64,000 bases of DNA from Nesterenkonia xinjiangensis (GTDB taxonomy: Bacteria > Actinomycetota > Actinomycetes > Actinomycetales > Micrococcaceae): assembly GCF_013410745.1 (NCBI RefSeq), contig NZ_JACCFY010000001.1, forward strand, positions 2,356,001-2,420,000, given 5' to 3'. Shown here one piece after another: positions 1 through 64,000 of the stretch; the first letter of the stretch is position 1, and every line of letters begins with the position of its first letter. The notes beneath the pieces were generated by a model. The model did no database searches and was not told where the DNA came from. It saw only the letters and a list, made by a program, of their open reading frames with translations. The position numbers and the translations under genes were made by a program.

Positions 1-257
1 CCCAGCAGGACCGAGGCGTCGAGGACCTGATCGATGACGGCGCCGTCGGCGGGGACCGCGGAGTCCTCCTCCAGGCCCAGACCCACCAGATGGTCCAGGG
101 TGCGGCGGCGGTGGGAGCTGATCGCCTCGATCAGTGCGGCGACGTCCCCGCCGCCCCAGTGGGCCTCCAAGGCCTTCTTGATCTCACGGTCGGGACCGAT
201 GCGCGGATAGCCGAGCACGGTGGGGGGCAGTGCGTGGGTGGGCGGTGCGGTGGTCAT
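1..257 (-). CDS. metE: Cobalamin-independent methionine synthase, N-terminal part (cut by window edge)
   Basis: Only the first 85 residues are in the window. They contain the family N-terminal signature LGYPRIG (residues 15-21) followed by DREIKKALEAHW, the tetrahydrofolate-site region of MetE. MetE transfers the methyl group of 5-methyltetrahydropteroyl-glutamate to homocysteine in the cytoplasm. ATG at 257 is preceded by a strong ribosome site (AAGGAG). It lies 185 bp downstream of metF on the same strand, so the two probably form a metF-metE unit under the riboswitch upstream of metF. The rest of the gene, including the zinc site, is outside the window. Confidence 0.93.
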   Translation of the reverse strand, partial: MTTAPPTHALPPTVLGYPRIGPDREIKKALEAHWGGGDVAALIEAISSHRRRTLDHLVGLGLEEDSAVPADGAVIDQVLDASVLL

Positions 258-442
258 GGTGACTCCTTGTCGATGTGTCAGGGCAGGTCGTGCCTGGGCG
301 GGATGTGAGGAGGGGATGTCAGGACGGACGCCCGACGGGGTGGCTGGGCAGCGCTGCGCGTACTGGGGAGAGCGTGGCCCCGGCGTCGCGGAGCCGGCGT
401 GCGGCCGGGTCTTCTCCGGCCGGAGGTGCTGCGGGGCCTCGG

Positions 443-1447
443 TCAGCCGGCGTCGAAGATGTTGCGCTGTCGGCGGGCGGCGTCGCGGATCCTGAGATGG
501 TCCAGGATCGCCAGCGCCGGGGGGTGCTGGTTGAAGGTGAACAGGTGCAGCCCGGGGCAGCCGAGCTCCAGCACCGTGTCGATCAGGTTCAGCGTGGCGG
601 CGACCCCGCGACGGCGCCGTTCGGCCGCGTCGTCGACGTCCAGGTAGTCCACCAGGTGCCGGGGCACCGGGACCCCGGTGATCTCCTCCAGTCGGCGCAG
701 ACGCCTGGGGCTGGTCAGCGGGGCGATGCCGGCGACGATCGGCAGGTGGATGCCCTGGGATCGGGCTGAGTCCACCAGCTGCGCGTAGTCCTCCGGATCG
801 TAGAAGACCTGGGTGACGGCGTAGTCTGCGCCGGCCTCCTGCTTCTCCCAGAGGGCGTGGAGGTCGGCGGCATGATCCCGATCCGTGCCGGAGGGCGGAT
901 ACGCGGCCACTGAGACCGAGACCGGCCGAGCTCCGGGCCCCTCAGGCGGGGACAGCCGCTCCTGCTCGACCTCGCGGACCAGCTCGACGACCTCCGCGGC
1001 ACGGTTCAGGCCTCCGGGCTGGTGGATCCACTCCTTGCCGCCGTCGGGCGGGTCGCCGCGCAGCGCGAGGATGTCCCGGACTCCCAGGTCCAGCAGCTCG
1101 GTGATGGAGCCGCGGAGCTGGGAGGAGGTGCTGCCTGCGCAGATCAGATGCGCCATCACCGGTGAGGGCGTGGTGCGCAGCAGGTGGCGGATGACCTCCA
1201 CGTTCGCGCCCTCGGGCTGGTTGTGCCCGTGGGTGACGGAGAAGTAGTCCGGGGCGGCCTCGGCCATCAGCTCGATGCTGCGCCAGGGATCCCGACCCGC
1301 GGTGGCGGGGCGTGGCGGGAAGACCTCGAAGGAGATCAGCGACCTCCGCCGAGTGCGCTGGACCAGGACGGATGTGGTGTGGGACGGGTCCGACGTCGCA
1401 GGCGGCGTCAGACGGACGGCGCCCGGAGAGGGCGTCGAGACAGGCAT
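443..1447 (-). CDS. metF: Methylenetetrahydrofolate reductase
   Basis: A 334-residue flavoprotein of the MTHFR family, which reduces 5,10-methylene-THF to 5-methyl-THF, the methyl donor for MetE. Visible family motifs are FEVFPPR (residues 40-46, with E41 matching the catalytic glutamate), the DYFSVTHG strand, the AHLIC strand, the ALRGDPP loop and the DYAVTQVFYD segment. The open frame reaches 1483, but ATG 1447 was chosen because GGAGGA stands about six bases before it; residues upstream of it look like leader. metE follows downstream on the same strand. The leader carries a SAM-IV-like aptamer, so expression should fall when S-adenosylmethionine is abundant. Confidence 0.93.
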   Translation of the reverse strand: MPVSTPSPGAVRLTPPATSDPSHTTSVLVQRTRRRSLISFEVFPPRPATAGRDPWRSIELMAEAAPDYFSVTHGHNQPEGANVEVIRHLLRTTPSPVMAHLICAGSTSSQLRGSITELLDLGVRDILALRGDPPDGGKEWIHQPGGLNRAAEVVELVREVEQERLSPPEGPGARPVSVSVAAYPPSGTDRDHAADLHALWEKQEAGADYAVTQVFYDPEDYAQLVDSARSQGIHLPIVAGIAPLTSPRRLRRLEEITGVPVPRHLVDYLDVDDAAERRRRGVAATLNLIDTVLELGCPGLHLFTFNQHPPALAILDHLRIRDAARRQRNIFDAG

Positions 1448-1499
1448 GGAGAGTCCTCCGTGTTGGCGTTCATCATCGTTCATGAGGCGCCACAGGGAG

Positions 1500-1655
1500 G
1501 CTTCCCCTGCGCCGTGCTTGCCGCTGAAGATAAAGCCATCTCAGTGAAGATGGCCGGTGCGGCCGGATCGTCATCTGGGGCACCCCGTCACGCGGGAAAG
1601 GGTTGCCGACCGGCCAAGCCAGAGCTGTTGTGACCGGTTCTCGTGATCCATCTGT
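1500..1655 (-). ncRNA. SAM-IV-type S-adenosylmethionine riboswitch in the metF leader
   Basis: Read on the minus strand, 1649-1565 gives GGATCACGA, then GGCTTGGCCGGTCGGCAACC, CGCG, GACGGGGTGCCCC and a closing CGATCC that pairs with the opening GGATC. This order and the GGCAACC and GGGGTGCCCC blocks match the actinobacterial SAM-IV (and related SAM-I/IV) core. After the core a 7-bp hairpin (1554-1535, loop of six) is followed by TTTATCTT, then GGCAAGGCACGG. The hairpin could be an outer aptamer arm or an intrinsic terminator. Control of metF-metE by SAM is inferred; the exact class was not verified with a covariance model. Confidence 0.8.
1535..1554 (-). terminator. Hairpin with U-rich tail inside the metF leader
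   Basis: GCCATCT, a six-base loop and AGATGGC form a 7-bp perfect stem; on the minus strand it is followed by TTTATCTT. It could be the expression platform (terminator) of the SAM riboswitch or one of its structural arms. Confidence 0.45.
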
Positions 1656-1867
1656 GCCTGTGACGTTAGCACGGGGGCGCCGGGTCGGAAACCTGCGACG
1701 GGAACAATGACGATATATGAACATATTGAGCACTCGCGGATGAGGTGGCGACGCGGCAACCCCCGCGCGCAGGTGGAGCAGGGGCGGCGAGGCTCTGCTC
1801 GCCGCTGCTCAGGGCGATCTGCGGCCAGCCCTCCGTCGCGTCAGCGGCGCCGGATAAGGTGGAGCGC

Positions 1868-2509
1868 ATGCCCGATCGGTATCTGAAGAATGCGATGCGC
1901 CGCAACGCACGCAAGACCGTGCGCCGGTCGCTGCGCACCGCTCCCCGCGGCGGGCGTCGGGGCGGAGGGAGTCAGGGCCTCCTGTGGTGGCTGCTGGCCG
2001 TGCTCGGGGTCATCCTCATCGGCGCCGTGATCAGCTGGCTCCAGGGGCTCGGTGCGGAGGAGCCGCAGGAGCGCCCGGAGGGTGCCGAGGCCGGCACCCT
2101 GGTGCGCGTGATCGACGGCGACACCCTCATCGTGGAGCTCGACGGCCAGGACGAGCGGATCCGGCTCCTCAACATCGACACACCTGAGTCCGTCCACCCC
2201 ACGGAGCCGGTCGAGTGCTTGGGACCGGAGTCCTCCGCCCACATGGAGACCCTGGTGTCGCCGGGGGACGAGGTCTTCCTGGAGTACGACCAGGAGCGCA
2301 CCGATCGCTACGATCGGATGCTGGCCGGAGTGTGGGCGGATGAGGTGCTGCTCAACGTGCAGATGGCACGAGCCGGCTATGGCGCGCCGGTGCACTATCC
2401 GCCCAATGATCGGTTCCTCGCCGCGGTCGAGCAGGCCTGGGAGCAGGCGGAGGCGGACGGCGTTGGGCTCTTCGCCGCGGACCTGGACTGCGAACCGGCG
2501 CTGCCCTGA
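1868..2509 (+). CDS. Membrane-anchored staphylococcal-nuclease-like endonuclease
   Basis: A 213-residue protein with a very basic cytoplasmic N-terminus (about 1-35), one hydrophobic anchor (about 38-58) and a SNase-fold domain (about 76-205). The catalytic set of thermonuclease is conserved: the DGDT turn (83-86), R99 and E107 in IRLLNIDTPES, and R150 in RYDRMLAGVW. Calcium-dependent cleavage of DNA or RNA outside the membrane is expected from the family. The frame is open from 1745, but ATG 1868 has GGTGGAG upstream and avoids an unlikely leader. It is followed 35 bp later by a LytR-C-domain gene on the same strand; no functional link is evident. Confidence 0.85.
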   Translation: MPDRYLKNAMRRNARKTVRRSLRTAPRGGRRGGGSQGLLWWLLAVLGVILIGAVISWLQGLGAEEPQERPEGAEAGTLVRVIDGDTLIVELDGQDERIRLLNIDTPESVHPTEPVECLGPESSAHMETLVSPGDEVFLEYDQERTDRYDRMLAGVWADEVLLNVQMARAGYGAPVHYPPNDRFLAAVEQAWEQAEADGVGLFAADLDCEPALP

Positions 2510-2544
2510 CGCGGGCAGATGCCCTCCCGAAATAGGATGGACCC

Positions 2545-3075
2545 ATGAGCAGCTCCCCGGCGCCGGCGACCCGGCGGCAGAAGATCGCCGTCGCGACAGG
2601 CACCATCGGAGTCCTGGGTGCGATCACCGCTGGCAGCTGGCTGATGATCGACGGCACCATCGACGTGGACCTCATCGGCGGCGGTTCGATCCCGGCCGGC
2701 GAGGACTGCCCCACCGGCACATTGTCCCCGGTGGTGCCCGAGCGGGTGCCGGTGATCGTGCTCAACTCCACCAATGAGCCCGGACTCGCCGGCGACGTGG
2801 CCGAGGAGCTTGCCGACCGCGAGTTCCGAGTGGCCTCCGTGGACAACGACTACTTCGCGGACACCGGTTTCCAAGCCATCATCCGCGCCGGGGAACGGGG
2901 TCTGCGGCAGGCCTACACGCTGCAGCAGCACCTTCCGGGAGCGCTGGTCGACCTCGATGATCGTGACGGCTACAGCGTCGACCTCGTGCTGGGCTCGGAG
3001 TTCGCCGGACTGACGGACTCCGAGGAGATCGAGATGGAGCCCGGGCGTCTCGACTGCTCCGGCAGTCCCGGCTGA
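2545..3075 (+). CDS. LytR C-terminal-domain membrane protein
   Basis: A 176-residue protein with one membrane segment near the N-terminus (about 13-36) and an extracytoplasmic domain that reads like the LytR_C family (VPVIVLNSTNEPGLAGDV followed by an alternating helix/strand pattern, about residues 68-155). In actinobacteria such stand-alone domains occur near cell-wall LCP proteins, but the enzymatic LCP domain is absent here, so only envelope location is inferred. It ends at the strong hairpin at 3108-3142 facing a convergent gene. Confidence 0.75.
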   Translation: MSSSPAPATRRQKIAVATGTIGVLGAITAGSWLMIDGTIDVDLIGGGSIPAGEDCPTGTLSPVVPERVPVIVLNSTNEPGLAGDVAEELADREFRVASVDNDYFADTGFQAIIRAGERGLRQAYTLQQHLPGALVDLDDRDGYSVDLVLGSEFAGLTDSEEIEMEPGRLDCSGSPG

Positions 3076-3107
3076 GCCGCGACCTCGACGACGTCCGCCG
3101 AGACGCC

Positions 3108-3142
3108 AGCGGGCCGCCCCGAGGTTCTCGGAGCGGCCCGCT
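3108..3142. terminator. Bidirectional hairpin terminator between convergent genes
   Basis: A perfect 10-bp outer stem (3108-3117 with 3133-3142) encloses an inner CCGAG/CTCGG stem. It lies between the ends of 2545-3075 (+) and 3182-3550 (-), so it probably terminates both. Confidence 0.7.
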
Positions 3143-3181
3143 GCGGCGGCGCTGGACGAGTTCCGCGCCGCAGGATGAGGC

Positions 3182-3550
3182 TCAGGCTTCGGTGTTCTTC
3201 CATCGCCGGGCACGGATGAAGGAGCGCACTCCGACGACGATGTAGACGATCAGCAGCACGAAGGTGACGGTGCTGACGATGACCGCGGCAGGCCGCTCGG
3301 CGTCGCCGGCGAACAGCGCGCCCAGCTGCATCACGTTCATCGAGGTGCCGATGGCGCCCAGCAACGCCACCACCAGGGCGATGTGGATGCCGATCTTCGC
3401 GTTCTTGAAGCCGATCAGGCCGCTGACCAGCAGTACCAGGCCCAGGAAGGCCGGGATCAGAGCGGTCACACTGGCGAAGGACGTGGCGGCGTAGGCGATG
3501 ATGCCGAGCAGGATGAGGATCCCGCCCAGCCCGACGGTGATGCGGGGCAT
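3182..3550 (-). CDS. Small four-helix integral membrane protein of unknown function
   Basis: A 122-residue, strongly hydrophobic protein with about four transmembrane segments (roughly residues 5-25, 28-48, 55-75 and 87-110) and a basic C-terminal tail (RARRWKN). It resembles the short conserved membrane proteins common in Micrococcales, but no catalytic motif is visible and no function is assigned. Start ATG 3550 is preceded by AAGGAG. A 13-bp palindrome (3654-3666) lies about 105 bp upstream and may be its operator. Confidence 0.7.
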   Translation of the reverse strand: MPRITVGLGGILILLGIIAYAATSFASVTALIPAFLGLVLLVSGLIGFKNAKIGIHIALVVALLGAIGTSMNVMQLGALFAGDAERPAAVIVSTVTFVLLIVYIVVGVRSFIRARRWKNTEA

Positions 3551-3653
3551 GAGGCTCCTTGGTGTGAGGTCGGGAGGACGTGCTGTCCTCCATCGAGGGC
3601 CGGCCGGAGCGCCCGAAGGGTCCCTCCGGGCGGAGGCTCGGCCGAACGTTCTT

Positions 3654-3666
3654 CTACACAGTGTAG
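3654..3666. promoter_or_regulatory. 13-bp palindrome CTACACAGTGTAG, TetR-type operator candidate
   Basis: Perfect dyad of 6+1+6 bases in the 206-bp gap between two minus-strand genes. TACAC-N-GTGTA dyads are typical of TetR-family operators; the gene it would control is 3182-3550. No TetR gene is in the window. Confidence 0.4.
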
Positions 3667-3756
3667 TAGGCCCACGCTCCAGGAGAAGTCCTGATCAGTC
3701 CGGAATCTCCGGGGTGAGCGGGAGCCAGCAGGCGGGGGAGGCGGGATGCGGAGAGC

Positions 3757-4659
3757 TCAGCCGACCTTGGTCCAGGTTCCGCAGGTCTCGGTGTTGAAGA
3801 TCAGATGCTCGCGCGCGTCAAGGGTGATCTGCAGCGGCTCACCGAACTCCGGATCCTCCTGGGGTACGACGTCGGACTCCGTCGGTTCCACGCCGCTTCG
3901 GATGTCTCCGTAGATGTCCCACCAGCAGAACGACGTCTCCAGGTCCCAGGTCAGCTCGTAGTCGCCGGGCTCGATGTGCCCGCCGACCACGTACATGCCG
4001 GTGCCGAACTCGGTGGCCGCAGAATCTGGGTAGGTCTCCTCCAGCGGGAGCCAGTCGCCGCAGTCGACGGAGTCGAAGACGGTGCCATCCTCGAGGACCG
4101 CGATGCCGCGCTCCTTGGCGCCGGTGCGGACCACCGTGGGGTCGGAACGGTCGGCATAGATCACATAGAAGCAGGTCGCATCCTCGGAGCCGGAGCCCGG
4201 GTCCTGGCGGTAGGCCCCGGGGGCGATGTCCTCGCCGACGATCAGTCCCTCACCGTCGGAGAAGGGGGCCCCGCCTCCCGGCAGCGGATCCTCCACGGCC
4301 TCCTTGCGGAGCCGGGCGCCGCCGCCAGGCTCCTCGGCGGGGGCGTCGCCGCTGTGTGCCTGCTCGTGGGCAGCGGTGTCCTGCGGCGAGTGGGAGATAC
4401 CGGAGCCGTGGACGGTGGTGAGTGCGACGACGAGGACCACCAGCACCAGGGCCCAGTAGCCGATGAGGAGCAGGCCCCACCGGTACTGGGAGACGAAGCT
4501 GATGTCAGCGGCGGGTGAGGAAGCAGGTGTGGGGTGGGCAGGTCGGGAGCGGGCGTCGGCGGGCTCCTCCGGTGAGGCGGGCTCCTCCGGTGAGGCGGGC
4601 TCCTCGGGCGAGGCAGGTTCTGCAGCCGGCGTTCGCCGGTCCGGCGGCGTCGGGCTCAT
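3757..4659 (-). CDS. Membrane-anchored exported protein with a duplicated domain
   Basis: A 300-residue protein with a Pro/Glu-rich cytoplasmic N-terminus carrying three EPASPE-type repeats (about residues 15-33), one transmembrane helix (about 60-82) and an acidic extracytoplasmic part. That part holds two related units: one beginning GEDIAPGAYRQ with a Cys and one beginning VVGGHIEPGDYELTWD with two Cys, each ending in a hydrophobic strand before a Cys (DSVDCG, FNTETCG). The family is not recognised and no enzymatic motif is seen. The N-terminal repeats are coded by 18-bp tandem copies at 4561-4614. Confidence 0.7.
   Translation of the reverse strand: MSPTPPDRRTPAAEPASPEEPASPEEPASPEEPADARSRPAHPTPASSPAADISFVSQYRWGLLLIGYWALVLVVLVVALTTVHGSGISHSPQDTAAHEQAHSGDAPAEEPGGGARLRKEAVEDPLPGGGAPFSDGEGLIVGEDIAPGAYRQDPGSGSEDATCFYVIYADRSDPTVVRTGAKERGIAVLEDGTVFDSVDCGDWLPLEETYPDSAATEFGTGMYVVGGHIEPGDYELTWDLETSFCWWDIYGDIRSGVEPTESDVVPQEDPEFGEPLQITLDAREHLIFNTETCGTWTKVG
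4561..4614 (-). repeat. Three 18-bp tandem repeats, in frame
   Basis: Units at 4561-4578 and 4579-4596 are identical; the third (4597-4614) differs at a few bases. They encode the Pro/Glu/Ser repeats in the cytoplasmic tail of the membrane protein, so copy-number change would not shift the frame. Confidence 0.85.
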
Positions 4660-4781
4660 CGTTTAGTTCTCCCCATCCGCAGGCGGCATCCTCTCTCCTG
4701 TGATCGTCCTCCTGTCGGCGTCCAGAGTGCGGCCAGGCCGCCGGCGTGTCCCCAGGGCTGGGCACGCCGCATCCCGCGGCA

Positions 4782-5567
4782 TCACCGGGGCTCGAGCCTC
4801 ACTGCCCCGTCGAGGCGGATCACCTCGCCGTTGAGCATCGGATTCTCCAGGATCTGCCGCACCAGCAGGGCGTAGTCCTCGGGTCGGCCCAGCCGTGCAG
4901 GATGAGGGGTCTTCGTGGCCAGCGCCTCCCGGGCCGCTTCCGGAAGGCCCGCCATCATGGGGGTCTCGAAGAGCCCCGGGGCGATGGTGACGGTTCGGAC
5001 TTGTGAGGAGGCGAGCTCTCGGGCCACCGGCAGCGTCATCGACGCCACAGCTCCCTTCGAGGCGGCATAGGCCACCTGCCCGATCTGTCCCTCGAAGGCG
5101 GCGGCCGAGGCGGTGTTGATCAGCACGCCGCGGTCCTCGCCGTCGAGTTCGTTCTCCCGCATCGCTGCCGCCGCCTGGGCCATGAAGTTCATGGTGCCGC
5201 CGACGTTGATGGCGAGCACCTTCATGAAGGTCTCCACCGGAAGAGGACCGCCGCGGCCCACCAGTCTGCCGGGCGTCGCGACGCCGGCGCAGTTGACCAG
5301 AATCCTCAGCGGAGCGTGCTCCTGGGCCGTCGCCACGGCGCGTGCCGCCGTCTCCGGGTCGGTGACATCACCGGGGCAGAAATGCGCGCGTCCACCGATG
5401 GCGGCCACAGAGTCGGCGCGCGCCCCGCCCTCCGCGGTGCTCTCGTCAGTGTCAGGGAGGTCCACGACGACGACGGCGGCACCGGCGTCGTGCAGTGTCT
5501 GGGCGGTCGCACGGCCCAGTCCTGAGGCTCCGCCGGTGACGATCGCGCTGGCGCTGGTCAGATCCAT
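4782..5567 (-). CDS. SDR-family 3-hydroxyacyl-CoA dehydrogenase-like oxidoreductase
   Basis: A 261-residue classical short-chain dehydrogenase. The nucleotide-binding TGGASGLG motif is near residue 12, the NCAG strand near 90, and the catalytic Ser-Tyr-Lys set is in NTASAAAFEG and YAASKG. The AAAFEGQIGQVAYAASKGAV stretch resembles the HSD10/17-beta-HSD type 10 group, which oxidises 3-hydroxyacyl-CoA with NAD, so a role in fatty-acid or branched-chain breakdown is plausible. The open frame runs far upstream through antisense of aceA, but ATG 5567 with GAGGACT upstream is the natural start. It is divergent from aceA across a 336-bp gap. Confidence 0.85.
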   Translation of the reverse strand: MDLTSASAIVTGGASGLGRATAQTLHDAGAAVVVVDLPDTDESTAEGGARADSVAAIGGRAHFCPGDVTDPETAARAVATAQEHAPLRILVNCAGVATPGRLVGRGGPLPVETFMKVLAINVGGTMNFMAQAAAAMRENELDGEDRGVLINTASAAAFEGQIGQVAYAASKGAVASMTLPVARELASSQVRTVTIAPGLFETPMMAGLPEAAREALATKTPHPARLGRPEDYALLVRQILENPMLNGEVIRLDGAVRLEPR

Positions 5568-5903
5568 CGATGAGTCCTCTCCTCGGCCGGAAGATGTCCG
5601 TGGCACCAGACTACGGCCGTGTGCATGGCGTGCCCATTCGCATGCCTGAATTCGTCCGGGGGCTGGCTGCATGCCTCCATGGCGAGGTCCCTCCGGAGCC
5701 CTTCTCGCGCATCTTCGCGCAGCTGAAGCGCTTTGTCCCTCCTCAGTGGCTGCGGCGCCTCCGATCCGTCGCTGATTCCGGTGAATCTTGCGAATCTGCG
5801 AAGAAGTGCAGATCTTTTCCCAGATGTCTGTGGTCGGCAGCTGCAAGAGGGGCCAAAACTGGAGAAGTACCAACCACTGGTCACCGATTCGAAGGAGAAC
5901 ACC
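5568..5903. promoter_or_regulatory. Intergenic region between the SDR gene and aceA
   Basis: 336 bp without a gene. AT content is locally higher at about 5780-5880. It holds CTTGCGAA (5787-5794) and CTGCGAAG (5796-5803) in tandem, resembling half-sites of RamB-type operators (core TTTGCAAA in corynebacteria); CTTGCGAA recurs at 9431-9438 before the citrate transporter. The aceA ribosome site is GAAGGAG at 5891-5897. No small gene was recognised. Confidence 0.5.
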
Positions 5904-7229
5904 GTGACTGCCACCGTCAACGCACCCACCGACATCCGCGGAGACTTTGAGGAGCGCGTCGAGCGCATCGAGCAGGACTGGGCCTCGAACCCCCGTTGGG
6001 AGAACGTGCGCCGCGACTACACCGCGGACGAGGTGGTCAAGCTCCAGGGCTCGGTCCAGGAGGAGCAGACTCTGGCCAAGCGCGGGTCGCAGAAGCTCTG
6101 GGAGCAGCTCACCTCCGAGCACGCCGAGGGCACCTACACGAATTCGCTGGGCGCCCTGACTGGCAATATGGCCGTCCAGCAGGTCAAGGCTGGGCTGCGC
6201 GCCATCTACCTCTCCGGCTGGCAGGTCGCCGGTGACGCCAACCTCTCCGGCAACACCTATCCGGACCAGTCGCTCTACCCGGCCAACTCCGTGCCGCACG
6301 TGGTCCGTCGCATCAACAACGCCCTGCAGCGCGCCGATCAGATCGAGTACCTCGAGGGCATCCGGACCGTGGAGGACTGGCTGGTGCCGATCATCGCCGA
6401 CGCCGAGGCCGGCTTCGGGGGACCGCTCAACGCCTACGAGCTCATGAAGTCCATGATCGGTGCGGGGGCCTCCGGCGTGCACTGGGAGGACCAGCTCGCC
6501 TCGGAGAAGAAGTGCGGCCACCTCGGCGGAAAGGTGCTGGTCCCCACCGGACAGCACATCCGCACCCTGCAGGCCGCCCGGCTCGCCGCCGACGTCGCCG
6601 GCACCCCCTCGGTGATCATCGCTCGCACCGATGCTGAGGCCGCCAGCCTGATCACCTCCGACGTGGACGAGCGCGACGCCGAGTTCCTCACCGGAGAGCG
6701 CACCGCGGAGGGCTTCTACAAGGTGCGCAACGGCATCGAGCCCTGCATCGCCCGCGCCAAGGCCTACGCCCCCTACTCGGACCTGATCTGGATGGAGACC
6801 GGCACCCCGGACCTGGAGCATGCCAAGCAGTTCGCCGAAGCGGTGAAGGCCGAACACCCGGACCAGATGCTGGCCTACAACTGCTCGCCGTCCTTCAACT
6901 GGAGGAAGCATCTCGACGACGCCACCATCGCGAAGTTCCAGCGTGAGCTCGGCGCGATGGGCTTCACCTTCCAGTTCATCACCCTGGCCGGCTTCCACGC
7001 CCTGAACTACTCGATGTTCGAGCTGGCCAAGGGCTACAAGGCCGAACAGATGAAGGCCTACGTGGAGCTGCAGGAGAAGGAATTCGCCGCTGAGGGCGAG
7101 GGCTACACCGCCACCAAGCACCAGCGCGAGGTCGGCACCGGCTACTTCGACGCCATCTCCACCACGCTCAACCCGGAGTCCTCGACCGTCGCGCTGAAGG
7201 GCTCCACCGAAGAAGGACAGTTCCACTGA
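5904..7229 (+). CDS. aceA: Isocitrate lyase
   Basis: A 441-residue enzyme that splits isocitrate into glyoxylate and succinate, the first step of the glyoxylate shunt used for growth on acetate or fatty acids. The catalytic KKCGH loop is at residues 202-206 (C204), followed by [18 protein letters not shown] and YNCSPSFNW metal/substrate-site motifs are present. GTG 5904 was chosen because GAAGGAG precedes it by six bases and it gives the usual actinobacterial N-terminus. A malate-synthase-like ORF follows 78 bp downstream, but it lacks the catalytic region (see 7308-7886). Regulation by RamB, encoded nearby at 9636, is inferred. Confidence 0.96.
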
Positions 7230-7307
7230 CCCGAGACGGAGCGCGGTGACGGCCTCAATGGGGAGGCCGTCGCCGCTCCCGCCGCAGCACCTCTTGAGGA
7301 GACAGCC

Positions 7308-7886
7308 ATGAACACCCCTGAACTCTCGATCACGATCAACGGCATCGCCCTGTCGGCCCCGCGGGTGCCGCGGCAGAAGGAGGTCCTCACGGCCGAGGCC
7401 CTCAGCTTCCTGGCCAGGCTCCACGAGGAGTTCGGTGCACGGGCCACGGCTCTGGGAGTGCGGGAGGACGGCGCCGGCGCCGACCTGATCATCGAAGCCT
7501 CCTGGCGAGCGCTGATCACCAAGCAGCTCGCCGAGCCGGCCAGCTCCATCGTCCGTCCCCGCTGCCTGGGACGCCGGGAGGGTCGGATGTTCTACCGGGG
7601 GGAGGCGCTCTCTGCAGGACTGGTGGACTTCGGGATCCACGTCCACCACAGCGCCCGGCGTCTGCTGGCCGAGGGGCGAGCTCCGTTCGTCGAGCTGCCG
7701 TCCTTCGAGCAGGAGGAGGAGGTCGCGCTGTGGCAGGAGATCTTCAGCCGTGCCGAGCAGCTGCTGGAGATCCCGGACGGCACCATCCGTGCCATCCACC
7801 TGAATCCGCGGGCCGCCGCTGAGGCGCGGTCCGCCCGGACGGCCGGCACCACCGGGAGCCGGCGGCTCACCGGAGCAGCAGCCTAG
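7308..7886 (+). CDS. Miniature malate-synthase-A-like protein (lacks catalytic C-terminal half)
   Basis: 192 residues with two blocks that align to malate synthase A. Residues about 16-47 (APRVPRQKEVLTAEALSFLA onward) match the N-terminus. Residues about 104-162 (VDFGIHVHHSARRLL, PFVELPSFE, LW, IPDGTIRA) match the middle FDFGLYFFHNA, PYFYLPKLE, IPRGTIRA region. Missing are the ITGP-DRKM segment between them and everything after GTIRA, including the rest of the metal site and the catalytic aspartate domain. The start has GAGGAGA upstream and the frame is intact to a stop, followed by two hairpins, so it looks expressed rather than freshly broken. It sits exactly where full-length aceB normally follows aceA. 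It may be a remnant or a repurposed non-catalytic protein. Confidence 0.75.
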   Translation: MNTPELSITINGIALSAPRVPRQKEVLTAEALSFLARLHEEFGARATALGVREDGAGADLIIEASWRALITKQLAEPASSIVRPRCLGRREGRMFYRGEALSAGLVDFGIHVHHSARRLLAEGRAPFVELPSFEQEEEVALWQEIFSRAEQLLEIPDGTIRAIHLNPRAAAEARSARTAGTTGSRRLTGAAA

Positions 7887-7922
7887 GGACCTGCAGCACG
7901 CTCCGTGGGGTCGGCACGGCCA

Positions 7923-7955
7923 GGGCGCCGCACCATGAGGTCTGGTGCGGCGCCC
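7923..7955. terminator. First of two tandem perfect hairpins
   Basis: A 13-bp perfect stem (7923-7935 with 7943-7955) and a 7-base loop, just after the short malate-synthase-like gene. Confidence 0.75.
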
Positions 7956-7964
7956 AGGCCGGCC

Positions 7965-8015
7965 CGGCCGACCGCCGTCTGAGTCTTCGAGGTCGGCTCA
8001 GACGGCGGTCGGCCG
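7965..8015. terminator. Second tandem hairpin, 19-bp perfect stem
   Basis: Arms 7965-7983 and 7997-8015 are perfectly complementary with a 13-base loop. It separates the convergent genes ending at 7886 (+) and 8043 (-), so it can act in both directions. Confidence 0.8.
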
Positions 8016-8042
8016 TATGAGAGAGCGGCGTCGTGCCGGTGC

Positions 8043-9416
8043 TCAGTGGAAGCTGAACAGGCCCAGCGTCAGGGCCCCGAGCATGACGAGGATCGAGAAG
8101 CCCCAGATGATGAAGAAGGAGTACCGCAGGTGCTGTCCCAGGTTCGCCCCCGAGAGGCCCAGCGCCAGCCACAGGGCGGGCGAGAACGGGCTGACGAAGG
8201 TGCCGATCACGTTGCCGGCCATCATCGCGTGGGCGACCTCCATGGAACCGATCCCGAACTGCGCCGAGGTGGCGTCCACCAGGGGCAGCACGGAGAAGTA
8301 GTACGCGTCGGTGGAGGTCAGCAGGTCCATCGGCACACCCAGGACGCCCATGATGATGTGCAGGTTCGCCCCGGCGCCCTCCGGGATGACCGCCAGGGTG
8401 GACAGCGCCACGGACTCGAGCATCTCGGACTCGTTGAGCACTCCCAGGAACACCGCGGCGCCCAGGATCACCGCGCCCATCATGAGCGCGTTCGGCGCGT
8501 GGGCGCGGATGCGCTCCATCTGCAGGTTGGAGCCCTTGAAGTTCAGCGGCAGCGCGAGCGCCACACCCAGCATGAACGCCAGCGGCGGGGGCAGGATGTC
8601 GGCGAGCATCAGCCCGATGACGCCCAGCGCGAGCACGGCATTGGCCCAGAAGATCGCCGGGTGAGAGTTCATGCGCTCCACGATCTCGGCGCGTGCGTAG
8701 TGCTGGCGCTCGGTGAACTCGTCGGCGATCTGTCGCACGTCCACCGCCTCCGGAGAGCCGCCCTCGGTGGCCATCACCCGGCGCCTGATCCGGCGCACCT
8801 CACGCAGGCCCAGCAGCCAGGCGATGACCAGCACCAGTACCACGGCGATGATCTGCAGCGGGATCAGCGGACGATACAGCTCGATCGGGTCGATTCCGGT
8901 CACGGAGGCGGCACGGCCCAGCGGCCCGCCCCAGGGGATCATGTTCACGATCCCGGCCGAGAGCGCCAGGAGCAGTAGCAGGAGGTATCGGCTCATGTGC
9001 AGCGCCTGATACAGCGGCAGCAGGGCGGGGACGGTCAGCAGGAACGTCGTCGCCCCGGCGCCGTCGACGTGGGCCACGATGCCGATCAGCGCGGTGCCGA
9101 CGGCCACCAGCACGACTCGGCCTCGGGTCAGCAGGATCAGGGACCGCACGATCGGATCGAAGAGCCCTGCGTCCGAGAGGATGCCGAAGAACAGGATCGC
9201 GAAGATGAACATCACCACGACGCTCATCACCTGGTTGACTCCGGAGTCGAAGAACTCGACGATGTCACCGACCCCGAAGCCGACCAGGAGCGCTCCGAGG
9301 ATCGGAGTCACCACCATGGCCACCACGGGGGAGACCTTGTTCCACATCAGCAGGCCGACTGTCACGGCGATGATGCCGAGTCCGCCGACGGTCAAGAGAG
9401 TTGAAGGCTCGTCCAT
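8043..9416 (-). CDS. CitMHS-family citrate:cation symporter
   Basis: A 457-residue polytopic membrane protein of the CitMHS (Mg2+-citrate:H+) group within the ion-transporter superfamily. About 11-12 hydrophobic segments surround a cytoplasmic loop (about 230-270). Family signatures include the N-terminal GLGIIAVTVGLLMW helix, FDPIVRSLILLTRGRV, the AHVDGAGATTFL re-entrant region and MIPWGGPLGRAA. It would import metal-complexed citrate. ATG 9416 is the first good start; AAGGA lies about 14 bases upstream, so an upstream CTG is possible. It is divergent from ramB, suggesting shared control with the glyoxylate-shunt gene nearby. Confidence 0.88.
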   Translation of the reverse strand: MDEPSTLLTVGGLGIIAVTVGLLMWNKVSPVVAMVVTPILGALLVGFGVGDIVEFFDSGVNQVMSVVVMFIFAILFFGILSDAGLFDPIVRSLILLTRGRVVLVAVGTALIGIVAHVDGAGATTFLLTVPALLPLYQALHMSRYLLLLLLALSAGIVNMIPWGGPLGRAASVTGIDPIELYRPLIPLQIIAVVLVLVIAWLLGLREVRRIRRRVMATEGGSPEAVDVRQIADEFTERQHYARAEIVERMNSHPAIFWANAVLALGVIGLMLADILPPPLAFMLGVALALPLNFKGSNLQMERIRAHAPNALMMGAVILGAAVFLGVLNESEMLESVALSTLAVIPEGAGANLHIIMGVLGVPMDLLTSTDAYYFSVLPLVDATSAQFGIGSMEVAHAMMAGNVIGTFVSPFSPALWLALGLSGANLGQHLRYSFFIIWGFSILVMLGALTLGLFSFH

Positions 9417-9430
9417 GAGCAGCTGTAATC

Positions 9431-9438
9431 CTTGCGAA
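9431..9438. promoter_or_regulatory. CTTGCGAA motif in the citMHS/ramB divergent region
   Basis: The same octamer occurs upstream of aceA (5787-5794). On the minus strand it reads AACTTCGCAAG, close to the RamB consensus. It overlaps the ribosome-site region of the transporter, so chance is possible. Confidence 0.3.
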
Positions 9439-9635
9439 GTTCCGTCAGGGTCAGGGGGCAGGCTCGGCAGGCAGGTGTGCGCCGACCGCCACGCACAGAG
9501 GTCCTCCGTGCCGTCAGCGGGGCTCCTCTCCGAGGGTGTGAGGAGAGCTGGGACGCCCCGGATCCGTCCGACCGTCCTGCGAGCCGGATCACACCCTAAC
9601 CGCTGCATCACAGATGTGCACGTCTGCTCTGTAGA

Positions 9636-11207
9636 ATGAGCGCCATGCGGCCCGTGCCCGACACCCCGCGCTCAGCGCGGCCGACGACGACGTCTCCGAC
9701 CGGTTCAGGGGGCAGGATTCCCGCCGGTCGGGCACATCTGCGCTCCGTGGACCCCGGCGCCGACGGCGAGCCGGGCCTCGACCTCATCGCGCTGGGGCGC
9801 CGGGTGCGGCACCTGCGCAAGCAGTCCGGAATGACCCTCGACGTCCTCGCAGAACAGCTGGGCACCGCTCCGAGCCAGCTCTCACTGCTGGAGAACGGCA
9901 AGCGGGAGCCGAAGATCTCTCAGCTCAGCCAGCTCGCCGGGGCCTTCGGCGTCACTCTCGACGACCTCTTCGGCGCCGAGCCGCCGTCGCGCCGCGCGGC
10001 CCTGGAGATCGAGCTGGAGAAGGCCCAGCGGGGCCCCCTCTATGCTGCGCTGAATCTGCCCACGGTGCGGATCAGCAGCCGGCTGCCCATGGACGTGCTG
10101 GAATCCCTGGTGGGGCTGCAGCGCGAGCTGCGTCGTCGTCTCGAGGAGCAGGCGGCCACCCCGGAGGAGGCGCGCCGGGCCAACACCGAGCTGCGCGAGG
10201 AGATGCGCGACCGGAACAACTACTACCCCGAGATCGAGGCCGCCGCGCAGCAGCTGCTCGACGCCGTCGGGCATGGTTCCGGTCCGCTGTCCCACCATGT
10301 CGCCGCCGACATCGCCGAGCACCTGGGCTTCTCCCTGCGGTTCGTGCCCAATCTGCCTGATTCCACCCGCTCGGTCACCGACCAGCGCAACCGGATCATC
10401 TACATGACCCAGGGGCGCTCCCGGGACTGGGACGCCCGCTCGGTGCTCCTGCAGGCCCTGGGACATCATGTGCTGGGCCACACCGAACCGGAGGACTACT
10501 CGGACTTCCTGCGTCAGCGGGTCTACACCAACTACTTCGCCGCGTCGCTGCTGATGCCCGAGCGCAGCACGGTCGCGTTCCTCAAAGAGGCCAAGGCGCG
10601 CAAGGAGCTGGCCATCGAGGATCTGCGCGACGCGTTCGCGGTCTCCTACGAGTCCGCTGCCCATCGCTTCACCAATCTCGCCACGGAGCACCTGGGTATC
10701 ACCTGCCACTTCCAGAAGGTCCATGAGTCGGGAATCATCCACAAGGCCTATGAGAATGACGGCGTGAACTTCCCGGCCGATCACTCCGGGGCCATCGAGG
10801 GCCAGACCGTCTGCCGGAACTGGACTTCACGGGTGGTCTTCGACGTCGAGGACAAGTTTCGTTCCTTCAACCAGTACACGGACACCTCGGTGGGGACCTT
10901 CTGGTGCACGGCACGCACGGAGGGCCATTCCTCGGGCATGTACTCGCTGAGCATCGGGGTGCCCTTCGAGCATGTGAAATGGTTCCGCGGACGTGACACC
11001 ACCGAGCGCTGCACCTCGCGGTGCCCGGACGACCCGACCTGCTGCCGCCAGCCCCCGCGGGAGCTCGCCGAGGTCTGGGAGGGCAAGGCATGGCCGGCGG
11101 CCCGCGCCAACACCCATCTGCTGGCCGCTATGCCGCAGGGGGCGTTCCCCGGGGTGGACACCACCGAGGTCTACGAGTTCCTGGCCCGCCACGAGGCGCG
11201 GGACTGA
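9636..11207 (+). CDS. ramB: RamB-family regulator (XRE HTH plus IrrE-like and short-chain fatty-acyl domains)
   Basis: A 523-residue protein with three parts. An XRE-type helix-turn-helix spans about residues 48-105 (LGRRVRHLRKQSG, LAEQLGTAPSQLSLLENG). An ImmA/IrrE-like domain covers about 210-350. The C-terminal domain has a cysteine group (CTSRC, CCRQPP, about 455-475). The zinc-protease motif is degenerate: GHHVLGH replaces HExxH, so peptidase activity is doubtful, as in other RamB/ScfR-type regulators. Corynebacterial RamB represses aceA, aceB and acetate genes; the neighbouring aceA supports the same role. ATG 9636 is used; an in-frame ATG follows three codons later and no strong ribosome site decides between them. 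Confidence 0.88.
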   Translation: MSAMRPVPDTPRSARPTTTSPTGSGGRIPAGRAHLRSVDPGADGEPGLDLIALGRRVRHLRKQSGMTLDVLAEQLGTAPSQLSLLENGKREPKISQLSQLAGAFGVTLDDLFGAEPPSRRAALEIELEKAQRGPLYAALNLPTVRISSRLPMDVLESLVGLQRELRRRLEEQAATPEEARRANTELREEMRDRNNYYPEIEAAAQQLLDAVGHGSGPLSHHVAADIAEHLGFSLRFVPNLPDSTRSVTDQRNRIIYMTQGRSRDWDARSVLLQALGHHVLGHTEPEDYSDFLRQRVYTNYFAASLLMPERSTVAFLKEAKARKELAIEDLRDAFAVSYESAAHRFTNLATEHLGITCHFQKVHESGIIHKAYENDGVNFPADHSGAIEGQTVCRNWTSRVVFDVEDKFRSFNQYTDTSVGTFWCTARTEGHSSGMYSLSIGVPFEHVKWFRGRDTTERCTSRCPDDPTCCRQPPRELAEVWEGKAWPAARANTHLLAAMPQGAFPGVDTTEVYEFLARHEARD

Positions 11208-11214
11208 GACGGGC

Positions 11215-12597
11215 TCAGCTGCGGCGAGGTCTCCGGGATTCGCCCTGCTTGACGCTGAACCGACCGTGCAGCATCCAGTAGAGCACCAGGGTCAGCGCGA
11301 CGATCACTGCGCAGGCGCCGAACATGATCCGGTAGCTGCCGTGCTCCACCAACGGCCCGAGCACGAGCGGGGAGAGGCCGAAGCCGGTGTCGAGCAGGAT
11401 GAAGAACGTGGAGATGCCGATGCTGGTCCGGGTGGTGGGCAGCATCGAGGCGATGGTGGCCTGGAACGCCGGCAGCAGCGCACCGAAGCCCAGTCCCGCC
11501 AGCACCCCGGCGATCAGGATCGTGGCCTGGTTCGGTGACCAGGCCAGCAGGCCCAGGGCGACGGCGTAGAGCACGATCGTGGGATAGACCACCACGTTGT
11601 CTCCGAACCGGTCCTGGATCTTGCCGGCGAAGAGACGCGTCACCAGCACTGCCACCGCGTAGATCACGAAGAACATCGAGGCGGCAGTGATCATCCCCTC
11701 GCTGCGGGCGAAGCCGTTGAGGAAAGTCATGATCGAGGCGAAGCTGAAGCCCAGCAGCATGGCGATCGACGCCAGGGCGAAGGCCCGCGGTTCGATGATG
11801 TCGGCCGGACGCAGACGCAGGCGGTCCCGCCAGCGGCGCGGGACGTTCTCCGGCGCGGGCAGGCGGATCACCAGCGCGGCCACCAGGCCGATGACGGAGA
11901 TCACCGACGTGCACACGAACATCGCCCAGAAGCCCAGATGCTGGGTCAGCTGCAGTGTCAGCATCGGTCCGATGGCCGGGGGCAGGGCGACGGCGAGCAT
12001 GTAGTAGCCGGCGCCCTCGCCGCGGCGGCCGGCCGGGATCAGGGCGAAGACGGCGGCATTGAGTGCGGTCTGCCCGAAGCCGAAGGAGATGCCGTGGATC
12101 ACGCGCAGTGCGATCAGGGCCTCGTAGCTGTCCACCCAGAGGTAGGCCAGGCCGGCCAGGACGTAGACGAACAGGCAGACCAGGATGGTGCGCCGTCGGC
12201 CCAGGAAGTCCACGTACTTCCCGGCGGCGAAGCGGGAGGCCAGGGCTCCGATCACGAAGGCCGAGGCGGCGAAGCCGGCCGCAGTCTGCCCGGCCTGGAA
12301 CTCCTCCACCGCGTACACCGCCATGCCGGTGATCAGCATGTAGAAGACCAGGGCGAGGATGACGTTGACGACGATCGCCAGCAGGAAGTCCTTGGTGAAC
12401 AGGCGGGGCTGCTCCATCCCGGGCGCTCCGGCTGCGGCCCCGTCGTCCGCAGGTGCCGCGGCGGGCCCCTGGGCGTCTTCGGGGAGGGGCTGCTCGGCGG
12501 CCTGGTCGGCCGGCCTGTCAGCAGGCTGCTCGGGCTGCTGAGGCGTCGGGCGTTCCGTGGCGTCTCCTCCGTGGTGTCCTGGGCTGTCCTGTTGCAC
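11215..12597 (-). CDS. MFS transporter
   Basis: A 460-residue major-facilitator protein. A long Gln/Pro/Ala-rich hydrophilic N-terminus (about 1-65) precedes 12 predicted helices. The loop 2-3 motif appears as GKYVDFLGRRRTIL, typical of drug:H+ or sugar antiporter branches, and the repeat in the second half is GKIQDRFGDNVVV. Substrate unknown. GTG 12597 is used; the ribosome site is weak and the start codon lies inside an 8-bp inverted repeat (12591-12621), suggesting repression at the start. It is divergent from the pxpA cluster, 206 bp apart. Confidence 0.8.
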   Translation of the reverse strand: MQQDSPGHHGGDATERPTPQQPEQPADRPADQAAEQPLPEDAQGPAAAPADDGAAAGAPGMEQPRLFTKDFLLAIVVNVILALVFYMLITGMAVYAVEEFQAGQTAAGFAASAFVIGALASRFAAGKYVDFLGRRRTILVCLFVYVLAGLAYLWVDSYEALIALRVIHGISFGFGQTALNAAVFALIPAGRRGEGAGYYMLAVALPPAIGPMLTLQLTQHLGFWAMFVCTSVISVIGLVAALVIRLPAPENVPRRWRDRLRLRPADIIEPRAFALASIAMLLGFSFASIMTFLNGFARSEGMITAASMFFVIYAVAVLVTRLFAGKIQDRFGDNVVVYPTIVLYAVALGLLAWSPNQATILIAGVLAGLGFGALLPAFQATIASMLPTTRTSIGISTFFILLDTGFGLSPLVLGPLVEHGSYRIMFGACAVIVALTLVLYWMLHGRFSVKQGESRRPRRS

Positions 12598-12621
12598 CAG
12601 TGCATTATTCCACGGTGCAAC
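12591..12621. promoter_or_regulatory. Operator candidate: inverted repeat GTTGCACC-N15-GGTGCAAC
   Basis: Perfect 8-bp arms at 12591-12598 and 12614-12621. It overlaps the GTG start of the MFS gene. The spacing between half-site centres is about two helical turns. Confidence 0.45.
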
Positions 12622-12691
12622 AAACTCCGCTGAGGCGTGGGTGCTCTGCCCGCGTCGCCGGAATGCCCGGGATGCGGACTTCTGAACGCAG

Positions 12692-12704
12692 ATTGTTGAA
12701 CAAT
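12692..12704. promoter_or_regulatory. GntR-type operator ATTGTTGAACAAT upstream of pxpA
   Basis: Perfect 6+1+6 dyad about 100 bp before pxpA. Near-identical dyads stand at 22558-22568 and 22581-22593 before the NRAMP gene at the other end of the cluster. The GntR regulator at 17192 inside the cluster is the likely binder. Confidence 0.6.
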
Positions 12705-12803
12705 CCAGGAGTGTGGGGCATGCTGGAGATCACACACGTGATCTCGGCGATAGTGATCGCGACGGAGCCCGCCCCTCCCGGTGCGGGCAGGGGAGGAGCA
12801 GCC

Positions 12804-13598
12804 ATGGCAGCAGGAACCGCCGCCGGACGGAACAGTGCACCGCGCATCGACCTGAACTCCGACGTCGGGGAGTCCTTCGGCAACTGGCGGATCGGCGATG
12901 ACACCGCCATCCTGGGGACGGTCTCCAGCGCCAACATCGCCTGCGGCTTCCACGCCGGAGATCCGCTGACCATCCAGGCCACGGCCCGCACCGCCGCGGA
13001 GAACGACGTCGCCATCGGCGCCCACATCGGCTACCGGGACCTCGCCGGCTTCGGCCGCCGTCATCTGGAGTGCTCCTACGCCGAGCTCGCCGCCGACGTG
13101 CGGTATCAGCTCGGCGCCCTGCAGGCCATGGCCGGCGCAGCCGGCGCCCGGATTCGCTACGTGAAGCCCCATGGCGCGCTGTACCACTCGATGATCGGCC
13201 ACGAGGTCCACTCGCGGGCCGTCATCGACACCATCGCCTCCTTCGGCCCCGAGCTGCCGGTGCTGCTGCTCCCGGGCTCGATCGCCCTCGGCCACGCCGC
13301 CGAGGCGGGACTCCGCGGCGTCGCCGAGGCCTTCGCCGACCGGAACTACAACCCGGACGGCACACTGGTCTCCCGGCGTGAGCCCGACGCTGTGCTCCAC
13401 GAGACCGGCCAGGTGGTGGAGAACATGCTGCGCCTGGCCCAAGACCGTCAGATCATCGCCCGCGACGGGACCCGCGTCCCGGTGGAGGCCGAGTCCATCT
13501 GCGTCCACGGCGACACCGCCGGCGCCGTGGAGATGGCCCATGCCGTGCGCACCGCTCTGGAGGAAGCCGGCGTCGAGATCCGCAGCTTCGTCGCATGA
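12804..13598 (+). CDS. pxpA: 5-oxoprolinase subunit A (LamB/YcsF family)
   Basis: A 264-residue member of the LamB/YcsF family. It shows the N-terminal IDLNSDVGESFG motif (about residues 14-25), NIACGFHAGDP, GAHIGYRDLAGFGRR, VKPHGALYH and the C-terminal ICVHGDTAGA. In Bacillus the PxpABC complex opens 5-oxoproline to glutamate with ATP. ATG 12804 has GGGGAGGAGC upstream. The stop overlaps the next gene (ATGA at 13595), so PxpA, the PxpB-PxpC fusion and the biotin carboxylase are translationally linked. A GntR-type operator lies upstream. Confidence 0.94.
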   Translation: MAAGTAAGRNSAPRIDLNSDVGESFGNWRIGDDTAILGTVSSANIACGFHAGDPLTIQATARTAAENDVAIGAHIGYRDLAGFGRRHLECSYAELAADVRYQLGALQAMAGAAGARIRYVKPHGALYHSMIGHEVHSRAVIDTIASFGPELPVLLLPGSIALGHAAEAGLRGVAEAFADRNYNPDGTLVSRREPDAVLHETGQVVENMLRLAQDRQIIARDGTRVPVEAESICVHGDTAGAVEMAHAVRTALEEAGVEIRSFVA

Positions 13599-15376
13599 GT
13601 GGCCAGCTCATCGGCATCCGGGAGGCCGGTCCGCGCGCCCTGCTGCTGGAGTTCGCCGACCTCGAGCAGGTCCTGGCCCACCACCAGCATCTGACCCGGA
13701 ATCCGCTGCCAGGCCAGCGGGAGGCTGTCGCCGCGGCTCGCACCATCCTGCTGCGCTTCGAGGATCCGCGTGCCGCCCGCCGTGCGCGGGAGGAGATCGC
13801 CGAGCTGCGCGTGGACGCATCCTCCACCCAGGACACCGCTGTGGTGGAGCTCGAGGTCGTCTACGACGGAGAGGACCTGGCTGAGGTCGCCGCGCTGGTC
13901 GGGATGAGCGTGGAGGCGCTGATTGACTGGCACACGGCCGGGGACTGGACCGGAGCCTTCGGCGGATTCGCCCCCGGTTTCACCTACTGTGTGCCGACCG
14001 CGACCGACCGGGCCCTGGATGTGCCCCGCCGCACGACCCCGCGCACCGCGCTGCCCGCCGGATCAGTCGCGCTGGCCGGTGAGTTCTCCGCGGTCTATCC
14101 CCGCGTCTCGCCTGGCGGGTGGCAGCTGATCGGCCGCACCGCCGCCCGCATGTGGGACCTGGAGCGGACCGCCGAGGGTGCGGCGGAACGGGGCGGGGCC
14201 CCCGACGACGCCGGCGTCTCGCCGGCCCTGGTGCGCCCAGGTGACACTGTGCGGTACCGGGCGGTGCGCGAGGCCGCTGTGCTCACTGCTGAGGGGGCGG
14301 GCCGCAGGCCCGGGACGACCACGCCACAGCAGGCCGCCGGCGTCGTCGGCTCCACCGGCCCTGCGGAGGACCCGCCACTGGAGGTTCTCGCCCCGGGCCT
14401 GCTGACCCTCATCCAGGACTTCGGGCGCGAGGGGCTCAGCGATCTCGGCGTCTCCCGAGCCGGGGTCGCCGATGAACCCGCCATGCGCCAGGCCAACCGG
14501 CTCGTGGGCAACACCCCCGGCGCCCCGGTGCTCGAGGCGCTGCACGGCGGTCTGAGCCTGCGCACCGATCGGAACCTGGTGATCGCCGTGGCCGGTGCTG
14601 AAGGGCCGCTGCACATCGCCCATCCCGACGGCGGCTCCCGGTCCGCAGAGGCCCGGGCTCCTTTCCTGCTCGCCGCCGGGGAGAGCCTCACCGTGGGGGC
14701 TCCGCATCGAGGACTGCGTGCCGTGCTGGCGGTGCGCGGCGGAATCGCCGTGGGGCCGGTGCTCGGCAGCGCCTCCGCCGACACGATGTCCGGACTCGGC
14801 CCGGCCCCGCTGCAGGCCGGCGACCGGATCGCCCTGGGCGCCCACGCGGTGGCCCCCGTGGGCGCCCCGGAACCCAGCACGCTGCCTGTGCCCGAGCACG
14901 ACGGCGCCGTGACCCTGCGCTTCACCTGCGGGCCGCGCGATGACTGGTTCTCCGAGCAGGAGGTCACCCGGCTCCAGACCCAGCGTTGGGAGGTCACCCA
15001 GGAGTCGAACCGCATCGGGATCCGGTTGGGACTGCCCGAGGGGGAGTCCACCTCCGCCCGCCCCCTGGAGCGAGCCCGCGACGGGGAGCTGCCCAGCGAG
15101 GGCGTGCCCCGTGGATCCCTGCAGATGCCGCCGGCCGGGCTGCCGGTGCTCTTCCTCAACGACCACCCGGTGACCGGTGGCTACCCGGTCATCGGCGTCG
15201 TCATCGAGGAGGACCTCTCGGCCGCCGCCCAGCTCGCCCCGGGGGACGTCGTGCGGCTGCGCGCGGTCGACCCTGTGCGGCTGCGCGCGGTCGACCCTGT
15301 GCGGCTGCGCGCGGTCGACCCGTCCGCACCCATGACCCGCACCCCTTCCACCACGACCTGCGAGGACCCCGTATGA
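13595..15376 (+). CDS. Fused 5-oxoprolinase subunits B and C (KipI-KipA type)
   Basis: A 593-residue fusion. Residues about 5-215 match PxpB/KipI (GGFAPGFTYC, PRTALPAGSVALAG, SPGGWQLIGRT). Residues about 265-575 match PxpC/KipA of the biotin-dependent carboxyltransferase family (TLIQDFGREGLSDLGVSRAG, the LEALHGG strand, FTCGPRDDWF, SNRIGIRLGL, GYPVIGVVI). In Bacillus the two are separate proteins. With PxpA they should form ATP-dependent 5-oxoprolinase. The C-terminus ends in three VRLRAVDP repeats coded by perfect 24-bp copies. It overlaps both neighbours by four bases. Confidence 0.92.
   Translation: MSGQLIGIREAGPRALLLEFADLEQVLAHHQHLTRNPLPGQREAVAAARTILLRFEDPRAARRAREEIAELRVDASSTQDTAVVELEVVYDGEDLAEVAALVGMSVEALIDWHTAGDWTGAFGGFAPGFTYCVPTATDRALDVPRRTTPRTALPAGSVALAGEFSAVYPRVSPGGWQLIGRTAARMWDLERTAEGAAERGGAPDDAGVSPALVRPGDTVRYRAVREAAVLTAEGAGRRPGTTTPQQAAGVVGSTGPAEDPPLEVLAPGLLTLIQDFGREGLSDLGVSRAGVADEPAMRQANRLVGNTPGAPVLEALHGGLSLRTDRNLVIAVAGAEGPLHIAHPDGGSRSAEARAPFLLAAGESLTVGAPHRGLRAVLAVRGGIAVGPVLGSASADTMSGLGPAPLQAGDRIALGAHAVAPVGAPEPSTLPVPEHDGAVTLRFTCGPRDDWFSEQEVTRLQTQRWEVTQESNRIGIRLGLPEGESTSARPLERARDGELPSEGVPRGSLQMPPAGLPVLFLNDHPVTGGYPVIGVVIEEDLSAAAQLAPGDVVRLRAVDPVRLRAVDPVRLRAVDPSAPMTRTPSTTTCEDPV
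15251..15321 (+). repeat. Three perfect 24-bp tandem repeats at the 3' end of the pxpBC fusion
   Basis: Units begin at 15251, 15275 and 15299 (the last is one base short of a full identical copy) and encode VRLRAVDP three times. Only one copy is needed to close the domain, so this looks like a recent expansion. Confidence 0.9.
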
Positions 15377-17157
15377 CCACCATCCTCATCGCCAACCGCG
15401 GCGAGATCGCCGTCCGCGTCATCCGGGCTGCGGCCGAGCGCGGCCACCGCACCGTCGCCGTCTATGCCGACCAGGACGTCACCGCGCTGTACGTCGAGCT
15501 CGCCGACGTCGCCGTGGCGCTGCACGGTGCCACCGCCCCTCAGACCTACCTGGATCAGGCGAAGGTCCTCGCCGCCGCGGAGGAGACCGGCGCCGAGGCG
15601 ATCCATCCCGGCTACGGCTTCCTCTCCGAGAACGCCGACTTCGCCCGTGCCGTCATCGACGCCGGAATGACCTGGATCGGCCCCACCCCTGAGACCATCG
15701 AACGTCTCGGGGACAAGGTCGCCGCCCGGGCGCTCGCCGTGCAGGTCGGTGCCCCGCTGGCACCGGGCACCGACGGCCCGGTCAGCGGGGCGGAGGAGGT
15801 CCGTGCCTTCGCCGAGGAGCATGGGCTGCCCGTGGTCATCAAGGCCGCCCATGGTGGAGGCGGCCGCGGTATGCGGGTGGTCCGCGCCTCCGAGGACATC
15901 GACGACGCTCACGCCTCGGCCGTCCGGGAGGCTGAAGGAGCCTTCGGCCGGGGGGAGTGCTTCGTGGAACGGTTCCTGGACCGTCCCCGCCATGTGGAGG
16001 CCCAAGTGGTGGCGGATGCCCATGGGGAGGTCGCCGTCGTCGGGATCCGTGACTGTTCCCTGCAGCGCCGGAACCAGAAGCTCGTGGAGGAGGCCCCGGC
16101 GCCGTTCCTCTCCACGGAGCATCGCCTCGCCGTGCTGGACTCCGCGCGGGACATCTGCGCAGCGGCCGGCTATGTGGGCGCCGGCACGGTGGAGTACCTG
16201 CTCAGCCCGGACGGAGTGCTCAGCTTCCTGGAGGTCAACACCCGACTGCAGGTGGAGCACCCGGTCACCGAGGAGACGGCACGGGTGGATCTGGTCGCCG
16301 AGCAGCTGCGCATCGCCGCCGGAGAGCCCCTCAGCACCGCCGCCCGCCGCGCCGCCGCCGAACTGCGTGAGACCGGCGTGCTCGACGGCGGGCACGCGAT
16401 CGAGTTCCGCATCAACGCCGAGGAGCCGGCGCACGGCTTCCTGCCGACCCCGGGGCCCGTGGAGCTGCTGCAGCCTCCCACCGGCCCGGGCATCCGCGTG
16501 GACACCGGGGTGCGCAGCGGCGACGAGGTCTCCGGTGCCTTCGACTCGCTGATCGCCAAGCTCATCGTCACCGGCCCGGACCGGGCCACGGCCCTGCGTC
16601 GGGCTCGTGTCGCGCTGGCCGAGATGCGGGTCGAGGGGGTCCCCACGGTGCTGCCCTTCCACCGAGCGGTGCTCGAGGCCGACGACTTCCTCGCCGCCGA
16701 CGGTGCCGAGAGCTTCCGGGTGCACACCCGCTGGATCGAGACGGAGTTCGAGGCGGAGCTGGCAGAGTCCGAGCATCTGGCCGCCGCGGTGCGTCACCGG
16801 GAGCAGGGCATGCGTCGGACAACTGTGGAGATCGACGGGCGAGCGGTCAGCCTCGGGCTTCCCGGAGGGCTGCTGGGTCTGCTCGGTGCGGCCTCACAGG
16901 AGGCCGACCCACGCGGTGCGGGCGAGCCCGGCCGGTCCGAGGACGACGGAGCAGTCACCTCCCCGGTGGCCGGGACTCTGGTCAGCTGGTCCGCGGAGGA
17001 CGGCGACGACGTCGAGGAGGGTGCGCCGGTCGTCGTCGTGGAGGCCATGAAGATGGAGTCCACCGTGCGCGCTCCGCGCGCCGGGACACTGCACCGTGAG
17101 GACCTTGCCCCCGGCTCCTCGCTGAATGCGGGTCAGGTGCTCGCCCGGCTCCGCTGA
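15373..17157 (+). CDS. Fused biotin carboxylase / biotin carboxyl carrier protein
   Basis: A 594-residue alpha-type subunit. The biotin carboxylase part (about 1-450) has IANRGEIAVRVIRAA, HPGYGFLSENADFA, the ATP-grasp loop KAAHGGGGRGMR, FVERF, EVNTRLQVEHPVTE and the FRINAEEP motif. The carrier domain at the end has EAMKMES with biotinyl lysine K560. It would carboxylate biotin with ATP and bicarbonate. Its CoA-type carboxyltransferase partner is absent; the only adjacent partner is the PxpB-PxpC fusion, whose PxpC half belongs to the carboxyltransferase family. It starts inside the stop of that gene (ATGA). Whether it serves oxoproline breakdown or another carboxylation is unknown. Confidence 0.92.
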   Translation: MTTILIANRGEIAVRVIRAAAERGHRTVAVYADQDVTALYVELADVAVALHGATAPQTYLDQAKVLAAAEETGAEAIHPGYGFLSENADFARAVIDAGMTWIGPTPETIERLGDKVAARALAVQVGAPLAPGTDGPVSGAEEVRAFAEEHGLPVVIKAAHGGGGRGMRVVRASEDIDDAHASAVREAEGAFGRGECFVERFLDRPRHVEAQVVADAHGEVAVVGIRDCSLQRRNQKLVEEAPAPFLSTEHRLAVLDSARDICAAAGYVGAGTVEYLLSPDGVLSFLEVNTRLQVEHPVTEETARVDLVAEQLRIAAGEPLSTAARRAAAELRETGVLDGGHAIEFRINAEEPAHGFLPTPGPVELLQPPTGPGIRVDTGVRSGDEVSGAFDSLIAKLIVTGPDRATALRRARVALAEMRVEGVPTVLPFHRAVLEADDFLAADGAESFRVHTRWIETEFEAELAESEHLAAAVRHREQGMRRTTVEIDGRAVSLGLPGGLLGLLGAASQEADPRGAGEPGRSEDDGAVTSPVAGTLVSWSAEDGDDVEEGAPVVVVEAMKMESTVRAPRAGTLHREDLAPGSSLNAGQVLARLR

Positions 17158-17191
17158 GGTGCCCGGCGCTGACGCCCGATAGGTTGGTCTC

Positions 17192-17935
17192 ATGCACGGT
17201 GCACAGCAGGATGTCCAGGAGACCACGGCGGGCCCGGGCCGATCCCCGGAGGAGATGGCTCTGGAGGAGCTGCTCGCTGATGCGGAGGTCCGGCAGGGCC
17301 TGACCGATCATGCCCACGTACCGGACCGGGTGGCCGAGATCCTGCGTCGACTCATCAGCTCCGGAAAGATCCTGCCCGGCACGAAGGTGCCTGAGGTGCG
17401 GACCACCCAGCTGCTCGGGGTCTCCCGGCACACGCTGCGCGCCGCGTTCCAGTCGCTGGCCGCCGAAGGGCTCCTGGAGCGCCGGCCCAACCGTGGTGTC
17501 TTCGTGCACGCGCCCACCACCGAGGACATCCGCGAGACCTATCGTGTGCGTCGGGTGGTGGAACTCGGCGCGGTGCGTCAGGCCGACTTCGACGACGCCG
17601 CGCTGGCCGAGCTGGAGGCGGTCATCGACGTCGCGCGTCGGGCGAGCGCGGCCGGGGACCTCCCCGCCGTCGCGCAGGCGAATCAGCAGCTCCATCGGCT
17701 GATCATCGCCCAGGTGGGCAGTGAGCAGCTCAGCGCCTTCATGGAGCAGATCCTTGCCCGGATGCGGCTGGTCTTCCACACGATGCGGGGTGACCCCACG
17801 TTCCACACCGACTATGTGGAGCGCAACGCCAGGCTCGTGGAGCTGCTGCAGACCCGCGACGGTGCGGCCGCAGAGGAGCACCTGGCGGGCTACTTCGACG
17901 TCGCCGAGGAGCAGCTGCTCGAGAACCTCGGGTGA
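17192..17935 (+). CDS. GntR-family regulator with FCD domain
   Basis: A 247-residue FadR-subfamily regulator. A winged-helix DNA-binding domain lies at about residues 40-105 (VAEILRRLISSGKILPGTKV, LGVSRHTLRAAFQSLAAEGLL, PNRGVFVHAP) and an all-helical FCD ligand domain at about 113-235, with metal/ligand-site-like QANQQLHRLI and YVERNARLVELL. It follows the biotin carboxylase by 34 bp on the same strand, so it probably belongs to the operon. FadR-type proteins bind short dyads, and TTGTT-N-AACAA dyads occur at both ends of this cluster, making it the likely local repressor. Confidence 0.88.
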   Translation: MHGAQQDVQETTAGPGRSPEEMALEELLADAEVRQGLTDHAHVPDRVAEILRRLISSGKILPGTKVPEVRTTQLLGVSRHTLRAAFQSLAAEGLLERRPNRGVFVHAPTTEDIRETYRVRRVVELGAVRQADFDDAALAELEAVIDVARRASAAGDLPAVAQANQQLHRLIIAQVGSEQLSAFMEQILARMRLVFHTMRGDPTFHTDYVERNARLVELLQTRDGAAAEEHLAGYFDVAEEQLLENLG

Positions 17936-17969
17936 TCCCACCCCGTTCGAGGCGCCCCCCCACCCTGTT

Positions 17970-18035
17970 GAGAGGGTGAGTTTCCGCCGGAATGAGGCCT
18001 TCAGAGCGGAAGTTCGGGCGGAAACTCACCCTCTC
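17970..18035. terminator. Bidirectional terminator hairpin, 19-bp perfect stem
   Basis: Arms 17970-17988 and 18017-18035 are perfectly complementary, between the convergent gntR (+) and MFS (-) genes. Confidence 0.8.
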
Positions 18036-18045
18036 GACCGCGTGG

Positions 18046-19299
18046 TCAGCGTCCGCTGCGGGCGACGACGAGCGTCATCGTCACCCCGAGCAGGGCCAGG
18101 ACCCCGTAGCTGCAGGCGATCTGCACCAGGCCCACGGTGTCGGAGACCTGCCCGGCGATGAGGCTGGGGATCGCGGCAGAGGAGTAGTTCAGCAGGTAGA
18201 CCGTGGAGACCAGCCCAGCACGTTCCTGTGGGGCGGTCAGCGGCAGCAGGGAACGCATGCCGCCGGTCTGGGCGATCCCCTGCGCGACGCCCGCGGCGAG
18301 GCTGAACAGCAGGAAGGGCAGGATCTCGCCGGCCGCCAGCGAGGTGAGGATCCCGGCCAGCAGGAGCAGGTAGACCACCGCTCCCACCCGCAGCCCGGTG
18401 ACGGGACGCCAGCTGGAGGTCAGCGGGCCGCCCAGCATGTTCAGCACGGTGAACGACGCGAAGACGGCCGCCGCGGTGAGTGCGGCCGAGGACCCCAGCT
18501 CCACTGCGGTGATCGAGGGGCCGAAGGCCTGGTAGAAGCCGCCGACCGACCAGGTCGCCAGGATGACCCCGGCCATCGCCACGAGCGGCCGCCCTGCACC
18601 CTGGGGCACCAGGATTCGAGGCCGCAGGGATGCCGCGGCCCGGTCGAGCGCCTCGCGCCAGGGGGCCGGCGGGGCCGTCTCCGGCCCGAAGGACACCGCG
18701 ACGGCGGCCAGCAGCAGGGCGCCGAGCAGGATGCTGAACGTCAGGTGCCGAGGGTCTGGACCGTGGTCCACCAGCGCCCCGGCGAGCAGGGCGCCCGAGG
18801 GGATGCCCAGCATCGGGGCTGCGGAGGTGGTGACAGCGGCCAGCCAGTGCGGCCTGGTCGGGGCCGTGTCGATGGCGTAGGCGCCCAGCGTGCTGGTGGC
18901 GATCCCGGTGGCCAGCCCCTGCATCGTGCGGCCCAGCAGCAGCGGGGCGGCGCTGTCCACGGTGAGCAGCACCCCCATCCCGGCGGCGGCCAGGACCAGG
19001 GCGACGACGGCGACGGGGCGGCGTCCCATGTGATCGGAGAGTCGTCCGAGCACCAGCAGGGCGAAGGCCGCTGCGATGAGGTAGACGGCGGCCGCGGCGG
19101 CAAGGTCGCCATGGGTCAATCCGTCCTCGAGACGGTAGGTGGTGTACAGCGGAATCGGAGTGCCTGCGGCGACGAACACCAGCACCAGGGAGCCCGAGGC
19201 CGCGGCGAAGCCGAACAGCCTCGAGCGAGGGGACCGGGGCGGCGTCTCCGTGATGACCTCCTGCAGGATTGTCCGGACATCCGTGTCCCAGTCAAGCAC
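18046..19299 (-). CDS. MFS transporter
   Basis: A 417-residue major-facilitator protein with about 12 helices. The loop 2-3 motif is GRLSDHMGRRPVAV and the helix 5 region has SGALLAGALVDHG. The protein resembles YcaD/DHA1-like exporters but the substrate is unknown. GTG 19299 is used because it is the first start in the frame with a plausible cytoplasmic leader; no clear ribosome site supports it. It is convergent with gntR and divergent from the DUF1989 gene, and lies inside the oxoproline-type cluster, so a linked substrate is possible. Confidence 0.78.
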   Translation of the reverse strand: MLDWDTDVRTILQEVITETPPRSPRSRLFGFAAASGSLVLVFVAAGTPIPLYTTYRLEDGLTHGDLAAAAAVYLIAAAFALLVLGRLSDHMGRRPVAVVALVLAAAGMGVLLTVDSAAPLLLGRTMQGLATGIATSTLGAYAIDTAPTRPHWLAAVTTSAAPMLGIPSGALLAGALVDHGPDPRHLTFSILLGALLLAAVAVSFGPETAPPAPWREALDRAAASLRPRILVPQGAGRPLVAMAGVILATWSVGGFYQAFGPSITAVELGSSAALTAAAVFASFTVLNMLGGPLTSSWRPVTGLRVGAVVYLLLLAGILTSLAAGEILPFLLFSLAAGVAQGIAQTGGMRSLLPLTAPQERAGLVSTVYLLNYSSAAIPSLIAGQVSDTVGLVQIACSYGVLALLGVTMTLVVARSGR

Positions 19300-19386
19300 G
19301 GGAGGACGAGACGCTCAGGAGATGCGACAGAATGAGACTGAGCCCGAGAGCGACGCCGTGTCCGTTCAAAGACAGCAGGAGGACCT

Positions 19387-20238
19387 ATGCCCGCCCCCCG
19401 CACCTACACCCGTGATGCCGCCTACCGGTCGCTGCCCGGTGGCGCGCTCGACGTCGACCATGACCTCTATGAGCGGATCGCCGCCGCAGACCGACGGCTC
19501 GTGCAGGAGTTCGAGGTCCCCGTGCGTTCCGGGCGGGCCTGGGAGGTTCCCGCCGGGCACATCGTCCGCCTGCTCCAGGTGGATGGTCCGCAGGTGGGAG
19601 ACTTGAACCTGTGGAGTCTGCATGACCCGCGGGAGAGGTTCTGGGCCGCGCGGACCCGGCAGCTGCAGCGGTCCTCGATGACCACCTATGACCGGTTCTG
19701 GTCCACTCTGCCCCACCTGCGGCCGCTGGCGACCGTCGTGGGCGACTCCCTGGCCGGTCATCCGGACGCCGAGGTCATCCATGACCTGCTGGGCACGCGC
19801 TGTGACCCCTATGTGAACCGCATGCTCGCCGGGGTGGACTTCGACCGGCACTGCCACTCCAACCTCACCCGGGCGGTGCTGCCGCACGGGCTCACCGAAT
19901 ACGACGTCCACGACGTGCTCAACGTCTTCCAGCTGGCCGGGCTGAACCACGAGCGTCGGTACTTCATGGACGCCTGCCCCGCTCAGCCGGATGACTTCTT
20001 CGAGTTCTTCGCCGAGACGGACCTGCTCTGTGCCCTGTCCACCTGCCCGGGAGGGGATCTGTCGGTGCACATGTGGGGGCCCGAGGCGGCGTCCACGGAG
20101 GAGCAGCTTCAGCACTGCCACCCGCTGGGGGTGAAGGTCTACGCCCTCGACGACGAGGCTCTGGCCGGCTGGGAGCCCTCGCAGCGTGCCGCCTACCGGG
20201 GAGCGGACGGTCTGCACGGAATGCGGCTGCGGGACTGA
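19387..20238 (+). CDS. DUF1989 (urea-carboxylase-associated) family protein
   Basis: A 283-residue protein with family landmarks: GHIVRLLQVDGPQVGDLNLW near the start, LGTRCDPYVNRMLAG, the CHSNLTRA segment, and the C-terminal cysteine-rich DLLCALSTCPGGDLS. DUF1989 proteins come beside urea carboxylase/allophanate systems and other biotin-carboxylase-like loci, but their chemistry is not settled; a C-N bond or amine role is inferred from neighbours. A perfect AGGAGG site precedes ATG 19387. Its presence alongside a biotin carboxylase/carrier and a KipA-type carboxyltransferase repeats that known association. Confidence 0.85.
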   Translation: MPAPRTYTRDAAYRSLPGGALDVDHDLYERIAAADRRLVQEFEVPVRSGRAWEVPAGHIVRLLQVDGPQVGDLNLWSLHDPRERFWAARTRQLQRSSMTTYDRFWSTLPHLRPLATVVGDSLAGHPDAEVIHDLLGTRCDPYVNRMLAGVDFDRHCHSNLTRAVLPHGLTEYDVHDVLNVFQLAGLNHERRYFMDACPAQPDDFFEFFAETDLLCALSTCPGGDLSVHMWGPEAASTEEQLQHCHPLGVKVYALDDEALAGWEPSQRAAYRGADGLHGMRLRD

Positions 20239-20261
20239 CAGGCGCTGCGATGCTCTCCCCG

Positions 20262-20337
20262 GAGGTTGCCTCTGCGCTTTGGGCCCTTATGACGCCTCAC
20301 AGCGTCTGAAAAGGGCCCAAAGCGCAGAGGCAACCTC
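20262..20337. terminator. Very long bidirectional hairpin, 27-bp perfect stem (repeat type A)
   Basis: Arms 20262-20288 and 20311-20337 are perfectly complementary; the loop contains a second small stem (GACGC/GCGTC). It separates convergent DUF1989 (+) and DUF1445 (-) genes. The arm sequence is related to the hairpin at 50063-50132, with compensating changes. Confidence 0.85.
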
Positions 20338-20351
20338 GGCAGCGGACCTGC

Positions 20352-21140
20352 TCAGGGCACCTGGAGCTCGGCGTCGGGCAGATCGGTGACGAGCATGTGC
20401 CCGGGGGAGTGGCTGATCGCCAGCTCGGGCTTCGACTCCATCACTGCGGCCTGAGGTGTCACCCCGCAGGCCCAGAACACCGGGATCCACCCGTCAGGGA
20501 CGTCGACGGCGTCACCGAAGTCCGGGCTGTCCAGGTCCTCGATCTCCAGCGCGGCGGGGTTCCCCACGTGCACCGGTGCTCCGTGGACGCCGGGATAGCG
20601 GGAGGTGATGCGCACGGCGTCGGCCACCTGGTGGGCTGGGATCGGCCGCATGGAGACCACCAGCGGCCCGGACAGCGAGCCGGCCGGGGCGCAGCGCCGC
20701 GCGGTGCGGTACATCGGCACGTTGACCCCGAGATCCAGGTGCCGGACGGGGACGCCGGCGCGGCGAAGCGGAGTCTCGAAGGTGAAGCTGCATCCCAGCA
20801 GGAACGTCACCAGGTCATCGCGCCAGTGCCCGAGTACGTCGTCCGGTTCAGCGACCAGCTCACCGTCGCGGTAGACCCGGTAGGCCGGCACATCGGTGCG
20901 GATGTCACCTCCGGCGAGCAGCCCCGAGGTGACCTGCACCGGTTCCAGCACGCCCAGCACCGGACAGGGCTTGGGGTTGCGCTGGGCGAAGAGCAGCATG
21001 TCGAAGGCCAGATCCTTCGGCAGCGCCAGGACGTTGGCCTGGGCGAAGCCGGGGGCGTATCCGCTGGTGGGGGCGCGCAGTCCTGTCCTGAACGCCTCGC
21101 GGGCCTGGGCGGGGGAGAGGCTCTCCGGGGTCGGCGTCAT
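20352..21140 (-). CDS. DUF1445 putative hydro-lyase (YcsI / D-glutamate-cyclase-like)
   Basis: A 262-residue protein of the DUF1445/UPF0317 family, the group that includes Bacillus YcsI and the domain found in mammalian D-glutamate cyclase. Landmarks are [50 protein letters not shown], a Met-Arg-Pro strand, and the C-terminal [11 protein letters not shown] and [15 protein letters not shown]-glutamate cyclase makes 5-oxo-D-proline, which would be a substrate for the adjacent oxoprolinase; that link is inference. ATG 21140 has GCAGGAGAT upstream. It follows the NRAMP gene on the same strand. Confidence 0.88.
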
Positions 21141-21189
21141 GGGATCTCCTGCGCTGGGTGTCTCGGGACGGGTCCGGGCGGGTGGGTGC

Positions 21190-22425
21190 TCAGCCGGTCA
21201 TCCACAGTTCGGCCAGGCCCGTCAGCGAGTTCGCGCCCATATAGAGGGTGAGCCCCCAGGCCAGAAGCCCGATGATCAGCAGCCACTTCGGGTACACATA
21301 GCCCTGCAGGAGGTCACGACGGCGCCAGGCCACGTAGAGCACCACGGTGAAGCCCAGCGGCAGCACCACCCCGTTGAAGGCGCCGGCCATGATCAGCAGG
21401 GTCTGTGGGGCCTGGCCCAGGGTCAGGAACACCCCACAGGTCAGGGCGAGGAACGCGGCGAAGTAGATCGTCTTCGTCCGCTCCGTGGTGTTCTTGGTGG
21501 TCAGAAAGGAGACGGTGGTGAAGGTCGCCCCGAGGATGGAGGTGATGGCGGCGACCCAGAACACCAGGCCGAAGACGCGCAGCCCGATCTCACCCAGCGC
21601 CGCACCGAAGGCCTCGGCGGCGACGTTGTCCTCGGTGAGGCTCACCCCTGTGGCGACGACGCCCAGGATGGCCAGGAAGAGCAGGAAGCGGATGATGCTG
21701 GCCACCATGATGCCCATCACCGAGGTGCGGCTGATGGCTTTGACGTTCTCCGGCCCGGAGTTGCCGGAGGCGATGAGCCGGTGCGCGCCGGCGTAGGTGA
21801 TGTATCCGCCCACGGTGCCGCCGACTAGGGTCGTGATGATGAAGAAGTCCACCTGCTCGGGCAGCACGGTCTGGCGCAGAGCCTCACCCACGGGAGGGGC
21901 GGTGGTGATGGCCATGTAGACCATGAGCAGGATCAGCACCGCTCCGCAGGCCACCACGACTCGGTCCAGAGCGATGCCTGCCTTCTTGGAGAGGAAGATC
22001 AGCAGGGCGATCGCCACGGAGATCGCGCCGCCGACGCGGGCGTCGAGGCCTGCCAGAGCGTTGAGCCCCATGCCCGCACCTGCGATGTTGCCGATGTTGA
22101 AGACGATGCCGCCGAAGAAGATCAGCACGGCCAGTGCCCACCCGACTCCGGGGAGGATCCTGTTGCCCAGCTGCTGGGCGTAGAGGCCGGAGACGCCGAT
22201 CACCCGCCACACGTTGAGCTGCACGGCGATGTCGATGAGCACCGAGATCAGGATTGCGAAGGCGAAGGCGGCGCCGATCTGATGGGTGAATGTCGCCGTC
22301 TGGGTGATGAACCCGGGGCCCACTGCGCTGGTGGCCATGAGGAACATCGCCCCCAGCAGGGCGGTGCGTCGAGTGCGGGCGAGCTTCTTGATGGACTCCG
22401 CGGATGCGGGTGCCGTCTCTGCCAT
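21190..22425 (-). CDS. NRAMP-family transporter (YcsG-like)
   Basis: A 411-residue NRAMP-superfamily protein with about 11 helices. The helix 1 metal-site region is replaced by [16 protein letters not shown], so the canonical DPGN is absent; this marks the divergent YcsG branch that travels with pxpABC. The helix 6 region reads [12 protein letters not shown] in place of the usual metal-binding MPHN. Import of oxoproline, a related acid, or a cation are all possible. The frame opens at 22524, but ATG 22425 has GGGGAG upstream. Two GntR-type dyads lie 130-170 bp upstream. Confidence 0.83.
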
Positions 22426-22557
22426 GGGTTCACTCCCCAGAGTGGTGCGGGTGCTGGACGTCGAGCGCGATGCGGACATCGGCGAGGCGGTGGGCTCGAG
22501 GAGCCGACTGCACGGATGTGACACAGATCAACTGTGCGACTTCCCACAGGCTAGTGG

Positions 22558-22568
22558 TTGTTCAACAA
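22558..22568. promoter_or_regulatory. GntR-type operator TTGTTCAACAA
   Basis: Perfect 5+1+5 dyad in the divergent region between the NRAMP gene (-) and the monooxygenase gene (+). It is the same site as 12692-12704 before pxpA. Confidence 0.6.
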
Positions 22569-22580
22569 TCCTGGCAAGAG

Positions 22581-22593
22581 ATTGTCCAACAAT
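22581..22593. promoter_or_regulatory. Second GntR-type operator ATTGTCCAACAAT
   Basis: ATTGT/ACAAT arms with a three-base centre, 24 bp centre to centre from the previous site, so two dimers could bind the same face of the helix. Confidence 0.55.
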
Positions 22594-22689
22594 TTGTAGG
22601 TGAAGGTCGCCGGTTCTCACACTGTGCGGCCCTTCAGCCCGGGCGCGGCAACCCTTGCCGCCCGTCATCGACGCCGTCAGGATGGTCGC

Positions 22690-23970
22690 ATGTCCGAGTC
22701 CCGAACCTGTGTCATCGCCGGGGGAGGCCCGGCCGGCATGATCGCCGGGCTGCTGCTCGCTCGGGCCGGGGTCGACGTCCTCGTCCTGGAGAAGCACCAT
22801 GACTTCCTGCGCGACTTCCGTGGTGACACCATCCACCCCAGCACCATGCTGCTGCTCGATGAGCTCGGACTCATGCCCCGCTTCTCCCGGATCCCCCACC
22901 AGCGTGTGGAGTCGGCACGGCTCCCCGCGGCCGCCGGGGGCCGGGTGACCTTGGTGGACTTCAGTCGGCTCAGGCACCCCTATCCGTACATCGCCATGGC
23001 TCCCCAGTGGGACTTTCTGGACCTGCTGGCTGAGGCCGCGGCCGAGGAGCCCGGCTTCGAGCTGCGCATGGGCACCGAGGTCATCGGGCTGCTCAGCGAG
23101 GATGCAGGCGACGACGGCGCCACGGCTCCGCCGGCGCAGGGCGGTGCCCCTCCGCCGCAGGCCCGCATCACGGGGGTCCGAGTGTGCGGGCCTGCCGGTG
23201 AGGAGGAGATCCAGGCCCTGCTCACCCTCGCGGCCGACGGACGCTGGTCCCAGGTCCGGCAGCAGGCCGGGCTGCCCGCGGTCTCCTTCCCCGTGCCGAT
23301 GGACGTCTGGTGGTTCCGGCTGCAGGCCGACGGTGCCGCCCAGAGCGCGGCCGGGACCATCCTTCCCAGCTTCGACACCGAGCATCCGCTGCTGCCCATT
23401 CCGCGCGGGGACTACATCCAGACGGCGATGCTCATCCCGAAGGGCTCCGACGCGGCGCTGCGCGCCCGCGGGATCGAGGCGCTGCGTGAGCAGGTCTCCG
23501 CCGGACTGCCCGCGCTCGCCGACGCCGCCGCGAGGCTGCAGCTGGAGGACGTCAAGCTCCTGGAGGTGCAGATGGATCGGCTGACCCGGTGGTGGCGCAG
23601 CGGGCTGCTCTGTGTGGGTGACGCCGCCCATGCGATGTCCCCGGTCGGGGGTGTGGGGGTGAACCTGGCCGTCCAGGATGGAGTGGCCGCCGCGACCAGG
23701 CTGGCACACCCGCTGCGGGAGGGGACGATCAGCGATCGCGACGTGGCCGCCGTCCAGCGTCGCCGGATGCCGCCCACCCGTCTGACCCAGGCCGTGCAGG
23801 CTCAGGTGCACCGGGGCCTGGAGTCGATGTTCGCCCAGCATTCCCCGCCTCAGGTGCCGGCTCCGGTGGCCTGGGCGCTGCGTCAGGCCCCACAGCTCAG
23901 CGGCGTGATGCCCTGGGTCATCGGGGTCGGGGTGCGCCCGGAGCATGCCCCGAGCTGGGCCCGCCGCTGA
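22690..23970 (+). CDS. FAD-dependent aromatic-type monooxygenase
   Basis: A 426-residue member of the PHBH/UbiH-like group. The FAD-binding GGGPAGMIAG is near residue 12, the conserved arginine-containing middle segment appears as FRGDTIHPSTM, and the second FAD motif is GDAAHAMSPVGGVGVNLAVQD (about 312-332). It would hydroxylate a small ring or unsaturated substrate with NAD(P)H and O2; substrate unknown. The frame opens at 22600, but ATG 22690 starts right at the flavin fold. It shares a promoter region with the NRAMP gene and is convergent with a LysR gene. Confidence 0.85.
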   Translation: MSESRTCVIAGGGPAGMIAGLLLARAGVDVLVLEKHHDFLRDFRGDTIHPSTMLLLDELGLMPRFSRIPHQRVESARLPAAAGGRVTLVDFSRLRHPYPYIAMAPQWDFLDLLAEAAAEEPGFELRMGTEVIGLLSEDAGDDGATAPPAQGGAPPPQARITGVRVCGPAGEEEIQALLTLAADGRWSQVRQQAGLPAVSFPVPMDVWWFRLQADGAAQSAAGTILPSFDTEHPLLPIPRGDYIQTAMLIPKGSDAALRARGIEALREQVSAGLPALADAAARLQLEDVKLLEVQMDRLTRWWRSGLLCVGDAAHAMSPVGGVGVNLAVQDGVAAATRLAHPLREGTISDRDVAAVQRRRMPPTRLTQAVQAQVHRGLESMFAQHSPPQVPAPVAWALRQAPQLSGVMPWVIGVGVRPEHAPSWARR

Positions 23971-23973
23971 CGC

Positions 23974-24870
23974 TCACTCGATGGTCCGCCCGTAGCGTTC
24001 GAGGCTGAAGGCGCGCAGGCGCGCGACCAAGCCCTCCAGCGACTCTGCGGCGTGATGGCCGCGCCGCCAGGAGGCATGCAGTCGGATGTGCAGCGGCCGG
24101 TGGCTGTTCTCGGGGCCGGTGCGGATCCGTACCGGCACCAGGTCGAAATGCGGGTCGTCGGTGACCACGCCGGCTCCTCGCCCCGCCGCGGCCAGCGCCT
24201 GGGCGACCCTCCCGTGGCGGACCTCCAGCACGCTGCGTGGGGTCAGGTCGGCCAGGTCGAGCGCGGCGTCGAGAAGGCGACGGGCCTTGAAGTCCGCCGA
24301 GGTGACCACCAGCTGCTCCTCGGTGAGCTCCTCCAGGGTGATCTCCTCCCGGCCTGCCCAGCGGTGGGAGGCCGGCACATAGGCCCAGACCGGCAGCTCT
24401 GCGATGAGGCGGGTGTCGACGTCCTCACCCGGTGACTGCGGAGCGATCACCAGGTCATGGTCGGCCACCAGGCGGTGCGGCTGCTCGTCACCGCCGATCT
24501 CCACCACCGAAGGCACCGGATCCTCCGTGGTGAAGGTGGCCACGAAGGGCGCGACGACGTCGATCAGCGTGGTCCGGGGCGCGGCCAGCGAGACCTTGCG
24601 GAGCCTCCCGGAGGCGAGCCGGTCAGCGAAGTCTCGGGCATGGGCGTGGGCCTGCAGCACCGTGCGCGCGGTGCCCAGGAACTCGCGGCCCTCCGGGGTG
24701 AGCCGGAGCCGCAGCTCGCCGCGGTCGAAGAGGGTGAGCCCCAGGCTGTGCTCCAGGCTGCGGATCTGCCGGGAGAGCGCGGGCTGGGTGATGTGCAGGG
24801 CGTCGGCGGCGGCGGAGACGCTGCCCTCCTCGGCCACGGCCACGAAGTATCGGAGCAGACGAGAGTCCAT
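23974..24870 (-). CDS. LysR-family regulator
   Basis: A 298-residue LysR regulator. The winged HTH is at residues about 1-60 (LLRYFVAVAEEGSVSAAADA, TQPALSRQIRSLEHSLGLTLF) and the effector domain at about 90-295. It ends three bases after the convergent monooxygenase and is divergent from gabT across a 135-bp gap, so control of the GABA operon, the monooxygenase, or both is likely. That gap holds a CCTT-N4-AAGG dyad near 24893 but no convincing full LysR box was fixed. Confidence 0.9.
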   Translation of the reverse strand: MDSRLLRYFVAVAEEGSVSAAADALHITQPALSRQIRSLEHSLGLTLFDRGELRLRLTPEGREFLGTARTVLQAHAHARDFADRLASGRLRKVSLAAPRTTLIDVVAPFVATFTTEDPVPSVVEIGGDEQPHRLVADHDLVIAPQSPGEDVDTRLIAELPVWAYVPASHRWAGREEITLEELTEEQLVVTSADFKARRLLDAALDLADLTPRSVLEVRHGRVAQALAAAGRGAGVVTDDPHFDLVPVRIRTGPENSHRPLHIRLHASWRRGHHAAESLEGLVARLRAFSLERYGRTIE

Positions 24871-25005
24871 GCCTACAGAGCATACCCTTCATCAAGGAGA
24901 GGCATTGGACGGCATGAGCAATCTGCGACACGATCACAGGGAGAAGATCTGCCCGCCCGGCCCCCACGACGTCGTCGCCGGCCGCCGTCCCTTCAGGAGG
25001 ACCCC

Positions 25006-26325
25006 ATGACCGCAGTGCCCCAGTCCCGCCACCTGGCCACCGAGATACCCGGCCCGCGCGCCGCCGAGCTGCTCGAGCGCCAGCGCGCCTCCGTGCCCGC
25101 CGGTGTGGCCTCCGTGATGCCGACCTTCGCAGCGCGCGCCGACGGCGGCATCATCGAAGACGTCGACGGCAACCGGTTGATCGATCTCGGTTCCGGGATC
25201 GCGGTGACCAGCGTCGGCGCGTCGGCCGAGCGTGTGGTCGCCGGTGTGCAGGAGCAGGTCGCCCAGTTCACCCACACCTGCTTCATGGTCACCCCCTACG
25301 AGGGATACGTCCGGGTCGCGGAGAAGCTCGCCGAGCTGACGCCGGTGGAGGGGGAGGCTCGCACTGCGCTGTTCAACTCCGGCGCCGAGGCCGTAGAGAA
25401 CGCCGTGAAGATCGCCCGTGCCTACACCGGCCGCCAGGCCGTGGCCGCCTTCGACCACGCCTACCACGGGCGCACCACGCTGACCATGGCGCTGACCTCG
25501 AAGAACATGCCGTACAAGCACAGCTTCGGCCCTTTCGCCCCGGAGGTCTACCGGGCCTCCGGCTCCTACCCGCTCCGTGACGGGCTCGACGGCGTCGCAG
25601 CGGCCGCGCGCGCCATCGACCAGCTGGAGAAGCAGGTCGGCGCCGAGAACCTGGCCGCCGTGATCATCGAGCCGATCCAGGGCGAGGGCGGATTCATCAC
25701 CCCCGCCGAGGGCTTCCTGCCGGCCATCGTCGACTGGTGCCGCGCCCACGGCATCGTGTTCATCGCCGATGAGATCCAGACCGGCTTCGCCCGCACCGGC
25801 CAGTGGTTCGCCTGCGAGGACGAGGGCATCACCCCGGACATCATCACCACCGCCAAGGGCATCGCCGGCGGCCTGCCGCTGTCCGCGGTCACCGGCCGCG
25901 CCGAGATCATGGACGCCGCCCACCCCGGCGGCCTCGGCGGCACCTACGGCGGCAACCCGGTGGCCTGCGCGGCAGCCCTGGGCGCCATCGAGACGATCGA
26001 GGCCGAGGACCTGACCGCCAAGGCACGTCGCATCGAGGAGATCGCCGCCGGTCGGCTGCGTGAGGCCCAGCAGAAGGACCCGCGCATCGGCGAGGTCCGC
26101 GGCCGCGGGGCGATGCTCGCCGTCGAGCTGGTCGACCCGGAGACCGGGGCCCCCGACGCCGCCCTGACCGGCACCGTGGCCGCCGCCGCCCGCGCCGCCG
26201 GCGTCATCACCCTGACCTGTGGCACCTACGGCAACGTCATCCGCCTGCTGCCCCCGCTGACCATCGGCGAGGACCTGCTCACCGAGGGCCTGGACATCAT
26301 CCTCGACGCGCTGGCCGCCGCCTGA
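25006..26325 (+). CDS. gabT: 4-aminobutyrate aminotransferase
   Basis: A 439-residue class-III PLP aminotransferase. Key motifs are FNSGAEAVENAVKIAR, DHAYHGRTTLTMALTSK, the IIEPIQGEGGF segment, FIADEIQTGFARTG and the PLP lysine K284 in TTAKGIAGG. It moves the amino group of GABA to 2-oxoglutarate, giving succinate semialdehyde. ATG 25006 has AGGAGG just upstream. It is followed 47 bp later by gabD and then a second aldehyde dehydrogenase, and is divergent from a LysR gene. GABA may come from the amine/arginine cluster at 41-44 kb. Confidence 0.95.
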   Translation: MTAVPQSRHLATEIPGPRAAELLERQRASVPAGVASVMPTFAARADGGIIEDVDGNRLIDLGSGIAVTSVGASAERVVAGVQEQVAQFTHTCFMVTPYEGYVRVAEKLAELTPVEGEARTALFNSGAEAVENAVKIARAYTGRQAVAAFDHAYHGRTTLTMALTSKNMPYKHSFGPFAPEVYRASGSYPLRDGLDGVAAAARAIDQLEKQVGAENLAAVIIEPIQGEGGFITPAEGFLPAIVDWCRAHGIVFIADEIQTGFARTGQWFACEDEGITPDIITTAKGIAGGLPLSAVTGRAEIMDAAHPGGLGGTYGGNPVACAAALGAIETIEAEDLTAKARRIEEIAAGRLREAQQKDPRIGEVRGRGAMLAVELVDPETGAPDAALTGTVAAAARAAGVITLTCGTYGNVIRLLPPLTIGEDLLTEGLDIILDALAAA

Positions 26326-26372
26326 GCCGGCTGCCCGCCCCACCCGCTTCACATCACCCTCTGGAGGACACC

Positions 26373-27779
26373 ATGACCGAGTTCGAGGTCCGCAATCCCG
26401 CCACCGCCGCGGTGATCGACACCGTCCACGACCACACCGCCGAGGAGGCCGCCGCCCAGGTCGACGCCGCGCAGGCCGCCTTCGAGCAGTGGCGCACCGT
26501 GGCCCCGCGGAAGCGTGCAGAGATCCTGATGGCCGCCCACCGCGGCATGCTCGACGACGCGGAGCGGCTGCGCGACATCATCGTGGCCGAGAACGGCAAG
26601 TCGCAGGCCGACGCCGCCGCAGAGGTGGCCTACGCCGCGGAGTTCTTCCGCTGGTACGCGGAGGAGGCCGTCCGTGCCCCCGGTGAGTACGGGGTGGCTC
26701 CGGCCGGAGGCGTGCGCAACGTGGTCACCCGCCACCCCGTGGGCGTGGCGGTGCTCATCACCCCGTGGAACTTCCCGGCCGCCATGGCCACCCGGAAGAT
26801 CGCTCCGGCGCTGGCCGCCGGCTGCACCGTGCTGCTCAAGCCCGCCAGCGAGACCCCGCTGACCGCCCTGGCGATCGCCGAGATCCTCCAGCAGGCCGGC
26901 GTGCCGGAGGGCGCGGTCCAGGTGGCAGCATCCTCCAGCGCCTCGACGGTGGTCTCGGCCTGGCTGGCCGACGACCGGGTGCGCAAGCTCTCCTTCACCG
27001 GCTCCACCGGGGTGGGCCGTCGGCTGCTGGCCCAGTGCGCCGAGCGAGTGGTCAACACCTCCATGGAGCTGGGCGGCAACGCGCCGTTCATCGTGACAGC
27101 CGACGCCGACGTCGAGGCCGCCGTTGAGGGGGCGATGGTCGCGAAGTTCCGCAACTCCGGGCAGGCCTGCACCGCGGCGAACCGCTTCTACGTGCACGCC
27201 GACGTCGCCGAGGAGTTCATCGCCGCCTTCGGACGGCGCATCGAACAGCTGACGGTCGGCGACCCGGCCGCCGGTGCGGCCATCGGCCCGGTGATCCACG
27301 CGAAGGCGGCCGCCGAGATCCGGGATCTGATCGACGGCGCCGTGGCCGCCGGGGCACGCATCGCGCATCAGGCGGCGCTGCCCGCAGGCGAGGGTGCCGC
27401 AGGCCTGGACCAGGAGGCCTTCGTGGCTCCCACCCTGCTGGCAGACGTCCCGGCCGACGCGGCCATCCTCAGCGAGGAGATCTTCGGCCCGGTGGCTCCG
27501 GTGGTGGTCTACACCGACCAGGACGAGATGATCGCCCGCGCCAACGACTCCGAGGTGGGCCTGTCCTCCTACGTCTTCGCCGGGAACCTGCAGCGTGCCA
27601 TGCAGATCGGTGAGAGGCTGGAGGCGGGGATGGTCGGGATCAACCGCGGCATCGTCTCCGACCCGAGCGCACCCTTCGGCGGCGTCAAGCAGGCCGGCAT
27701 CGGCCGTGAGGGCGGCAGCTTCGGCATCGAGGAGTTCACCGAACCGCAGTACCTGAGCGTCGACTGGTCCACGGTCTGA
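26373..27779 (+). CDS. gabD: Succinate-semialdehyde dehydrogenase
   Basis: A 468-residue aldehyde dehydrogenase of the GabD type. The NAD(P)-site TPWNFPAAMATRK, FTGSTGVG, the catalytic glutamate E232 in ELGGN and nucleophile C266 in NSGQACTAANR are all present. It oxidises succinate semialdehyde to succinate after GabT. CTGGAGG lies before ATG 26373. The long antisense frame over this gene is a codon-bias shadow. Confidence 0.94.
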   Translation: MTEFEVRNPATAAVIDTVHDHTAEEAAAQVDAAQAAFEQWRTVAPRKRAEILMAAHRGMLDDAERLRDIIVAENGKSQADAAAEVAYAAEFFRWYAEEAVRAPGEYGVAPAGGVRNVVTRHPVGVAVLITPWNFPAAMATRKIAPALAAGCTVLLKPASETPLTALAIAEILQQAGVPEGAVQVAASSSASTVVSAWLADDRVRKLSFTGSTGVGRRLLAQCAERVVNTSMELGGNAPFIVTADADVEAAVEGAMVAKFRNSGQACTAANRFYVHADVAEEFIAAFGRRIEQLTVGDPAAGAAIGPVIHAKAAAEIRDLIDGAVAAGARIAHQAALPAGEGAAGLDQEAFVAPTLLADVPADAAILSEEIFGPVAPVVVYTDQDEMIARANDSEVGLSSYVFAGNLQRAMQIGERLEAGMVGINRGIVSDPSAPFGGVKQAGIGREGGSFGIEEFTEPQYLSVDWSTV

Positions 27780-27845
27780 CCTGCTGGTCCGATCCGCCGG
27801 ACTGACCCGCCGAACTGACCGCACGTCCACGAGGGAGCCGAGACG

Positions 27846-29306
27846 ATGACCGAGACCACCAGTTCCGAGACCACCAGTTCCGAGACCACGAGCTCTGAGA
27901 CCACCCGTCTGGAGTACCGCACCCGGGATCCGCGCACCAACACCGTGCTGGAGACCTTCGACGTCCTGGAGCCGGCGCAGCTGGAGGAGGTGCTGGAGGT
28001 CGGCCACCAGGCCTTCCAGGACTGGCGGACCCTGGACATCGAGGACCGTGCGGTGTTCGCCCACCGCATCGCTGACCTGTTCGAGGAGCGACGCACGGAC
28101 CTGGCCGTCATCGCCTCCACGGAGATGGGCAAGGCGCTGGACCAGGCGGACGGCGAGGTGCAGGAGTGCATCGACATCTTCCGCTATTACGCCGTCAACG
28201 GTCCCCACCTGGGCGCTGACGAGGTCATCAAGGAGATCGACGGGCGCCGGGCCGTGATCCAGAAGCGTCCGCTGGGGATGCTGCTGGGCATCATGCCGTG
28301 GAACTTCCCGTTCTACCAGGTGGCCCGGTTCGCGGCGCCGAACCTTTTGCTGGGCAACACGCTCCTGCTCAAGCACACGGAGTCGTGCCCGCGCTCGGCG
28401 CTGGCCCTGCAGCGGCTCCTCGACGACGCCGGGCTGCCGGCGGGCGTCTACCAGAACGTCTTCGTCACCCATGACCAGGTCGAGCAGATCATCGCCGACG
28501 ACCGGGTCCAGGGAGTCTCGCTCACCGGCTCCGAGCGGGCCGGCTCGGCAGTGGCCTCCCTCGCGGGGCGGCACCTGAAGAAGGTGGTGCTCGAGCTGGG
28601 CGGCTCGGACCCGCACATCTACCTGTCGGCGGAGGACGTCGCCCAGGCCGCCCGCGAGGCGGTGGAGTTCCGTCTGGACACCATGGGTCAGGCCTGCACC
28701 TCGAACAAGCGGCTGATCGTGCTCGAGGACCTCTACGAGGAGTTCGTGGACGCGGTGGTCGAGGAGATCGGCGCCCTGGAGCCAGGTGACCCGCTGGAGC
28801 CTCGGCCGGGGCACTACTATCCCCTCTCCTCCGAGCAGGCCGCCGAGGGTCTGCACGGTCAGCTGCGGCGCGCCGTCGAGCAGGGGGCGCGGCTGCGAGT
28901 GGGCGGCGACCGGCCGGATCGTCCGGGAGCTTGGCTGCGGCCGGCCGTGCTCACCGATGTCAGCGAGCACACGGACGCCTACCGCCAGGAGCTCTTCGGA
29001 CCGGTCCTGACGATCTACCGGGTCCGTGATGAGGAGGAAGCGGTACGCCTGGCCAACGACTCGTCCTACGGTCTCGGCGGCGCGGTCTTCTCGCAGGACC
29101 GGGCTCAGGCATTGCGCGTGGCCCAGCAGCTCGAGGTCGGCATGTCCAATGTCAACGTCGGCGGCTCCGAGGCCGCGGACATGCCCTTCGGCGGTGTGAA
29201 GCGCTCCGGGTTCGGCCGAGAGCTGGGACCGCTGGGGATGGACGAGTTCGTCAACAAGCGCCTGCTGAACATCGTCGACCCGGAGATTGCGGGGCGCGAG
29301 GGCTGA
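27846..29306 (+). CDS. Second succinate-semialdehyde-type aldehyde dehydrogenase
   Basis: A 486-residue aldehyde dehydrogenase with MPWNFPFYQVARF, LTGSERAG, E250 in LELGGSDP and nucleophile C284 in MGQACTSNK. It belongs to the short SSADH/YneI-like group and differs clearly from the preceding gabD. The first 20 residues are a low-complexity Thr/Ser/Glu repeat coded by 15-bp tandem copies, ahead of the usual start of the fold. It probably oxidises succinate semialdehyde or a related C4-C5 semialdehyde, giving the operon a second specificity or cofactor choice. Confidence 0.88.
   Translation: MTETTSSETTSSETTSSETTRLEYRTRDPRTNTVLETFDVLEPAQLEEVLEVGHQAFQDWRTLDIEDRAVFAHRIADLFEERRTDLAVIASTEMGKALDQADGEVQECIDIFRYYAVNGPHLGADEVIKEIDGRRAVIQKRPLGMLLGIMPWNFPFYQVARFAAPNLLLGNTLLLKHTESCPRSALALQRLLDDAGLPAGVYQNVFVTHDQVEQIIADDRVQGVSLTGSERAGSAVASLAGRHLKKVVLELGGSDPHIYLSAEDVAQAAREAVEFRLDTMGQACTSNKRLIVLEDLYEEFVDAVVEEIGALEPGDPLEPRPGHYYPLSSEQAAEGLHGQLRRAVEQGARLRVGGDRPDRPGAWLRPAVLTDVSEHTDAYRQELFGPVLTIYRVRDEEEAVRLANDSSYGLGGAVFSQDRAQALRVAQQLEVGMSNVNVGGSEAADMPFGGVKRSGFGRELGPLGMDEFVNKRLLNIVDPEIAGREG
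27852..27905 (+). repeat. 15-bp tandem repeats at the 5' end of the second aldehyde dehydrogenase
   Basis: Units at 27852-27866 and 27867-27881 are identical, the third (27882-27896) has diverged and a partial fourth follows. They encode ETTSS repeats. Confidence 0.85.
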
Positions 29307-29348
29307 GACACCCCACCGGGTGCCGGTGAGGGTGCGACATGTCGAGGC

Positions 29349-29357
29349 GGGGGGGGG
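29349..29357 (+). repeat. Run of nine G at the ribosome site of the cyclase gene
   Basis: The run lies 8-16 bases before the ATG at 29365 and forms part of its ribosome-binding site, so slippage would alter its spacing. Confidence 0.7.
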
Positions 29358-29364
29358 AAGCCCG

Positions 29365-30096
29365 ATGACGTCTCCGGAGGCCTCCGTGCCCCATGACCTG
29401 AGTCGACCCATCCACGACGCGATGATGGTCTATCCGGGCGATCCCGCCGTCGTGCTGGGGCCCGGGCTCACGCTTGAGGGCGACGGCGTCGCCGTCGCGC
29501 GTCTGACCTGCGGCTCACACACGGGCACCCACCTGGATGCCCCGAGCCACACGGTGCCCGGGGGGCGGACGACCTCACAGATCCGGCTGGAGGAGCTCAT
29601 CGGCCCGGCCCGGGTGATCCACCTGGAGGCTGGTCCGGGGCACCTGGTGGCACCGCAGGATCTGAGCCTCGGAGACGCGGAGCGACTGCCCCGCCGGGTG
29701 TTCCTGGCCTTCGGCTGGGACCGGTTCTTCGGCACGGAGCAGGCGCTGCAGCACCCGGGGCTGAGCGTGGAGGCCGCCGAGCTGCTGTGGTCGCGGGGGA
29801 TGCGGGTCCTCGGCACCGATGCGCTGAGCCCTGACCTCACCGGAGCCGCCCTGACCGACCCAGCCTCGACCGACCCGGAGGCAGGGTTCCCCGTCCACGA
29901 GCTGGTGCTCGGCCGCGACGGGCTGATCGTGGAGAATCTGACCGGACTGCGCGATCTGCCGGCGGGGGAGCACCACGTGGGGATCTTCCCGCTGCCGCTG
30001 GCCGACGTCGACGGCGCTCCGGCGCGCGTGGTGGCCTGGCGGGGAGCTGCTCAGGGGCTCAGCGCCGGTGACCCGCCTGCGCCGCCAGCAACGTGA
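29365..30096 (+). CDS. Cyclase-family (kynurenine-formamidase-like) metal hydrolase
   Basis: A 243-residue cyclase-family protein (PF04199 type). The metal-binding motif HTGTHLDAPSH is at about residues 53-63, preceded by MVYPGDP and followed by FGWDRFFG and GTDALSPD. Members hydrolyse N-formylkynurenine, isatin or other cyclic amides, or act on polyketides; the substrate here is unknown. The frame opens at 29287 but ATG 29365 is set right after a purine-rich site that includes a nine-G run. Its end overlaps the convergent aldolase gene by 38 bp, leaving no room for a terminator. Confidence 0.85.
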   Translation: MTSPEASVPHDLSRPIHDAMMVYPGDPAVVLGPGLTLEGDGVAVARLTCGSHTGTHLDAPSHTVPGGRTTSQIRLEELIGPARVIHLEAGPGHLVAPQDLSLGDAERLPRRVFLAFGWDRFFGTEQALQHPGLSVEAAELLWSRGMRVLGTDALSPDLTGAALTDPASTDPEAGFPVHELVLGRDGLIVENLTGLRDLPAGEHHVGIFPLPLADVDGAPARVVAWRGAAQGLSAGDPPAPPAT

Positions 30097-30688
30097 GCTG
30101 CTCCGGATCCTCGAGCGCTGATCCTACGGCCACGACGCTCACACCGGCATCGAGGAACTCTTGGGCGTTGTGGGCGTTCATCCCGCCCGTGGCCACGAAG
30201 TTCACGTGCGGGAAGGGGCCGCGCATCATAGCGAACCAGGAGGTCCCCAGCCACTGCGCGGGGAAGGCCTTCACCCAGGTCAGCCCGAGTGTGGTCGCGG
30301 CCTGCAGCTCGGTGGGAGTGGTGATGCCCGGGAGGAATGGCAACGACTCCTGCGCTGCGACGCGGACGAGCCCTGCGTCATAACCGGGGGAGACCAGATA
30401 CTCCGCACCGGCCTCCTTGGCGGCGGGGATCTGTTCCTCGCGCACGATGGTGCCGGCGCCCACAGACCTGCCCCGTTGAGCGGCCAGACGGGAGACCTCG
30501 CGCAATGACACAAGGTCCTCGTCGGTCTGGAGGGGCAGCTCCACGGAGTCGATGCCGAGGTCCCAGGCCGTGGTGGCGAGCTCCATCGAGCGCTCCACCC
30601 CCATGCCGCGGAGGATGGCCATGACGGGGGCGGAGCCGAAGGCGTGGTCGAACCAGGTGTTCTCCACCGCGGAGGATGTCGAGGTCAT
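30059..30688 (-). CDS. KDPG/KDPGal-type aldolase
   Basis: A 209-residue class I aldolase of the Eda/DgoA family. The Schiff-base lysine is K140 in WVKAFPA, the catalytic glutamate lies in SVELPLQT, and GAGTIV, SPG and GGM phosphate-loop motifs are in place. It would split 2-keto-3-deoxy-6-phosphogluconate (or the galacto form) to pyruvate and glyceraldehyde 3-phosphate. Its start overlaps the stop of the upstream kinase by four bases, so kinase and aldolase act in succession. Confidence 0.9.
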   Translation of the reverse strand: MTSTSSAVENTWFDHAFGSAPVMAILRGMGVERSMELATTAWDLGIDSVELPLQTDEDLVSLREVSRLAAQRGRSVGAGTIVREEQIPAAKEAGAEYLVSPGYDAGLVRVAAQESLPFLPGITTPTELQAATTLGLTWVKAFPAQWLGTSWFAMMRGPFPHVNFVATGGMNAHNAQEFLDAGVSVVAVGSALEDPEQLTLLAAQAGHRR

Positions 30689-31584
30689 GCGGATGCTCCT
30701 TCGTCCATGAAGTCAGTGGTGGTCTGCAGTGTCAGTGCGGCGCGGCGGTGTCCGGCCGTGAGCCGGGCGGAGGAGTCGCCGCCGTCGAGCAACGCCGCGA
30801 GATACCCGGCGGCGAAGGCATCACCTGCTCCCACCACTTCGACGACCTCGGTCGGGATGGCGGGCTCGAAGACGTGCTGATCGCCGGTGAATTCGGTGGC
30901 GCCGACGTCACCGTCCTTGATCACCAGGGTGGGCGTGCCGTCAAGGAAGTCGCGGACGGCTGCGGCCGTGCTCGTTCCCCAGAGCAGCTCCGCCTCGTCG
31001 CGGCCCACGAAGACGACGTCGGCCCGCCGAGCCAGAGCCAGGAGGGCCTGAGCGGCCTCCTCGCGCGGCCAGAGCGCGGCACGGAAGTTCACATCGAAGC
31101 TGACGGGGAGGTGGGCCTCCCGGGCGCGCGCCATCAGCCGGTCGATGAAGGCCGCCGCTGCCGCGGACAGTGCGGGTGTGATCCCTGAGAGATGCACCAG
31201 CCCGTATGGACTCAGGTCCAGGGCGTCGGCGTCGGCGGTGGAGAGCCGGGACGCGGCAGATCCTCTGCGGTGGTAGAGGACGCCGTGGCCTGGGTCTTTG
31301 AAGTAGACGCCGGTGGGGGCCTCCGGGTCGTAGATCACCGGGGTGAGATCCACGCCGCGAGAGGTGAGCGTATCCGAGACCCGCCGACCGAGCTCGTCGT
31401 CTCCGAGTCGGCTGAACCAGACGCTGCGTCGTCCGAGCGCAGCGAGGTGGGCGGCCACATTGGACTCGGCCCCGCCGACGTCGAGGGTGAACGCGGCGGC
31501 CGTCCTCAGCCGTCCGGTGCTGCTGGGGGTGACAAGAGCCATCGTCTCGCCGACGCACAGCACAGGAGAGGATGTCGTCGTCAT
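30685..31584 (-). CDS. PfkB-family sugar kinase, 2-keto-3-deoxygluconate kinase type
   Basis: A 299-residue ribokinase-fold kinase. The N-terminal GGAESNVAAHLAALG signature, the DVNFRAALW strand and the catalytic GAGDAFAAG with base D255 are present. The adjacent aldolase points to phosphorylation of 2-keto-3-deoxygluconate. It lies 66 bp after the DauR-like regulator gene on the same strand and overlaps the aldolase by four bases, forming the operon regulator-kinase-aldolase, divergent from the deacylase operon. Confidence 0.88.
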   Translation of the reverse strand: MTTTSSPVLCVGETMALVTPSSTGRLRTAAAFTLDVGGAESNVAAHLAALGRRSVWFSRLGDDELGRRVSDTLTSRGVDLTPVIYDPEAPTGVYFKDPGHGVLYHRRGSAASRLSTADADALDLSPYGLVHLSGITPALSAAAAAFIDRLMARAREAHLPVSFDVNFRAALWPREEAAQALLALARRADVVFVGRDEAELLWGTSTAAAVRDFLDGTPTLVIKDGDVGATEFTGDQHVFEPAIPTEVVEVVGAGDAFAAGYLAALLDGGDSSARLTAGHRRAALTLQTTTDFMDEGASA

Positions 31585-31650
31585 GTCGTGCCTTCTTCCG
31601 GTCAGAGGCGTCCGGGGCCGATGTGGCCGCCGTGGAGCCTGCCAGGCGAC

Positions 31651-32319
31651 TCAGGAGTTGCGGATGGTGTCCAGGTAGCTGTAGGCCGTGACCTTGGAGA
31701 TGCCCAGACGTTGGGAGACCCGGTCCACGGCGCGTTTGATATGGAATGCTCCGCGCGCTTCAAGCCTGCGCAGCACGGCGATCCGGTCCTCCTTGACCAT
31801 GACCGGCGGGGGCTTGCCGATCTCGGCGATGGCCGACTCCAGCATCCCGTCGAGGACGGCGTCGATGCTGGGGCCGACGATCTCCTCGGGCTCATCCTTC
31901 TGAGCGGGCAGGAGGGAGGAGATGATCGAGCGGACGTTCTCCAATGCGGTGAGGTCCACATTGATGCACAGTGCCCCGATCACTGAGCCGGCGCGATTCC
32001 GGTAGTACACCGAGGAGCAGTGCAGTTCGCGGCCGTCGGCCGTGCGACCGCGGTAGCCGAAGGCATCATGGTCGGCCTTCTCATCCTTGAGGAGCGTCAG
32101 GCCGCGGTCCGTGGAGGGGCCGCCGACTGGCCTGCCGCTGACGTGGCCGTTCTCGATGGCGTGGATGGTCTGGTCCATATCGCGGCGACTCAGATCATGA
32201 AGGACCACCTCGCAGTGCTCCCCGATGGTGACGGCGACAGCCTTCATCACCGGGGCCAACACCGCATGGAGCTCCTGGATGCTCTCGAACCGCGGCGAAT
32301 CTGCCGTCACATCACTCAC
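31651..32319 (-). CDS. DauR/YheO-family transcriptional regulator
   Basis: A 222-residue regulator with a YheO-type PAS-like domain (about 15-130; GEHCEVVLHDLS, ENGHVSGRPVGG) and a C-terminal HTH (about 165-222; VDRVSQRLGISKVTAYSYLD). DauR controls D-arginine use in Pseudomonas; other members control other amino-acid or carbohydrate routes. GTG 32319 was chosen because GGGAGG stands six to seven bases before it; the frame stays open upstream without coding signal. A 15-bp dyad in the divergent promoter region (32403-32417) is its probable binding site. Confidence 0.85.
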   Translation of the reverse strand: MSDVTADSPRFESIQELHAVLAPVMKAVAVTIGEHCEVVLHDLSRRDMDQTIHAIENGHVSGRPVGGPSTDRGLTLLKDEKADHDAFGYRGRTADGRELHCSSVYYRNRAGSVIGALCINVDLTALENVRSIISSLLPAQKDEPEEIVGPSIDAVLDGMLESAIAEIGKPPPVMVKEDRIAVLRRLEARGAFHIKRAVDRVSQRLGISKVTAYSYLDTIRNS

Positions 32320-32402
32320 AGTCTTCCTCCCGGTTGTGCGCTGCCGCAGGGGTGTGTGTTCCGTAGGGTACCCCGTGGTCAGAGTCGCGACCTCGCGTTC
32401 AC

Positions 32403-32417
32403 ATGTAAAAGTTACAT
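32403..32417. promoter_or_regulatory. Operator candidate ATGTAAAAGTTACAT in the divergent promoter
   Basis: 6-bp arms and a three-base centre in the only AT-rich part of the 196-bp gap between the DauR-like gene (-) and the deacylase gene (+). A TATAGAT -10-like element follows at 32424-32430 on the plus strand. Confidence 0.5.
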
Positions 32418-32515
32418 CAAGTGTATAGATTCTCGGTAAACCATGGGTTATGGTCGATCCCGGCACAGTGTTGCCCAGGACACATGGGCGGCCGACGACA
32501 GCACGGGAGGCGATG

Positions 32516-34159
32516 ATGCACGACCGACAGCTCATCCGGGGCGGGGATCTTCTCGACGGCACCGGGCGCCGCCGCCGTCGCGCCGATGTCCGCATCGTCG
32601 GCGGACGCGTGGAAGAAGTCGGCGCCGACCTGCCCTCCGTGGAAGGCGAGACGCTGCTCGACGCTGCGGGCCGCCTCCTGCTCCCCGCGTTCGTGGACGT
32701 CCACTCCCATGACGACGCCGCCCTCTTCCGCCCTCGGGCGCTCGACCCGAAGCTCTCCCAAGGTGTGACGACCACCATCGTGGGCAACTGCGGCCACGGA
32801 TGCGCGCCCTCCGTCGCCGGGGGAGGCCTGGAGGACTACGCCACCCCTGTGTTGGGCCCTTTCCCGGAGGAGGTGTTTCCCCGCTTCACCGACTACCTCG
32901 ACGCGGTGGAACGTTCCGCCCCGGCACTCGACGTCATCGCGCTGGTCCCGCACGCTCCGCTGCGGGCCGGCGTGATGGGCATGGAGCAGAAGCCGGCTGA
33001 TGCGGCCCAGCTCCGCGAGATGGCCGCCCATCTCGACGAGGCGCTCAGCGCCGGCGCGGTGGGCCTGTCATTGGGGCTGATGTATGCCCCAGGGAGCGCG
33101 GCGGAACGTGAGGAGCTCCTTGCACTCGCTCAGGTGGTGGCCCGCCGGGACAAGGTCCTCGTCGCTCACATCAGGAACGAAGGTGGCCGGTTGGAGAGCT
33201 CCTTGGACGAGTTCCTGGCCCTGGGCCGAGACGCCGGATGTGCCCTGCACGTGAGCCACCTCAAGGTCACCGGTGCCGCCAATTTCGGCACGATGCCTCA
33301 GATCATCGACCGTCTCGAGGCCGCCCGCGCGGAGGGGATCGATGTCACCGCAGACGTCTACCCCTACACCGCCGGCAGCACCACCGCCTCCACGCTGTTC
33401 CCCAGCTGGACGACCCGACGCGGCACAGACTCGCTTCTTCAGGTCTTGACCGATCCGGACGCCCGAGCCCGGGCGCTGGACGAGGTGCGCAGGCCGTGGG
33501 ACGGCCCGTTGGAGAATCAGTTCACCTCGGTGGGGCCGGATGCGATCCTGCTCGCCGGGTTCAGCCATCCCGAAACCCGTGCGTTCGATGGTCGTGCGTT
33601 GGTGGACATCGCAGCTGAACGCGGTCAGGACCCCGCCGAGGCACTGGCCGATCTCGTGCTCTCGGAGGACGGAGTGCTCACCATCATCGTCCACCATTCC
33701 GACCCGCAGGGGATGCGGGAGGTGCTCTGCTGGCCCCACGCCTTCCTCGGATCCGATGGTCTTCCCCGAGAGGAGGGCTACGTGCACCCGCGGCTCTTCG
33801 GCACCTTCCCCCGCGCGCTGAGCACGTATGCGTGGCAGGACGGGCTGCTGCCCGCCGAAGCGGTCGTGAGGAGGATGAGCTCCGCCCCGCGGGCGCGGTT
33901 CGGCGTGCCCGGCGGGTCGATCGTCCCCGGGGCACCGGCGGACCTGCAGATCATCGACCCGAGCACCTACACGGACCGGGCCGACTACCAGAACCCCCGC
34001 CGGGAGACGCACGGACTCGATGCGGTGCTGCTCGGAGGTCGGCCGGTCTGGCCGCGGCCACCGGGAACGCCGGACGCTCCAGGCTCCGGCTCGGGGCAGC
34101 TGCATCGGACCGGTCCTGTGGCCACGTCGCTGCCGTCAGGGCGCACCACAGGCCAGTAG
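32516..34159 (+). CDS. N-acyl-D-amino-acid deacylase family amidohydrolase (candidate N-acetylglucosaminate deacetylase)
   Basis: A 547-residue metal amidohydrolase of the D-aminoacylase family. The expected metal/catalytic residues are all present: H63 and H65 in HSHDD, C92 in VGNCGHG, H248 in SHLKVTG, H393/H394 in VHHSDPQG and D414 in GSDG. D-aminoacylases remove acyl groups from D-amino acids; a related enzyme deacetylates N-acetyl-D-glucosaminate in the marine chitin-oxidation pathway. The neighbours (PLP lyase, RidA, KDG kinase and aldolase) favour the sugar-acid substrate. ATG 32516 has GGGAGG five bases upstream; an ATG three bases earlier is too close. Confidence 0.85.
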   Translation: MHDRQLIRGGDLLDGTGRRRRRADVRIVGGRVEEVGADLPSVEGETLLDAAGRLLLPAFVDVHSHDDAALFRPRALDPKLSQGVTTTIVGNCGHGCAPSVAGGGLEDYATPVLGPFPEEVFPRFTDYLDAVERSAPALDVIALVPHAPLRAGVMGMEQKPADAAQLREMAAHLDEALSAGAVGLSLGLMYAPGSAAEREELLALAQVVARRDKVLVAHIRNEGGRLESSLDEFLALGRDAGCALHVSHLKVTGAANFGTMPQIIDRLEAARAEGIDVTADVYPYTAGSTTASTLFPSWTTRRGTDSLLQVLTDPDARARALDEVRRPWDGPLENQFTSVGPDAILLAGFSHPETRAFDGRALVDIAAERGQDPAEALADLVLSEDGVLTIIVHHSDPQGMREVLCWPHAFLGSDGLPREEGYVHPRLFGTFPRALSTYAWQDGLLPAEAVVRRMSSAPRARFGVPGGSIVPGAPADLQIIDPSTYTDRADYQNPRRETHGLDAVLLGGRPVWPRPPGTPDAPGSGSGQLHRTGPVATSLPSGRTTGQ

Positions 34160-34184
34160 GCCGCCACACGTGAGGAGACACACG

Positions 34185-35441
34185 ATGAACCAGCACGACA
34201 CCCACCCGATACGAGCCGCCGTCCTGGCGGAACGCGAGGCGCCGGGCCCGCTCTCCAAATCCTCCCTGGGCGGCATCGGCCCCGGCCAGGCCCTGAACAT
34301 CAGAGACGAGCTCCCGACGCCGATGCTCACCGTGGACACCGAGACAGTCGTCTCCAACATCGAACAGATGGCTGAATGGACGGCCGAGCAGGGCGTGCAG
34401 CTGGCACCTCACGGCAAGACGACGATGACGCCGGCCCTCTGGCGAGCACAGCTGGCCGCTGGCGCCGTGGGCATCACCGTGGCGAATTTCTCGCAGGCAC
34501 GTGTGGCCGTGGAGGCGGGTGCGCCCCTGGTGGTGATCGCCAACGAGTTCCTCACCCCGCCCGGGCTGTCCTGGCTTCGGGGGGTCCTGGCGGAGGATGG
34601 GCCCGAGATCATGTGCTGGGCAGACTCAGTGCGGGCTGTCGAGCGGATGCAGAGCGCTCTGGGGCGCACTCGCCGCCGCGTCCAGGTGTGCGTGGAGGTC
34701 GGCATCGAGGGAAAGCGGGCCGGTGTCCGCCAGGACGGAGACGTCGGTGAGATCGTGGAGGCGCTCACTGGTGCTGAGGCGCTGGCCTTCGCCGGGTTCT
34801 CCGGCTTCGAAGGAGTGCTGCCTCCGGAGCGTATCGAGGAGGTCCGGTCCTACCTCCGACGCATGGCTCGTCTGTTCGAGGAGCACGAGGACAGGATCGA
34901 GGTGGATCACCCCGTGCTCACCGCCGGCGGCGGACTCTACTTCGACCTGGTGGCCGAGCTGCTCAGACCAGCCGCAGACTCCGTCGACGGGGGACGGGTG
35001 ATCCTCCGTCCTGGCTCATACCTGCTCCATGACCATGGGCATTACGGTCGGCTGACTCCGGCTCGACTGCGCGGCTCCGGGCCGCAGCTGCGTCCGGCAG
35101 CCACCCTCTGGGCACGGGTGCTCTCCACGCCGGAACAGGGACTCGCGATCCTCGACGCCGGCAAACGGGACCTGGCCTATGACATCTCCCTGCCCCGACC
35201 GCAGCGGATCCACCGGGCCGACGGGCGCATCGAAGAGTTCACCCAGGCGGAGCTCGTGGACACCAACGACCAGCATGGCTACCTCGAACACGCCGACCAG
35301 GAACTCGAGATCGGCGACGTCATCGAATTCGGACAGTCCCACCCCTGCACGATCGCCGACAAATGGCGGGAGCTGCCGCTCGTCACCGCCGTGGAGCCGG
35401 GTCGGCTGCGTTGGGACGCCTCCGCCCGGACCCACTTCTGA
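34185..35441 (+). CDS. D-threonine-aldolase-like PLP enzyme (candidate D-glucosaminate dehydratase)
   Basis: A 418-residue fold-type III PLP enzyme of the D-threonine aldolase / D-serine dehydratase family. PLP lysine K78 is in APHGKTTM, and the metal pair H386/C388 is in SHPCTIADKW near the C-terminus. Substrate is not fixed by the motifs. D-glucosaminate dehydratase, which turns D-glucosaminate into 2-keto-3-deoxygluconate and ammonia, is to my knowledge a member of this family and close to this length. An adjacent RidA, which clears enamine/imine intermediates, favours a dehydratase over an aldolase. ATG 34185 has GAGGAGA upstream. Confidence 0.85.
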   Translation: MNQHDTHPIRAAVLAEREAPGPLSKSSLGGIGPGQALNIRDELPTPMLTVDTETVVSNIEQMAEWTAEQGVQLAPHGKTTMTPALWRAQLAAGAVGITVANFSQARVAVEAGAPLVVIANEFLTPPGLSWLRGVLAEDGPEIMCWADSVRAVERMQSALGRTRRRVQVCVEVGIEGKRAGVRQDGDVGEIVEALTGAEALAFAGFSGFEGVLPPERIEEVRSYLRRMARLFEEHEDRIEVDHPVLTAGGGLYFDLVAELLRPAADSVDGGRVILRPGSYLLHDHGHYGRLTPARLRGSGPQLRPAATLWARVLSTPEQGLAILDAGKRDLAYDISLPRPQRIHRADGRIEEFTQAELVDTNDQHGYLEHADQELEIGDVIEFGQSHPCTIADKWRELPLVTAVEPGRLRWDASARTHF

Positions 35442-35506
35442 ACACCCACATCCCACCCGAAGACTCATCAGAGCATGTTCACCGTCACCACTGAAAGGAC
35501 GACACT

Positions 35507-35899
35507 ATGACCAAGAAGCCGATTATGACCCCTGAGGCCTGCCGTCCGGGAGGCCCGTATGCGCATGCTGTGCGCGCCGGCGACTTCGTGTTCCTCTCCG
35601 GGGCCACACCGCACCGGCCCGACGGAACCCTGGTCGACGGCGGCTTCGCCACCCAGGCCAAGGTCACCTTCGACCACCTGGCCGCCATCGCCGCCTCCGC
35701 TGACGCCAGTCTCGATCAGGCCGTCCGTGTGGGTGTCTACCTGCTGGATCTGGGCAACTTCGCCGGCATGAACGAGCTATTCCCGCAGTACTTCGGGGAG
35801 GGGCAGGTGGCCCGCACCACGTTGCAGGCGGATCTTCCCGGATTCGAGATCGAGGTGGATGCGGTGCTGTATTCGCCCCTCTCAGGCTCCGGGGGGTGA
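35507..35899 (+). CDS. RidA-family enamine/imine deaminase
   Basis: A 130-residue YjgF/RidA-family protein. PEACRPGGPYAHAVRAGDFV and VFLSGATPHRPDG form the N-terminal half; the substrate-binding arginine is in VARTTLQ and the C-terminal IEVDAV strand is present. RidA hydrolyses 2-aminoacrylate-type intermediates released by PLP dehydratases. AAAGGA precedes ATG 35507. It sits between the PLP enzyme and the symporter, in the same operon. Confidence 0.92.
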   Translation: MTKKPIMTPEACRPGGPYAHAVRAGDFVFLSGATPHRPDGTLVDGGFATQAKVTFDHLAAIAASADASLDQAVRVGVYLLDLGNFAGMNELFPQYFGEGQVARTTLQADLPGFEIEVDAVLYSPLSGSGG

Positions 35900-35905
35900 C
35901 CGGCA

Positions 35906-37390
35906 GTGGACGTCACACCACACCCTGTCTATCTGGGTGTCTTCATCGGATTCGTCATCCTCATGCTGGTCGTCGGGATCCTGATAGCCCGGAGGACCAA
36001 GACGGGTGAGGACTTCCTGCTGGCCGGGCGGAACCTGACCACGCCGCTGCTGCTGGCGACCACGCTGGCCACGCTGGTGGGGACCGGCTCCAGTCTGGGC
36101 GCCGTCGGCTTCGGCTATGAGAACGGGTGGGCCGGGGCCCTCTACGGCATCGGCGGAGCCACCGGCGTGCTACTCCTGATGCTGCTCTTCGCCGGGGTTC
36201 GGAAACACGGCTTCATGACCTACTCCGAGGAGGTCAGCTTCTACTACGGGGCGGACCGGAAGGTGAAGGGCCTCGTCGCCGTGGTCCTCCTGCTGGCCAG
36301 CGTGGGGTGGCTGGGTGCGCACATCATGGGCGGATCCATCTACCTGACCTACCTCACGGGAATCGACATCGACCTGGCCAAGGTCATCGTGGCCCTCGGC
36401 TTCGGGATCTACACCGTGGTCGGAGGTTACCTCGCCGTGGTGATCACCGACGCCATCCAGGGGACCCTGCTCTTTCTGGGCTTCACCGGACTGGCAGTGC
36501 TGGCCGTCGTGACGTTGGGCGGATTCTCCGGCCTGGACGCCGCCTCTGGCGAGGAGGCCATGGGCTTCCTCGGCTTGGAGGCCATGGGAACGCTGCCGGC
36601 TGTGTCCTTCGCGGCCGTCATCGCCGTGGGCGTGCTCGCCACTCCCTCCTTCCGGCAACGCATCTACTCGGCCAGGAACACCCAGGTGGTGCGACGCAGC
36701 TTCCTCTGGGTGGCGGGGCTGTTCGCGGCCTTCGCTGTGATGCCCGCGCTCGTCGGCATGGCTGCCTACAGCCTGAACCCGGATCTGGCATCACCTGACA
36801 TGGCGTTCCCCTACCTCGCCACGGAGGTCTTCCCCCTGGCGGTGGGAGCGTTCCTGCTGGTGGCGGGGCTCTCGGCGACCATGTCCTCCGGGGACTCCGA
36901 TGCGGTGACGGCTGTGACGATCCTGCTGCGCGACGTCGTCCAGATGGTCACCGGTCGGATGCCGAAGAAGGAGAAGATGGTCCTGTACTCACGGGTCTCC
37001 CTGGTCTGTGTCCTAGTCCTGGCGCTGGCCGGAGCGTTGATCGCCGACACGGTCATCGGGTACATCACCACGATGATCTCGACGATCCTCGCCGGACTCT
37101 TCGTGGCCTCCGTGCTGGGGCGGTTCTGGTCCCGTTCCACCTGGCAGGGTGGAATGGCGGCGATCGTGGCCGGCTCCGCCACGTCCCTCATCGTGCAGGC
37201 CAACGCCACCTGGAGCGAGTTCTGGGGGAGCCCGGTGTTCCCCTCCCTCGCCGTGGCCACGGCGGCCTGCGTGCTGGTCAGTCTGATCACTCCCCGGTCC
37301 CAGGTCTCCGAACAGGAGGCCCTGGACCAGCTCGCGGCGGAGCGGGCCCAGATCGACGTCGGCACCACCGTGCGGGCGGACGCTCCCTGA
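35906..37390 (+). CDS. Sodium:solute symporter (SSS family)
   Basis: A 494-residue polytopic protein with about 13 helices. The SSS pattern is visible in the N-terminal GRNLTTPLLLATTLATLVG, the GGYLAVVITDAIQG loop and the RIYSARNTQVVRR segment. GTG 35906 follows RidA by seven bases, so it is probably co-translated. The context suggests uptake of the operon's substrate, perhaps N-acetyl-glucosaminate or another D-amino or sugar acid; the family alone does not say which. Confidence 0.88.
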   Translation: MDVTPHPVYLGVFIGFVILMLVVGILIARRTKTGEDFLLAGRNLTTPLLLATTLATLVGTGSSLGAVGFGYENGWAGALYGIGGATGVLLLMLLFAGVRKHGFMTYSEEVSFYYGADRKVKGLVAVVLLLASVGWLGAHIMGGSIYLTYLTGIDIDLAKVIVALGFGIYTVVGGYLAVVITDAIQGTLLFLGFTGLAVLAVVTLGGFSGLDAASGEEAMGFLGLEAMGTLPAVSFAAVIAVGVLATPSFRQRIYSARNTQVVRRSFLWVAGLFAAFAVMPALVGMAAYSLNPDLASPDMAFPYLATEVFPLAVGAFLLVAGLSATMSSGDSDAVTAVTILLRDVVQMVTGRMPKKEKMVLYSRVSLVCVLVLALAGALIADTVIGYITTMISTILAGLFVASVLGRFWSRSTWQGGMAAIVAGSATSLIVQANATWSEFWGSPVFPSLAVATAACVLVSLITPRSQVSEQEALDQLAAERAQIDVGTTVRADAP

Positions 37391-37440
37391 CCCCGGCGCC
37401 CGGGCCTCAGCCGACGGGCTGAACCTACAGCCTGAATCGA

Positions 37441-37482
37441 CGGCCCCGCGTGCTCTGCTCAGATCGCAGAGCCGTGGGGTCG
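37441..37482. terminator. Bidirectional hairpin between symporter and dehydratase
   Basis: Inner stem GCTCTGC/GCAGAGC (37452-37458 with 37466-37472) and outer CGGCCCC/GGGGTCG stem. It overlaps the 3' end of the convergent minus-strand gene. Confidence 0.55.
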
Positions 37483-38442
37483 TCGGCCCAGGAACTCGGC
37501 GAAGCGGTCGGCGTCGATGTTGCCGCCGGTGATCACGGTCAGCACCTTCTTGCCGTGCAGCCGGCCCAGCAGCTCGTGCCGGAACGCCGCGACGCCGACG
37601 GCGCCGGAGCCCTCCACCATCTGTCGGTGGTGCTCGGCCAGCCATGCGACGGCGTCGGCGATGCTGTCCTCCCTCACGCTGACGAAGCCGTCGACCAGGC
37701 GCAGCACGATCTCCAGGTTCAGCGTCCCGATGTCGCCGGGGAGCCCGTCCGCCCAGGACGAGCGGTAGGGGACCTCCACACGGTGACCGGCCTCATAGCT
37801 GGCCCGGAACTTCGCGGAGACCTCCGGCTGGACGCCGATGATCTCGATGTCCGGGTTGATGGCCTTCGCCGCCACGGCGATCCCGGATATCAGCCCGCCG
37901 CCGCCGACCGGGACGACGATCGCGTCCAGATCGGGGACCTCGAGCAAAGCCTCCAAGGCCACGGTGCCCTGCCCGGCGATGATGCGCGGGTCGTCGTAGG
38001 AGTGCACGTAGACGGCACCGCGCTCCTCGGCGAGCCGCCAGGCGTGGGCCTCGGCGTCGTCATAGGAATCTCCATGGACGATCAGGTCCGCCCCGAGACC
38101 GCGGGCTCCGGCCTTTTTGGTCTCCGGGGTGTTCTCCGGCACCACGATGGTCGCGGGCACACCCTGGGCGGAGGCGGCCCAGCTCAGGCCTTGGGCGTGA
38201 TTGCCGGAGGAGGCGGTGACCACCCCGCGGTTTCGCTGCTCGGGACTGAGCGCGTCCACAGTGTTCAGCGCGCCCCGGACCTTGAAGGACCCGGTGAGCT
38301 GCTGGTTCTCCCATTTCAGCAGCAGCTCCGTGCCCGTCTGCGCGGAGAGCATCGGGGAGTGCTCGATGGAGGTCTCCCGGATCCGCCCGCGCAGGCGGCG
38401 GTGGGCGGTGACGACGTCGTGCAGGCTCGGCGGACGGTTCAT
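37459..38442 (-). CDS. Serine/threonine dehydratase-family PLP enzyme
   Basis: A 327-residue fold-type II PLP enzyme. The PLP lysine is in GSFKVRGA (about residue 53), followed by ASSGNHAQGLSW and the phosphate-binding GGGGLISG loop. The length without an ACT regulatory domain matches catabolic threonine/serine dehydratases and EutB-like hydroxyectoine enzymes. The substrate (L-threonine, serine or a beta-hydroxy amino acid) is open. It begins just after an 18-bp tandem repeat and follows the YjiH gene on the same strand. Confidence 0.85.
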   Translation of the reverse strand: MNRPPSLHDVVTAHRRLRGRIRETSIEHSPMLSAQTGTELLLKWENQQLTGSFKVRGALNTVDALSPEQRNRGVVTASSGNHAQGLSWAASAQGVPATIVVPENTPETKKAGARGLGADLIVHGDSYDDAEAHAWRLAEERGAVYVHSYDDPRIIAGQGTVALEALLEVPDLDAIVVPVGGGGLISGIAVAAKAINPDIEIIGVQPEVSAKFRASYEAGHRVEVPYRSSWADGLPGDIGTLNLEIVLRLVDGFVSVREDSIADAVAWLAEHHRQMVEGSGAVGVAAFRHELLGRLHGKKVLTVITGGNIDADRFAEFLGRRPHGSAI

Positions 38443-38464
38443 GGGGCCTCGTTCTTCTTGGGGT

Positions 38465-38518
38465 GGCTTGTTCTCACTGGGCGGCTGGTTCTCACTGGTC
38501 GGATGGTCCCCAGTGGGG
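38465..38518. repeat. Three 18-bp tandem repeats upstream of the dehydratase
   Basis: Units at 38465, 38483 and 38501; the first two differ at few bases, the third is more diverged. They lie 22-76 bp before the start codon of the minus-strand dehydratase, in its 5' untranslated region. Confidence 0.75.
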
Positions 38519-38610
38519 CGGTGCGGATCTCGGGCGGTGCGGGCGACGACGCCCCAGCCGCTGCAGGCGGCCGGGGCGTCGTCGGGGCTCTGGCTCGGCA
38601 GCCGGGACGA

Positions 38611-39993
38611 TCAGTAGAACAGGTGCGCCAGGCCGATGATGATCGGCAGGGTGATGAGCGTGCGCAGCAGGAAGATCATCACCAAGTGGTGGAGACGGAC
38701 CGGGATCTTCGAGGCCAGCAGCAGCCCGCCCACCTCGGACATGAAGATCAGCTGGGTGACGGAGAGGCAGCCGATGATGAACCGGGTCATCTCCGCCTCG
38801 ATGCCCGCACCGATCACCGCCGGCAGCAGCATGTCGGCGAAGCCGATGAACAGCGTCTCCGAGGCGGCGGCGGCCTCCGGGACGCCCAGCAGCTCCAGGA
38901 CCGGCACGAAGGGCGCGCCCAGCCAGGAGAACAGCGGGGTGTGCTCGGCGATCAGGACCGCCACCGTGCCCACGGCCATGATGATGGGGATGATGCCGAC
39001 CCACATCTCCAGCACGTTGGAGGCACCACGGCGGCCGATGTCGCCGATCCGCGCCGTGGATGAGCGCTCCAGGGCGCTGTCCCATGCCCGGCGCAGGACA
39101 TGGGCCCGCCCGCCGACGGCAGCTCCGGCGGCGTCGGCGTCGTGCGCGGCGTGGTCCTGCGCCTCGGTGCCCTGGGCCGGGACCCAGTCGGCGTAGCTGT
39201 CGCTGAACCGGGAGAGCGGCGGGATGCGCGGCATGATCATCGCCGCCGCGAGCCCGGCGACCACAATGGTGGCGTAGAAGGGCGCGAACATGTGCTGCAG
39301 GCTCAGGTAGCCCATGATCACGATCGTGAACGTCAGCGAGACCACGTTGAACGTGGTGCCCAGCACCGCCGCCTCACGCTTGGTGTAGTAGCCCTGCACA
39401 TACTGCTGGTTGGTCATCAGCACACCGATGGTGGCGTCACCCAGCCAGGAGGCGAGGCTGTCGATCGAGGAGCGTCCGGGGACGGTGAACAGCGGGCGCA
39501 TCACCTTGTTGAGCAGCACCCCGGCGAACTCCAGCAGGCCGAAGTTCAGCAGCAGCGGCAGCAGGAACCCGGCGAAGAAGAACACGGTGACCATGACGGC
39601 GGCGAGGCCGAAGATCAGGTCCCCGGTGTCCTCGCCCCAGAGCCACTCCGGGCCGAGCTGGAGCACCGTCATCAGTCCGAACACCAGGCCGAGCACACGC
39701 AGGCCGAACCAGACCGGGGTGGTCGAGAACAGCGCCCGCACGAGGTGGCGCTCCTTCCACGTCTCCGGGAAGGTCCGGTAGGCGAGGGTCCCGACGACTG
39801 AGACCGCCATCAGACCCACTGTCAGCCAGGGGAGAGCCCCGGCCAGTCCGTCCTGCGCGGCGCCGGCGAGGAAGGCCACCGGGATGGTGATCGAGCCCTC
39901 GCCGTCCGGGACGGGCACGACGAAGATCATGAGCCCCAGCAGAGAGGGGATCAGGAACCAGGGGACGGCGCGCTGAGTGGATGTCTGGGTCAT
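38611..39993 (-). CDS. YjiH-family membrane protein (nucleoside-recognition GATE domains)
   Basis: A 460-residue protein with about 10-11 helices and two Gate-type domains, one from about residue 130 (VTVFFFAGFLLPLLLNFG, IDSLASWLGDATIGVLMTNQQYVQG) and one from about 340 (FIGFADMLLPAVIGAG, LSVTQLIFMSEVGG). YjiH-family proteins are putative transporters without a settled substrate. ATG 39993 has GAGGA upstream; the longer frame beyond it is non-coding. It follows the NCS1 permease by 10 bp on the same strand. Confidence 0.8.
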   Translation of the reverse strand: MTQTSTQRAVPWFLIPSLLGLMIFVVPVPDGEGSITIPVAFLAGAAQDGLAGALPWLTVGLMAVSVVGTLAYRTFPETWKERHLVRALFSTTPVWFGLRVLGLVFGLMTVLQLGPEWLWGEDTGDLIFGLAAVMVTVFFFAGFLLPLLLNFGLLEFAGVLLNKVMRPLFTVPGRSSIDSLASWLGDATIGVLMTNQQYVQGYYTKREAAVLGTTFNVVSLTFTIVIMGYLSLQHMFAPFYATIVVAGLAAAMIMPRIPPLSRFSDSYADWVPAQGTEAQDHAAHDADAAGAAVGGRAHVLRRAWDSALERSSTARIGDIGRRGASNVLEMWVGIIPIIMAVGTVAVLIAEHTPLFSWLGAPFVPVLELLGVPEAAAASETLFIGFADMLLPAVIGAGIEAEMTRFIIGCLSVTQLIFMSEVGGLLLASKIPVRLHHLVMIFLLRTLITLPIIIGLAHLFY

Positions 39994-40003
39994 GGTCGGG
40001 TCC

Positions 40004-41377
40004 TCACCTTGTGGTGGACAGCAGAGCGGGGGAGTCTGAGGTGGGCAGGGGCGGTGTCCGAGTGTGCCAGGAGAGCGCCAGGTATGCGGCGGCGCTGAGC
40101 AGGAACGCCGGGATGCTCGCTCCGACGGCCAGCGGCCAGACGTAGGTCCAGCAGTAGATGGACGCCGCACCGGCGACCCAGACGACGAACGCCCGCCAGT
40201 TCGCTCCGTGGCGGTACCAGTAGTCACCGCCGGAAGCCTCCAGGATGTCCCGGGTGTAGCGGGCACGGCGCAGCACATAGTAGTCGATCAGCAGGATGGC
40301 GAAGACCGGGATGAAGAACGCGCTGATCATCACCAGGAAGTCGGTGAACTGGTCCAGCAGGGCGAGCCAGGTCGACCCCAGCACCGAGATGCCGCCCAGC
40401 ACCAGTGCCGTGGGCAGGAAACGGAACCGACGCCCGGCGCGGAAGCCCACCGCCGAGGTGGTCATGCCGTAGACGGCCATGGTGTTGGTGGCCATCACGG
40501 AGAAGAAGATCACCACGGCCACCGGTGTGCCGAAGCCCTCCACGAAGGCCACCGGATCGAAGGCCTCCGGCGAGCTGCCGGAGGCGATCAGGTAGGAGAT
40601 TCCGGTCAGTCCCAGCAGCATCGCCAGCACGGTGGAGGTGGTGTAGCCCAGACCGGAGCCGACGACGCCGGCCCGCGGAGTGCGGGCGAAGCGGTTGAAG
40701 TCCGCCGAGAGCACCGTCCAGGAGATCGCCGTGGCGATGACGATGTCCAGGGCGGTGATCGAGGTCATCTCGGCCCCGGGGTCCTCGGGCAGCGCCTGGA
40801 AGTCCGTCACCGAGAAGGCAGAGAGCGCGAGGTAGAAGACGTAGCCCATCACGACCAGGATGAAGACCGCCAGCCACGGCTCCACCTTGGCGATCCCGGA
40901 ATGCCCGAAGATCGCCAGGGAGACCACGATGATCTCGCAGACCACCGACCACAGCACCGGGTTGGACCAGCCGGTGAAGCCTGAGACCAGATGGTCCACC
41001 GTGATGCCGGCCAGCATGGCCTGCACCCAGCTCCATCCCATGAGCACCACGACGTTGGCGGCCACCGTCAGCATGGATCCGCGCAGCCCGAACGGCCCCC
41101 GGGTCAGCGCCATGGTGGCCAGTCCGGTGCGGGTGCCGATGGCGCCGACGGCGGTCAGCACCGCCGCGCCGACCAGCGTGCCGATCAGGATCGCGGTGGC
41201 CGCAGCCCCGTAGCCGATGCCCGGCACGAACAGGGTGCCGGTCAGCATGGTGGTGACCACCAGGTTGGCGGCCAGCCAGATCATGAAGATCCGGCGGCCG
41301 GAGAGGTGACCGGTGACCGGGTGGCCGGTCTCGGAGTGCGTCTCGAGGTGCTGGTCCAGGCGGCGGTAGAGGTTCAT
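40004..41377 (-). CDS. NCS1-family (cytosine/purine permease-like) transporter
   Basis: A 457-residue protein with 12 predicted helices. The NCS1 pattern is clear in NLVVTTMLTGTLFVPGIG, TRGPFGLRGSML, the WSWVQAMLAG loop and DFNRFARTPRAG. Members carry nucleobases, hydantoins, thiamin or polyamine-like amines. It starts four bases after the agmatinase-like gene ends, so it may import that enzyme's substrate. Confidence 0.85.
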   Translation of the reverse strand: MNLYRRLDQHLETHSETGHPVTGHLSGRRIFMIWLAANLVVTTMLTGTLFVPGIGYGAAATAILIGTLVGAAVLTAVGAIGTRTGLATMALTRGPFGLRGSMLTVAANVVVLMGWSWVQAMLAGITVDHLVSGFTGWSNPVLWSVVCEIIVVSLAIFGHSGIAKVEPWLAVFILVVMGYVFYLALSAFSVTDFQALPEDPGAEMTSITALDIVIATAISWTVLSADFNRFARTPRAGVVGSGLGYTTSTVLAMLLGLTGISYLIASGSSPEAFDPVAFVEGFGTPVAVVIFFSVMATNTMAVYGMTTSAVGFRAGRRFRFLPTALVLGGISVLGSTWLALLDQFTDFLVMISAFFIPVFAILLIDYYVLRRARYTRDILEASGGDYWYRHGANWRAFVVWVAGAASIYCWTYVWPLAVGASIPAFLLSAAAYLALSWHTRTPPLPTSDSPALLSTTR

Positions 41378-41381
41378 GGGA

Positions 41382-42389
41382 TCAGTCTCGCTGGGTGTTC
41401 TCGAGCTGGGTGTTCTCGAGCTGGATGTTCTTGGACCGGCCCATCGCGGAGATCAGCTCGTAGACCACGTGGCTGGCCGCGACCGCGGTCAGTTGGGCGT
41501 GGTCATAGGCGGGGGCCACCTCGACGACGTCGGCGCCGACGATGTTCAGGTCCGAGAGCGCGCGGATGATCCGCAGCAGCTCGCGGGAGGTCATGCCGCC
41601 GGCCTCCGGGGTGCCGGTGCCGGGGGCATGGGCCGGGTCGAGGACGTCGATGTCAATGGAGATGTACACCGGGCGGTCGCCGAGCCGGGCCCGCAGCCGC
41701 TCGACGGCGGCGGGCACCCCGTGCTCCTCGATGAAGTCGGTGGTGGTGATCTCGAAGCCCAGGCGGGCGTCGTCGTCGAGGTCCTTCTTGCCGTAGAGCG
41801 GGCCGCGGATGCCCAGGTGGGCGCTGGCGGTCAGGTCGATGTAGCCGTCCTCGGACGCGCGGCGGAAGGGGGTGCCGTGGGTGACCGGGGCACCGAAGTA
41901 GGTGTCCCAGGTGTCCAGGTGGGCATCGGCGTGGAGCACGGCTACCGGGCCGTGCTTCTCCGCCATCGTGCGCAGCAGCGGGTAGGCGATGGTGTGGTCT
42001 CCGCCGATGACGACCAGCCGGTCTGCGCGGGTGAGCAGATCGCGGGCGCCGTCGGCGACCTGCTGGACGGCCTCGTCCAGGTTGAACGGGTTGGCGACCA
42101 GGTCACCGGCGTCGGCGACCTGCTGGACCTCGAACGGGGAGATGTCCTGAGCCGGGTTGTACGGGCGCAGCAGCCGCGAGGCCTCGCGGACGTGGGAGGG
42201 GCCGAATCGGGCGCCGGGCCGGTAGCTGACACCGGTGTCGAAGGGTACCCCGGCCACGGCGATGTCGGCGTGGCCCACTTCGTGGAGCTCAGGCAGCAGG
42301 GCGTAGGTGGCGCGTCCCGCATAGCGCGGGGTCTTGGAACTGTCACGGGGGCCGACAGGGGTGTTCTTGGTGGAGTCCTGAGGTGTCAT
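41382..42389 (-). CDS. Agmatinase / guanidinobutyrase-type ureohydrolase
   Basis: A 335-residue arginase-superfamily enzyme. The binuclear manganese site is complete: [14 protein letters not shown] and [19 protein letters not shown]. It hydrolyses agmatine to putrescine and urea, or 4-guanidinobutyrate to GABA and urea; both would feed GABA metabolism. The long frame upstream is antisense to the oxidase gene; ATG 42389 has AAAGGA before it. The C-terminus carries [12 protein letters not shown] repeats from a 15-bp tandem array. Upstream on the same strand is a 2-monooxygenase-like amine oxidase, which favours the guanidinobutyrate route. Confidence 0.9.
41391..41435 (-). repeat. 15-bp tandem repeats at the 3' end of the agmatinase-type gene
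   Basis: Units 41391-41405 and 41406-41420 are identical; 41421-41435 is diverged. They encode QLENT repeats at the very C-terminus. Confidence 0.85.
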
Positions 42390-42460
42390 GGTGTCCTTTC
42401 GGGCGGGGGAGGCAGGAGGAGCAGGCTGCCCGGTGCAGGCAGGAGGGTGGTGGGGAGGCT

Positions 42461-44185
42461 TCAGTCCAGAGAGATGGGCTTGAGCTCGTCCCAGACGTCT
42501 CCCGGGCCGGGGTTCTGGGCCGCGGTGGTTCCGCCCAGGTGGTCCATCACGCCCCAGACGGCGTTGAGCGCGGTGGTGACGGCGCCGTCCGCCCAGCCTG
42601 CGGTGAAGGAGATGTCGTCGCCGGCGAGGAAGACGCCGCGCTGGTGCTCGGGCAGGTCCTTCTGGACGAAGTGGTTGAAGAGCCTCTCCTGGTACCGGTA
42701 GTGGCCCGGGAGGTTGTTCTTGAAGGCGCCCATGAAGTTGGGGTCCGCCTCCCAGGAGACGGTGATCGGCTGGCCGATGATGTGGGATCCGATGTCCAGG
42801 TTCGGGTAGATCTTGTGCAGCGAGTGCAGCATGAGCCGGGTGCGCTCGTCGGCGTCCAGCGGCAGCCATTTCAGGGCGTCGTCGTTCCAGGTGTAGGAAA
42901 GCAGGATCGCCGCAGGCCTGCCCGGCCCCTCGTCCAGCAGGTAGGTGGCCCGGGGGAGGCGGTCGGTCAGCGTCATGGACATCACTGGGCGACCGGTCTC
43001 GGGGTCGATGTCGCGCCAGAACGGGCGGTCGACCATGACGAAGGTCTTCGAGGAGAGCATGTAGTGGCTCTTCTCGATGGCGTTCCACATCTCCGGGTCG
43101 AACAGCTCCTCATCGGTGTCGATACGGGCCGAGAGCAGCCAGGACTGGCAGGTGACCACGGCGGCCGGGTAGGTGACGGTGCGTCCCCACTTCTCGGTGA
43201 TGGTGACCCCGCCGGCGGGCAGGGAGTCGTCCTCGCCGCGGTGGATGCCGATGACCGCGCCGCGGGGCGCGCCGCTGTGCAGCGACTCCAGGGACGTGCC
43301 CTGCGGCCAGTGGACGATGTCCTCCGGTGCGTGGCGCCACAGCGATTCGGGGAGCCGCTGGGCCCCGCCGACGATGCCGCGATGGTCGTCGTCGGCGTCG
43401 GTGAAGACGACGCGCAGGACCTCGAGCACGGAGTTGGGGAAGTCGGTGTCCCAGCCGCCGGAGCCGAAGCCCACTTGGCCGAAGGTCTCGATGTGCTTCC
43501 AGCTCAACGCCTTGAACGCCTCGGAGCCGGCGACGAAGCCGTAGAAGGACTCATCGTCGAAGCGGGACACCAGCTCGTTCCAGAGGCGCTTGAGCTCGGC
43601 GGCGTCACGGTGACGGATGGCATCCTGGACGGCGTCGAGCTCGGCCTCGTCGCGCAGGGCCTTCTTCCAGGCCTCGGCGACGTCGCGGTAGAGCTGCGGC
43701 AGCTCGGCCTCGGTCTCGGCGTAGGTCGGCTCGGGCTCGTGCGCCAGATCGATGACGGTCGAGGGGGTCACCGGGGAGAGCGGGTTCGGGAACGCCCGGG
43801 TCTCCAGGTCCAGCAGGTCCACGTAGTGGTAGAAGGCGCGGCCGGTGGTGGGGAAGCGCATCCCGCCGAGGTCCACGACGACGTCGGGGGCGCCGTCGAA
43901 GGACTGGGACTTCAGCCGGCCACCGATCCCGGCGGCCTCATAGATCACCGGCTTCAGGCCCATCTTCATCAGCTCATACGCCGCGACGACGCCGGCCAGC
44001 CCGGCTCCCACCACGGCCACCTCGGTGCCGTGGGCCTGTTGGGGGATCTGCCCGAGGCCGGCGGCGCTGGCCAGGTAGTGGTCGTAGCTGAACGGGAAGT
44101 CCGGGCTGAGCATCGTCAGAGGCGGAGCGTCGGCGGGACGTTCGGCGGCGTAGGACTCGTCGTGCAGCGGGGTCGACATCGTCAT
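42461..44185 (-). CDS. Flavin amine oxidase, amino-acid 2-monooxygenase type
   Basis: A 574-residue FAD amine-oxidase-superfamily protein. The N-terminal [17 protein letters not shown] extension before the FAD motif [17 protein letters not shown] (about 56-72), the GIGGRLKSQ segment and the C-terminal [20 protein letters not shown] match tryptophan/lysine/arginine 2-monooxygenase-like enzymes, which are longer than putrescine oxidases. It would convert an L-amino acid to an amide or a keto acid. With a guanidinobutyrase next door, L-arginine is an attractive substrate, but no amidase for 4-guanidinobutyramide is seen here. Divergent from the Lrp-type regulator. Confidence 0.85.
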
Positions 44186-44501
44186 GGGCGGATCCTTGGT
44201 CTCGAGCAGGTTCAGGTGTGAGCCTCACGGGCGGCCGTGATCAGGGTATCGAGCGGGTCTGACCCCGCAGAGGGTGGGCGGCGCGGGGCAGAGGAGTGTG
44301 AGGTGAATCTACTGAGATGGACGTCACAGGGCAAGGCTGGAAGAATTGTCTCACGCTGCATCTGATGCAGTTCTGTCCACTCATCGTCGCCAGCGTGCAC
44401 CGTATGAGACTCAAGTGCGGCTATATGCTTCGTTTCTGTCAGCTTTCGCTGGCAGGGGATGGTTTCTCGGGCGGGATCCGGAGCTCAGGAGGGGAGACGG
44501 C
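44186..44501. promoter_or_regulatory. Divergent regulatory region between the amine oxidase and Lrp genes
   Basis: 316 bp without a gene and AT-richer than its surroundings at about 44300-44460. It contains the perfect 15-bp palindrome CTGCATCTGATGCAG at 44356-44370, a good candidate binding site for the adjacent Lrp-type protein. No small gene or RNA was recognised. Confidence 0.5.
44356..44370. promoter_or_regulatory. 15-bp perfect palindrome, Lrp-type operator candidate
   Basis: 7+1+7 dyad, about 170 bp upstream of the amine oxidase gene and 132 bp upstream of the Lrp-type gene. Confidence 0.5.
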
Positions 44502-45386
44502 ATGGCGACGTCGATCGACGATGAGCTCATCGCTGCGCTGCAGGAGGACGGGCGGGCCAGCTATCAGGCCCTGGCCGAGCGGCTCGGGGCCCCGCGCGCC
44601 GTGGTGTCGGCGCGGGTGCGGGAGCTGCTGGACTCCGGGGCGGTGCGGATCGTGGCCGCGGCGGATCCGGCCTTCCTGGGGGAGAGCTGCCTGGCCCATG
44701 TGGCCATCACCGGCAGCGGTGAGCTCGGCGCAGTGATCGAGGAGCTGCGTGCCCGTGATGACATCCCTCTGGTCTCGGCAATCTCCGGCTCGCAGGACCT
44801 GGTGGTGGAGGTGCGGGCCGCCGACCATGCCGCGCTCTTCGAGGTGCTGGCCCACGTGCGGGCCTTTCCTGAGGTCGCGCGGCTGCGCACTGCCGTCTAC
44901 ACCGATGTCCTGCGCGGCTCCTTCATCTCTGACTATGGCGGGGGCGGACGGATCGACCAGATCGACAGCGAGCTCGTGGAGCTGCTGCGCCACGACGGCC
45001 GCACCAGTTACCGGGATCTCGCCCGGCAGGTGCGGCTCTCGCCCACGGCAGTGCGCAGCCGGGTGCGGCGGATGCTCGAGGACCGCATTCTGCGGATCAG
45101 CGCCGTGGTCACCCACAGCGCCCAGGCGCGCCGGGTGAAGGTCGGCGTCGGACTCCACCTCGGTGGGGACGACCGCTCGGTGGCCCAGCGCCTGATGGGC
45201 TACCCGGAGACGGAGTTCGCCGCGTTCAGCGTGGGCCCCTTCGACCTGATCGCGACGCTGGCGTCCTCCGTGCCTGCGGATGTCTTCGCCCGGCTCGACG
45301 ACCTCAAGGGTCTCGCCGGGGTGACAGGCATGGAGACTTGGTTCCACCTGCAGACGCTCAAGGAGGACTACTCCCGCGCGATCTGA
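44502..45386 (+). CDS. Double-headed Lrp/AsnC-family regulator
   Basis: A 294-residue protein with two complete AsnC-type units in tandem. HTH 1 is at about 5-55 (IDDELIAALQEDGRASYQAL), effector 1 at about 65-140; HTH 2 at about 150-200 (IDQIDSELVELLRHDGRTSY) and effector 2 at about 210-285. A single Lrp is about 150 residues, so one chain equals a fused dimer. Such regulators usually sense amino acids and control the divergent operon, here the amine oxidase, agmatinase-type and permease genes. ATG 44502 has AGGAGGGGAG upstream. Confidence 0.9.
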   Translation: MATSIDDELIAALQEDGRASYQALAERLGAPRAVVSARVRELLDSGAVRIVAAADPAFLGESCLAHVAITGSGELGAVIEELRARDDIPLVSAISGSQDLVVEVRAADHAALFEVLAHVRAFPEVARLRTAVYTDVLRGSFISDYGGGGRIDQIDSELVELLRHDGRTSYRDLARQVRLSPTAVRSRVRRMLEDRILRISAVVTHSAQARRVKVGVGLHLGGDDRSVAQRLMGYPETEFAAFSVGPFDLIATLASSVPADVFARLDDLKGLAGVTGMETWFHLQTLKEDYSRAI

Positions 45387-45402
45387 ACGCCGCTGAGCTG
45401 TT

Positions 45403-45432
45403 GCCTCCGATTTTCAATCTCTCACCGGAGGC
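45403..45432. terminator. Hairpin between convergent lrp-like and pucR-like genes
   Basis: GCCTCCG/CGGAGGC stem with a 16-base loop, starting with GTTGCCTCCG like the long hairpins at 20262 and 50063, perhaps a shortened relative. Confidence 0.55.
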
Positions 45433-45458
45433 GATGTCTCGGTGGGGAGTCAGTCCAG

Positions 45459-47300
45459 TCAGTCCTCTGGGGAGTGGGCGAGGCTCCAGGCCCGCAGGGC
45501 CAGATGCACGTCCAGGTGGCGCGGGGCACGATCCCAGCCTTCCCCGAGCACCCGGCGGATCGACTGGAGCCGCTGTTTGACCGTGCTGCGGTGCAGGAAC
45601 AGAGCCTCGGCGGTCCGATCGATGCGTCGGTCGGTCTCGAAGTAGGTGGCCGCCGTGCGGGTCAGCTCGGTCCCGCGCTGGGCGTCATGGGCCACCAGCG
45701 GGGAGATCGGCACGGTCAGGTCGATCGGTTCGCCCCGGGCGTCGGACTGCTCGGCGGCATGGACGACGGCGCCCACGAGCCCGACGTCGTCGGCATCCAC
45801 CAGCCCCTCCCGGCCGCCTAGGCGCATCGCCGCCAGCGCCATCTGGGCGATCCTGTGGTGACGCGGGAGCGCCCGCACCGAGGACATCGGCCCGGACCAG
45901 GTGCCGCGCACCGTCAGCCCCTGCTCGGAGATCCGGCTCAGCGCGGCCTCGACCCAGCGCTGCTCGTCGAAGATCACGCACAGCTGGTCGCCGAGCGGCG
46001 CCGCCAGGCGGGTGCCGGGCAGGCCACGGATCAGCCGGCGCAGGACGGCGTCGGCGTCCTTGCCCGGGGCGAGCACCGCGACCCACGCCGGGTCGTGGAC
46101 TCCCAGATGCCAGCGCCGGAGCCGCTGCGCGAGCCGGTGCTCGGAGATGGGCCGTGCGGCGAGCAGCTCCTCGATGACGTCGAGCTGCTGCCGATGCTGC
46201 GCGTCCTCCTGGGCGCGGACGAACTGCAGGGCCAGGGCCATGTGGAGGGCGGCGTGGTCGAGCAGCTGCCGACCGGCCGGGTCCTCCGCCGCCTGCGTGG
46301 CCAGGAAGCCCATCGCCTCGTCACCGGAGCGCACCGCGACCACGGTGACGTCGAGCTCCCCGTCCTCACCGTCACGGCGGTCGGCCTCACCGTCCTGGTG
46401 CAGCGTCCGTCGGGTGCCGACGGCCTCCTCCAGCTGGGCGGGGCTGGGCGGCCGGCGGAGCAGCGGACCGGCGTCCTCGGGAGCCACGGCGATCTGCTCC
46501 CCGGAGGCGGACAGCAGCGCCACGGGAGCCCCGAGGGCCCGGGCAGTCAGAGTGAGGACACCGTCGTCGGTGGGGGAGCGCAGGATCTCGTCGAGGAGGT
46601 CGGCGTCGAACTCCATGACCTGGGTGCGGGAGACCAGCTCCTCCTGGCTCCGCTCGTGCTGACGGCTCAGCAGCTCCGCGTCCCGCAGTGCCCGGGTGTA
46701 GCGTTCCGCGTTGTCCAGGGCGACGGCGGCGTGCTTGCCCAGCGAATCCGCGGTGTCGATCTCCTCGGGGCTGAACACCCGGGAGGCGCGCTCTGCCACC
46801 ATGAGGGCGCCGATGACCCGCCCGCCGATCAGCAGCGGGACCCCCATGATCGTCAGCACGCCCTCGCCGGCGACGATCTCATCGATGGAGTCCAGGTGCG
46901 GGATCGACTCGTCGCGCAGGTAGTCGGTGGTCTGGTAGGGAGCGACGCCGGTGGCCACCCGGCCCAGGATCCCGTAGCCGATGGGCATTCTCAGCGTCCG
47001 GTACTCGGTGGTGGCGACGCCGTCGGACTGCCGGATGTAGGTCTCTCCGGAGGGATGATCGTTGAGACTGATGTAGGCCATGTCGGAGCGCAGCAGGTGC
47101 CGGGTCCGCCGCACGATGGACTGCAGCACCGACTCCACGTCCTGCAGGCTGGAGAGCTCTGCGGCGGTGTCCAGCAGCGCACGAAGCAGGGCCTCCCGCC
47201 CGTGCCCCGGCGAGATGTGCGGCGGAGAGCTGTGTGGCGATGGCCCGTGCTCCGTGGGGCTCCGGCGGGCAGGATCCCGCGCCGCGTCTGTGTCCGTCAT
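45459..47300 (-). CDS. GAF-domain PucR/CdaR-type transcriptional regulator
   Basis: A 613-residue regulator. An N-terminal GAF domain (about 30-185; ELSSLQDVESVLQSIVRR, DMAYISLND, GVPLLIGGRVIGAL) is followed by a coiled segment, a middle domain and a C-terminal PucR-type HTH (about 545-600; ETDRRIDRTAEALFLHRSTV, QRLQSIRRVLG). Such proteins often activate a divergent catabolic operon, here the alcohol dehydrogenase and permease genes. ATG 47300 was preferred over a GTG two codons earlier; neither has a ribosome site, so the mRNA may be leaderless. The start lies in a 7-bp inverted repeat. Confidence 0.87.
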   Translation of the reverse strand: MTDTDAARDPARRSPTEHGPSPHSSPPHISPGHGREALLRALLDTAAELSSLQDVESVLQSIVRRTRHLLRSDMAYISLNDHPSGETYIRQSDGVATTEYRTLRMPIGYGILGRVATGVAPYQTTDYLRDESIPHLDSIDEIVAGEGVLTIMGVPLLIGGRVIGALMVAERASRVFSPEEIDTADSLGKHAAVALDNAERYTRALRDAELLSRQHERSQEELVSRTQVMEFDADLLDEILRSPTDDGVLTLTARALGAPVALLSASGEQIAVAPEDAGPLLRRPPSPAQLEEAVGTRRTLHQDGEADRRDGEDGELDVTVVAVRSGDEAMGFLATQAAEDPAGRQLLDHAALHMALALQFVRAQEDAQHRQQLDVIEELLAARPISEHRLAQRLRRWHLGVHDPAWVAVLAPGKDADAVLRRLIRGLPGTRLAAPLGDQLCVIFDEQRWVEAALSRISEQGLTVRGTWSGPMSSVRALPRHHRIAQMALAAMRLGGREGLVDADDVGLVGAVVHAAEQSDARGEPIDLTVPISPLVAHDAQRGTELTRTAATYFETDRRIDRTAEALFLHRSTVKQRLQSIRRVLGEGWDRAPRHLDVHLALRAWSLAHSPED

Positions 47301-47307
47301 GGACACA
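47289..47307. promoter_or_regulatory. Inverted repeat TGTGTCC-N5-GGACACA at the regulator start
   Basis: Perfect 7-bp arms centred on the ATG of the PucR-type gene, suggesting autoregulation. Confidence 0.45.
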
Positions 47308-47478
47308 TCATAGGTGCAGAACCCTCCACCATGGCTGTGGCCGATCTGTCGTGCAGCTGATGTGATCGTTCAGACGACGACGTGGCGGAGGCCACATCCG
47401 CGCACACGCCCAGCGCCGGCCCCGCACCGTCGGCCCACCACCACCTGCACCCGCCCGCACCGCCCCTGGAGATGCCCT

Positions 47479-48606
47479 GTGAAGATCAGAGGTGCCGTCC
47501 TCGAAGAGATCGGCCGCCCCCGCCCCTATGCCTCCACTGCTCCGCTGACGATCAGCGAGCTCACCCTGGAGGATCCCGGCCCCACCGAGATCCTGGTCAG
47601 GATGGAGGCCGCCGGCGTCTGCCATTCGGACCTCTCCGTGGTCAATGGTCACCGGGAGCGTCCGGTCCCGATGCTGCTCGGCCACGAGGCGGCCGGCATC
47701 GTCGAGGCCGTAGGAGCCGACGTCGACGATCTCACCTGCGGTCAACGCGTGGTGATGACCTTCCTGCCCCGCTGTGAGGCGTGTGAGAACTGCGCCGCCG
47801 GCGGCCGGCTGCCCTGCTCCCGCGGCTCCGCGGCCAACAACGCCGGAGAGCTGCTGCATGGCCACCGCCGCCTGCACCGTGGGGGTGACACCGTGCACCA
47901 TCATCTCGGGGTCTCCGGCTTCGCCACTCACGCGGTGGTCGACCGGGCCAGCGTGGTCCCGGTCGGCGACGATGTCCCGCCCCATGTGGCCGCCGTCCTC
48001 GGGTGCGCCGTGCTCACCGGCGGCGGCGCTCTGCTCAACGCCGCCCGCCCCGGGCCCCAGGAGAGCGTGATGATCGTCGGGCTCGGCGGCGTCGGGATGG
48101 CCGGGCTGATCACCGCACTGGCCGAGGGCTGCCCGCGCGTCATCGGGGTGGACACTGCCGACGACAAGCTGGCCATGGCCACGGACCTCGGCGCTCATGA
48201 GGCCTGGACTCCGCAGCAGATCACCGATCAGGGCATCACCGCCCATCACGTCATCGAATGCGCCGGCAACCCGCGGGCCTTCGAGGCCGCTTTCGCCGCC
48301 ACCGCCCCGGGCGGGCGCACCGTCACCGCAGGTCTGCCGGCACCGACCGCGACCGCCACGATCTCCCCGCTGCGCATCACCGCGGAAGCTCGCACGGTGA
48401 TCGGCTCCTACCTGGGCTCCTCGGTGCCGAGTCGAGACATCCCCCACTATGAGCAGCTCTGGCGCGAGGGGCGGCTTCCGGTGGACAGGCTCATCACCTC
48501 ACGCATCCGGCTTGAGGACGTCAACCAGGCGATGGACGACCTCGAGGACGGCCGCGCCGTGCGGCAGATCATCGAGTTCGACGCCGGACCCCTCACGGCG
48601 TCCTGA
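47479..48606 (+). CDS. Zinc-dependent alcohol dehydrogenase (MDR family)
   Basis: A 375-residue medium-chain dehydrogenase. The catalytic zinc ligands are in AGVCHSD and GHEAAG; the structural zinc lobe has four Cys in CEACENCAAGGRLPC. The Rossmann motif is GLGGVGMAG. It resembles class III / mycothiol-type alcohol dehydrogenases, but substrate and thiol dependence are not settled. GTG 47479 is used, with GGAG about nine bases upstream; the leader frame from 47314 is non-coding. It is followed by a permease gene 37 bp later. Confidence 0.88.
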   Translation: MKIRGAVLEEIGRPRPYASTAPLTISELTLEDPGPTEILVRMEAAGVCHSDLSVVNGHRERPVPMLLGHEAAGIVEAVGADVDDLTCGQRVVMTFLPRCEACENCAAGGRLPCSRGSAANNAGELLHGHRRLHRGGDTVHHHLGVSGFATHAVVDRASVVPVGDDVPPHVAAVLGCAVLTGGGALLNAARPGPQESVMIVGLGGVGMAGLITALAEGCPRVIGVDTADDKLAMATDLGAHEAWTPQQITDQGITAHHVIECAGNPRAFEAAFAATAPGGRTVTAGLPAPTATATISPLRITAEARTVIGSYLGSSVPSRDIPHYEQLWREGRLPVDRLITSRIRLEDVNQAMDDLEDGRAVRQIIEFDAGPLTAS

Positions 48607-48643
48607 CGCCCTGACCATCTCGCCACCTCCACCGACAGGAAGC

Positions 48644-50047
48644 ATGACCATGGCTCAGACGATCCAGAACCTCGGGGACTCTCCGGGAGAGCCGGGCGAC
48701 GGCGCCCCCTCCTCACCCCATTGGAAGGCCGGCCCCTTCGAGATCCGGCTGCCCTTCGTCCACTACCGGCTCGAATGGCCCGACTACACCCAGGGCCTGC
48801 TCATGTGCGCCGTGGACCTGGCGGCCATCCCGATGATGATCACTCTGCTGGGGATGCCCTTCGAAGTGGCGCTCGCGGTGATCCTGCTGAACGGCTTCCT
48901 CTACCTCACCCACCACCTCCTCGGAGACCCTGTGGTCCCCGGGTGGATCACACCGGCGATCCCTCTGGTGATGGCCTACTGTATGACATTCCCTGAAGGA
49001 CCCGAACGCGTCCACGCGCTGATCTCCTTCCAGATCCTGCTGGGCGTCTTCTCCATCCTGCTTGGGGTGACGGGGCTGGCCAAACGCGTGGTGCGCGCCA
49101 TTCCGCCCGCCATCAAGGCCGGTGTGCTCATGGGCGCCGGCATCGCCGCGGTGCAGACCGTCTTCGGCGAGGAGGGCCAGTTCAACCAGTTCCCGGTGAC
49201 CATCACCCTCGCCATCGGGCTGGCGTTCTTCCTGCTGTTCTCGCGGCAGTTCCCGGCCTGGCGGGAGCGCAGTCGACTCGCCATGCAGATCGGCAAGCTG
49301 GGTGTGCTGCCGGCCATCCTGGTGGCGGTCATCATCGCGCCGTTGGCGGGGGAGGCCCGCTGGTCCGAGATCGAGTGGGGCATCGTGCAGCCCGACTTCG
49401 TGACCCTGTGGCGCGAGTACACGGTCTTCGGGCTGGGCCTGCCGCCGCTGATGATGTTCGTGACCGCGATTCCGACGGTGCTTGCCACCTACATCGTGGT
49501 CTTCGGCGACACCCTCCAGGCGAACTCCGTGCTCAAGCAGGCCAACAAGGCCCGCCCCGATGAGAACGTGGCGTACAACCCGAACCGTTCGCACATGATC
49601 TTCGGCGCACGCAACGCGATCATGGGGGTCATAGGCCCGGACGTGGCGATGTGCGGGCCCTCCTGGTCGGCGATGCTCGTGGTCATCACCGAGCGGTACA
49701 AAGAGGGCAAGAAGGCCATGAAGTCCCTCTACGGGGGCGCGGGGTCCTTCCGCTGGGGCACCAATACGGGCCTGCTCCTGCTGCCCATCGTCACTCTGGT
49801 GGAGCCGGTGCTCGGCGTCGCGATGGCTCTGACGCTGCTCATCCAGGCATTCGTCAGCGTTCGGATCGGCATCATGGAGGCTCGGAGCCAGCGGGATCTG
49901 GGGATCGCCGGAGTGACGGCCGGGGCGCTGGCCCTGCTCGGTGCGGCCTGGGGTCTCGGTGTCGGGATCCTGCTGTGCCTGGTCATCTACGGCCGGGACT
50001 TCTTCCGCGGGGAGAACGACGGCACGTTCGCCGAGGAGCAGGACTGA
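48644..50047 (+). CDS. Nucleobase/xanthine-permease-like (NCS2-type) membrane protein
   Basis: A 467-residue protein with about 12-13 helices. GDPVVPGWITPAIPL, FQILLGVFSILLGVTGLAKRVVRAIPPAIKAGVLMG and GPDVAMCGPSWSAML recall the NCS2/SLC23 fold, but the canonical NCS2 signature is weak, so family placement is tentative. Substrate unknown. ATG 48644 has CAGGAAG upstream; an in-frame ATG at 48650 is possible. It is probably co-transcribed with the alcohol dehydrogenase and under the PucR-type regulator. Confidence 0.7.
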   Translation: MTMAQTIQNLGDSPGEPGDGAPSSPHWKAGPFEIRLPFVHYRLEWPDYTQGLLMCAVDLAAIPMMITLLGMPFEVALAVILLNGFLYLTHHLLGDPVVPGWITPAIPLVMAYCMTFPEGPERVHALISFQILLGVFSILLGVTGLAKRVVRAIPPAIKAGVLMGAGIAAVQTVFGEEGQFNQFPVTITLAIGLAFFLLFSRQFPAWRERSRLAMQIGKLGVLPAILVAVIIAPLAGEARWSEIEWGIVQPDFVTLWREYTVFGLGLPPLMMFVTAIPTVLATYIVVFGDTLQANSVLKQANKARPDENVAYNPNRSHMIFGARNAIMGVIGPDVAMCGPSWSAMLVVITERYKEGKKAMKSLYGGAGSFRWGTNTGLLLLPIVTLVEPVLGVAMALTLLIQAFVSVRIGIMEARSQRDLGIAGVTAGALALLGAAWGLGVGILLCLVIYGRDFFRGENDGTFAEEQD

Positions 50048-50062
50048 GCCCTGCCCTACTGC

Positions 50063-50132
50063 GTTGTCTCCGCGGTTTGAGCCCTTCTGAGTCGTGATCC
50101 GACGTCAGAAGGGCCCGAACCGCGGAGGCAAC
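50063..50132. terminator. Long bidirectional hairpin, 28-bp stem (repeat type B)
   Basis: Arms 50063-50090 and 50105-50132 pair with two wobbles and one mismatch. It lies between the convergent permease (+) and amidohydrolase (-) genes and is related to the hairpin at 20262-20337. Confidence 0.82.
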
Positions 50133-50147
50133 ATCGTCTGAGAGGCC

Positions 50148-51776
50148 TCACGCCCAGTGGCGTACGCGGCCTCCGGTGATCACCCCGGCCACCGGGATGT
50201 GCGGGAGGTCGGAGGGTGTGACGGCGTACGGATCTTCCCGCAGCACGGTGAAGTCGGCGAACATTCCGGGGCGGATCTCCCCGCTCAGGTGCCCCATTCC
50301 CGCGGCATGGGCGGCTCCGGTGGTGAAGCCGGCGATCGCCTCACCCACGCTGAGGCGCTCCTGGGGCTGCCAGCCGCCGTCGGGCCTGCCCTCCGGCCGT
50401 TGGCGGGTGACCGCCGCGTGGATCCCGCCCAGCGGCGACGGCGGCTCCACCGGCGCGTCCGAGCCGAAGGCGAGCGTGGCCCCGGCGTCGATCAGCGATC
50501 GCCAGGCGTAGGAGGCCATCGGCCGACCACCCATCAGGCGGTCGGCCAGCTCGAAGTCCGCGGTGGCATGCAGCGGCTGCATCGACGGCACCACGCCCAG
50601 CGCCGCGAAGCGCCGCACGTCTTCGATCCCGAGATGCTGGGCGTGCTCGATCCGATGCACCAGCGGAGACGACGGCACGACGCCGGAGCTCACCTGGTCC
50701 GCCAGCCACTGGTAGGCGTCCAGGACCAGCTCATTGGCGCGGTCGCCGATCGCGTGGGTGGCCACGGCCAATCCGGCGCTCGCGGACCGGACTAGGAGAT
50801 CGCGCAGTCCGGCCTCCTCGGTCACCGCGACCCCGTGCCCGTGCCCGGAGCCTGCCAGCGGCTCATGCATCAGGCACGTGTGGGATCCCAGGGCTCCGTC
50901 GGAGAAGATCTTCACCGGCCCGGTGCGCAGCCAGGCGTCGCCGGAGCCGGTGAAGCGTCCTTCGGCCAGTGCCACATCCAGCTCGGGGGCGAGGATCGCC
51001 TTGGTGACCCGCATCCTCAACCGCCCCGTCTCGTGCAGGGCGGCGAATCCGGCGCGGATGTCCTCGCCGTCGAAGTCGTGCACACCGACCAGCCCCTGTG
51101 CCCAGAGCTGCCGCTGGGCGTGTTCCAGCTGAGCGGTGAGGTCCCCGGCGGCGCCTGAGGCCAGGATCTGGTCGACCGCTCGCCCCGCGGACTCCCGCAG
51201 GATGCCGGTGAGCTGCCCGGTGCAGTCGCGGTCGAAGCTTCCGCCCACCGGGTCCGGCGTGGAGGCGTCCAGCCCCAGGGCTTCCAGGGCGGCGGAGTTG
51301 ACCCACCAGGTGTGGGCATCGGTGGAGTGCAGAGCGGTGGGGAAGGCGCCGGTGACGGCGTCGAGCGCTCGGCGGTTCGGCACCTGGGGGACCTCCCAGA
51401 TGTTGTGGTCCCAGGCCTGTCCGAAGATCCACTGTGGCTGTTGCGGCCAGGCGCCCTCGGCCTTGGCGGCCTCCACCCGGTCCCGCAGGTGGGTCGCGAC
51501 CCGCTGGAGGGCAGTCTCCAGGGAGGTGCAGTCCCGCAGGTTGGCTGAGAACAGCCCTCGTGCGTAGAGGCCGGTGTGGACGTGGGCATCCACGAATCCG
51601 GGCAGCACCACTGCGCCCTGCAGGTCGATGACCTCCTCGCCGGCGGCGAGATCGGGATGCAGTCGTGTGGCCTGTCCGACGGCGGCCACGCGTTCGCCGC
51701 GGACCAGCACGGCGTCGCCGCGGGCCTCACCGATGCGGGCTGAGGAGATCACTCGGGCGTTCACGAAAAGCGTCAC
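50148..51776 (-). CDS. YtcJ-like amidohydrolase
   Basis: A 542-residue metal-dependent amidohydrolase of the YtcJ/AepA type. The first metal site is VDAHVHTGLYA (about 61-71), later ones are in THAIGDRA and RIEHAQH, and the catalytic aspartate is in AFGSDAPVEPPSP. The family hydrolyses amide or imide bonds of small molecules; the substrate is unknown. GTG 51776 starts the fold directly. It is convergent with the permease and lies downstream of the amylase on the same strand but behind two hairpins. Confidence 0.87.
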   Translation of the reverse strand: MTLFVNARVISSARIGEARGDAVLVRGERVAAVGQATRLHPDLAAGEEVIDLQGAVVLPGFVDAHVHTGLYARGLFSANLRDCTSLETALQRVATHLRDRVEAAKAEGAWPQQPQWIFGQAWDHNIWEVPQVPNRRALDAVTGAFPTALHSTDAHTWWVNSAALEALGLDASTPDPVGGSFDRDCTGQLTGILRESAGRAVDQILASGAAGDLTAQLEHAQRQLWAQGLVGVHDFDGEDIRAGFAALHETGRLRMRVTKAILAPELDVALAEGRFTGSGDAWLRTGPVKIFSDGALGSHTCLMHEPLAGSGHGHGVAVTEEAGLRDLLVRSASAGLAVATHAIGDRANELVLDAYQWLADQVSSGVVPSSPLVHRIEHAQHLGIEDVRRFAALGVVPSMQPLHATADFELADRLMGGRPMASYAWRSLIDAGATLAFGSDAPVEPPSPLGGIHAAVTRQRPEGRPDGGWQPQERLSVGEAIAGFTTGAAHAAGMGHLSGEIRPGMFADFTVLREDPYAVTPSDLPHIPVAGVITGGRVRHWA

Positions 51777-51859
51777 GCGATCACTCTAGCGAGAGTGTGC
51801 CGGGGAGCCGGAGGTCGACACCGTCGGCCACTGGATGGTCCGGTCCCCAGGCATGGGCA

Positions 51860-51888
51860 GGGCGGCGCCGGGGCTCCCGACGCCGCCC
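51860..51888 (-). terminator. Second hairpin downstream of the amylase
   Basis: GGGCGGCG/CGCCGCCC stem with a 13-base loop. Confidence 0.55.
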
Positions 51889-51896
51889 GCTCCCGG

Positions 51897-51928
51897 CTCA
51901 CGCGGCCGAAAGGCTCGGCACGCGTGAG
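51897..51928 (-). terminator. First hairpin downstream of the amylase
   Basis: CTCACGCG/CGCGTGAG 8-bp perfect stem, 45 bp after the amylase stop. Confidence 0.6.
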
Positions 51929-51972
51929 GTCTGGTGCTCCGGTCCGAGGCTCAGCTCAGACCGGGCCGTCTC

Positions 51973-53907
51973 TCAACAGGGGTTGCCTGCGGTGACCTCT
52001 CCTTCTGAGACCTGCTGCTCGCCGGCGGCGATGCTGTAGTCCTGGTGGTCGTTGTTGTCCCAGGTGCCGACGCCGTCGTTGAAGGCGGCAGTGATGGTGC
52101 GGGCGGTGCCGAGGTCGATCTCGGTGTGGGCCCACCCCTCGCAGACCTCGGTCAGTGTCTCGCCCGGCGCCTCGGTCCACTCACCCTCGCCCACCTGGTA
52201 GTGGACGTGCGGGGTCTCCCAGTCGGTGGCGTAGAACAGGGACAGCTCGCGCTCTTCCGACGGCGTCGATCCGTCGCCGTCTCCGTCGCCGCTGGCCGGG
52301 GTGGCGCCCACGTGCAGAGCCACGGCGGAGTCCGGGCCCACGTGGGCGCTGAAGGTGCCGTCGGCCGCCACGGTCACAGTCTCCCCGGAGCAACCCTCAG
52401 AGGTGGCTGCTCCGGTGTAGACGTTGCAGTACTCGCCGGCCGGCAGGGAGGTCTGCCAGGTGTGCTGCACACTGTTCGGTCCGCTGTTGGCCACCAGGAA
52501 GCCCTGGTCGCCACGGCCGAAGGCCAGGGCGTGGGAGTCGTTGGTCCACGTGTCGGTCACCGGGGCGTCCCCGACGGCGTTGCGGAACCCGACCATGTTG
52601 GCCACCTCGGTTTGGGCGTGGAGGCACGTCCAGTTCTCCTCGCCGCAGACCGCGTCGCGGATCCGACCGTCCTCGTGCTGCACGGGGCCGGCGTCGTAGT
52701 CGCTGAACGAGTAGCCGGAGTGCACCGCGGGCATGCCGTACGGCCAGGCCAGTGTGAAGGCCTGGGCCAGGCGGTAGGCGTCCCCGTCCTTGTAGCTCAG
52801 GGTCTCGCCGTTGCGTTCGGTGTCGTGGTTGTCCACGAAGGTGCCGGCGTGCTCGTCGGCGATGAAGCCTTCCCAGGTCTCACCGATGCCCTCGCCGGAG
52901 AGCAGCCAGTGGATGTCGCCGCCGTCGAAGGCATCCTTGAGCGTGCGGCCCCAGGTGAACTCGTGGACGTCGCCCAGGTGCTGATACTCCTCGGGCTGGA
53001 TGGGTTCGCCGCCGCCGCGGATGACCTCGGAGACCACATAGACGTCGGTGAGGTCCACATGGTCAAGGATCCCGGTGAGGTCATCGGCGGAGATGTGCTT
53101 GACCGCATCGATGCGGAAGCCCTCGACGCCCAGGTCGATGAGGTCCTCGAGGTGCTCGGCGATTCGCGTCTGGACGTAGTCGGAGCTTGTCTTCAGGTCT
53201 GCCAGTCCGAGCAGGTCGCATTCCTGGACCTGCCAGCGGTCGGTGTAGTCCTCCACCTCGCAGCCGTGGTTGTGGAAGTCGTCGGGGGAGTAGGTGCCGG
53301 GATAGTTCGTGTGGGTGAACTCGCTGCCGGTCCAACCCACGCCCTCGTCCTGTCCCGTCATGTGGTTGATGACGACGTCGGCGATGACCTTCACGCCGGC
53401 GTCGTTGCAGGTGGAGACCATGTCCGCGAACTCGTCGCGGGTACCCAGGCGAGATTCGATCTGGTAGCTCACCGGCTGATAGTGGGTCCACCACGGCTCA
53501 CCGTGGATGTGCTCCTGGGCCGGTGAGGTCTGCACATAGCCGTAACCGGCCGGGCCGAGGGTGTCGCGGCATTCGCGGGCGATGCTGTTCCAGGTCCACT
53601 GGAACAGCACGGCCGTAGCCTCCTTGGGCCCATCCGGCTGGTGGGCCCCCGTGCGGAAGTCCGGGAGGCGATCGGTGTGGTGGGCCGAATGCTGTGAGGC
53701 GTTCTCCCCGCCGCGGTCACCGACATGCTCGGCCGCCTGGTCGGACGCCGGTTGCCCGCCGTCGAAGGCGGTGGCCGCAGGCATGGTAGCGGGTGCCAGC
53801 ATGGCACCGGCCAGTCCGAGAGCCCCTGCCGTCCGCACCGCATGTTTCCGCAAGCGCTTCCAAGGTGAGTGCGGCGCAGGCTCCGCCGTACTCTGTGTCG
53901 TCGTCAT
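51973..53907 (-). CDS. Secreted alpha-amylase, GH13, with C-terminal starch-binding domain
   Basis: A 644-residue exported enzyme. The signal region has basic WKRLRKHAVR followed by a hydrophobic stretch ending near ATAFDGG. The GH13 regions are complete: DVVINHM, GFRIDAVKH (nucleophile near residue 267), the acid/base glutamate in VVSEVIRGG, and FVDNHDTERN. A linker rich in Gly/Asp precedes a CBM25-like module (about 545-640; LFYATDWETPHVHYQVGEGE, NDGVGTWDNNDHQDYS). It hydrolyses internal alpha-1,4 bonds in starch outside the cell. High Asp/Glu content suits a salt-tolerant host. ATG 53907 is preceded by GGAG. Operator copies lie at 53850 and 54049. Confidence 0.94.
   Translation of the reverse strand: MTTTQSTAEPAPHSPWKRLRKHAVRTAGALGLAGAMLAPATMPAATAFDGGQPASDQAAEHVGDRGGENASQHSAHHTDRLPDFRTGAHQPDGPKEATAVLFQWTWNSIARECRDTLGPAGYGYVQTSPAQEHIHGEPWWTHYQPVSYQIESRLGTRDEFADMVSTCNDAGVKVIADVVINHMTGQDEGVGWTGSEFTHTNYPGTYSPDDFHNHGCEVEDYTDRWQVQECDLLGLADLKTSSDYVQTRIAEHLEDLIDLGVEGFRIDAVKHISADDLTGILDHVDLTDVYVVSEVIRGGGEPIQPEEYQHLGDVHEFTWGRTLKDAFDGGDIHWLLSGEGIGETWEGFIADEHAGTFVDNHDTERNGETLSYKDGDAYRLAQAFTLAWPYGMPAVHSGYSFSDYDAGPVQHEDGRIRDAVCGEENWTCLHAQTEVANMVGFRNAVGDAPVTDTWTNDSHALAFGRGDQGFLVANSGPNSVQHTWQTSLPAGEYCNVYTGAATSEGCSGETVTVAADGTFSAHVGPDSAVALHVGATPASGDGDGDGSTPSEERELSLFYATDWETPHVHYQVGEGEWTEAPGETLTEVCEGWAHTEIDLGTARTITAAFNDGVGTWDNNDHQDYSIAAGEQQVSEGEVTAGNPC
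53850..53861. promoter_or_regulatory. Intragenic LacI/CcpA-type operator, GCAAGCGCTTCC
   Basis: The identical 12-mer (reverse orientation) stands at 54049-54060. This copy lies within the first 60 bases of the amylase coding region; the centres are about 199 bp apart, close to 19 helical turns. Confidence 0.5.
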
Positions 53908-54012
53908 CAGTGCTGTCTCCAAGGTGCTGGCTTCTCAGCCCGCCGGGAATCGGTTGAGAGGCGTCGTCGCCGAGGCTTCGGCGACCGCGTCGAGTCGACG
54001 TCTCCTGAGAGA

Positions 54013-54060
54013 AGATAGCGTGAATGTGACCCAGATCGCAAGGTAAGTGGAAGCGCTTGC
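54013..54060 (-). promoter_or_regulatory. Amylase promoter with upstream LacI/CcpA-type operator
   Basis: On the minus strand TTGCGA (54041-54036) and CTATCT (54018-54013) are separated by 17 bp, a plausible -35/-10 pair. The operator GGAAGCGCTTGC (54049-54060) is just upstream. Repression by a LacI-family regulator that senses maltose or another sugar is inferred; none is encoded in the window. Confidence 0.55.
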
Positions 54061-54074
54061 AGAAAAGTGGTCGT

Positions 54075-54920
54075 TCAGTCCAGGCGCCAGTCCGAGATGC
54101 CAGTGCGCCAGCCGGTGTCCGGGCCGGGGTCCAGGAACTGCTCGAAGCGCACGTCGTCGTCCAGGTGTCGCTTCAGCCAGGCGATGCTGTATTTCGCGAT
54201 GGTCGTGTTGGGGATGTTGGGGGCGAAGTGGCTGGCTCCGCGCAGCTCCAGGTAGGCGCGCTGTTCGGCGTTGGCCAGGGACTCGTAGAACGGGATGGAG
54301 TGGCTGCGCACCGGGGCGGTGCGGTCGTCCTCGGCCCCGATGATCAGGGTGGGGGCGTCCACGGAGCTCCAGTTCTTCTTCGCATTCCACGGAGTCAGCG
54401 GCACCACGGCCTGGATCTCGTCCCTGTCCTCGGCGGCCTGCAGGGCCCCGCCGCCGCCCATCGAATGCCCCATCACGGCCTGGCGATGCTCATCGATGAG
54501 AGGGCCGACGACGTCGTCGTCGATGGCGTGGTCCAGCGCGCTCAGCAGCTGGGTGGCGCGCTGGCGCGGCTGGTCATAGCGGGAGTTGGTGTCGAAGGTG
54601 ACTGCCACGAAGCCGAAGGAGGCCAATCGGGGCCCCAGCCAGGAGATCGAGGATTCTCCGGCGGTGTAGCCGGGGGAGATGGCGACGACGCCGAAGGTCT
54701 CGTCAGTGCCGGTCGGGTAGTGCATCGTGCCGCCGCGGAAGCCGTCGGCGCTGAACCGTGAGATGCTGCGCTCTCCGACGCTGTAGCTGCCGCGGGTCTG
54801 CTCGATGGAGGAGTCTGTGGGGTCGGGTCCACGGGTGAACCCGGTCTCGGCGTGGGCGGCAGGTGCGGTCAGCCCGAGAAGAGCGGCGATGGCCAGGATC
54901 ATCATGACTGCGCGTCTCAT
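54075..54920 (-). CDS. Secreted cutinase / PET-hydrolase-family polyester hydrolase
   Basis: A 281-residue alpha/beta hydrolase with a Sec signal ending at AHA (residue 24). The mature part tracks Thermobifida cutinase from RGPDPTD through ISPGYT, LTPWNAKKNWSS, LIIGAEDD and GASHFAPNIPN. The triad is S153 in GHSMGGGG, D199 and H231, and the spacing (46 and 32 residues) equals that of TfCut2. His and Phe occupy the positions that are Ser and Ile in IsPETase (SHSIPFY). The two C-terminal cysteines that form a disulfide in TfCut2 are absent, so stability may be lower. Substrates such as cutin-like polyesters or triglycerides are expected; PET activity is not shown by sequence. A 15-bp palindrome overlaps the promoter. 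Confidence 0.93.
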   Translation of the reverse strand: MRRAVMMILAIAALLGLTAPAAHAETGFTRGPDPTDSSIEQTRGSYSVGERSISRFSADGFRGGTMHYPTGTDETFGVVAISPGYTAGESSISWLGPRLASFGFVAVTFDTNSRYDQPRQRATQLLSALDHAIDDDVVGPLIDEHRQAVMGHSMGGGGALQAAEDRDEIQAVVPLTPWNAKKNWSSVDAPTLIIGAEDDRTAPVRSHSIPFYESLANAEQRAYLELRGASHFAPNIPNTTIAKYSIAWLKRHLDDDVRFEQFLDPGPDTGWRTGISDWRLD

Positions 54921-54973
54921 GACGTGTGTGGATCTCCCTTGCGCTTGCGTCGCCCGGAATGGACGACTAATAC

Positions 54974-55008
54974 GTGATGACTTGGCACGATGTGTGCCAA
55001 GTCATCAC
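54974..55008. promoter_or_regulatory. 15-bp perfect inverted repeat at the cutinase promoter
   Basis: Arms 54974-54988 and 54994-55008 with a 5-base centre. TTGACA (55035-55030) and AACAGT (55012-55007) on the minus strand are 17 bp apart, and the repeat begins at the -10, as a repressor operator would. It could instead be the terminator of the upstream gltS gene, but it has no T-tract. Confidence 0.55.
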
Positions 55009-55099
55009 TGTTCAGCTTGTGTCAGCTGATGTCAAGGGTTCATGCAGTCGGTGCGGAGGAACGGTGTCGACGGCTGGCGGTACCGCCGACAGCCTCGGC

Positions 55100-56587
55100 T
55101 CAGCTCTTCGCCGGACCCATCTCGGCCGCGGGGTCCGTCCACCGTCCCGCCCGGACGCCGCGGTGGTAGATCATGCCGGCGGAGATCGCCACGATGAACA
55201 GCACCGCCATGGGGATCAGCACGATGTAGACGCTGCCCGTGGCATACATGACCGGGATGGAGATCGCCGTGATCAGCCCTCCGCCGAAGAACGGCTCGAA
55301 GGCCAGCTGCTTGTAGCCGAAGGCCTCCAGCGCGGGGGACTCGTCATCCGGATCGGCCACGCGCAACAGCGCCAGACCGGTGGCGGTCACGCCCATGGAC
55401 TGGCCGAAGTCGGCGATGCCGCGCTCCAGCCAGAACTCCGGGACGATCCGCGGGGTGAAGTAGAGCAGCATGAAGGTGCAGAACGCGACCCCTGCCACGG
55501 AGAGGATCAAGAAGGTCTGCCAGAACTCGGCGATCACCGTCAGCGAGATCGTGGCGAGCGCGGCGACGATCAGGATGTCCAGGGCGAGCCCCTGGATGCG
55601 CTTCATCATCTCGTGGTCCAGCAGGCTGGTGTTGCCGGTGCGGTCGAGCACCACCTGGATGATCACTCCACCGATCATGGCCAGCGGGAACAGCGGTACG
55701 TAGCCCAGCAGGGTGGTGCCCTCCTCCCCGGGAGCGGTCCACAGCGAGTCGGGCTGGCCCCACAGGGCGTCCTCGATCCATACGATCCCCTCCAGCAGCA
55801 GCCAGCCGATGATCACGGCGAGGCCGACGACGGCGACGTGCAGGGTCAGCGGCTCGATGGAGCCGGGGCGGGCCGTCATGCGACCGGCGTAGACGGTCTC
55901 GTCATCGGAGTAGAGGCCGCGCAGCTCGGCGGTGGACTGCTCCGAGACCTTCTTCAGCACACGGGTGCGACCCGTGCGCACACCCCAGTTCACCACTGCG
56001 ACGCCGATGACGATCGCCGAGACCAGGCCGACGGTGGCCATCGCCAGGGCGAGGTCCGCGGCCTCCGGGATGCCCATGTCCTCGAACGCCGGCCGCATGC
56101 CGCCGGCGGTGCCGTGACCGCCCTCGAAGGCGATCTCGATCAGCGCCCCCATCATCGGGTCGATGCCGAACAGCGGGGCGAGCACCAACAGGGCGAGGAG
56201 GAGCCCGACCACATACTGGCCGGAGCCGTAGGCCACACCGATCGACAGCTGCGGGCCGGCAAGCTTGGCGACGCGCTTGGGAGAGGGGATCCGGGAACCG
56301 AGGAAGAGTGTGGCGAAGACCACCGAGATCAGCAGGCCGGGCATCTCGCCCCAGACGTCGAAGATGTCCGCGGTGAACATTCCGCCGTCGGCCAGCCACT
56401 CGATGCCCAGCGGCTCCGCGAGCCTCCCGATGACCTCCGGGCCGAGGATCAGTCCGAGGAACCCGGCGATGATGCAGCTGGGAAGCAGGAGCTTCTGGAT
56501 GAACGGGACCTTCACGCGAAGGTACTTGCCGAGCAGCATGATCGCCGCCAGCAGTACGATCGCGAACCCGATGGACTGGGGACTCAT
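55100..56587 (-). CDS. gltS: Sodium:glutamate symporter, GltS family
   Basis: A 495-residue symporter with about 12 helices in two inverted halves. The GltS re-entrant signature FEGGHGTAGG (about 146-155) and its counterpart GGGLITA near 450 are present, with a long cytoplasmic linker (about 210-240) between. It imports glutamate with sodium; the longer length than E. coli GltS is common in actinobacteria. ATG 56587 has GGAGGAAGAGG upstream. Imported glutamate could feed the oxoproline and GABA routes in this window. Confidence 0.88.
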   Translation of the reverse strand: MSPQSIGFAIVLLAAIMLLGKYLRVKVPFIQKLLLPSCIIAGFLGLILGPEVIGRLAEPLGIEWLADGGMFTADIFDVWGEMPGLLISVVFATLFLGSRIPSPKRVAKLAGPQLSIGVAYGSGQYVVGLLLALLVLAPLFGIDPMMGALIEIAFEGGHGTAGGMRPAFEDMGIPEAADLALAMATVGLVSAIVIGVAVVNWGVRTGRTRVLKKVSEQSTAELRGLYSDDETVYAGRMTARPGSIEPLTLHVAVVGLAVIIGWLLLEGIVWIEDALWGQPDSLWTAPGEEGTTLLGYVPLFPLAMIGGVIIQVVLDRTGNTSLLDHEMMKRIQGLALDILIVAALATISLTVIAEFWQTFLILSVAGVAFCTFMLLYFTPRIVPEFWLERGIADFGQSMGVTATGLALLRVADPDDESPALEAFGYKQLAFEPFFGGGLITAISIPVMYATGSVYIVLIPMAVLFIVAISAGMIYHRGVRAGRWTDPAAEMGPAKS

Positions 56588-56869
56588 CGTCGTGTCCTCT
56601 TCCTCCCGTGTCACGGGTGGTTCGAGCACCGCCGCCGTGGGTCGGTGCGCAGGTGGTCTTCCTCGCAGGGAGACGCCGGGTCGACGACGTAGACTGGGCT
56701 CGCCGTCCGCACCGGGCGTGACGGGCAGTCCGCTGTCGCGGCGCATCCCAGGGAGCCCCAGGCCAGCAGTTCTCTGGCCAGGAACGCCTCAGGGTGGTGT
56801 GATCCGTATCGCGTGACCTGTCTGACAGGCCCGGGATCCACAGTGTAAGGCGTGAAAGTCGAGTTCGCT

Positions 56870-57913
56870 ATGCCCATCTCATCTCCCGCCGGAGAGTCCT
56901 CTGAGCACACCTCTGCAGGTCAGCCCACCGCCGAGGGTTCCGACGTCGCCGGCACCCCCGAGCAGCGCCGCACCACCGTGGTCGGAGACCTCGTGCGCGG
57001 CGCGCTCATCGGCACGGTGGAGACCGTTCCCGGAGTCTCGGGCGGCACCGTCGCGCTCGTCGTCGGGATCTACACCCAGTTGATCGAATCCGCCTCGCAT
57101 GTCGTCTCGGCGGGCCGCAGGCTGATCACCGGGCCCGAGCGGCTGGTCGGCATGCGCCATCACCTCACCGCAGTGCGCTGGAAGCTGGTGATCCCGGTGC
57201 TGATCGGCATGGCGCTGGCCGTGTTCACCATCGCCGGCCCCATGGCCGACGCGGTGGAGAACCACCCGGAGGCCACCCGTGCCGCGTTCTTCGGCATGGT
57301 GCTGGCCTCCATCGCCGTGCCGCTGCGCATGGCCCTGCACGTCCCCGACGCCCAAGGGACCGGAAAGGGACGCACCTGGAGCCTGCGTGCGCTGAGCTGG
57401 CGTCACCTGGCCGCCGGACTGGTGGCCGCAGGGGCCACCTTCTGGCTGGTCTCCGTGCCGCCCGCCGCCGTGGAGGCGACTCCGGTGACCATCGTCCCCG
57501 CCGCCGCCGTCGCCGTGTCCGCGCTGCTGCTGCCTGGTCTCTCGGGCTCCTTCCTGCTGCTGACCTTTGGGCTCTACGAACCGACGCTGCGCGCGGTGGA
57601 GGAGCGGGACCTGGGCTACCTTGCGCTCTTCGCCGCGGGGATGGTGATCGGGGTGATCGTCCTGGTGAAGCTGCTGCAGTGGCTGCTGGAGCACCGCCAC
57701 AGGATCACCATGGTGGTCCTGGCCGGGGTGATGCTCGGGGCGCTGCGCACCCTGTGGCCTTGGCAGGACGAGGACCGCGGGCTGCGCGCGGCGTCCGGGG
57801 ACCTTCTGCCGATCCTCGGGCTGGCGGCGGCCGGGTTCGCGGTGGTCACGGTGCTGGTGATCCTGGATGCCCGGATGGTCGCGAAGCAGGAGCGGCAGGG
57901 GCAGGGCGTCTGA
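56870..57913 (+). CDS. DUF368 polyprenyl-phosphate translocase-like protein
   Basis: A 347-residue membrane protein with about 9-10 helices. The two inverted-repeat signatures of the DUF368 family are present: ETVPGVSGGTVALVVGIY near residue 50 and LLPGLSGSFLLLTFGLYE near 220. DUF368 (PopT) proteins recycle undecaprenyl phosphate to the inner leaflet of the membrane. An in-frame GTG at 56852 is an alternative start; neither has a strong ribosome site. Confidence 0.85.
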   Translation: MPISSPAGESSEHTSAGQPTAEGSDVAGTPEQRRTTVVGDLVRGALIGTVETVPGVSGGTVALVVGIYTQLIESASHVVSAGRRLITGPERLVGMRHHLTAVRWKLVIPVLIGMALAVFTIAGPMADAVENHPEATRAAFFGMVLASIAVPLRMALHVPDAQGTGKGRTWSLRALSWRHLAAGLVAAGATFWLVSVPPAAVEATPVTIVPAAAVAVSALLLPGLSGSFLLLTFGLYEPTLRAVEERDLGYLALFAAGMVIGVIVLVKLLQWLLEHRHRITMVVLAGVMLGALRTLWPWQDEDRGLRAASGDLLPILGLAAAGFAVVTVLVILDARMVAKQERQGQGV

Positions 57914-58401
57914 GCTGAGCGGACGCCCTCCCCGACCTTCCGCTCACCTCGACTGGGGGCTCTGGGCGCTCTGGGGCCGCGAAGGGCCCGATCGGGGTGC
58001 CGGTCGCCCGGTCGCTGAGGACAGCGGAGAGTGATCCACTCCGCGTGAGGCGGGTAAGATGGGCCACAGGTCAACTGAATACGCCATGCCCCCTGCATGG
58101 GAGAGCCCGGAGCGCGTCGCCGACAGGCGGGTGCGAACACCGGCGCCGAAGGAGCAACATCCTCCCCAGGAATCTCTCAGGCACCCGTACCGTGCAGGGG
58201 TGGCGACTCTGGAAAGCAGGACCCGCTGACAGGCCGCATGTGTGGCCCGTGACGTCGGTGTCCTCACCCACGGTGCAAGCCCGGCCTCCTCGACGGCGAC
58301 ATCTCGCCTGATGCCGGGTCAAACTCTCAGGTTCCCTACAGAGCTCGGGGAGGGACACGAACACGTCCACCCCCTCTGCTTTCCGGAAGGAACCCTCCCC
58401 G
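57914..58401 (+). promoter_or_regulatory. Leader region of the gcv operon
   Basis: 488 bp without a protein gene. The first 140 bp hold no recognised feature apart from the likely promoter; about 58097-58359 is the tandem glycine riboswitch, followed by the gcvP ribosome site GGAAGGA. Confidence 0.7.
58097..58359 (+). ncRNA. Tandem glycine riboswitch upstream of gcvP
   Basis: Aptamer 1 (about 58097-58217) has GGGAGAG, GCCGAAGGAGCAA, AATCTCTCAGG and the closing GACTCTGGAAAGC. Aptamer 2 (about 58258-58359) is closed by GTGTCC/GGACAC and contains ACGGTGCAA, AAACTCTCAGG and ACAGAGCTC. The two are joined by about 40 bases. Such tandem aptamers turn on glycine cleavage genes when glycine is high. 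Confidence 0.92.
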
Positions 58402-61371
<2,970 letters not shown>

Positions 61372-61425
61372 GCGCCGAGCCCCCGTTTCCGTACACGCTC
61401 CGTACCCGCACAGATCGTCTTCTCG

Positions 61426-61461
61426 TTGCGGATCGTCTCTGCATCCAGCGACGATCCGCAA
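61426..61461 (+). promoter_or_regulatory. 12-bp perfect inverted repeat between gcvP and gcvT
   Basis: TTGCGGATCGTC (61426-61437) and its complement (61450-61461) flank a 12-base loop; outer ATCGTCT/AGACGAT bases extend it. It could be an operator, an attenuator or an mRNA processing/stability element within the operon. Confidence 0.5.
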
Positions 61462-61494
61462 GGAAGAGACGATGAACTGATCAGGAGAGCTCCT

Positions 61495-62676
61495 ATGACC
61501 GAGACCACCTCACAGCCGGGCCAGACGACGACGTCGACGGCCCCGGACCTGCGCGACACGGCCCTGGCCGCCGAACACGAGGCACTGGGCGCCAGCTTCA
61601 CCGACTTCGGCGGCTGGCGCATGCCGCTCAAGTACACCTCCGAACTCACCGAGCACCACGCGGTGCGCCAGTCCGCCGGTCTCTTCGACCTCTCCCACAT
61701 GGGTGAGATCAGGGTGGCGGGCCCCGACGCCGCCGTCTACCTCAACACGGCCCTGGTGGGGAACTTCGCGAAGGTCCGCATCGGCAAGGCCAAGTACTCG
61801 CTGATCTGCCGAGAGGACGGCGGAATCCTCGACGATCTGATCGGCTACCGCATCACCGAGGACGAGTACCTCATCGTCCCCAACGCCTCGAACCGGGAGA
61901 CGGTCTTCGCTGCGATGGAGGAGCGTGCCGCCGGCTTCGACGTCGAGGTCTGGGATGAGTCCGAGGCGATCAGCCTCATCGCCGTCCAGGGGCCCCAGGC
62001 CCAGGCCATCGTGTCCTCCCTGGTGCGCATGGACGAGACCACGATCGTGGAGAACCTGCCCTACTACGCGGCGGACACCGTGACCATCGGTGGGGAGGAG
62101 ATCCTGCTGGCCCGCACCGGCTACACCGGGGAGGACGGCTTCGAGATGTTCCTGCGTGATGACAAGGTCGGTGCCTTGTGGCGGGCCCTGCTCAGCGGCG
62201 GCGAGGACTTTGGCCTGACTCCCTGCGGGCTGGCCTGCCGTGATTCGCTGCGTCTGGAGGCCGGCATGCCGCTCTACGGCAACGAGCTCTCCACCGAGCG
62301 GACCAGCTTCGAGGCCGGGCTGCCGGTGGTCGCGCTCTCCAAGGAGGAGGACTTCGTGGGCCGTGCCGCTCTGGAGCAGGCCAAGGAGGAGGGTCGCGGG
62401 AAGACCACCGGCCAGCGGCTCGTCGGACTGACGGGCCTGGGCCGCCGGGCCGGACGCGGCGGCCACCCGGTGCTCGCCACCGCGGGAGATCGCGCCGGCC
62501 AGCCGGTCGGCGAGGTGACCTCCGGTCAGCCCAGCCCCACCCTGGGCCACCCGATCGCCATGGCCTATGTGGACGTGGAGTTCAGCGAGCCCGGCACGCG
62601 GCTCGACATCGACGTGCGCGGCAAGGGGCAGCCTTTCGAAGTCGTCCAGCTGCCCTTCTACCGCAGGGAGAGGTGA
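61495..62676 (+). CDS. gcvT: Glycine cleavage T protein (aminomethyltransferase)
   Basis: A 393-residue T protein. DFGGWRMPLKY, GLFDLSHMGEI, the LARTGYTGEDGFEMF strand and GLACRDSLRLEAGMPLYG are family marks for folate binding and the catalytic aspartate. It moves the methylene group from the H protein to tetrahydrofolate, releasing ammonia. ATG 61495 has AGGAGAG upstream; the longer frame includes the inverted repeat and is not coding. sdaA follows six bases later, linking glycine and serine breakdown. Confidence 0.96.
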   Translation: MTETTSQPGQTTTSTAPDLRDTALAAEHEALGASFTDFGGWRMPLKYTSELTEHHAVRQSAGLFDLSHMGEIRVAGPDAAVYLNTALVGNFAKVRIGKAKYSLICREDGGILDDLIGYRITEDEYLIVPNASNRETVFAAMEERAAGFDVEVWDESEAISLIAVQGPQAQAIVSSLVRMDETTIVENLPYYAADTVTIGGEEILLARTGYTGEDGFEMFLRDDKVGALWRALLSGGEDFGLTPCGLACRDSLRLEAGMPLYGNELSTERTSFEAGLPVVALSKEEDFVGRAALEQAKEEGRGKTTGQRLVGLTGLGRRAGRGGHPVLATAGDRAGQPVGEVTSGQPSPTLGHPIAMAYVDVEFSEPGTRLDIDVRGKGQPFEVVQLPFYRRER

Positions 62677-62682
62677 TCTGTC

Positions 62683-64000
62683 ATGGCGATCAGTGTCTTT
62701 GATCTGTTCAGTGTGGGGATCGGTCCGTCGTCTTCCCATACGGTGGGGCCGATGCGTGCGGCTCGTCGGTTCGTGGTCGAGGAGCTGACCGCCCTTCTGG
62801 AGTCAGCGGAAGGCGGTCCTCTCGCGGAGGTCAGTGTGGACCTCTACGGCTCCCTGGCCGCCACCGGGCAGGGCCACGGCACGTTCGACGCCGTGCTGCT
62901 GGGCCTGGAGGGTTGGGATGCTGAGGAGATCCTTCCCGAGCAGGTCGAGGAGCGGCTGGCTGATATGCGGGCCACAGGCACGGTCCGTGTGGCCGAGCAG
63001 CTGGGGCGACGTCGTGACATCACGCTGCGTACCGAGGATCTGGTGCTGAGGCCCCTGACCTTCCTGCCGCAGCACAGCAACGGAATGGCCATCACAGCCC
63101 TCGACGACGACGGCGGCGTCTTGGTCGAGCAGACCTATTTCTCCATCGGGGGAGGGTTCGTGCTCACCGTGACCGAGGCTGAGGCTGCCTCCCTGGGTGA
63201 TGCCGTGGAGTCCACCGAGGCGGAGGTTCCCCACCCCTTCACCACGGCGGCCGAGCTCATGGAGCACTGCCGCAGCACCGGCCGGGCTGTCTCTGAGGTG
63301 ATGATGGCCAATGAGACCGTGATGCGCCCGGAGGAGGAGGTCCGGGCTGGGGTGCTGCACATCTGGCAGGTCATGGAGGAGTGTAAGAACTCCGCGTTGG
63401 GCCGCGCCGGGGTGCTGCCGGGTGGGTTGAACGTCCGGCGTCGTGCCCCGGGGTGGCATGCCCGGCTCACGGAGCAGGATCCGGATCGGTCGTATGCGTA
63501 TTGGCAGGAGTGGGTCAATCTGGTGGCTTTGGCGGTCAATGAGGAGAACGCCTCGGGTGGCCGGGTGGTGACTGCGCCGACCAACGGGGCGGCGGGGATC
63601 ATTCCGGCGGTGGGGTTCTATGCGACCCATTATGGGCCGGGAGGCAGTTTCATCGCGCCGGAGGATCGTGAAGAGGCGGTGGTGCGGTATTTGCTCACTG
63701 CTGCGGCGATTGGGGTGCTGTATAAGGAGCAGGCGTCGATCTCTGGTGCTGAGGTGGGGTGTCAGGGGGAGGTGGGTTCGGCGTCTTCGATGGCGGCTGC
63801 TGGGCTTTGTGAGGTCTTGGGTGGGTCTGCGGAGCAGGTGGAGAATGCTGCGGAGATTGCGATGGAGCACAATCTGGGGTTGACCTGTGATCCGATCTCG
63901 GGGTTGGTGCAGGTGCCGTGTATTGAGCGGAATGCGATTGCGGCGACTAAGGCGGTCAATGCGGCGCGGATGGCGTTGATGGGGGATGGGCAGCATCGGG
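62683..64000 (+). CDS. sdaA: L-serine ammonia-lyase, single-chain (C-terminus cut by window edge)
   Basis: 439 residues are visible and the frame is open at the edge. The fused beta-alpha form has [18 protein letters not shown] at the N-terminus and the iron-sulfur-type cysteines in [23 protein letters not shown] and [15 protein letters not shown]. It converts serine to pyruvate and ammonia with a [4Fe-4S] cluster. ATG 62683 has GGGAGAGGTG upstream, six bases after gcvT. Codon choice is unusual: the first 100 bases and everything after about 63400 use G- and T-ending codons, while the middle uses the C-ending codons normal here. Confidence 0.95.

What the first reader, a model, noticed from the sequence alone, without database searches (positions are those of the whole stretch)
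30059..37390. Complete candidate pathway for N-acetyl-D-glucosaminate (oxidised chitin monomer) use
Two divergent operons contain, in order of the chemistry: an SSS symporter, an N-acyl-D-amino-acid-deacylase-family hydrolase with all metal residues, a D-threonine-aldolase-like PLP enzyme of the D-glucosaminate dehydratase size, RidA, a KDG-type kinase and a KDPG-type aldolase, plus a DauR-like regulator. This fits N-acetylglucosaminate to glucosaminate to 2-keto-3-deoxygluconate to KDPG to pyruvate and glyceraldehyde 3-phosphate, a route known to me from marine chitin-oxidising bacteria. Finding it as one locus in an actinobacterium, with a DauR-like regulator, would be new to me. The alternative is a D-amino-acid route with an unrelated sugar-acid module.
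Basis: partly seen in the sequence, partly recalled or inferred. Interest (0 to 1): 0.85.

Follow-up and report, generated by a model that had tools for sequence, protein, structure and literature searches.

The report
Oxidised-chitin sugar-acid pathway in Nesterenkonia
An actinobacterium carries a compact set of genes that probably lets it eat the oxidised building block of chitin, a route so far described almost only in Gammaproteobacteria, and its importer gene suggests that the same route, with different enzymes plugged in, occurs in other groups of bacteria.

Summary
The strongest evidence is the transporter: the window's SSS protein is 45-52.5% identical to the symporter (OngIT type) of four gammaproteobacterial ong clusters and lies in their clade (SH-aLRT 100), while the best other SSS in samples of 395 further genomes each of its order and phylum is 31% and 34%. 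Of 80 OngIT-like loci from four phyla, 69 also carry a deacylase-type amidohydrolase plus a fold-III PLP enzyme; 0 of 17 control SSS loci do. The organism is a Nesterenkonia. Not met: the deacylase is outside the OngB clade and lacks its Ser292/Gln298 signature; the PLP enzyme is no D-threonine aldolase but also not in the gammaproteobacterial OngC subclade. No AA10 LPMO was found in the genome, so the substrate would be scavenged. Across OngIT loci the deacetylase and lyase steps are filled by unrelated enzymes, including an EF_0837/DgaE/DgaF set in Planococcus. A new variant of a known pathway; no activity was tested.

The parts
30059..30688 (-). KDPG/KHG-type aldolase (step 4: KDPG to pyruvate + glyceraldehyde 3-phosphate)
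   Evidence: PF01081 120 bits; NCBIfam eda 146.3 bits, cut-off 156; 88% and 73% in two other Nesterenkonia
30685..31584 (-). PfkB sugar kinase, likely KDG kinase (step 3)
   Evidence: PF00294 169 bits; best NCBIfam models KDG/KDGal kinases, far below cut-off
31651..32319 (-). DauR-like regulator: YheO-like PAS + HTH_22
   Evidence: PF08348 115 bits, PF13309 67.5 bits; related regulators (40%, 36%) beside OngIT-like SSS genes in Shouchella L115 and Halobacillus L127
32403..32417 (.). candidate operator ATGTAA-AAG-TTACAT in the divergent promoter region
   Evidence: identical in Nesterenkonia sp. PF2B19, one mismatch in N. cremea; function inferred
32513..34159 (+). D-aminoacylase-superfamily deacylase (step 1: N-acetylglucosaminate to glucosaminate + acetate)
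   Evidence: PF07969; metal Cys/His/His/Asp and Lys/Tyr/Ser/Arg of the carboxylate site aligned with PpOngB, specificity residues not OngB-like
34185..35441 (+). fold-III PLP enzyme of the OngC / D-serine-dehydratase-like group (step 2: glucosaminate to KDG + ammonia)
   Evidence: PF14031, PF01168; Lys of PHGKTTM and His/Cys of SHPC invariant in the 20 aligned sequences; inside the OngC-containing clade, SH-aLRT 100
35507..35899 (+). RidA (OngD counterpart; imine/enamine hydrolysis)
   Evidence: PF01042; 97% and 80% in two other Nesterenkonia, 58-69% in the Nocardiopsis/Kineosphaera-type loci
35906..37390 (+). SSS symporter, OngIT type (uptake of N-acetylglucosaminate)
   Evidence: 45-52.5% to the SSS of four gammaproteobacterial ong clusters; OngIT clade SH-aLRT 100; next SSS in the sample of its order 31%

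Best explanation
The locus is an uptake-and-use module for N-acetyl-D-glucosaminate, the C1-oxidised chitin monomer. The SSS symporter (OngIT type) takes it up. The amidohydrolase removes acetate. The fold-III PLP enzyme, helped by RidA, eliminates water and ammonia to give 2-keto-3-deoxygluconate. The PfkB kinase phosphorylates it to KDPG, and the aldolase splits KDPG to pyruvate and glyceraldehyde 3-phosphate. The DauR-like protein, made from the divergent kinase/aldolase transcript, probably senses an intermediate and controls both operons from the intergenic palindrome. Shown here: gene content, conserved clustering, and membership of the transporter in the OngIT clade. Inferred: every substrate, every reaction and the regulation. 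No AA10 LPMO was found in the genome, so the bacterium most likely scavenges acid released by others.
For: Transporter: against 72,556 plasmid records at E <= 1e-40 only 10 match (44.8-52.5%), all Pseudoalteromonas, Vibrio or Klebsiella. Neighbourhoods of 8 of the 10 were fetched: 5 have annotation showing ong-type genes, not always all of them, and 2 of the 3 unannotated ones are ong-like by tblastn (L084, L085). OngIT clade SH-aLRT 100; best other SSS 31% in 395 further genomes drawn from its order and 34% in 395 from its phylum (these draws held no other OngIT carrier). Of 80 OngIT-like loci, 69 carry a deacylase-type amidohydrolase + fold-III PLP enzyme and 55 of these also a sugar kinase; with at least 7 kb on both sides 61 of 67; control SSS loci 0 of 17. 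In Planococcus L128 the OngIT-like gene stands with a DgaE-family lyase (532.7 bits, cut-off 385) and a DgaF equivalog (386 bits, cut-off 300) instead; Jeotgalibacillus L131 looks the same by its reading frames. Published operational criterion of an ong cluster (at least 4 clustered homologues above 30%): met against Pseudoalteromonas CF6-2 (SSS 47.3, kinase 34.8 over part, RidA 34.6, PLP 32.6, deacylase 30.4%), Vibrio L085 and Klebsiella L086.
Against: The deacylase is outside the OngB clade, has Thr at the Ser292 position and no Gln in the MAFFT column of Gln298; S292T cut PpOngB to 1.3% of kcat/Km (PMC12017989). By score it is nearer to D-aminoacylases (268 bits) than to PpOngB (199). Against Pseudoalteromonas NC201 (L084) only three genes exceed 30% (deacylase 29.6, kinase 24.5%). 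The PLP enzyme's clade also holds loci without a kinase, some beside amino-acid ABC transporters (L077), and OngC itself also acts on D-Ser and D-Thr. Kinase and aldolase score below their NCBIfam cut-offs. No AA10 match in the genome. Two Nocardiopsis OngIT-like genes have none of the pathway genes nearby (L124 with full flanks, L126 with 5.8 kb upstream); L101, L118 and L130 are cut too close to tell.
Confidence: 0.73

Rival explanations
1. The module serves a close relative of GlcNAc1A: free D-glucosaminate, N-acetyl-D-galactosaminate or -mannosaminate, or a glucosaminate with another N-acyl group. The chemistry is the same with a different epimer or acyl group.
For: The deacylase lacks OngB's specificity residues. 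The Klebsiella ong-type cluster encodes a 2-dehydro-3-deoxygalactono-type kinase and aldolase by annotation, and the window kinase scores best with bifunctional KDG/KDGal kinase models. The DgaE-type cluster of Planococcus fits free glucosaminate too, although it keeps an EF_0837-type amidohydrolase.
Against: The transporter groups with OngIT, whose Pseudoalteromonas member is needed for growth on GlcNAc1A. A deacylase-type amidohydrolase lies near 74 of 80 OngIT-like genes.
Confidence: 0.17
2. A D-amino-acid scavenging operon (N-acyl-D-amino acid deacylase, D-serine-type dehydratase, RidA, DauR-like regulator) with an unrelated sugar-acid kinase/aldolase pair beside it.
For: The deacylase scores higher with D-aminoacylases than with PpOngB. 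Fold-III PLP enzymes of this group occur without kinase, and beside amino-acid ABC transporters, in other loci. DauR is, from recall, a D-arginine-utilisation regulator.
Against: Deacylase-type amidohydrolase, PLP enzyme and sugar kinase are clustered in 55 of 80 OngIT-like loci, and deacylase, PLP enzyme and kinase also in eight diverged actinobacterial loci without OngIT (L060, L063, L068, L070, L072, L079, L080, L081). The SSS is in the OngIT clade.
Confidence: 0.06
3. An ordinary ong cluster moved unchanged from a marine gammaproteobacterium.
For: Same gene content as ong clusters; SSS about half identical.
Against: Deacylase and PLP enzyme are 30-33% identical to the four reference OngB/OngC and outside the gammaproteobacterial clades. 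The SSS sits in an actinobacterial subclade with SH-aLRT 100. The regulator family differs (DauR-like versus RpiR).
Confidence: 0.02

Closest known systems
ong cluster of Pseudoalteromonas prydzensis ACAM 620 (GlcNAc1A catabolism; Jiang et al. 2022, PMC9537276)
   Same: SSS + deacylase + fold-III PLP enzyme + RidA + sugar kinase (+ KDPG aldolase in Vibrio, Klebsiella, Serratia); SSS in the same clade
   Different: Actinobacterium; deacylase and PLP enzyme not in the OngB/OngC clades; DauR-like instead of RpiR regulator; no OngA (GH20) or TonB receptor in the cluster; no AA10 LPMO found in the genome
PpOngB GlcNAc1A deacetylase (Wang et al. 2025, PMC12017989; PDB 9kb1)
   Same: Subtype V metal site Cys/His/His with catalytic Asp, and the carboxylate-binding residues
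   Different: Ser292 and Gln298 not met; 199 bits only; separate branch of the tree
D-aminoacylase of Alcaligenes faecalis (1m7j) and N-acyl-D-glutamate deacylase (3gip)
   Same: Same superfamily and metal residues; Thr at the 292 position
   Different: Outside their clade (SH-aLRT 99); longer insertion region; genomic context is a sugar-acid pathway
D-serine-deaminase-like fold-III enzyme (3gwq) / OngC
   Same: Same clade (SH-aLRT 100), same PLP Lys and SHPC motif
   Different: 30-31% identical to four gammaproteobacterial OngC; not in their subclade
[quoted passage not shown]
   Same: Ends at KDPG; found beside an OngIT-like SSS in Planococcus, and by its reading frames in Jeotgalibacillus
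   Different: Unrelated lyase and aldolase; not in the window locus

Membership tests
ong cluster (published operational criterion) | at least four clustered homologues of the ACAM 620 ong genes, E < 1e-5 and > 30% identity | tested here: met
   against Pseudoalteromonas CF6-2, a stand-in with the published gene order: five genes at 30.4-47.3%, deacylase only just above the line, kinase over part; also met against Vibrio L085 and Klebsiella L086; not against Pseudoalteromonas NC201 L084 (three genes). ACAM 620 itself was not available
OngIT transporter clade | groups with SSS of ong clusters apart from other SSS | tested here: met
   SH-aLRT 100 for 38 proteins, quick tree without bootstrap; other SSS in the two samples at most 34% identical
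OngIT transporter clade | specific transport of GlcNAc1A | not testable with these tools
   shown only for P. prydzensis by deletion
OngB GlcNAc1A deacetylase family | clade with PpOngB | tested here: not met
   outside the OngB/AfDam/BbDam clade
OngB GlcNAc1A deacetylase family | Ser292 and Gln298 | tested here: not met
   Thr at 292; Arg in the MAFFT column of Gln298, loop alignment uncertain
OngB GlcNAc1A deacetylase family | subtype V metal and carboxylate-binding residues | tested here: met
   C97 H222 H252 D368 K254 Y285 S291 R379 Y194 aligned
OngC glucosaminate dehydratase | same fold-III clade, apart from D-threonine aldolases | tested here: met
   SH-aLRT 100 for the 49-row clade
OngC glucosaminate dehydratase | within the gammaproteobacterial OngC subclade | tested here: not met
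   Nesterenkonia sequences branch separately
D-threonine aldolase | clade with 7dib/4v15 | tested here: not met
   106 bits against 208 for 3gwq
DauR-type regulator | YheO-like PAS + HTH_22 | tested here: met
   ligand unknown; that these domains mark DauR is recalled
oxidative chitin degradation (complete, from polymer) | AA10 LPMO in the genome | tested here: not met
   0 matches to PF03067; one GH18 match (34.7 bits) and one GH20 match (48.3 bits)

The most novel reading that the evidence does not exclude
GlcNAc1A use is a phylum-spanning module whose conserved core is the OngIT transporter, while the deacetylase and the ammonia-eliminating enzyme were recruited independently several times: OngB (Gammaproteobacteria), a separate long D-aminoacylase branch in Nesterenkonia and another in Bacillota, an EF_0837/PRK09237-type amidohydrolase in Nocardiopsidaceae, Actinophytocola, Glycomyces and Kineosphaera, and a SelA-like DgaE lyase in Planococcus and Jeotgalibacillus. 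OngIT would then be a marker for oxidised-chitin use in bacteria that OngB-based searches miss.
Probability: 0.5. Interest if true: 0.75.

Novelty: new variant of a known kind. Interest (0 to 1): 0.62.

Why it matters
LPMO action on chitin releases C1-oxidised ends, and the published survey found bacteria with the complete pathway for using them only in Gammaproteobacteria plus one betaproteobacterium (PMC9537276 section 17), with identity to the ong genes as its criterion. If the transporter is the true marker, some Actinomycetota and Bacillota use them too, many of the former with AA10 LPMOs of their own (19 of the 24 actinobacterial genomes among the best 80 OngIT-like loci). The locus is also a test case for the swapping of enzymes around a conserved transporter.

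Tried and rejected
Tried and dropped. (1) Using the OngB signature as proof: it fails in the window enzyme, and loop 2 aligns too poorly to read position 298 safely. (2) A shared His at position 348 in the window and Bacillota deacylases looked convergent, but the motif region showed His in neighbouring columns of other members too, so no claim is made. (3) Calling the PLP enzyme diagnostic: the clade contains loci with no sugar kinase. (5) Explaining the source of GlcNAc1A by an own LPMO: none found. (6) Structure prediction was not run, because its description offers no coordinates from which the pocket could be read. (7) Papers: among the titles and abstract beginnings listed (1 of 1; 20 of 103; 0; 6 of 6; 2 of 3; 25 of 37; 25 of 47) I saw no report of this pathway in Actinomycetota or Bacillota. 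The lists are capped and the library holds only open-licence PMC papers, so this is no proof of absence. [quoted passage not shown] Seen: PMC9537276 (abstract, passages, sections 11 and 17), PMC12017989 (abstract, passages, sections 4, 7, 10), PMC11653859 and PMC12343721 (passages only).

Rows left out before counts: in the PLP and deacylase trees near-duplicate gammaproteobacterial loci, L057, L058, L092-L094, and proteins under 300 or 420 residues were left out. The SSS tree used 40 proteins of 38 chosen loci plus 20 outgroup proteins. The 80 genome loci are the best 80 of 303. The control used 17 of the 20 non-own places listed; one of the 17 (L213) has an amidohydrolase hit (35%) and one (L203) a RidA hit. 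In some searches only the best three first-look candidates of each genome were scored. All trees are quick ones with SH-aLRT only, and the tool warned of long branches.
Full report
WHAT IS THERE. The window lies in a 3.57-Mb single-contig genome. All seven genes of the finding exist at the given coordinates with intact frames. The minus-strand set runs DauR-like regulator, PfkB kinase, KDPG/KHG aldolase. The divergent plus-strand set runs deacylase, fold-III PLP enzyme, RidA, SSS symporter. The PLP frame most likely starts at ATG 34185. Between the two sets lies ATGTAA-AAG-TTACAT at 32403-32417, identical in PF2B19 and with one mismatch in N. cremea.

IT IS A UNIT. The block recurs in the same order in PF2B19 (83-97% identity per protein) and in N. 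cremea (62-85%); of five flanking genes tested none was found in the N. cremea stretch. Within 30 genomes of the genus, own included, the deacylase occurs at 60% identity or more in 3, so the locus is accessory.

THE TRANSPORTER POINTS TO THE SUBSTRATE. The window SSS is 45-52.5% identical to the SSS of four ong clusters in Pseudoalteromonas, Vibrio and Klebsiella. Among 72,556 plasmid records only 10 match at E <= 1e-40 (44.8-52.5%), all from those three genera. In samples of 395 further genomes each of its order and its phylum, which drew no other OngIT carrier, the best other SSS is 31% and 34%. A second SSS gene in the Endozoicomonas locus L129 is 44% and falls in the clade too. In a 60-row quick tree the OngIT clade of 38 proteins has SH-aLRT 100, and the window sits in an actinobacterial subclade, also 100. 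The P. prydzensis OngIT deletion does not grow on GlcNAc1A but is unchanged on GlcNAc, GlcN and MurNAc (PMC9537276 section 11). The Pseudoalteromonas CF6-2 cluster used here as reference has the published gene order.

NEIGHBOURHOOD TEST. A scan of genome contigs (84,980 species) with the SSS alignment gave 303 relatives; the best 80 were kept: 24 Actinomycetota, 12 Bacillota, 43 Pseudomonadota, 1 Balneolota. Of the 80, 69 carry an amidohydrolase of the deacylase kinds plus a fold-III PLP enzyme within 9 kb, and 55 of these also a sugar kinase. Among loci with at least 7 kb on both sides it is 61 of 67. Control: 17 of the 20 other SSS places of the order, fetched with 19.5 kb, have 0 of 17; one has an amidohydrolase hit and one a RidA hit. 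The six full-flank exceptions are L103 (no PLP enzyme found), L124 (SSS alone), L128 and L131 (see below), L129 and L145 (PLP enzyme not found). L126 (5.8 kb upstream) also has the SSS alone; L101, L118, L130 and L140 are cut close to the SSS.

SAME JOB, DIFFERENT ENZYMES. The deacetylase slot holds OngB-type enzymes in Pseudomonadota. In Nesterenkonia it holds a separate branch (SH-aLRT 100) and in Bacillota another (100). In 17 actinobacterial loci (Nocardiopsis, Streptomonospora, Actinophytocola, Glycomyces, Allosalinactinospora, Kineosphaera) it holds another amidohydrolase; its Nocardiopsis kunsanensis member scores 363.7 bits with the NCBIfam amidohydrolase/deacetylase model NF006689, just under the cut-off of 371, and the others were found by similarity to it. 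The PLP slot holds OngC-group enzymes in Nesterenkonia, Nocardiopsis-type loci and Gammaproteobacteria, but in Bacillota a separate branch (SH-aLRT 100; one member scores 173 bits with the BhcC model, cut-off 690). In Planococcus (L128) and Jeotgalibacillus (L131) the SSS follows an EF_0837-type amidohydrolase, a SelA-like protein, an aldolase, a sugar kinase and a GntR regulator. Models were scored for L128 only: EF_0837 495 bits (cut-off 432), DgaE family 532.7 (385), DgaF equivalog 386 (300); the narrower DgaE equivalog scored 417, below its cut-off of 600. That unrelated enzyme sets share this transporter argues for a substrate that is an N-acylated or free 2-amino-2-deoxyaldonate.

THE TWO KEY ENZYMES. 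PLP enzyme: inside a 49-row clade (SH-aLRT 100) with gammaproteobacterial OngC, 3gwq and actinobacterial enzymes, apart from D-threonine aldolases and BhcC, but not in the gammaproteobacterial OngC subclade. Loci without a sugar kinase also fall in the clade, so it does not fix the substrate. Deacylase: the metal residues and the carboxylate-binding residues tested are present, but Ser292 is Thr, Ala193 is Met, Ala256 is Thr and Gln298 is not found. It lies outside the clade of AfDam, BbDam and OngB (SH-aLRT 99 for that clade), next to an Azospirillum protein (97; the tool warns of a long branch). So it works, if this reading is right, like OngB without being a member of the OngB family.

OTHER ACTINOBACTERIAL VERSION. 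Eight loci, L060 (another Nesterenkonia), L063, L068, L070, L072, L079 (Arthrobacter), L080 (Tsukamurella) and L081 (Microbacterium; frames look broken), also carry PLP enzyme, deacylase and KDG-type kinase, 8 of 8 with a RidA hit and 5 of 8 with an aldolase hit, but no SSS hit. Tsukamurella has a gluconate:H+ symporter there. In the seven placed in the tree the deacylases have Asp in place of the metal Cys (GQDG for GNCG) and no Lys254. They are a second, distinct arrangement for a probably similar sugar acid.

SOURCE OF THE SUBSTRATE. The window genome has no PF03067 (AA10) match, one GH18 match and one GH20 match. Of 36 OngIT-carrying Gram-positive genomes searched, 19 have AA10 (19 of 24 Actinomycetota, 0 of 12 Bacillota). 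Those without, among them both other Nesterenkonia, Kineosphaera and Actinophytocola, would have to scavenge the acid. That Nocardiopsis and its kin carry LPMOs may be independent of this locus; no control was run.

JUDGEMENT. I put 0.73 on N-acetyl-D-glucosaminate, 0.17 on a near relative, 0.06 on the D-amino-acid alternative. The published survey names only Gammaproteobacteria and one betaproteobacterium (PMC9537276 section 17); the listings, some capped and from an open-licence library, showed no report for Actinomycetota or Bacillota. It is a new variant of a known pathway, with a bolder reading that the transporter is the conserved core of a widely distributed module.

Noticed in passing
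L128 (Planococcus sp. CPCC 101016) 5274-11488; L131 (Jeotgalibacillus proteolyticus) 5234-11467: OngIT-like SSS next to an EF_0837-type amidohydrolase, SelA-like DgaE-family lyase, DgaF aldolase, sugar kinase and GntR regulator: a glucosaminate-6-phosphate version of the pathway. Family models scored on L128 only.
   Followed up: partly
17 actinobacterial loci among L097-L122: The deacetylase slot of OngIT clusters is taken by an amidohydrolase of the PRK09237/EF_0837 kind instead of a D-aminoacylase relative; model scored on L098 only.
   Followed up: partly
L060, L063, L068, L070, L072, L079, L080, L081: Second actinobacterial sugar-acid cluster without OngIT; in the seven placed in the tree the deacylase has Asp for the metal Cys and lacks Lys254; Tsukamurella has a gluconate:H+ symporter there.
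   Followed up: partly
L124, L126 (Nocardiopsis suaedae, N. chromatogenes); perhaps L118, L130: OngIT-like SSS genes with none of the pathway genes found nearby; only L124 has full flanks, L118 and L130 are cut close to the gene.
   Followed up: no
L086 8842-10320 and PDB 9g5m: The solved 'Amidohydrolase family protein' 9g5m groups at zero branch length with the Klebsiella ong-cluster deacylase and carries Ser292 and Gln298, so it is probably a GlcNAc1A deacetylase.
   Followed up: no
window 24457-29306 and 42461-45386: GABA transaminase, two succinate-semialdehyde-dehydrogenase-like genes (below model cut-offs), an amine oxidase and an AsnC-type regulator flank the locus: perhaps an amine/GABA degradation region.
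   Followed up: partly
window 37459-41377: Threonine/serine-dehydratase-like PLP enzyme, Gate-domain membrane protein and CytX-like NCS1 permease, conserved beside the locus in Nesterenkonia sp. PF2B19 but not found in the N. cremea stretch.
   Followed up: no
window 19387-21140: DUF1989 protein (+) and D-glutamate-cyclase-family protein (-), convergent neighbours.
   Followed up: no
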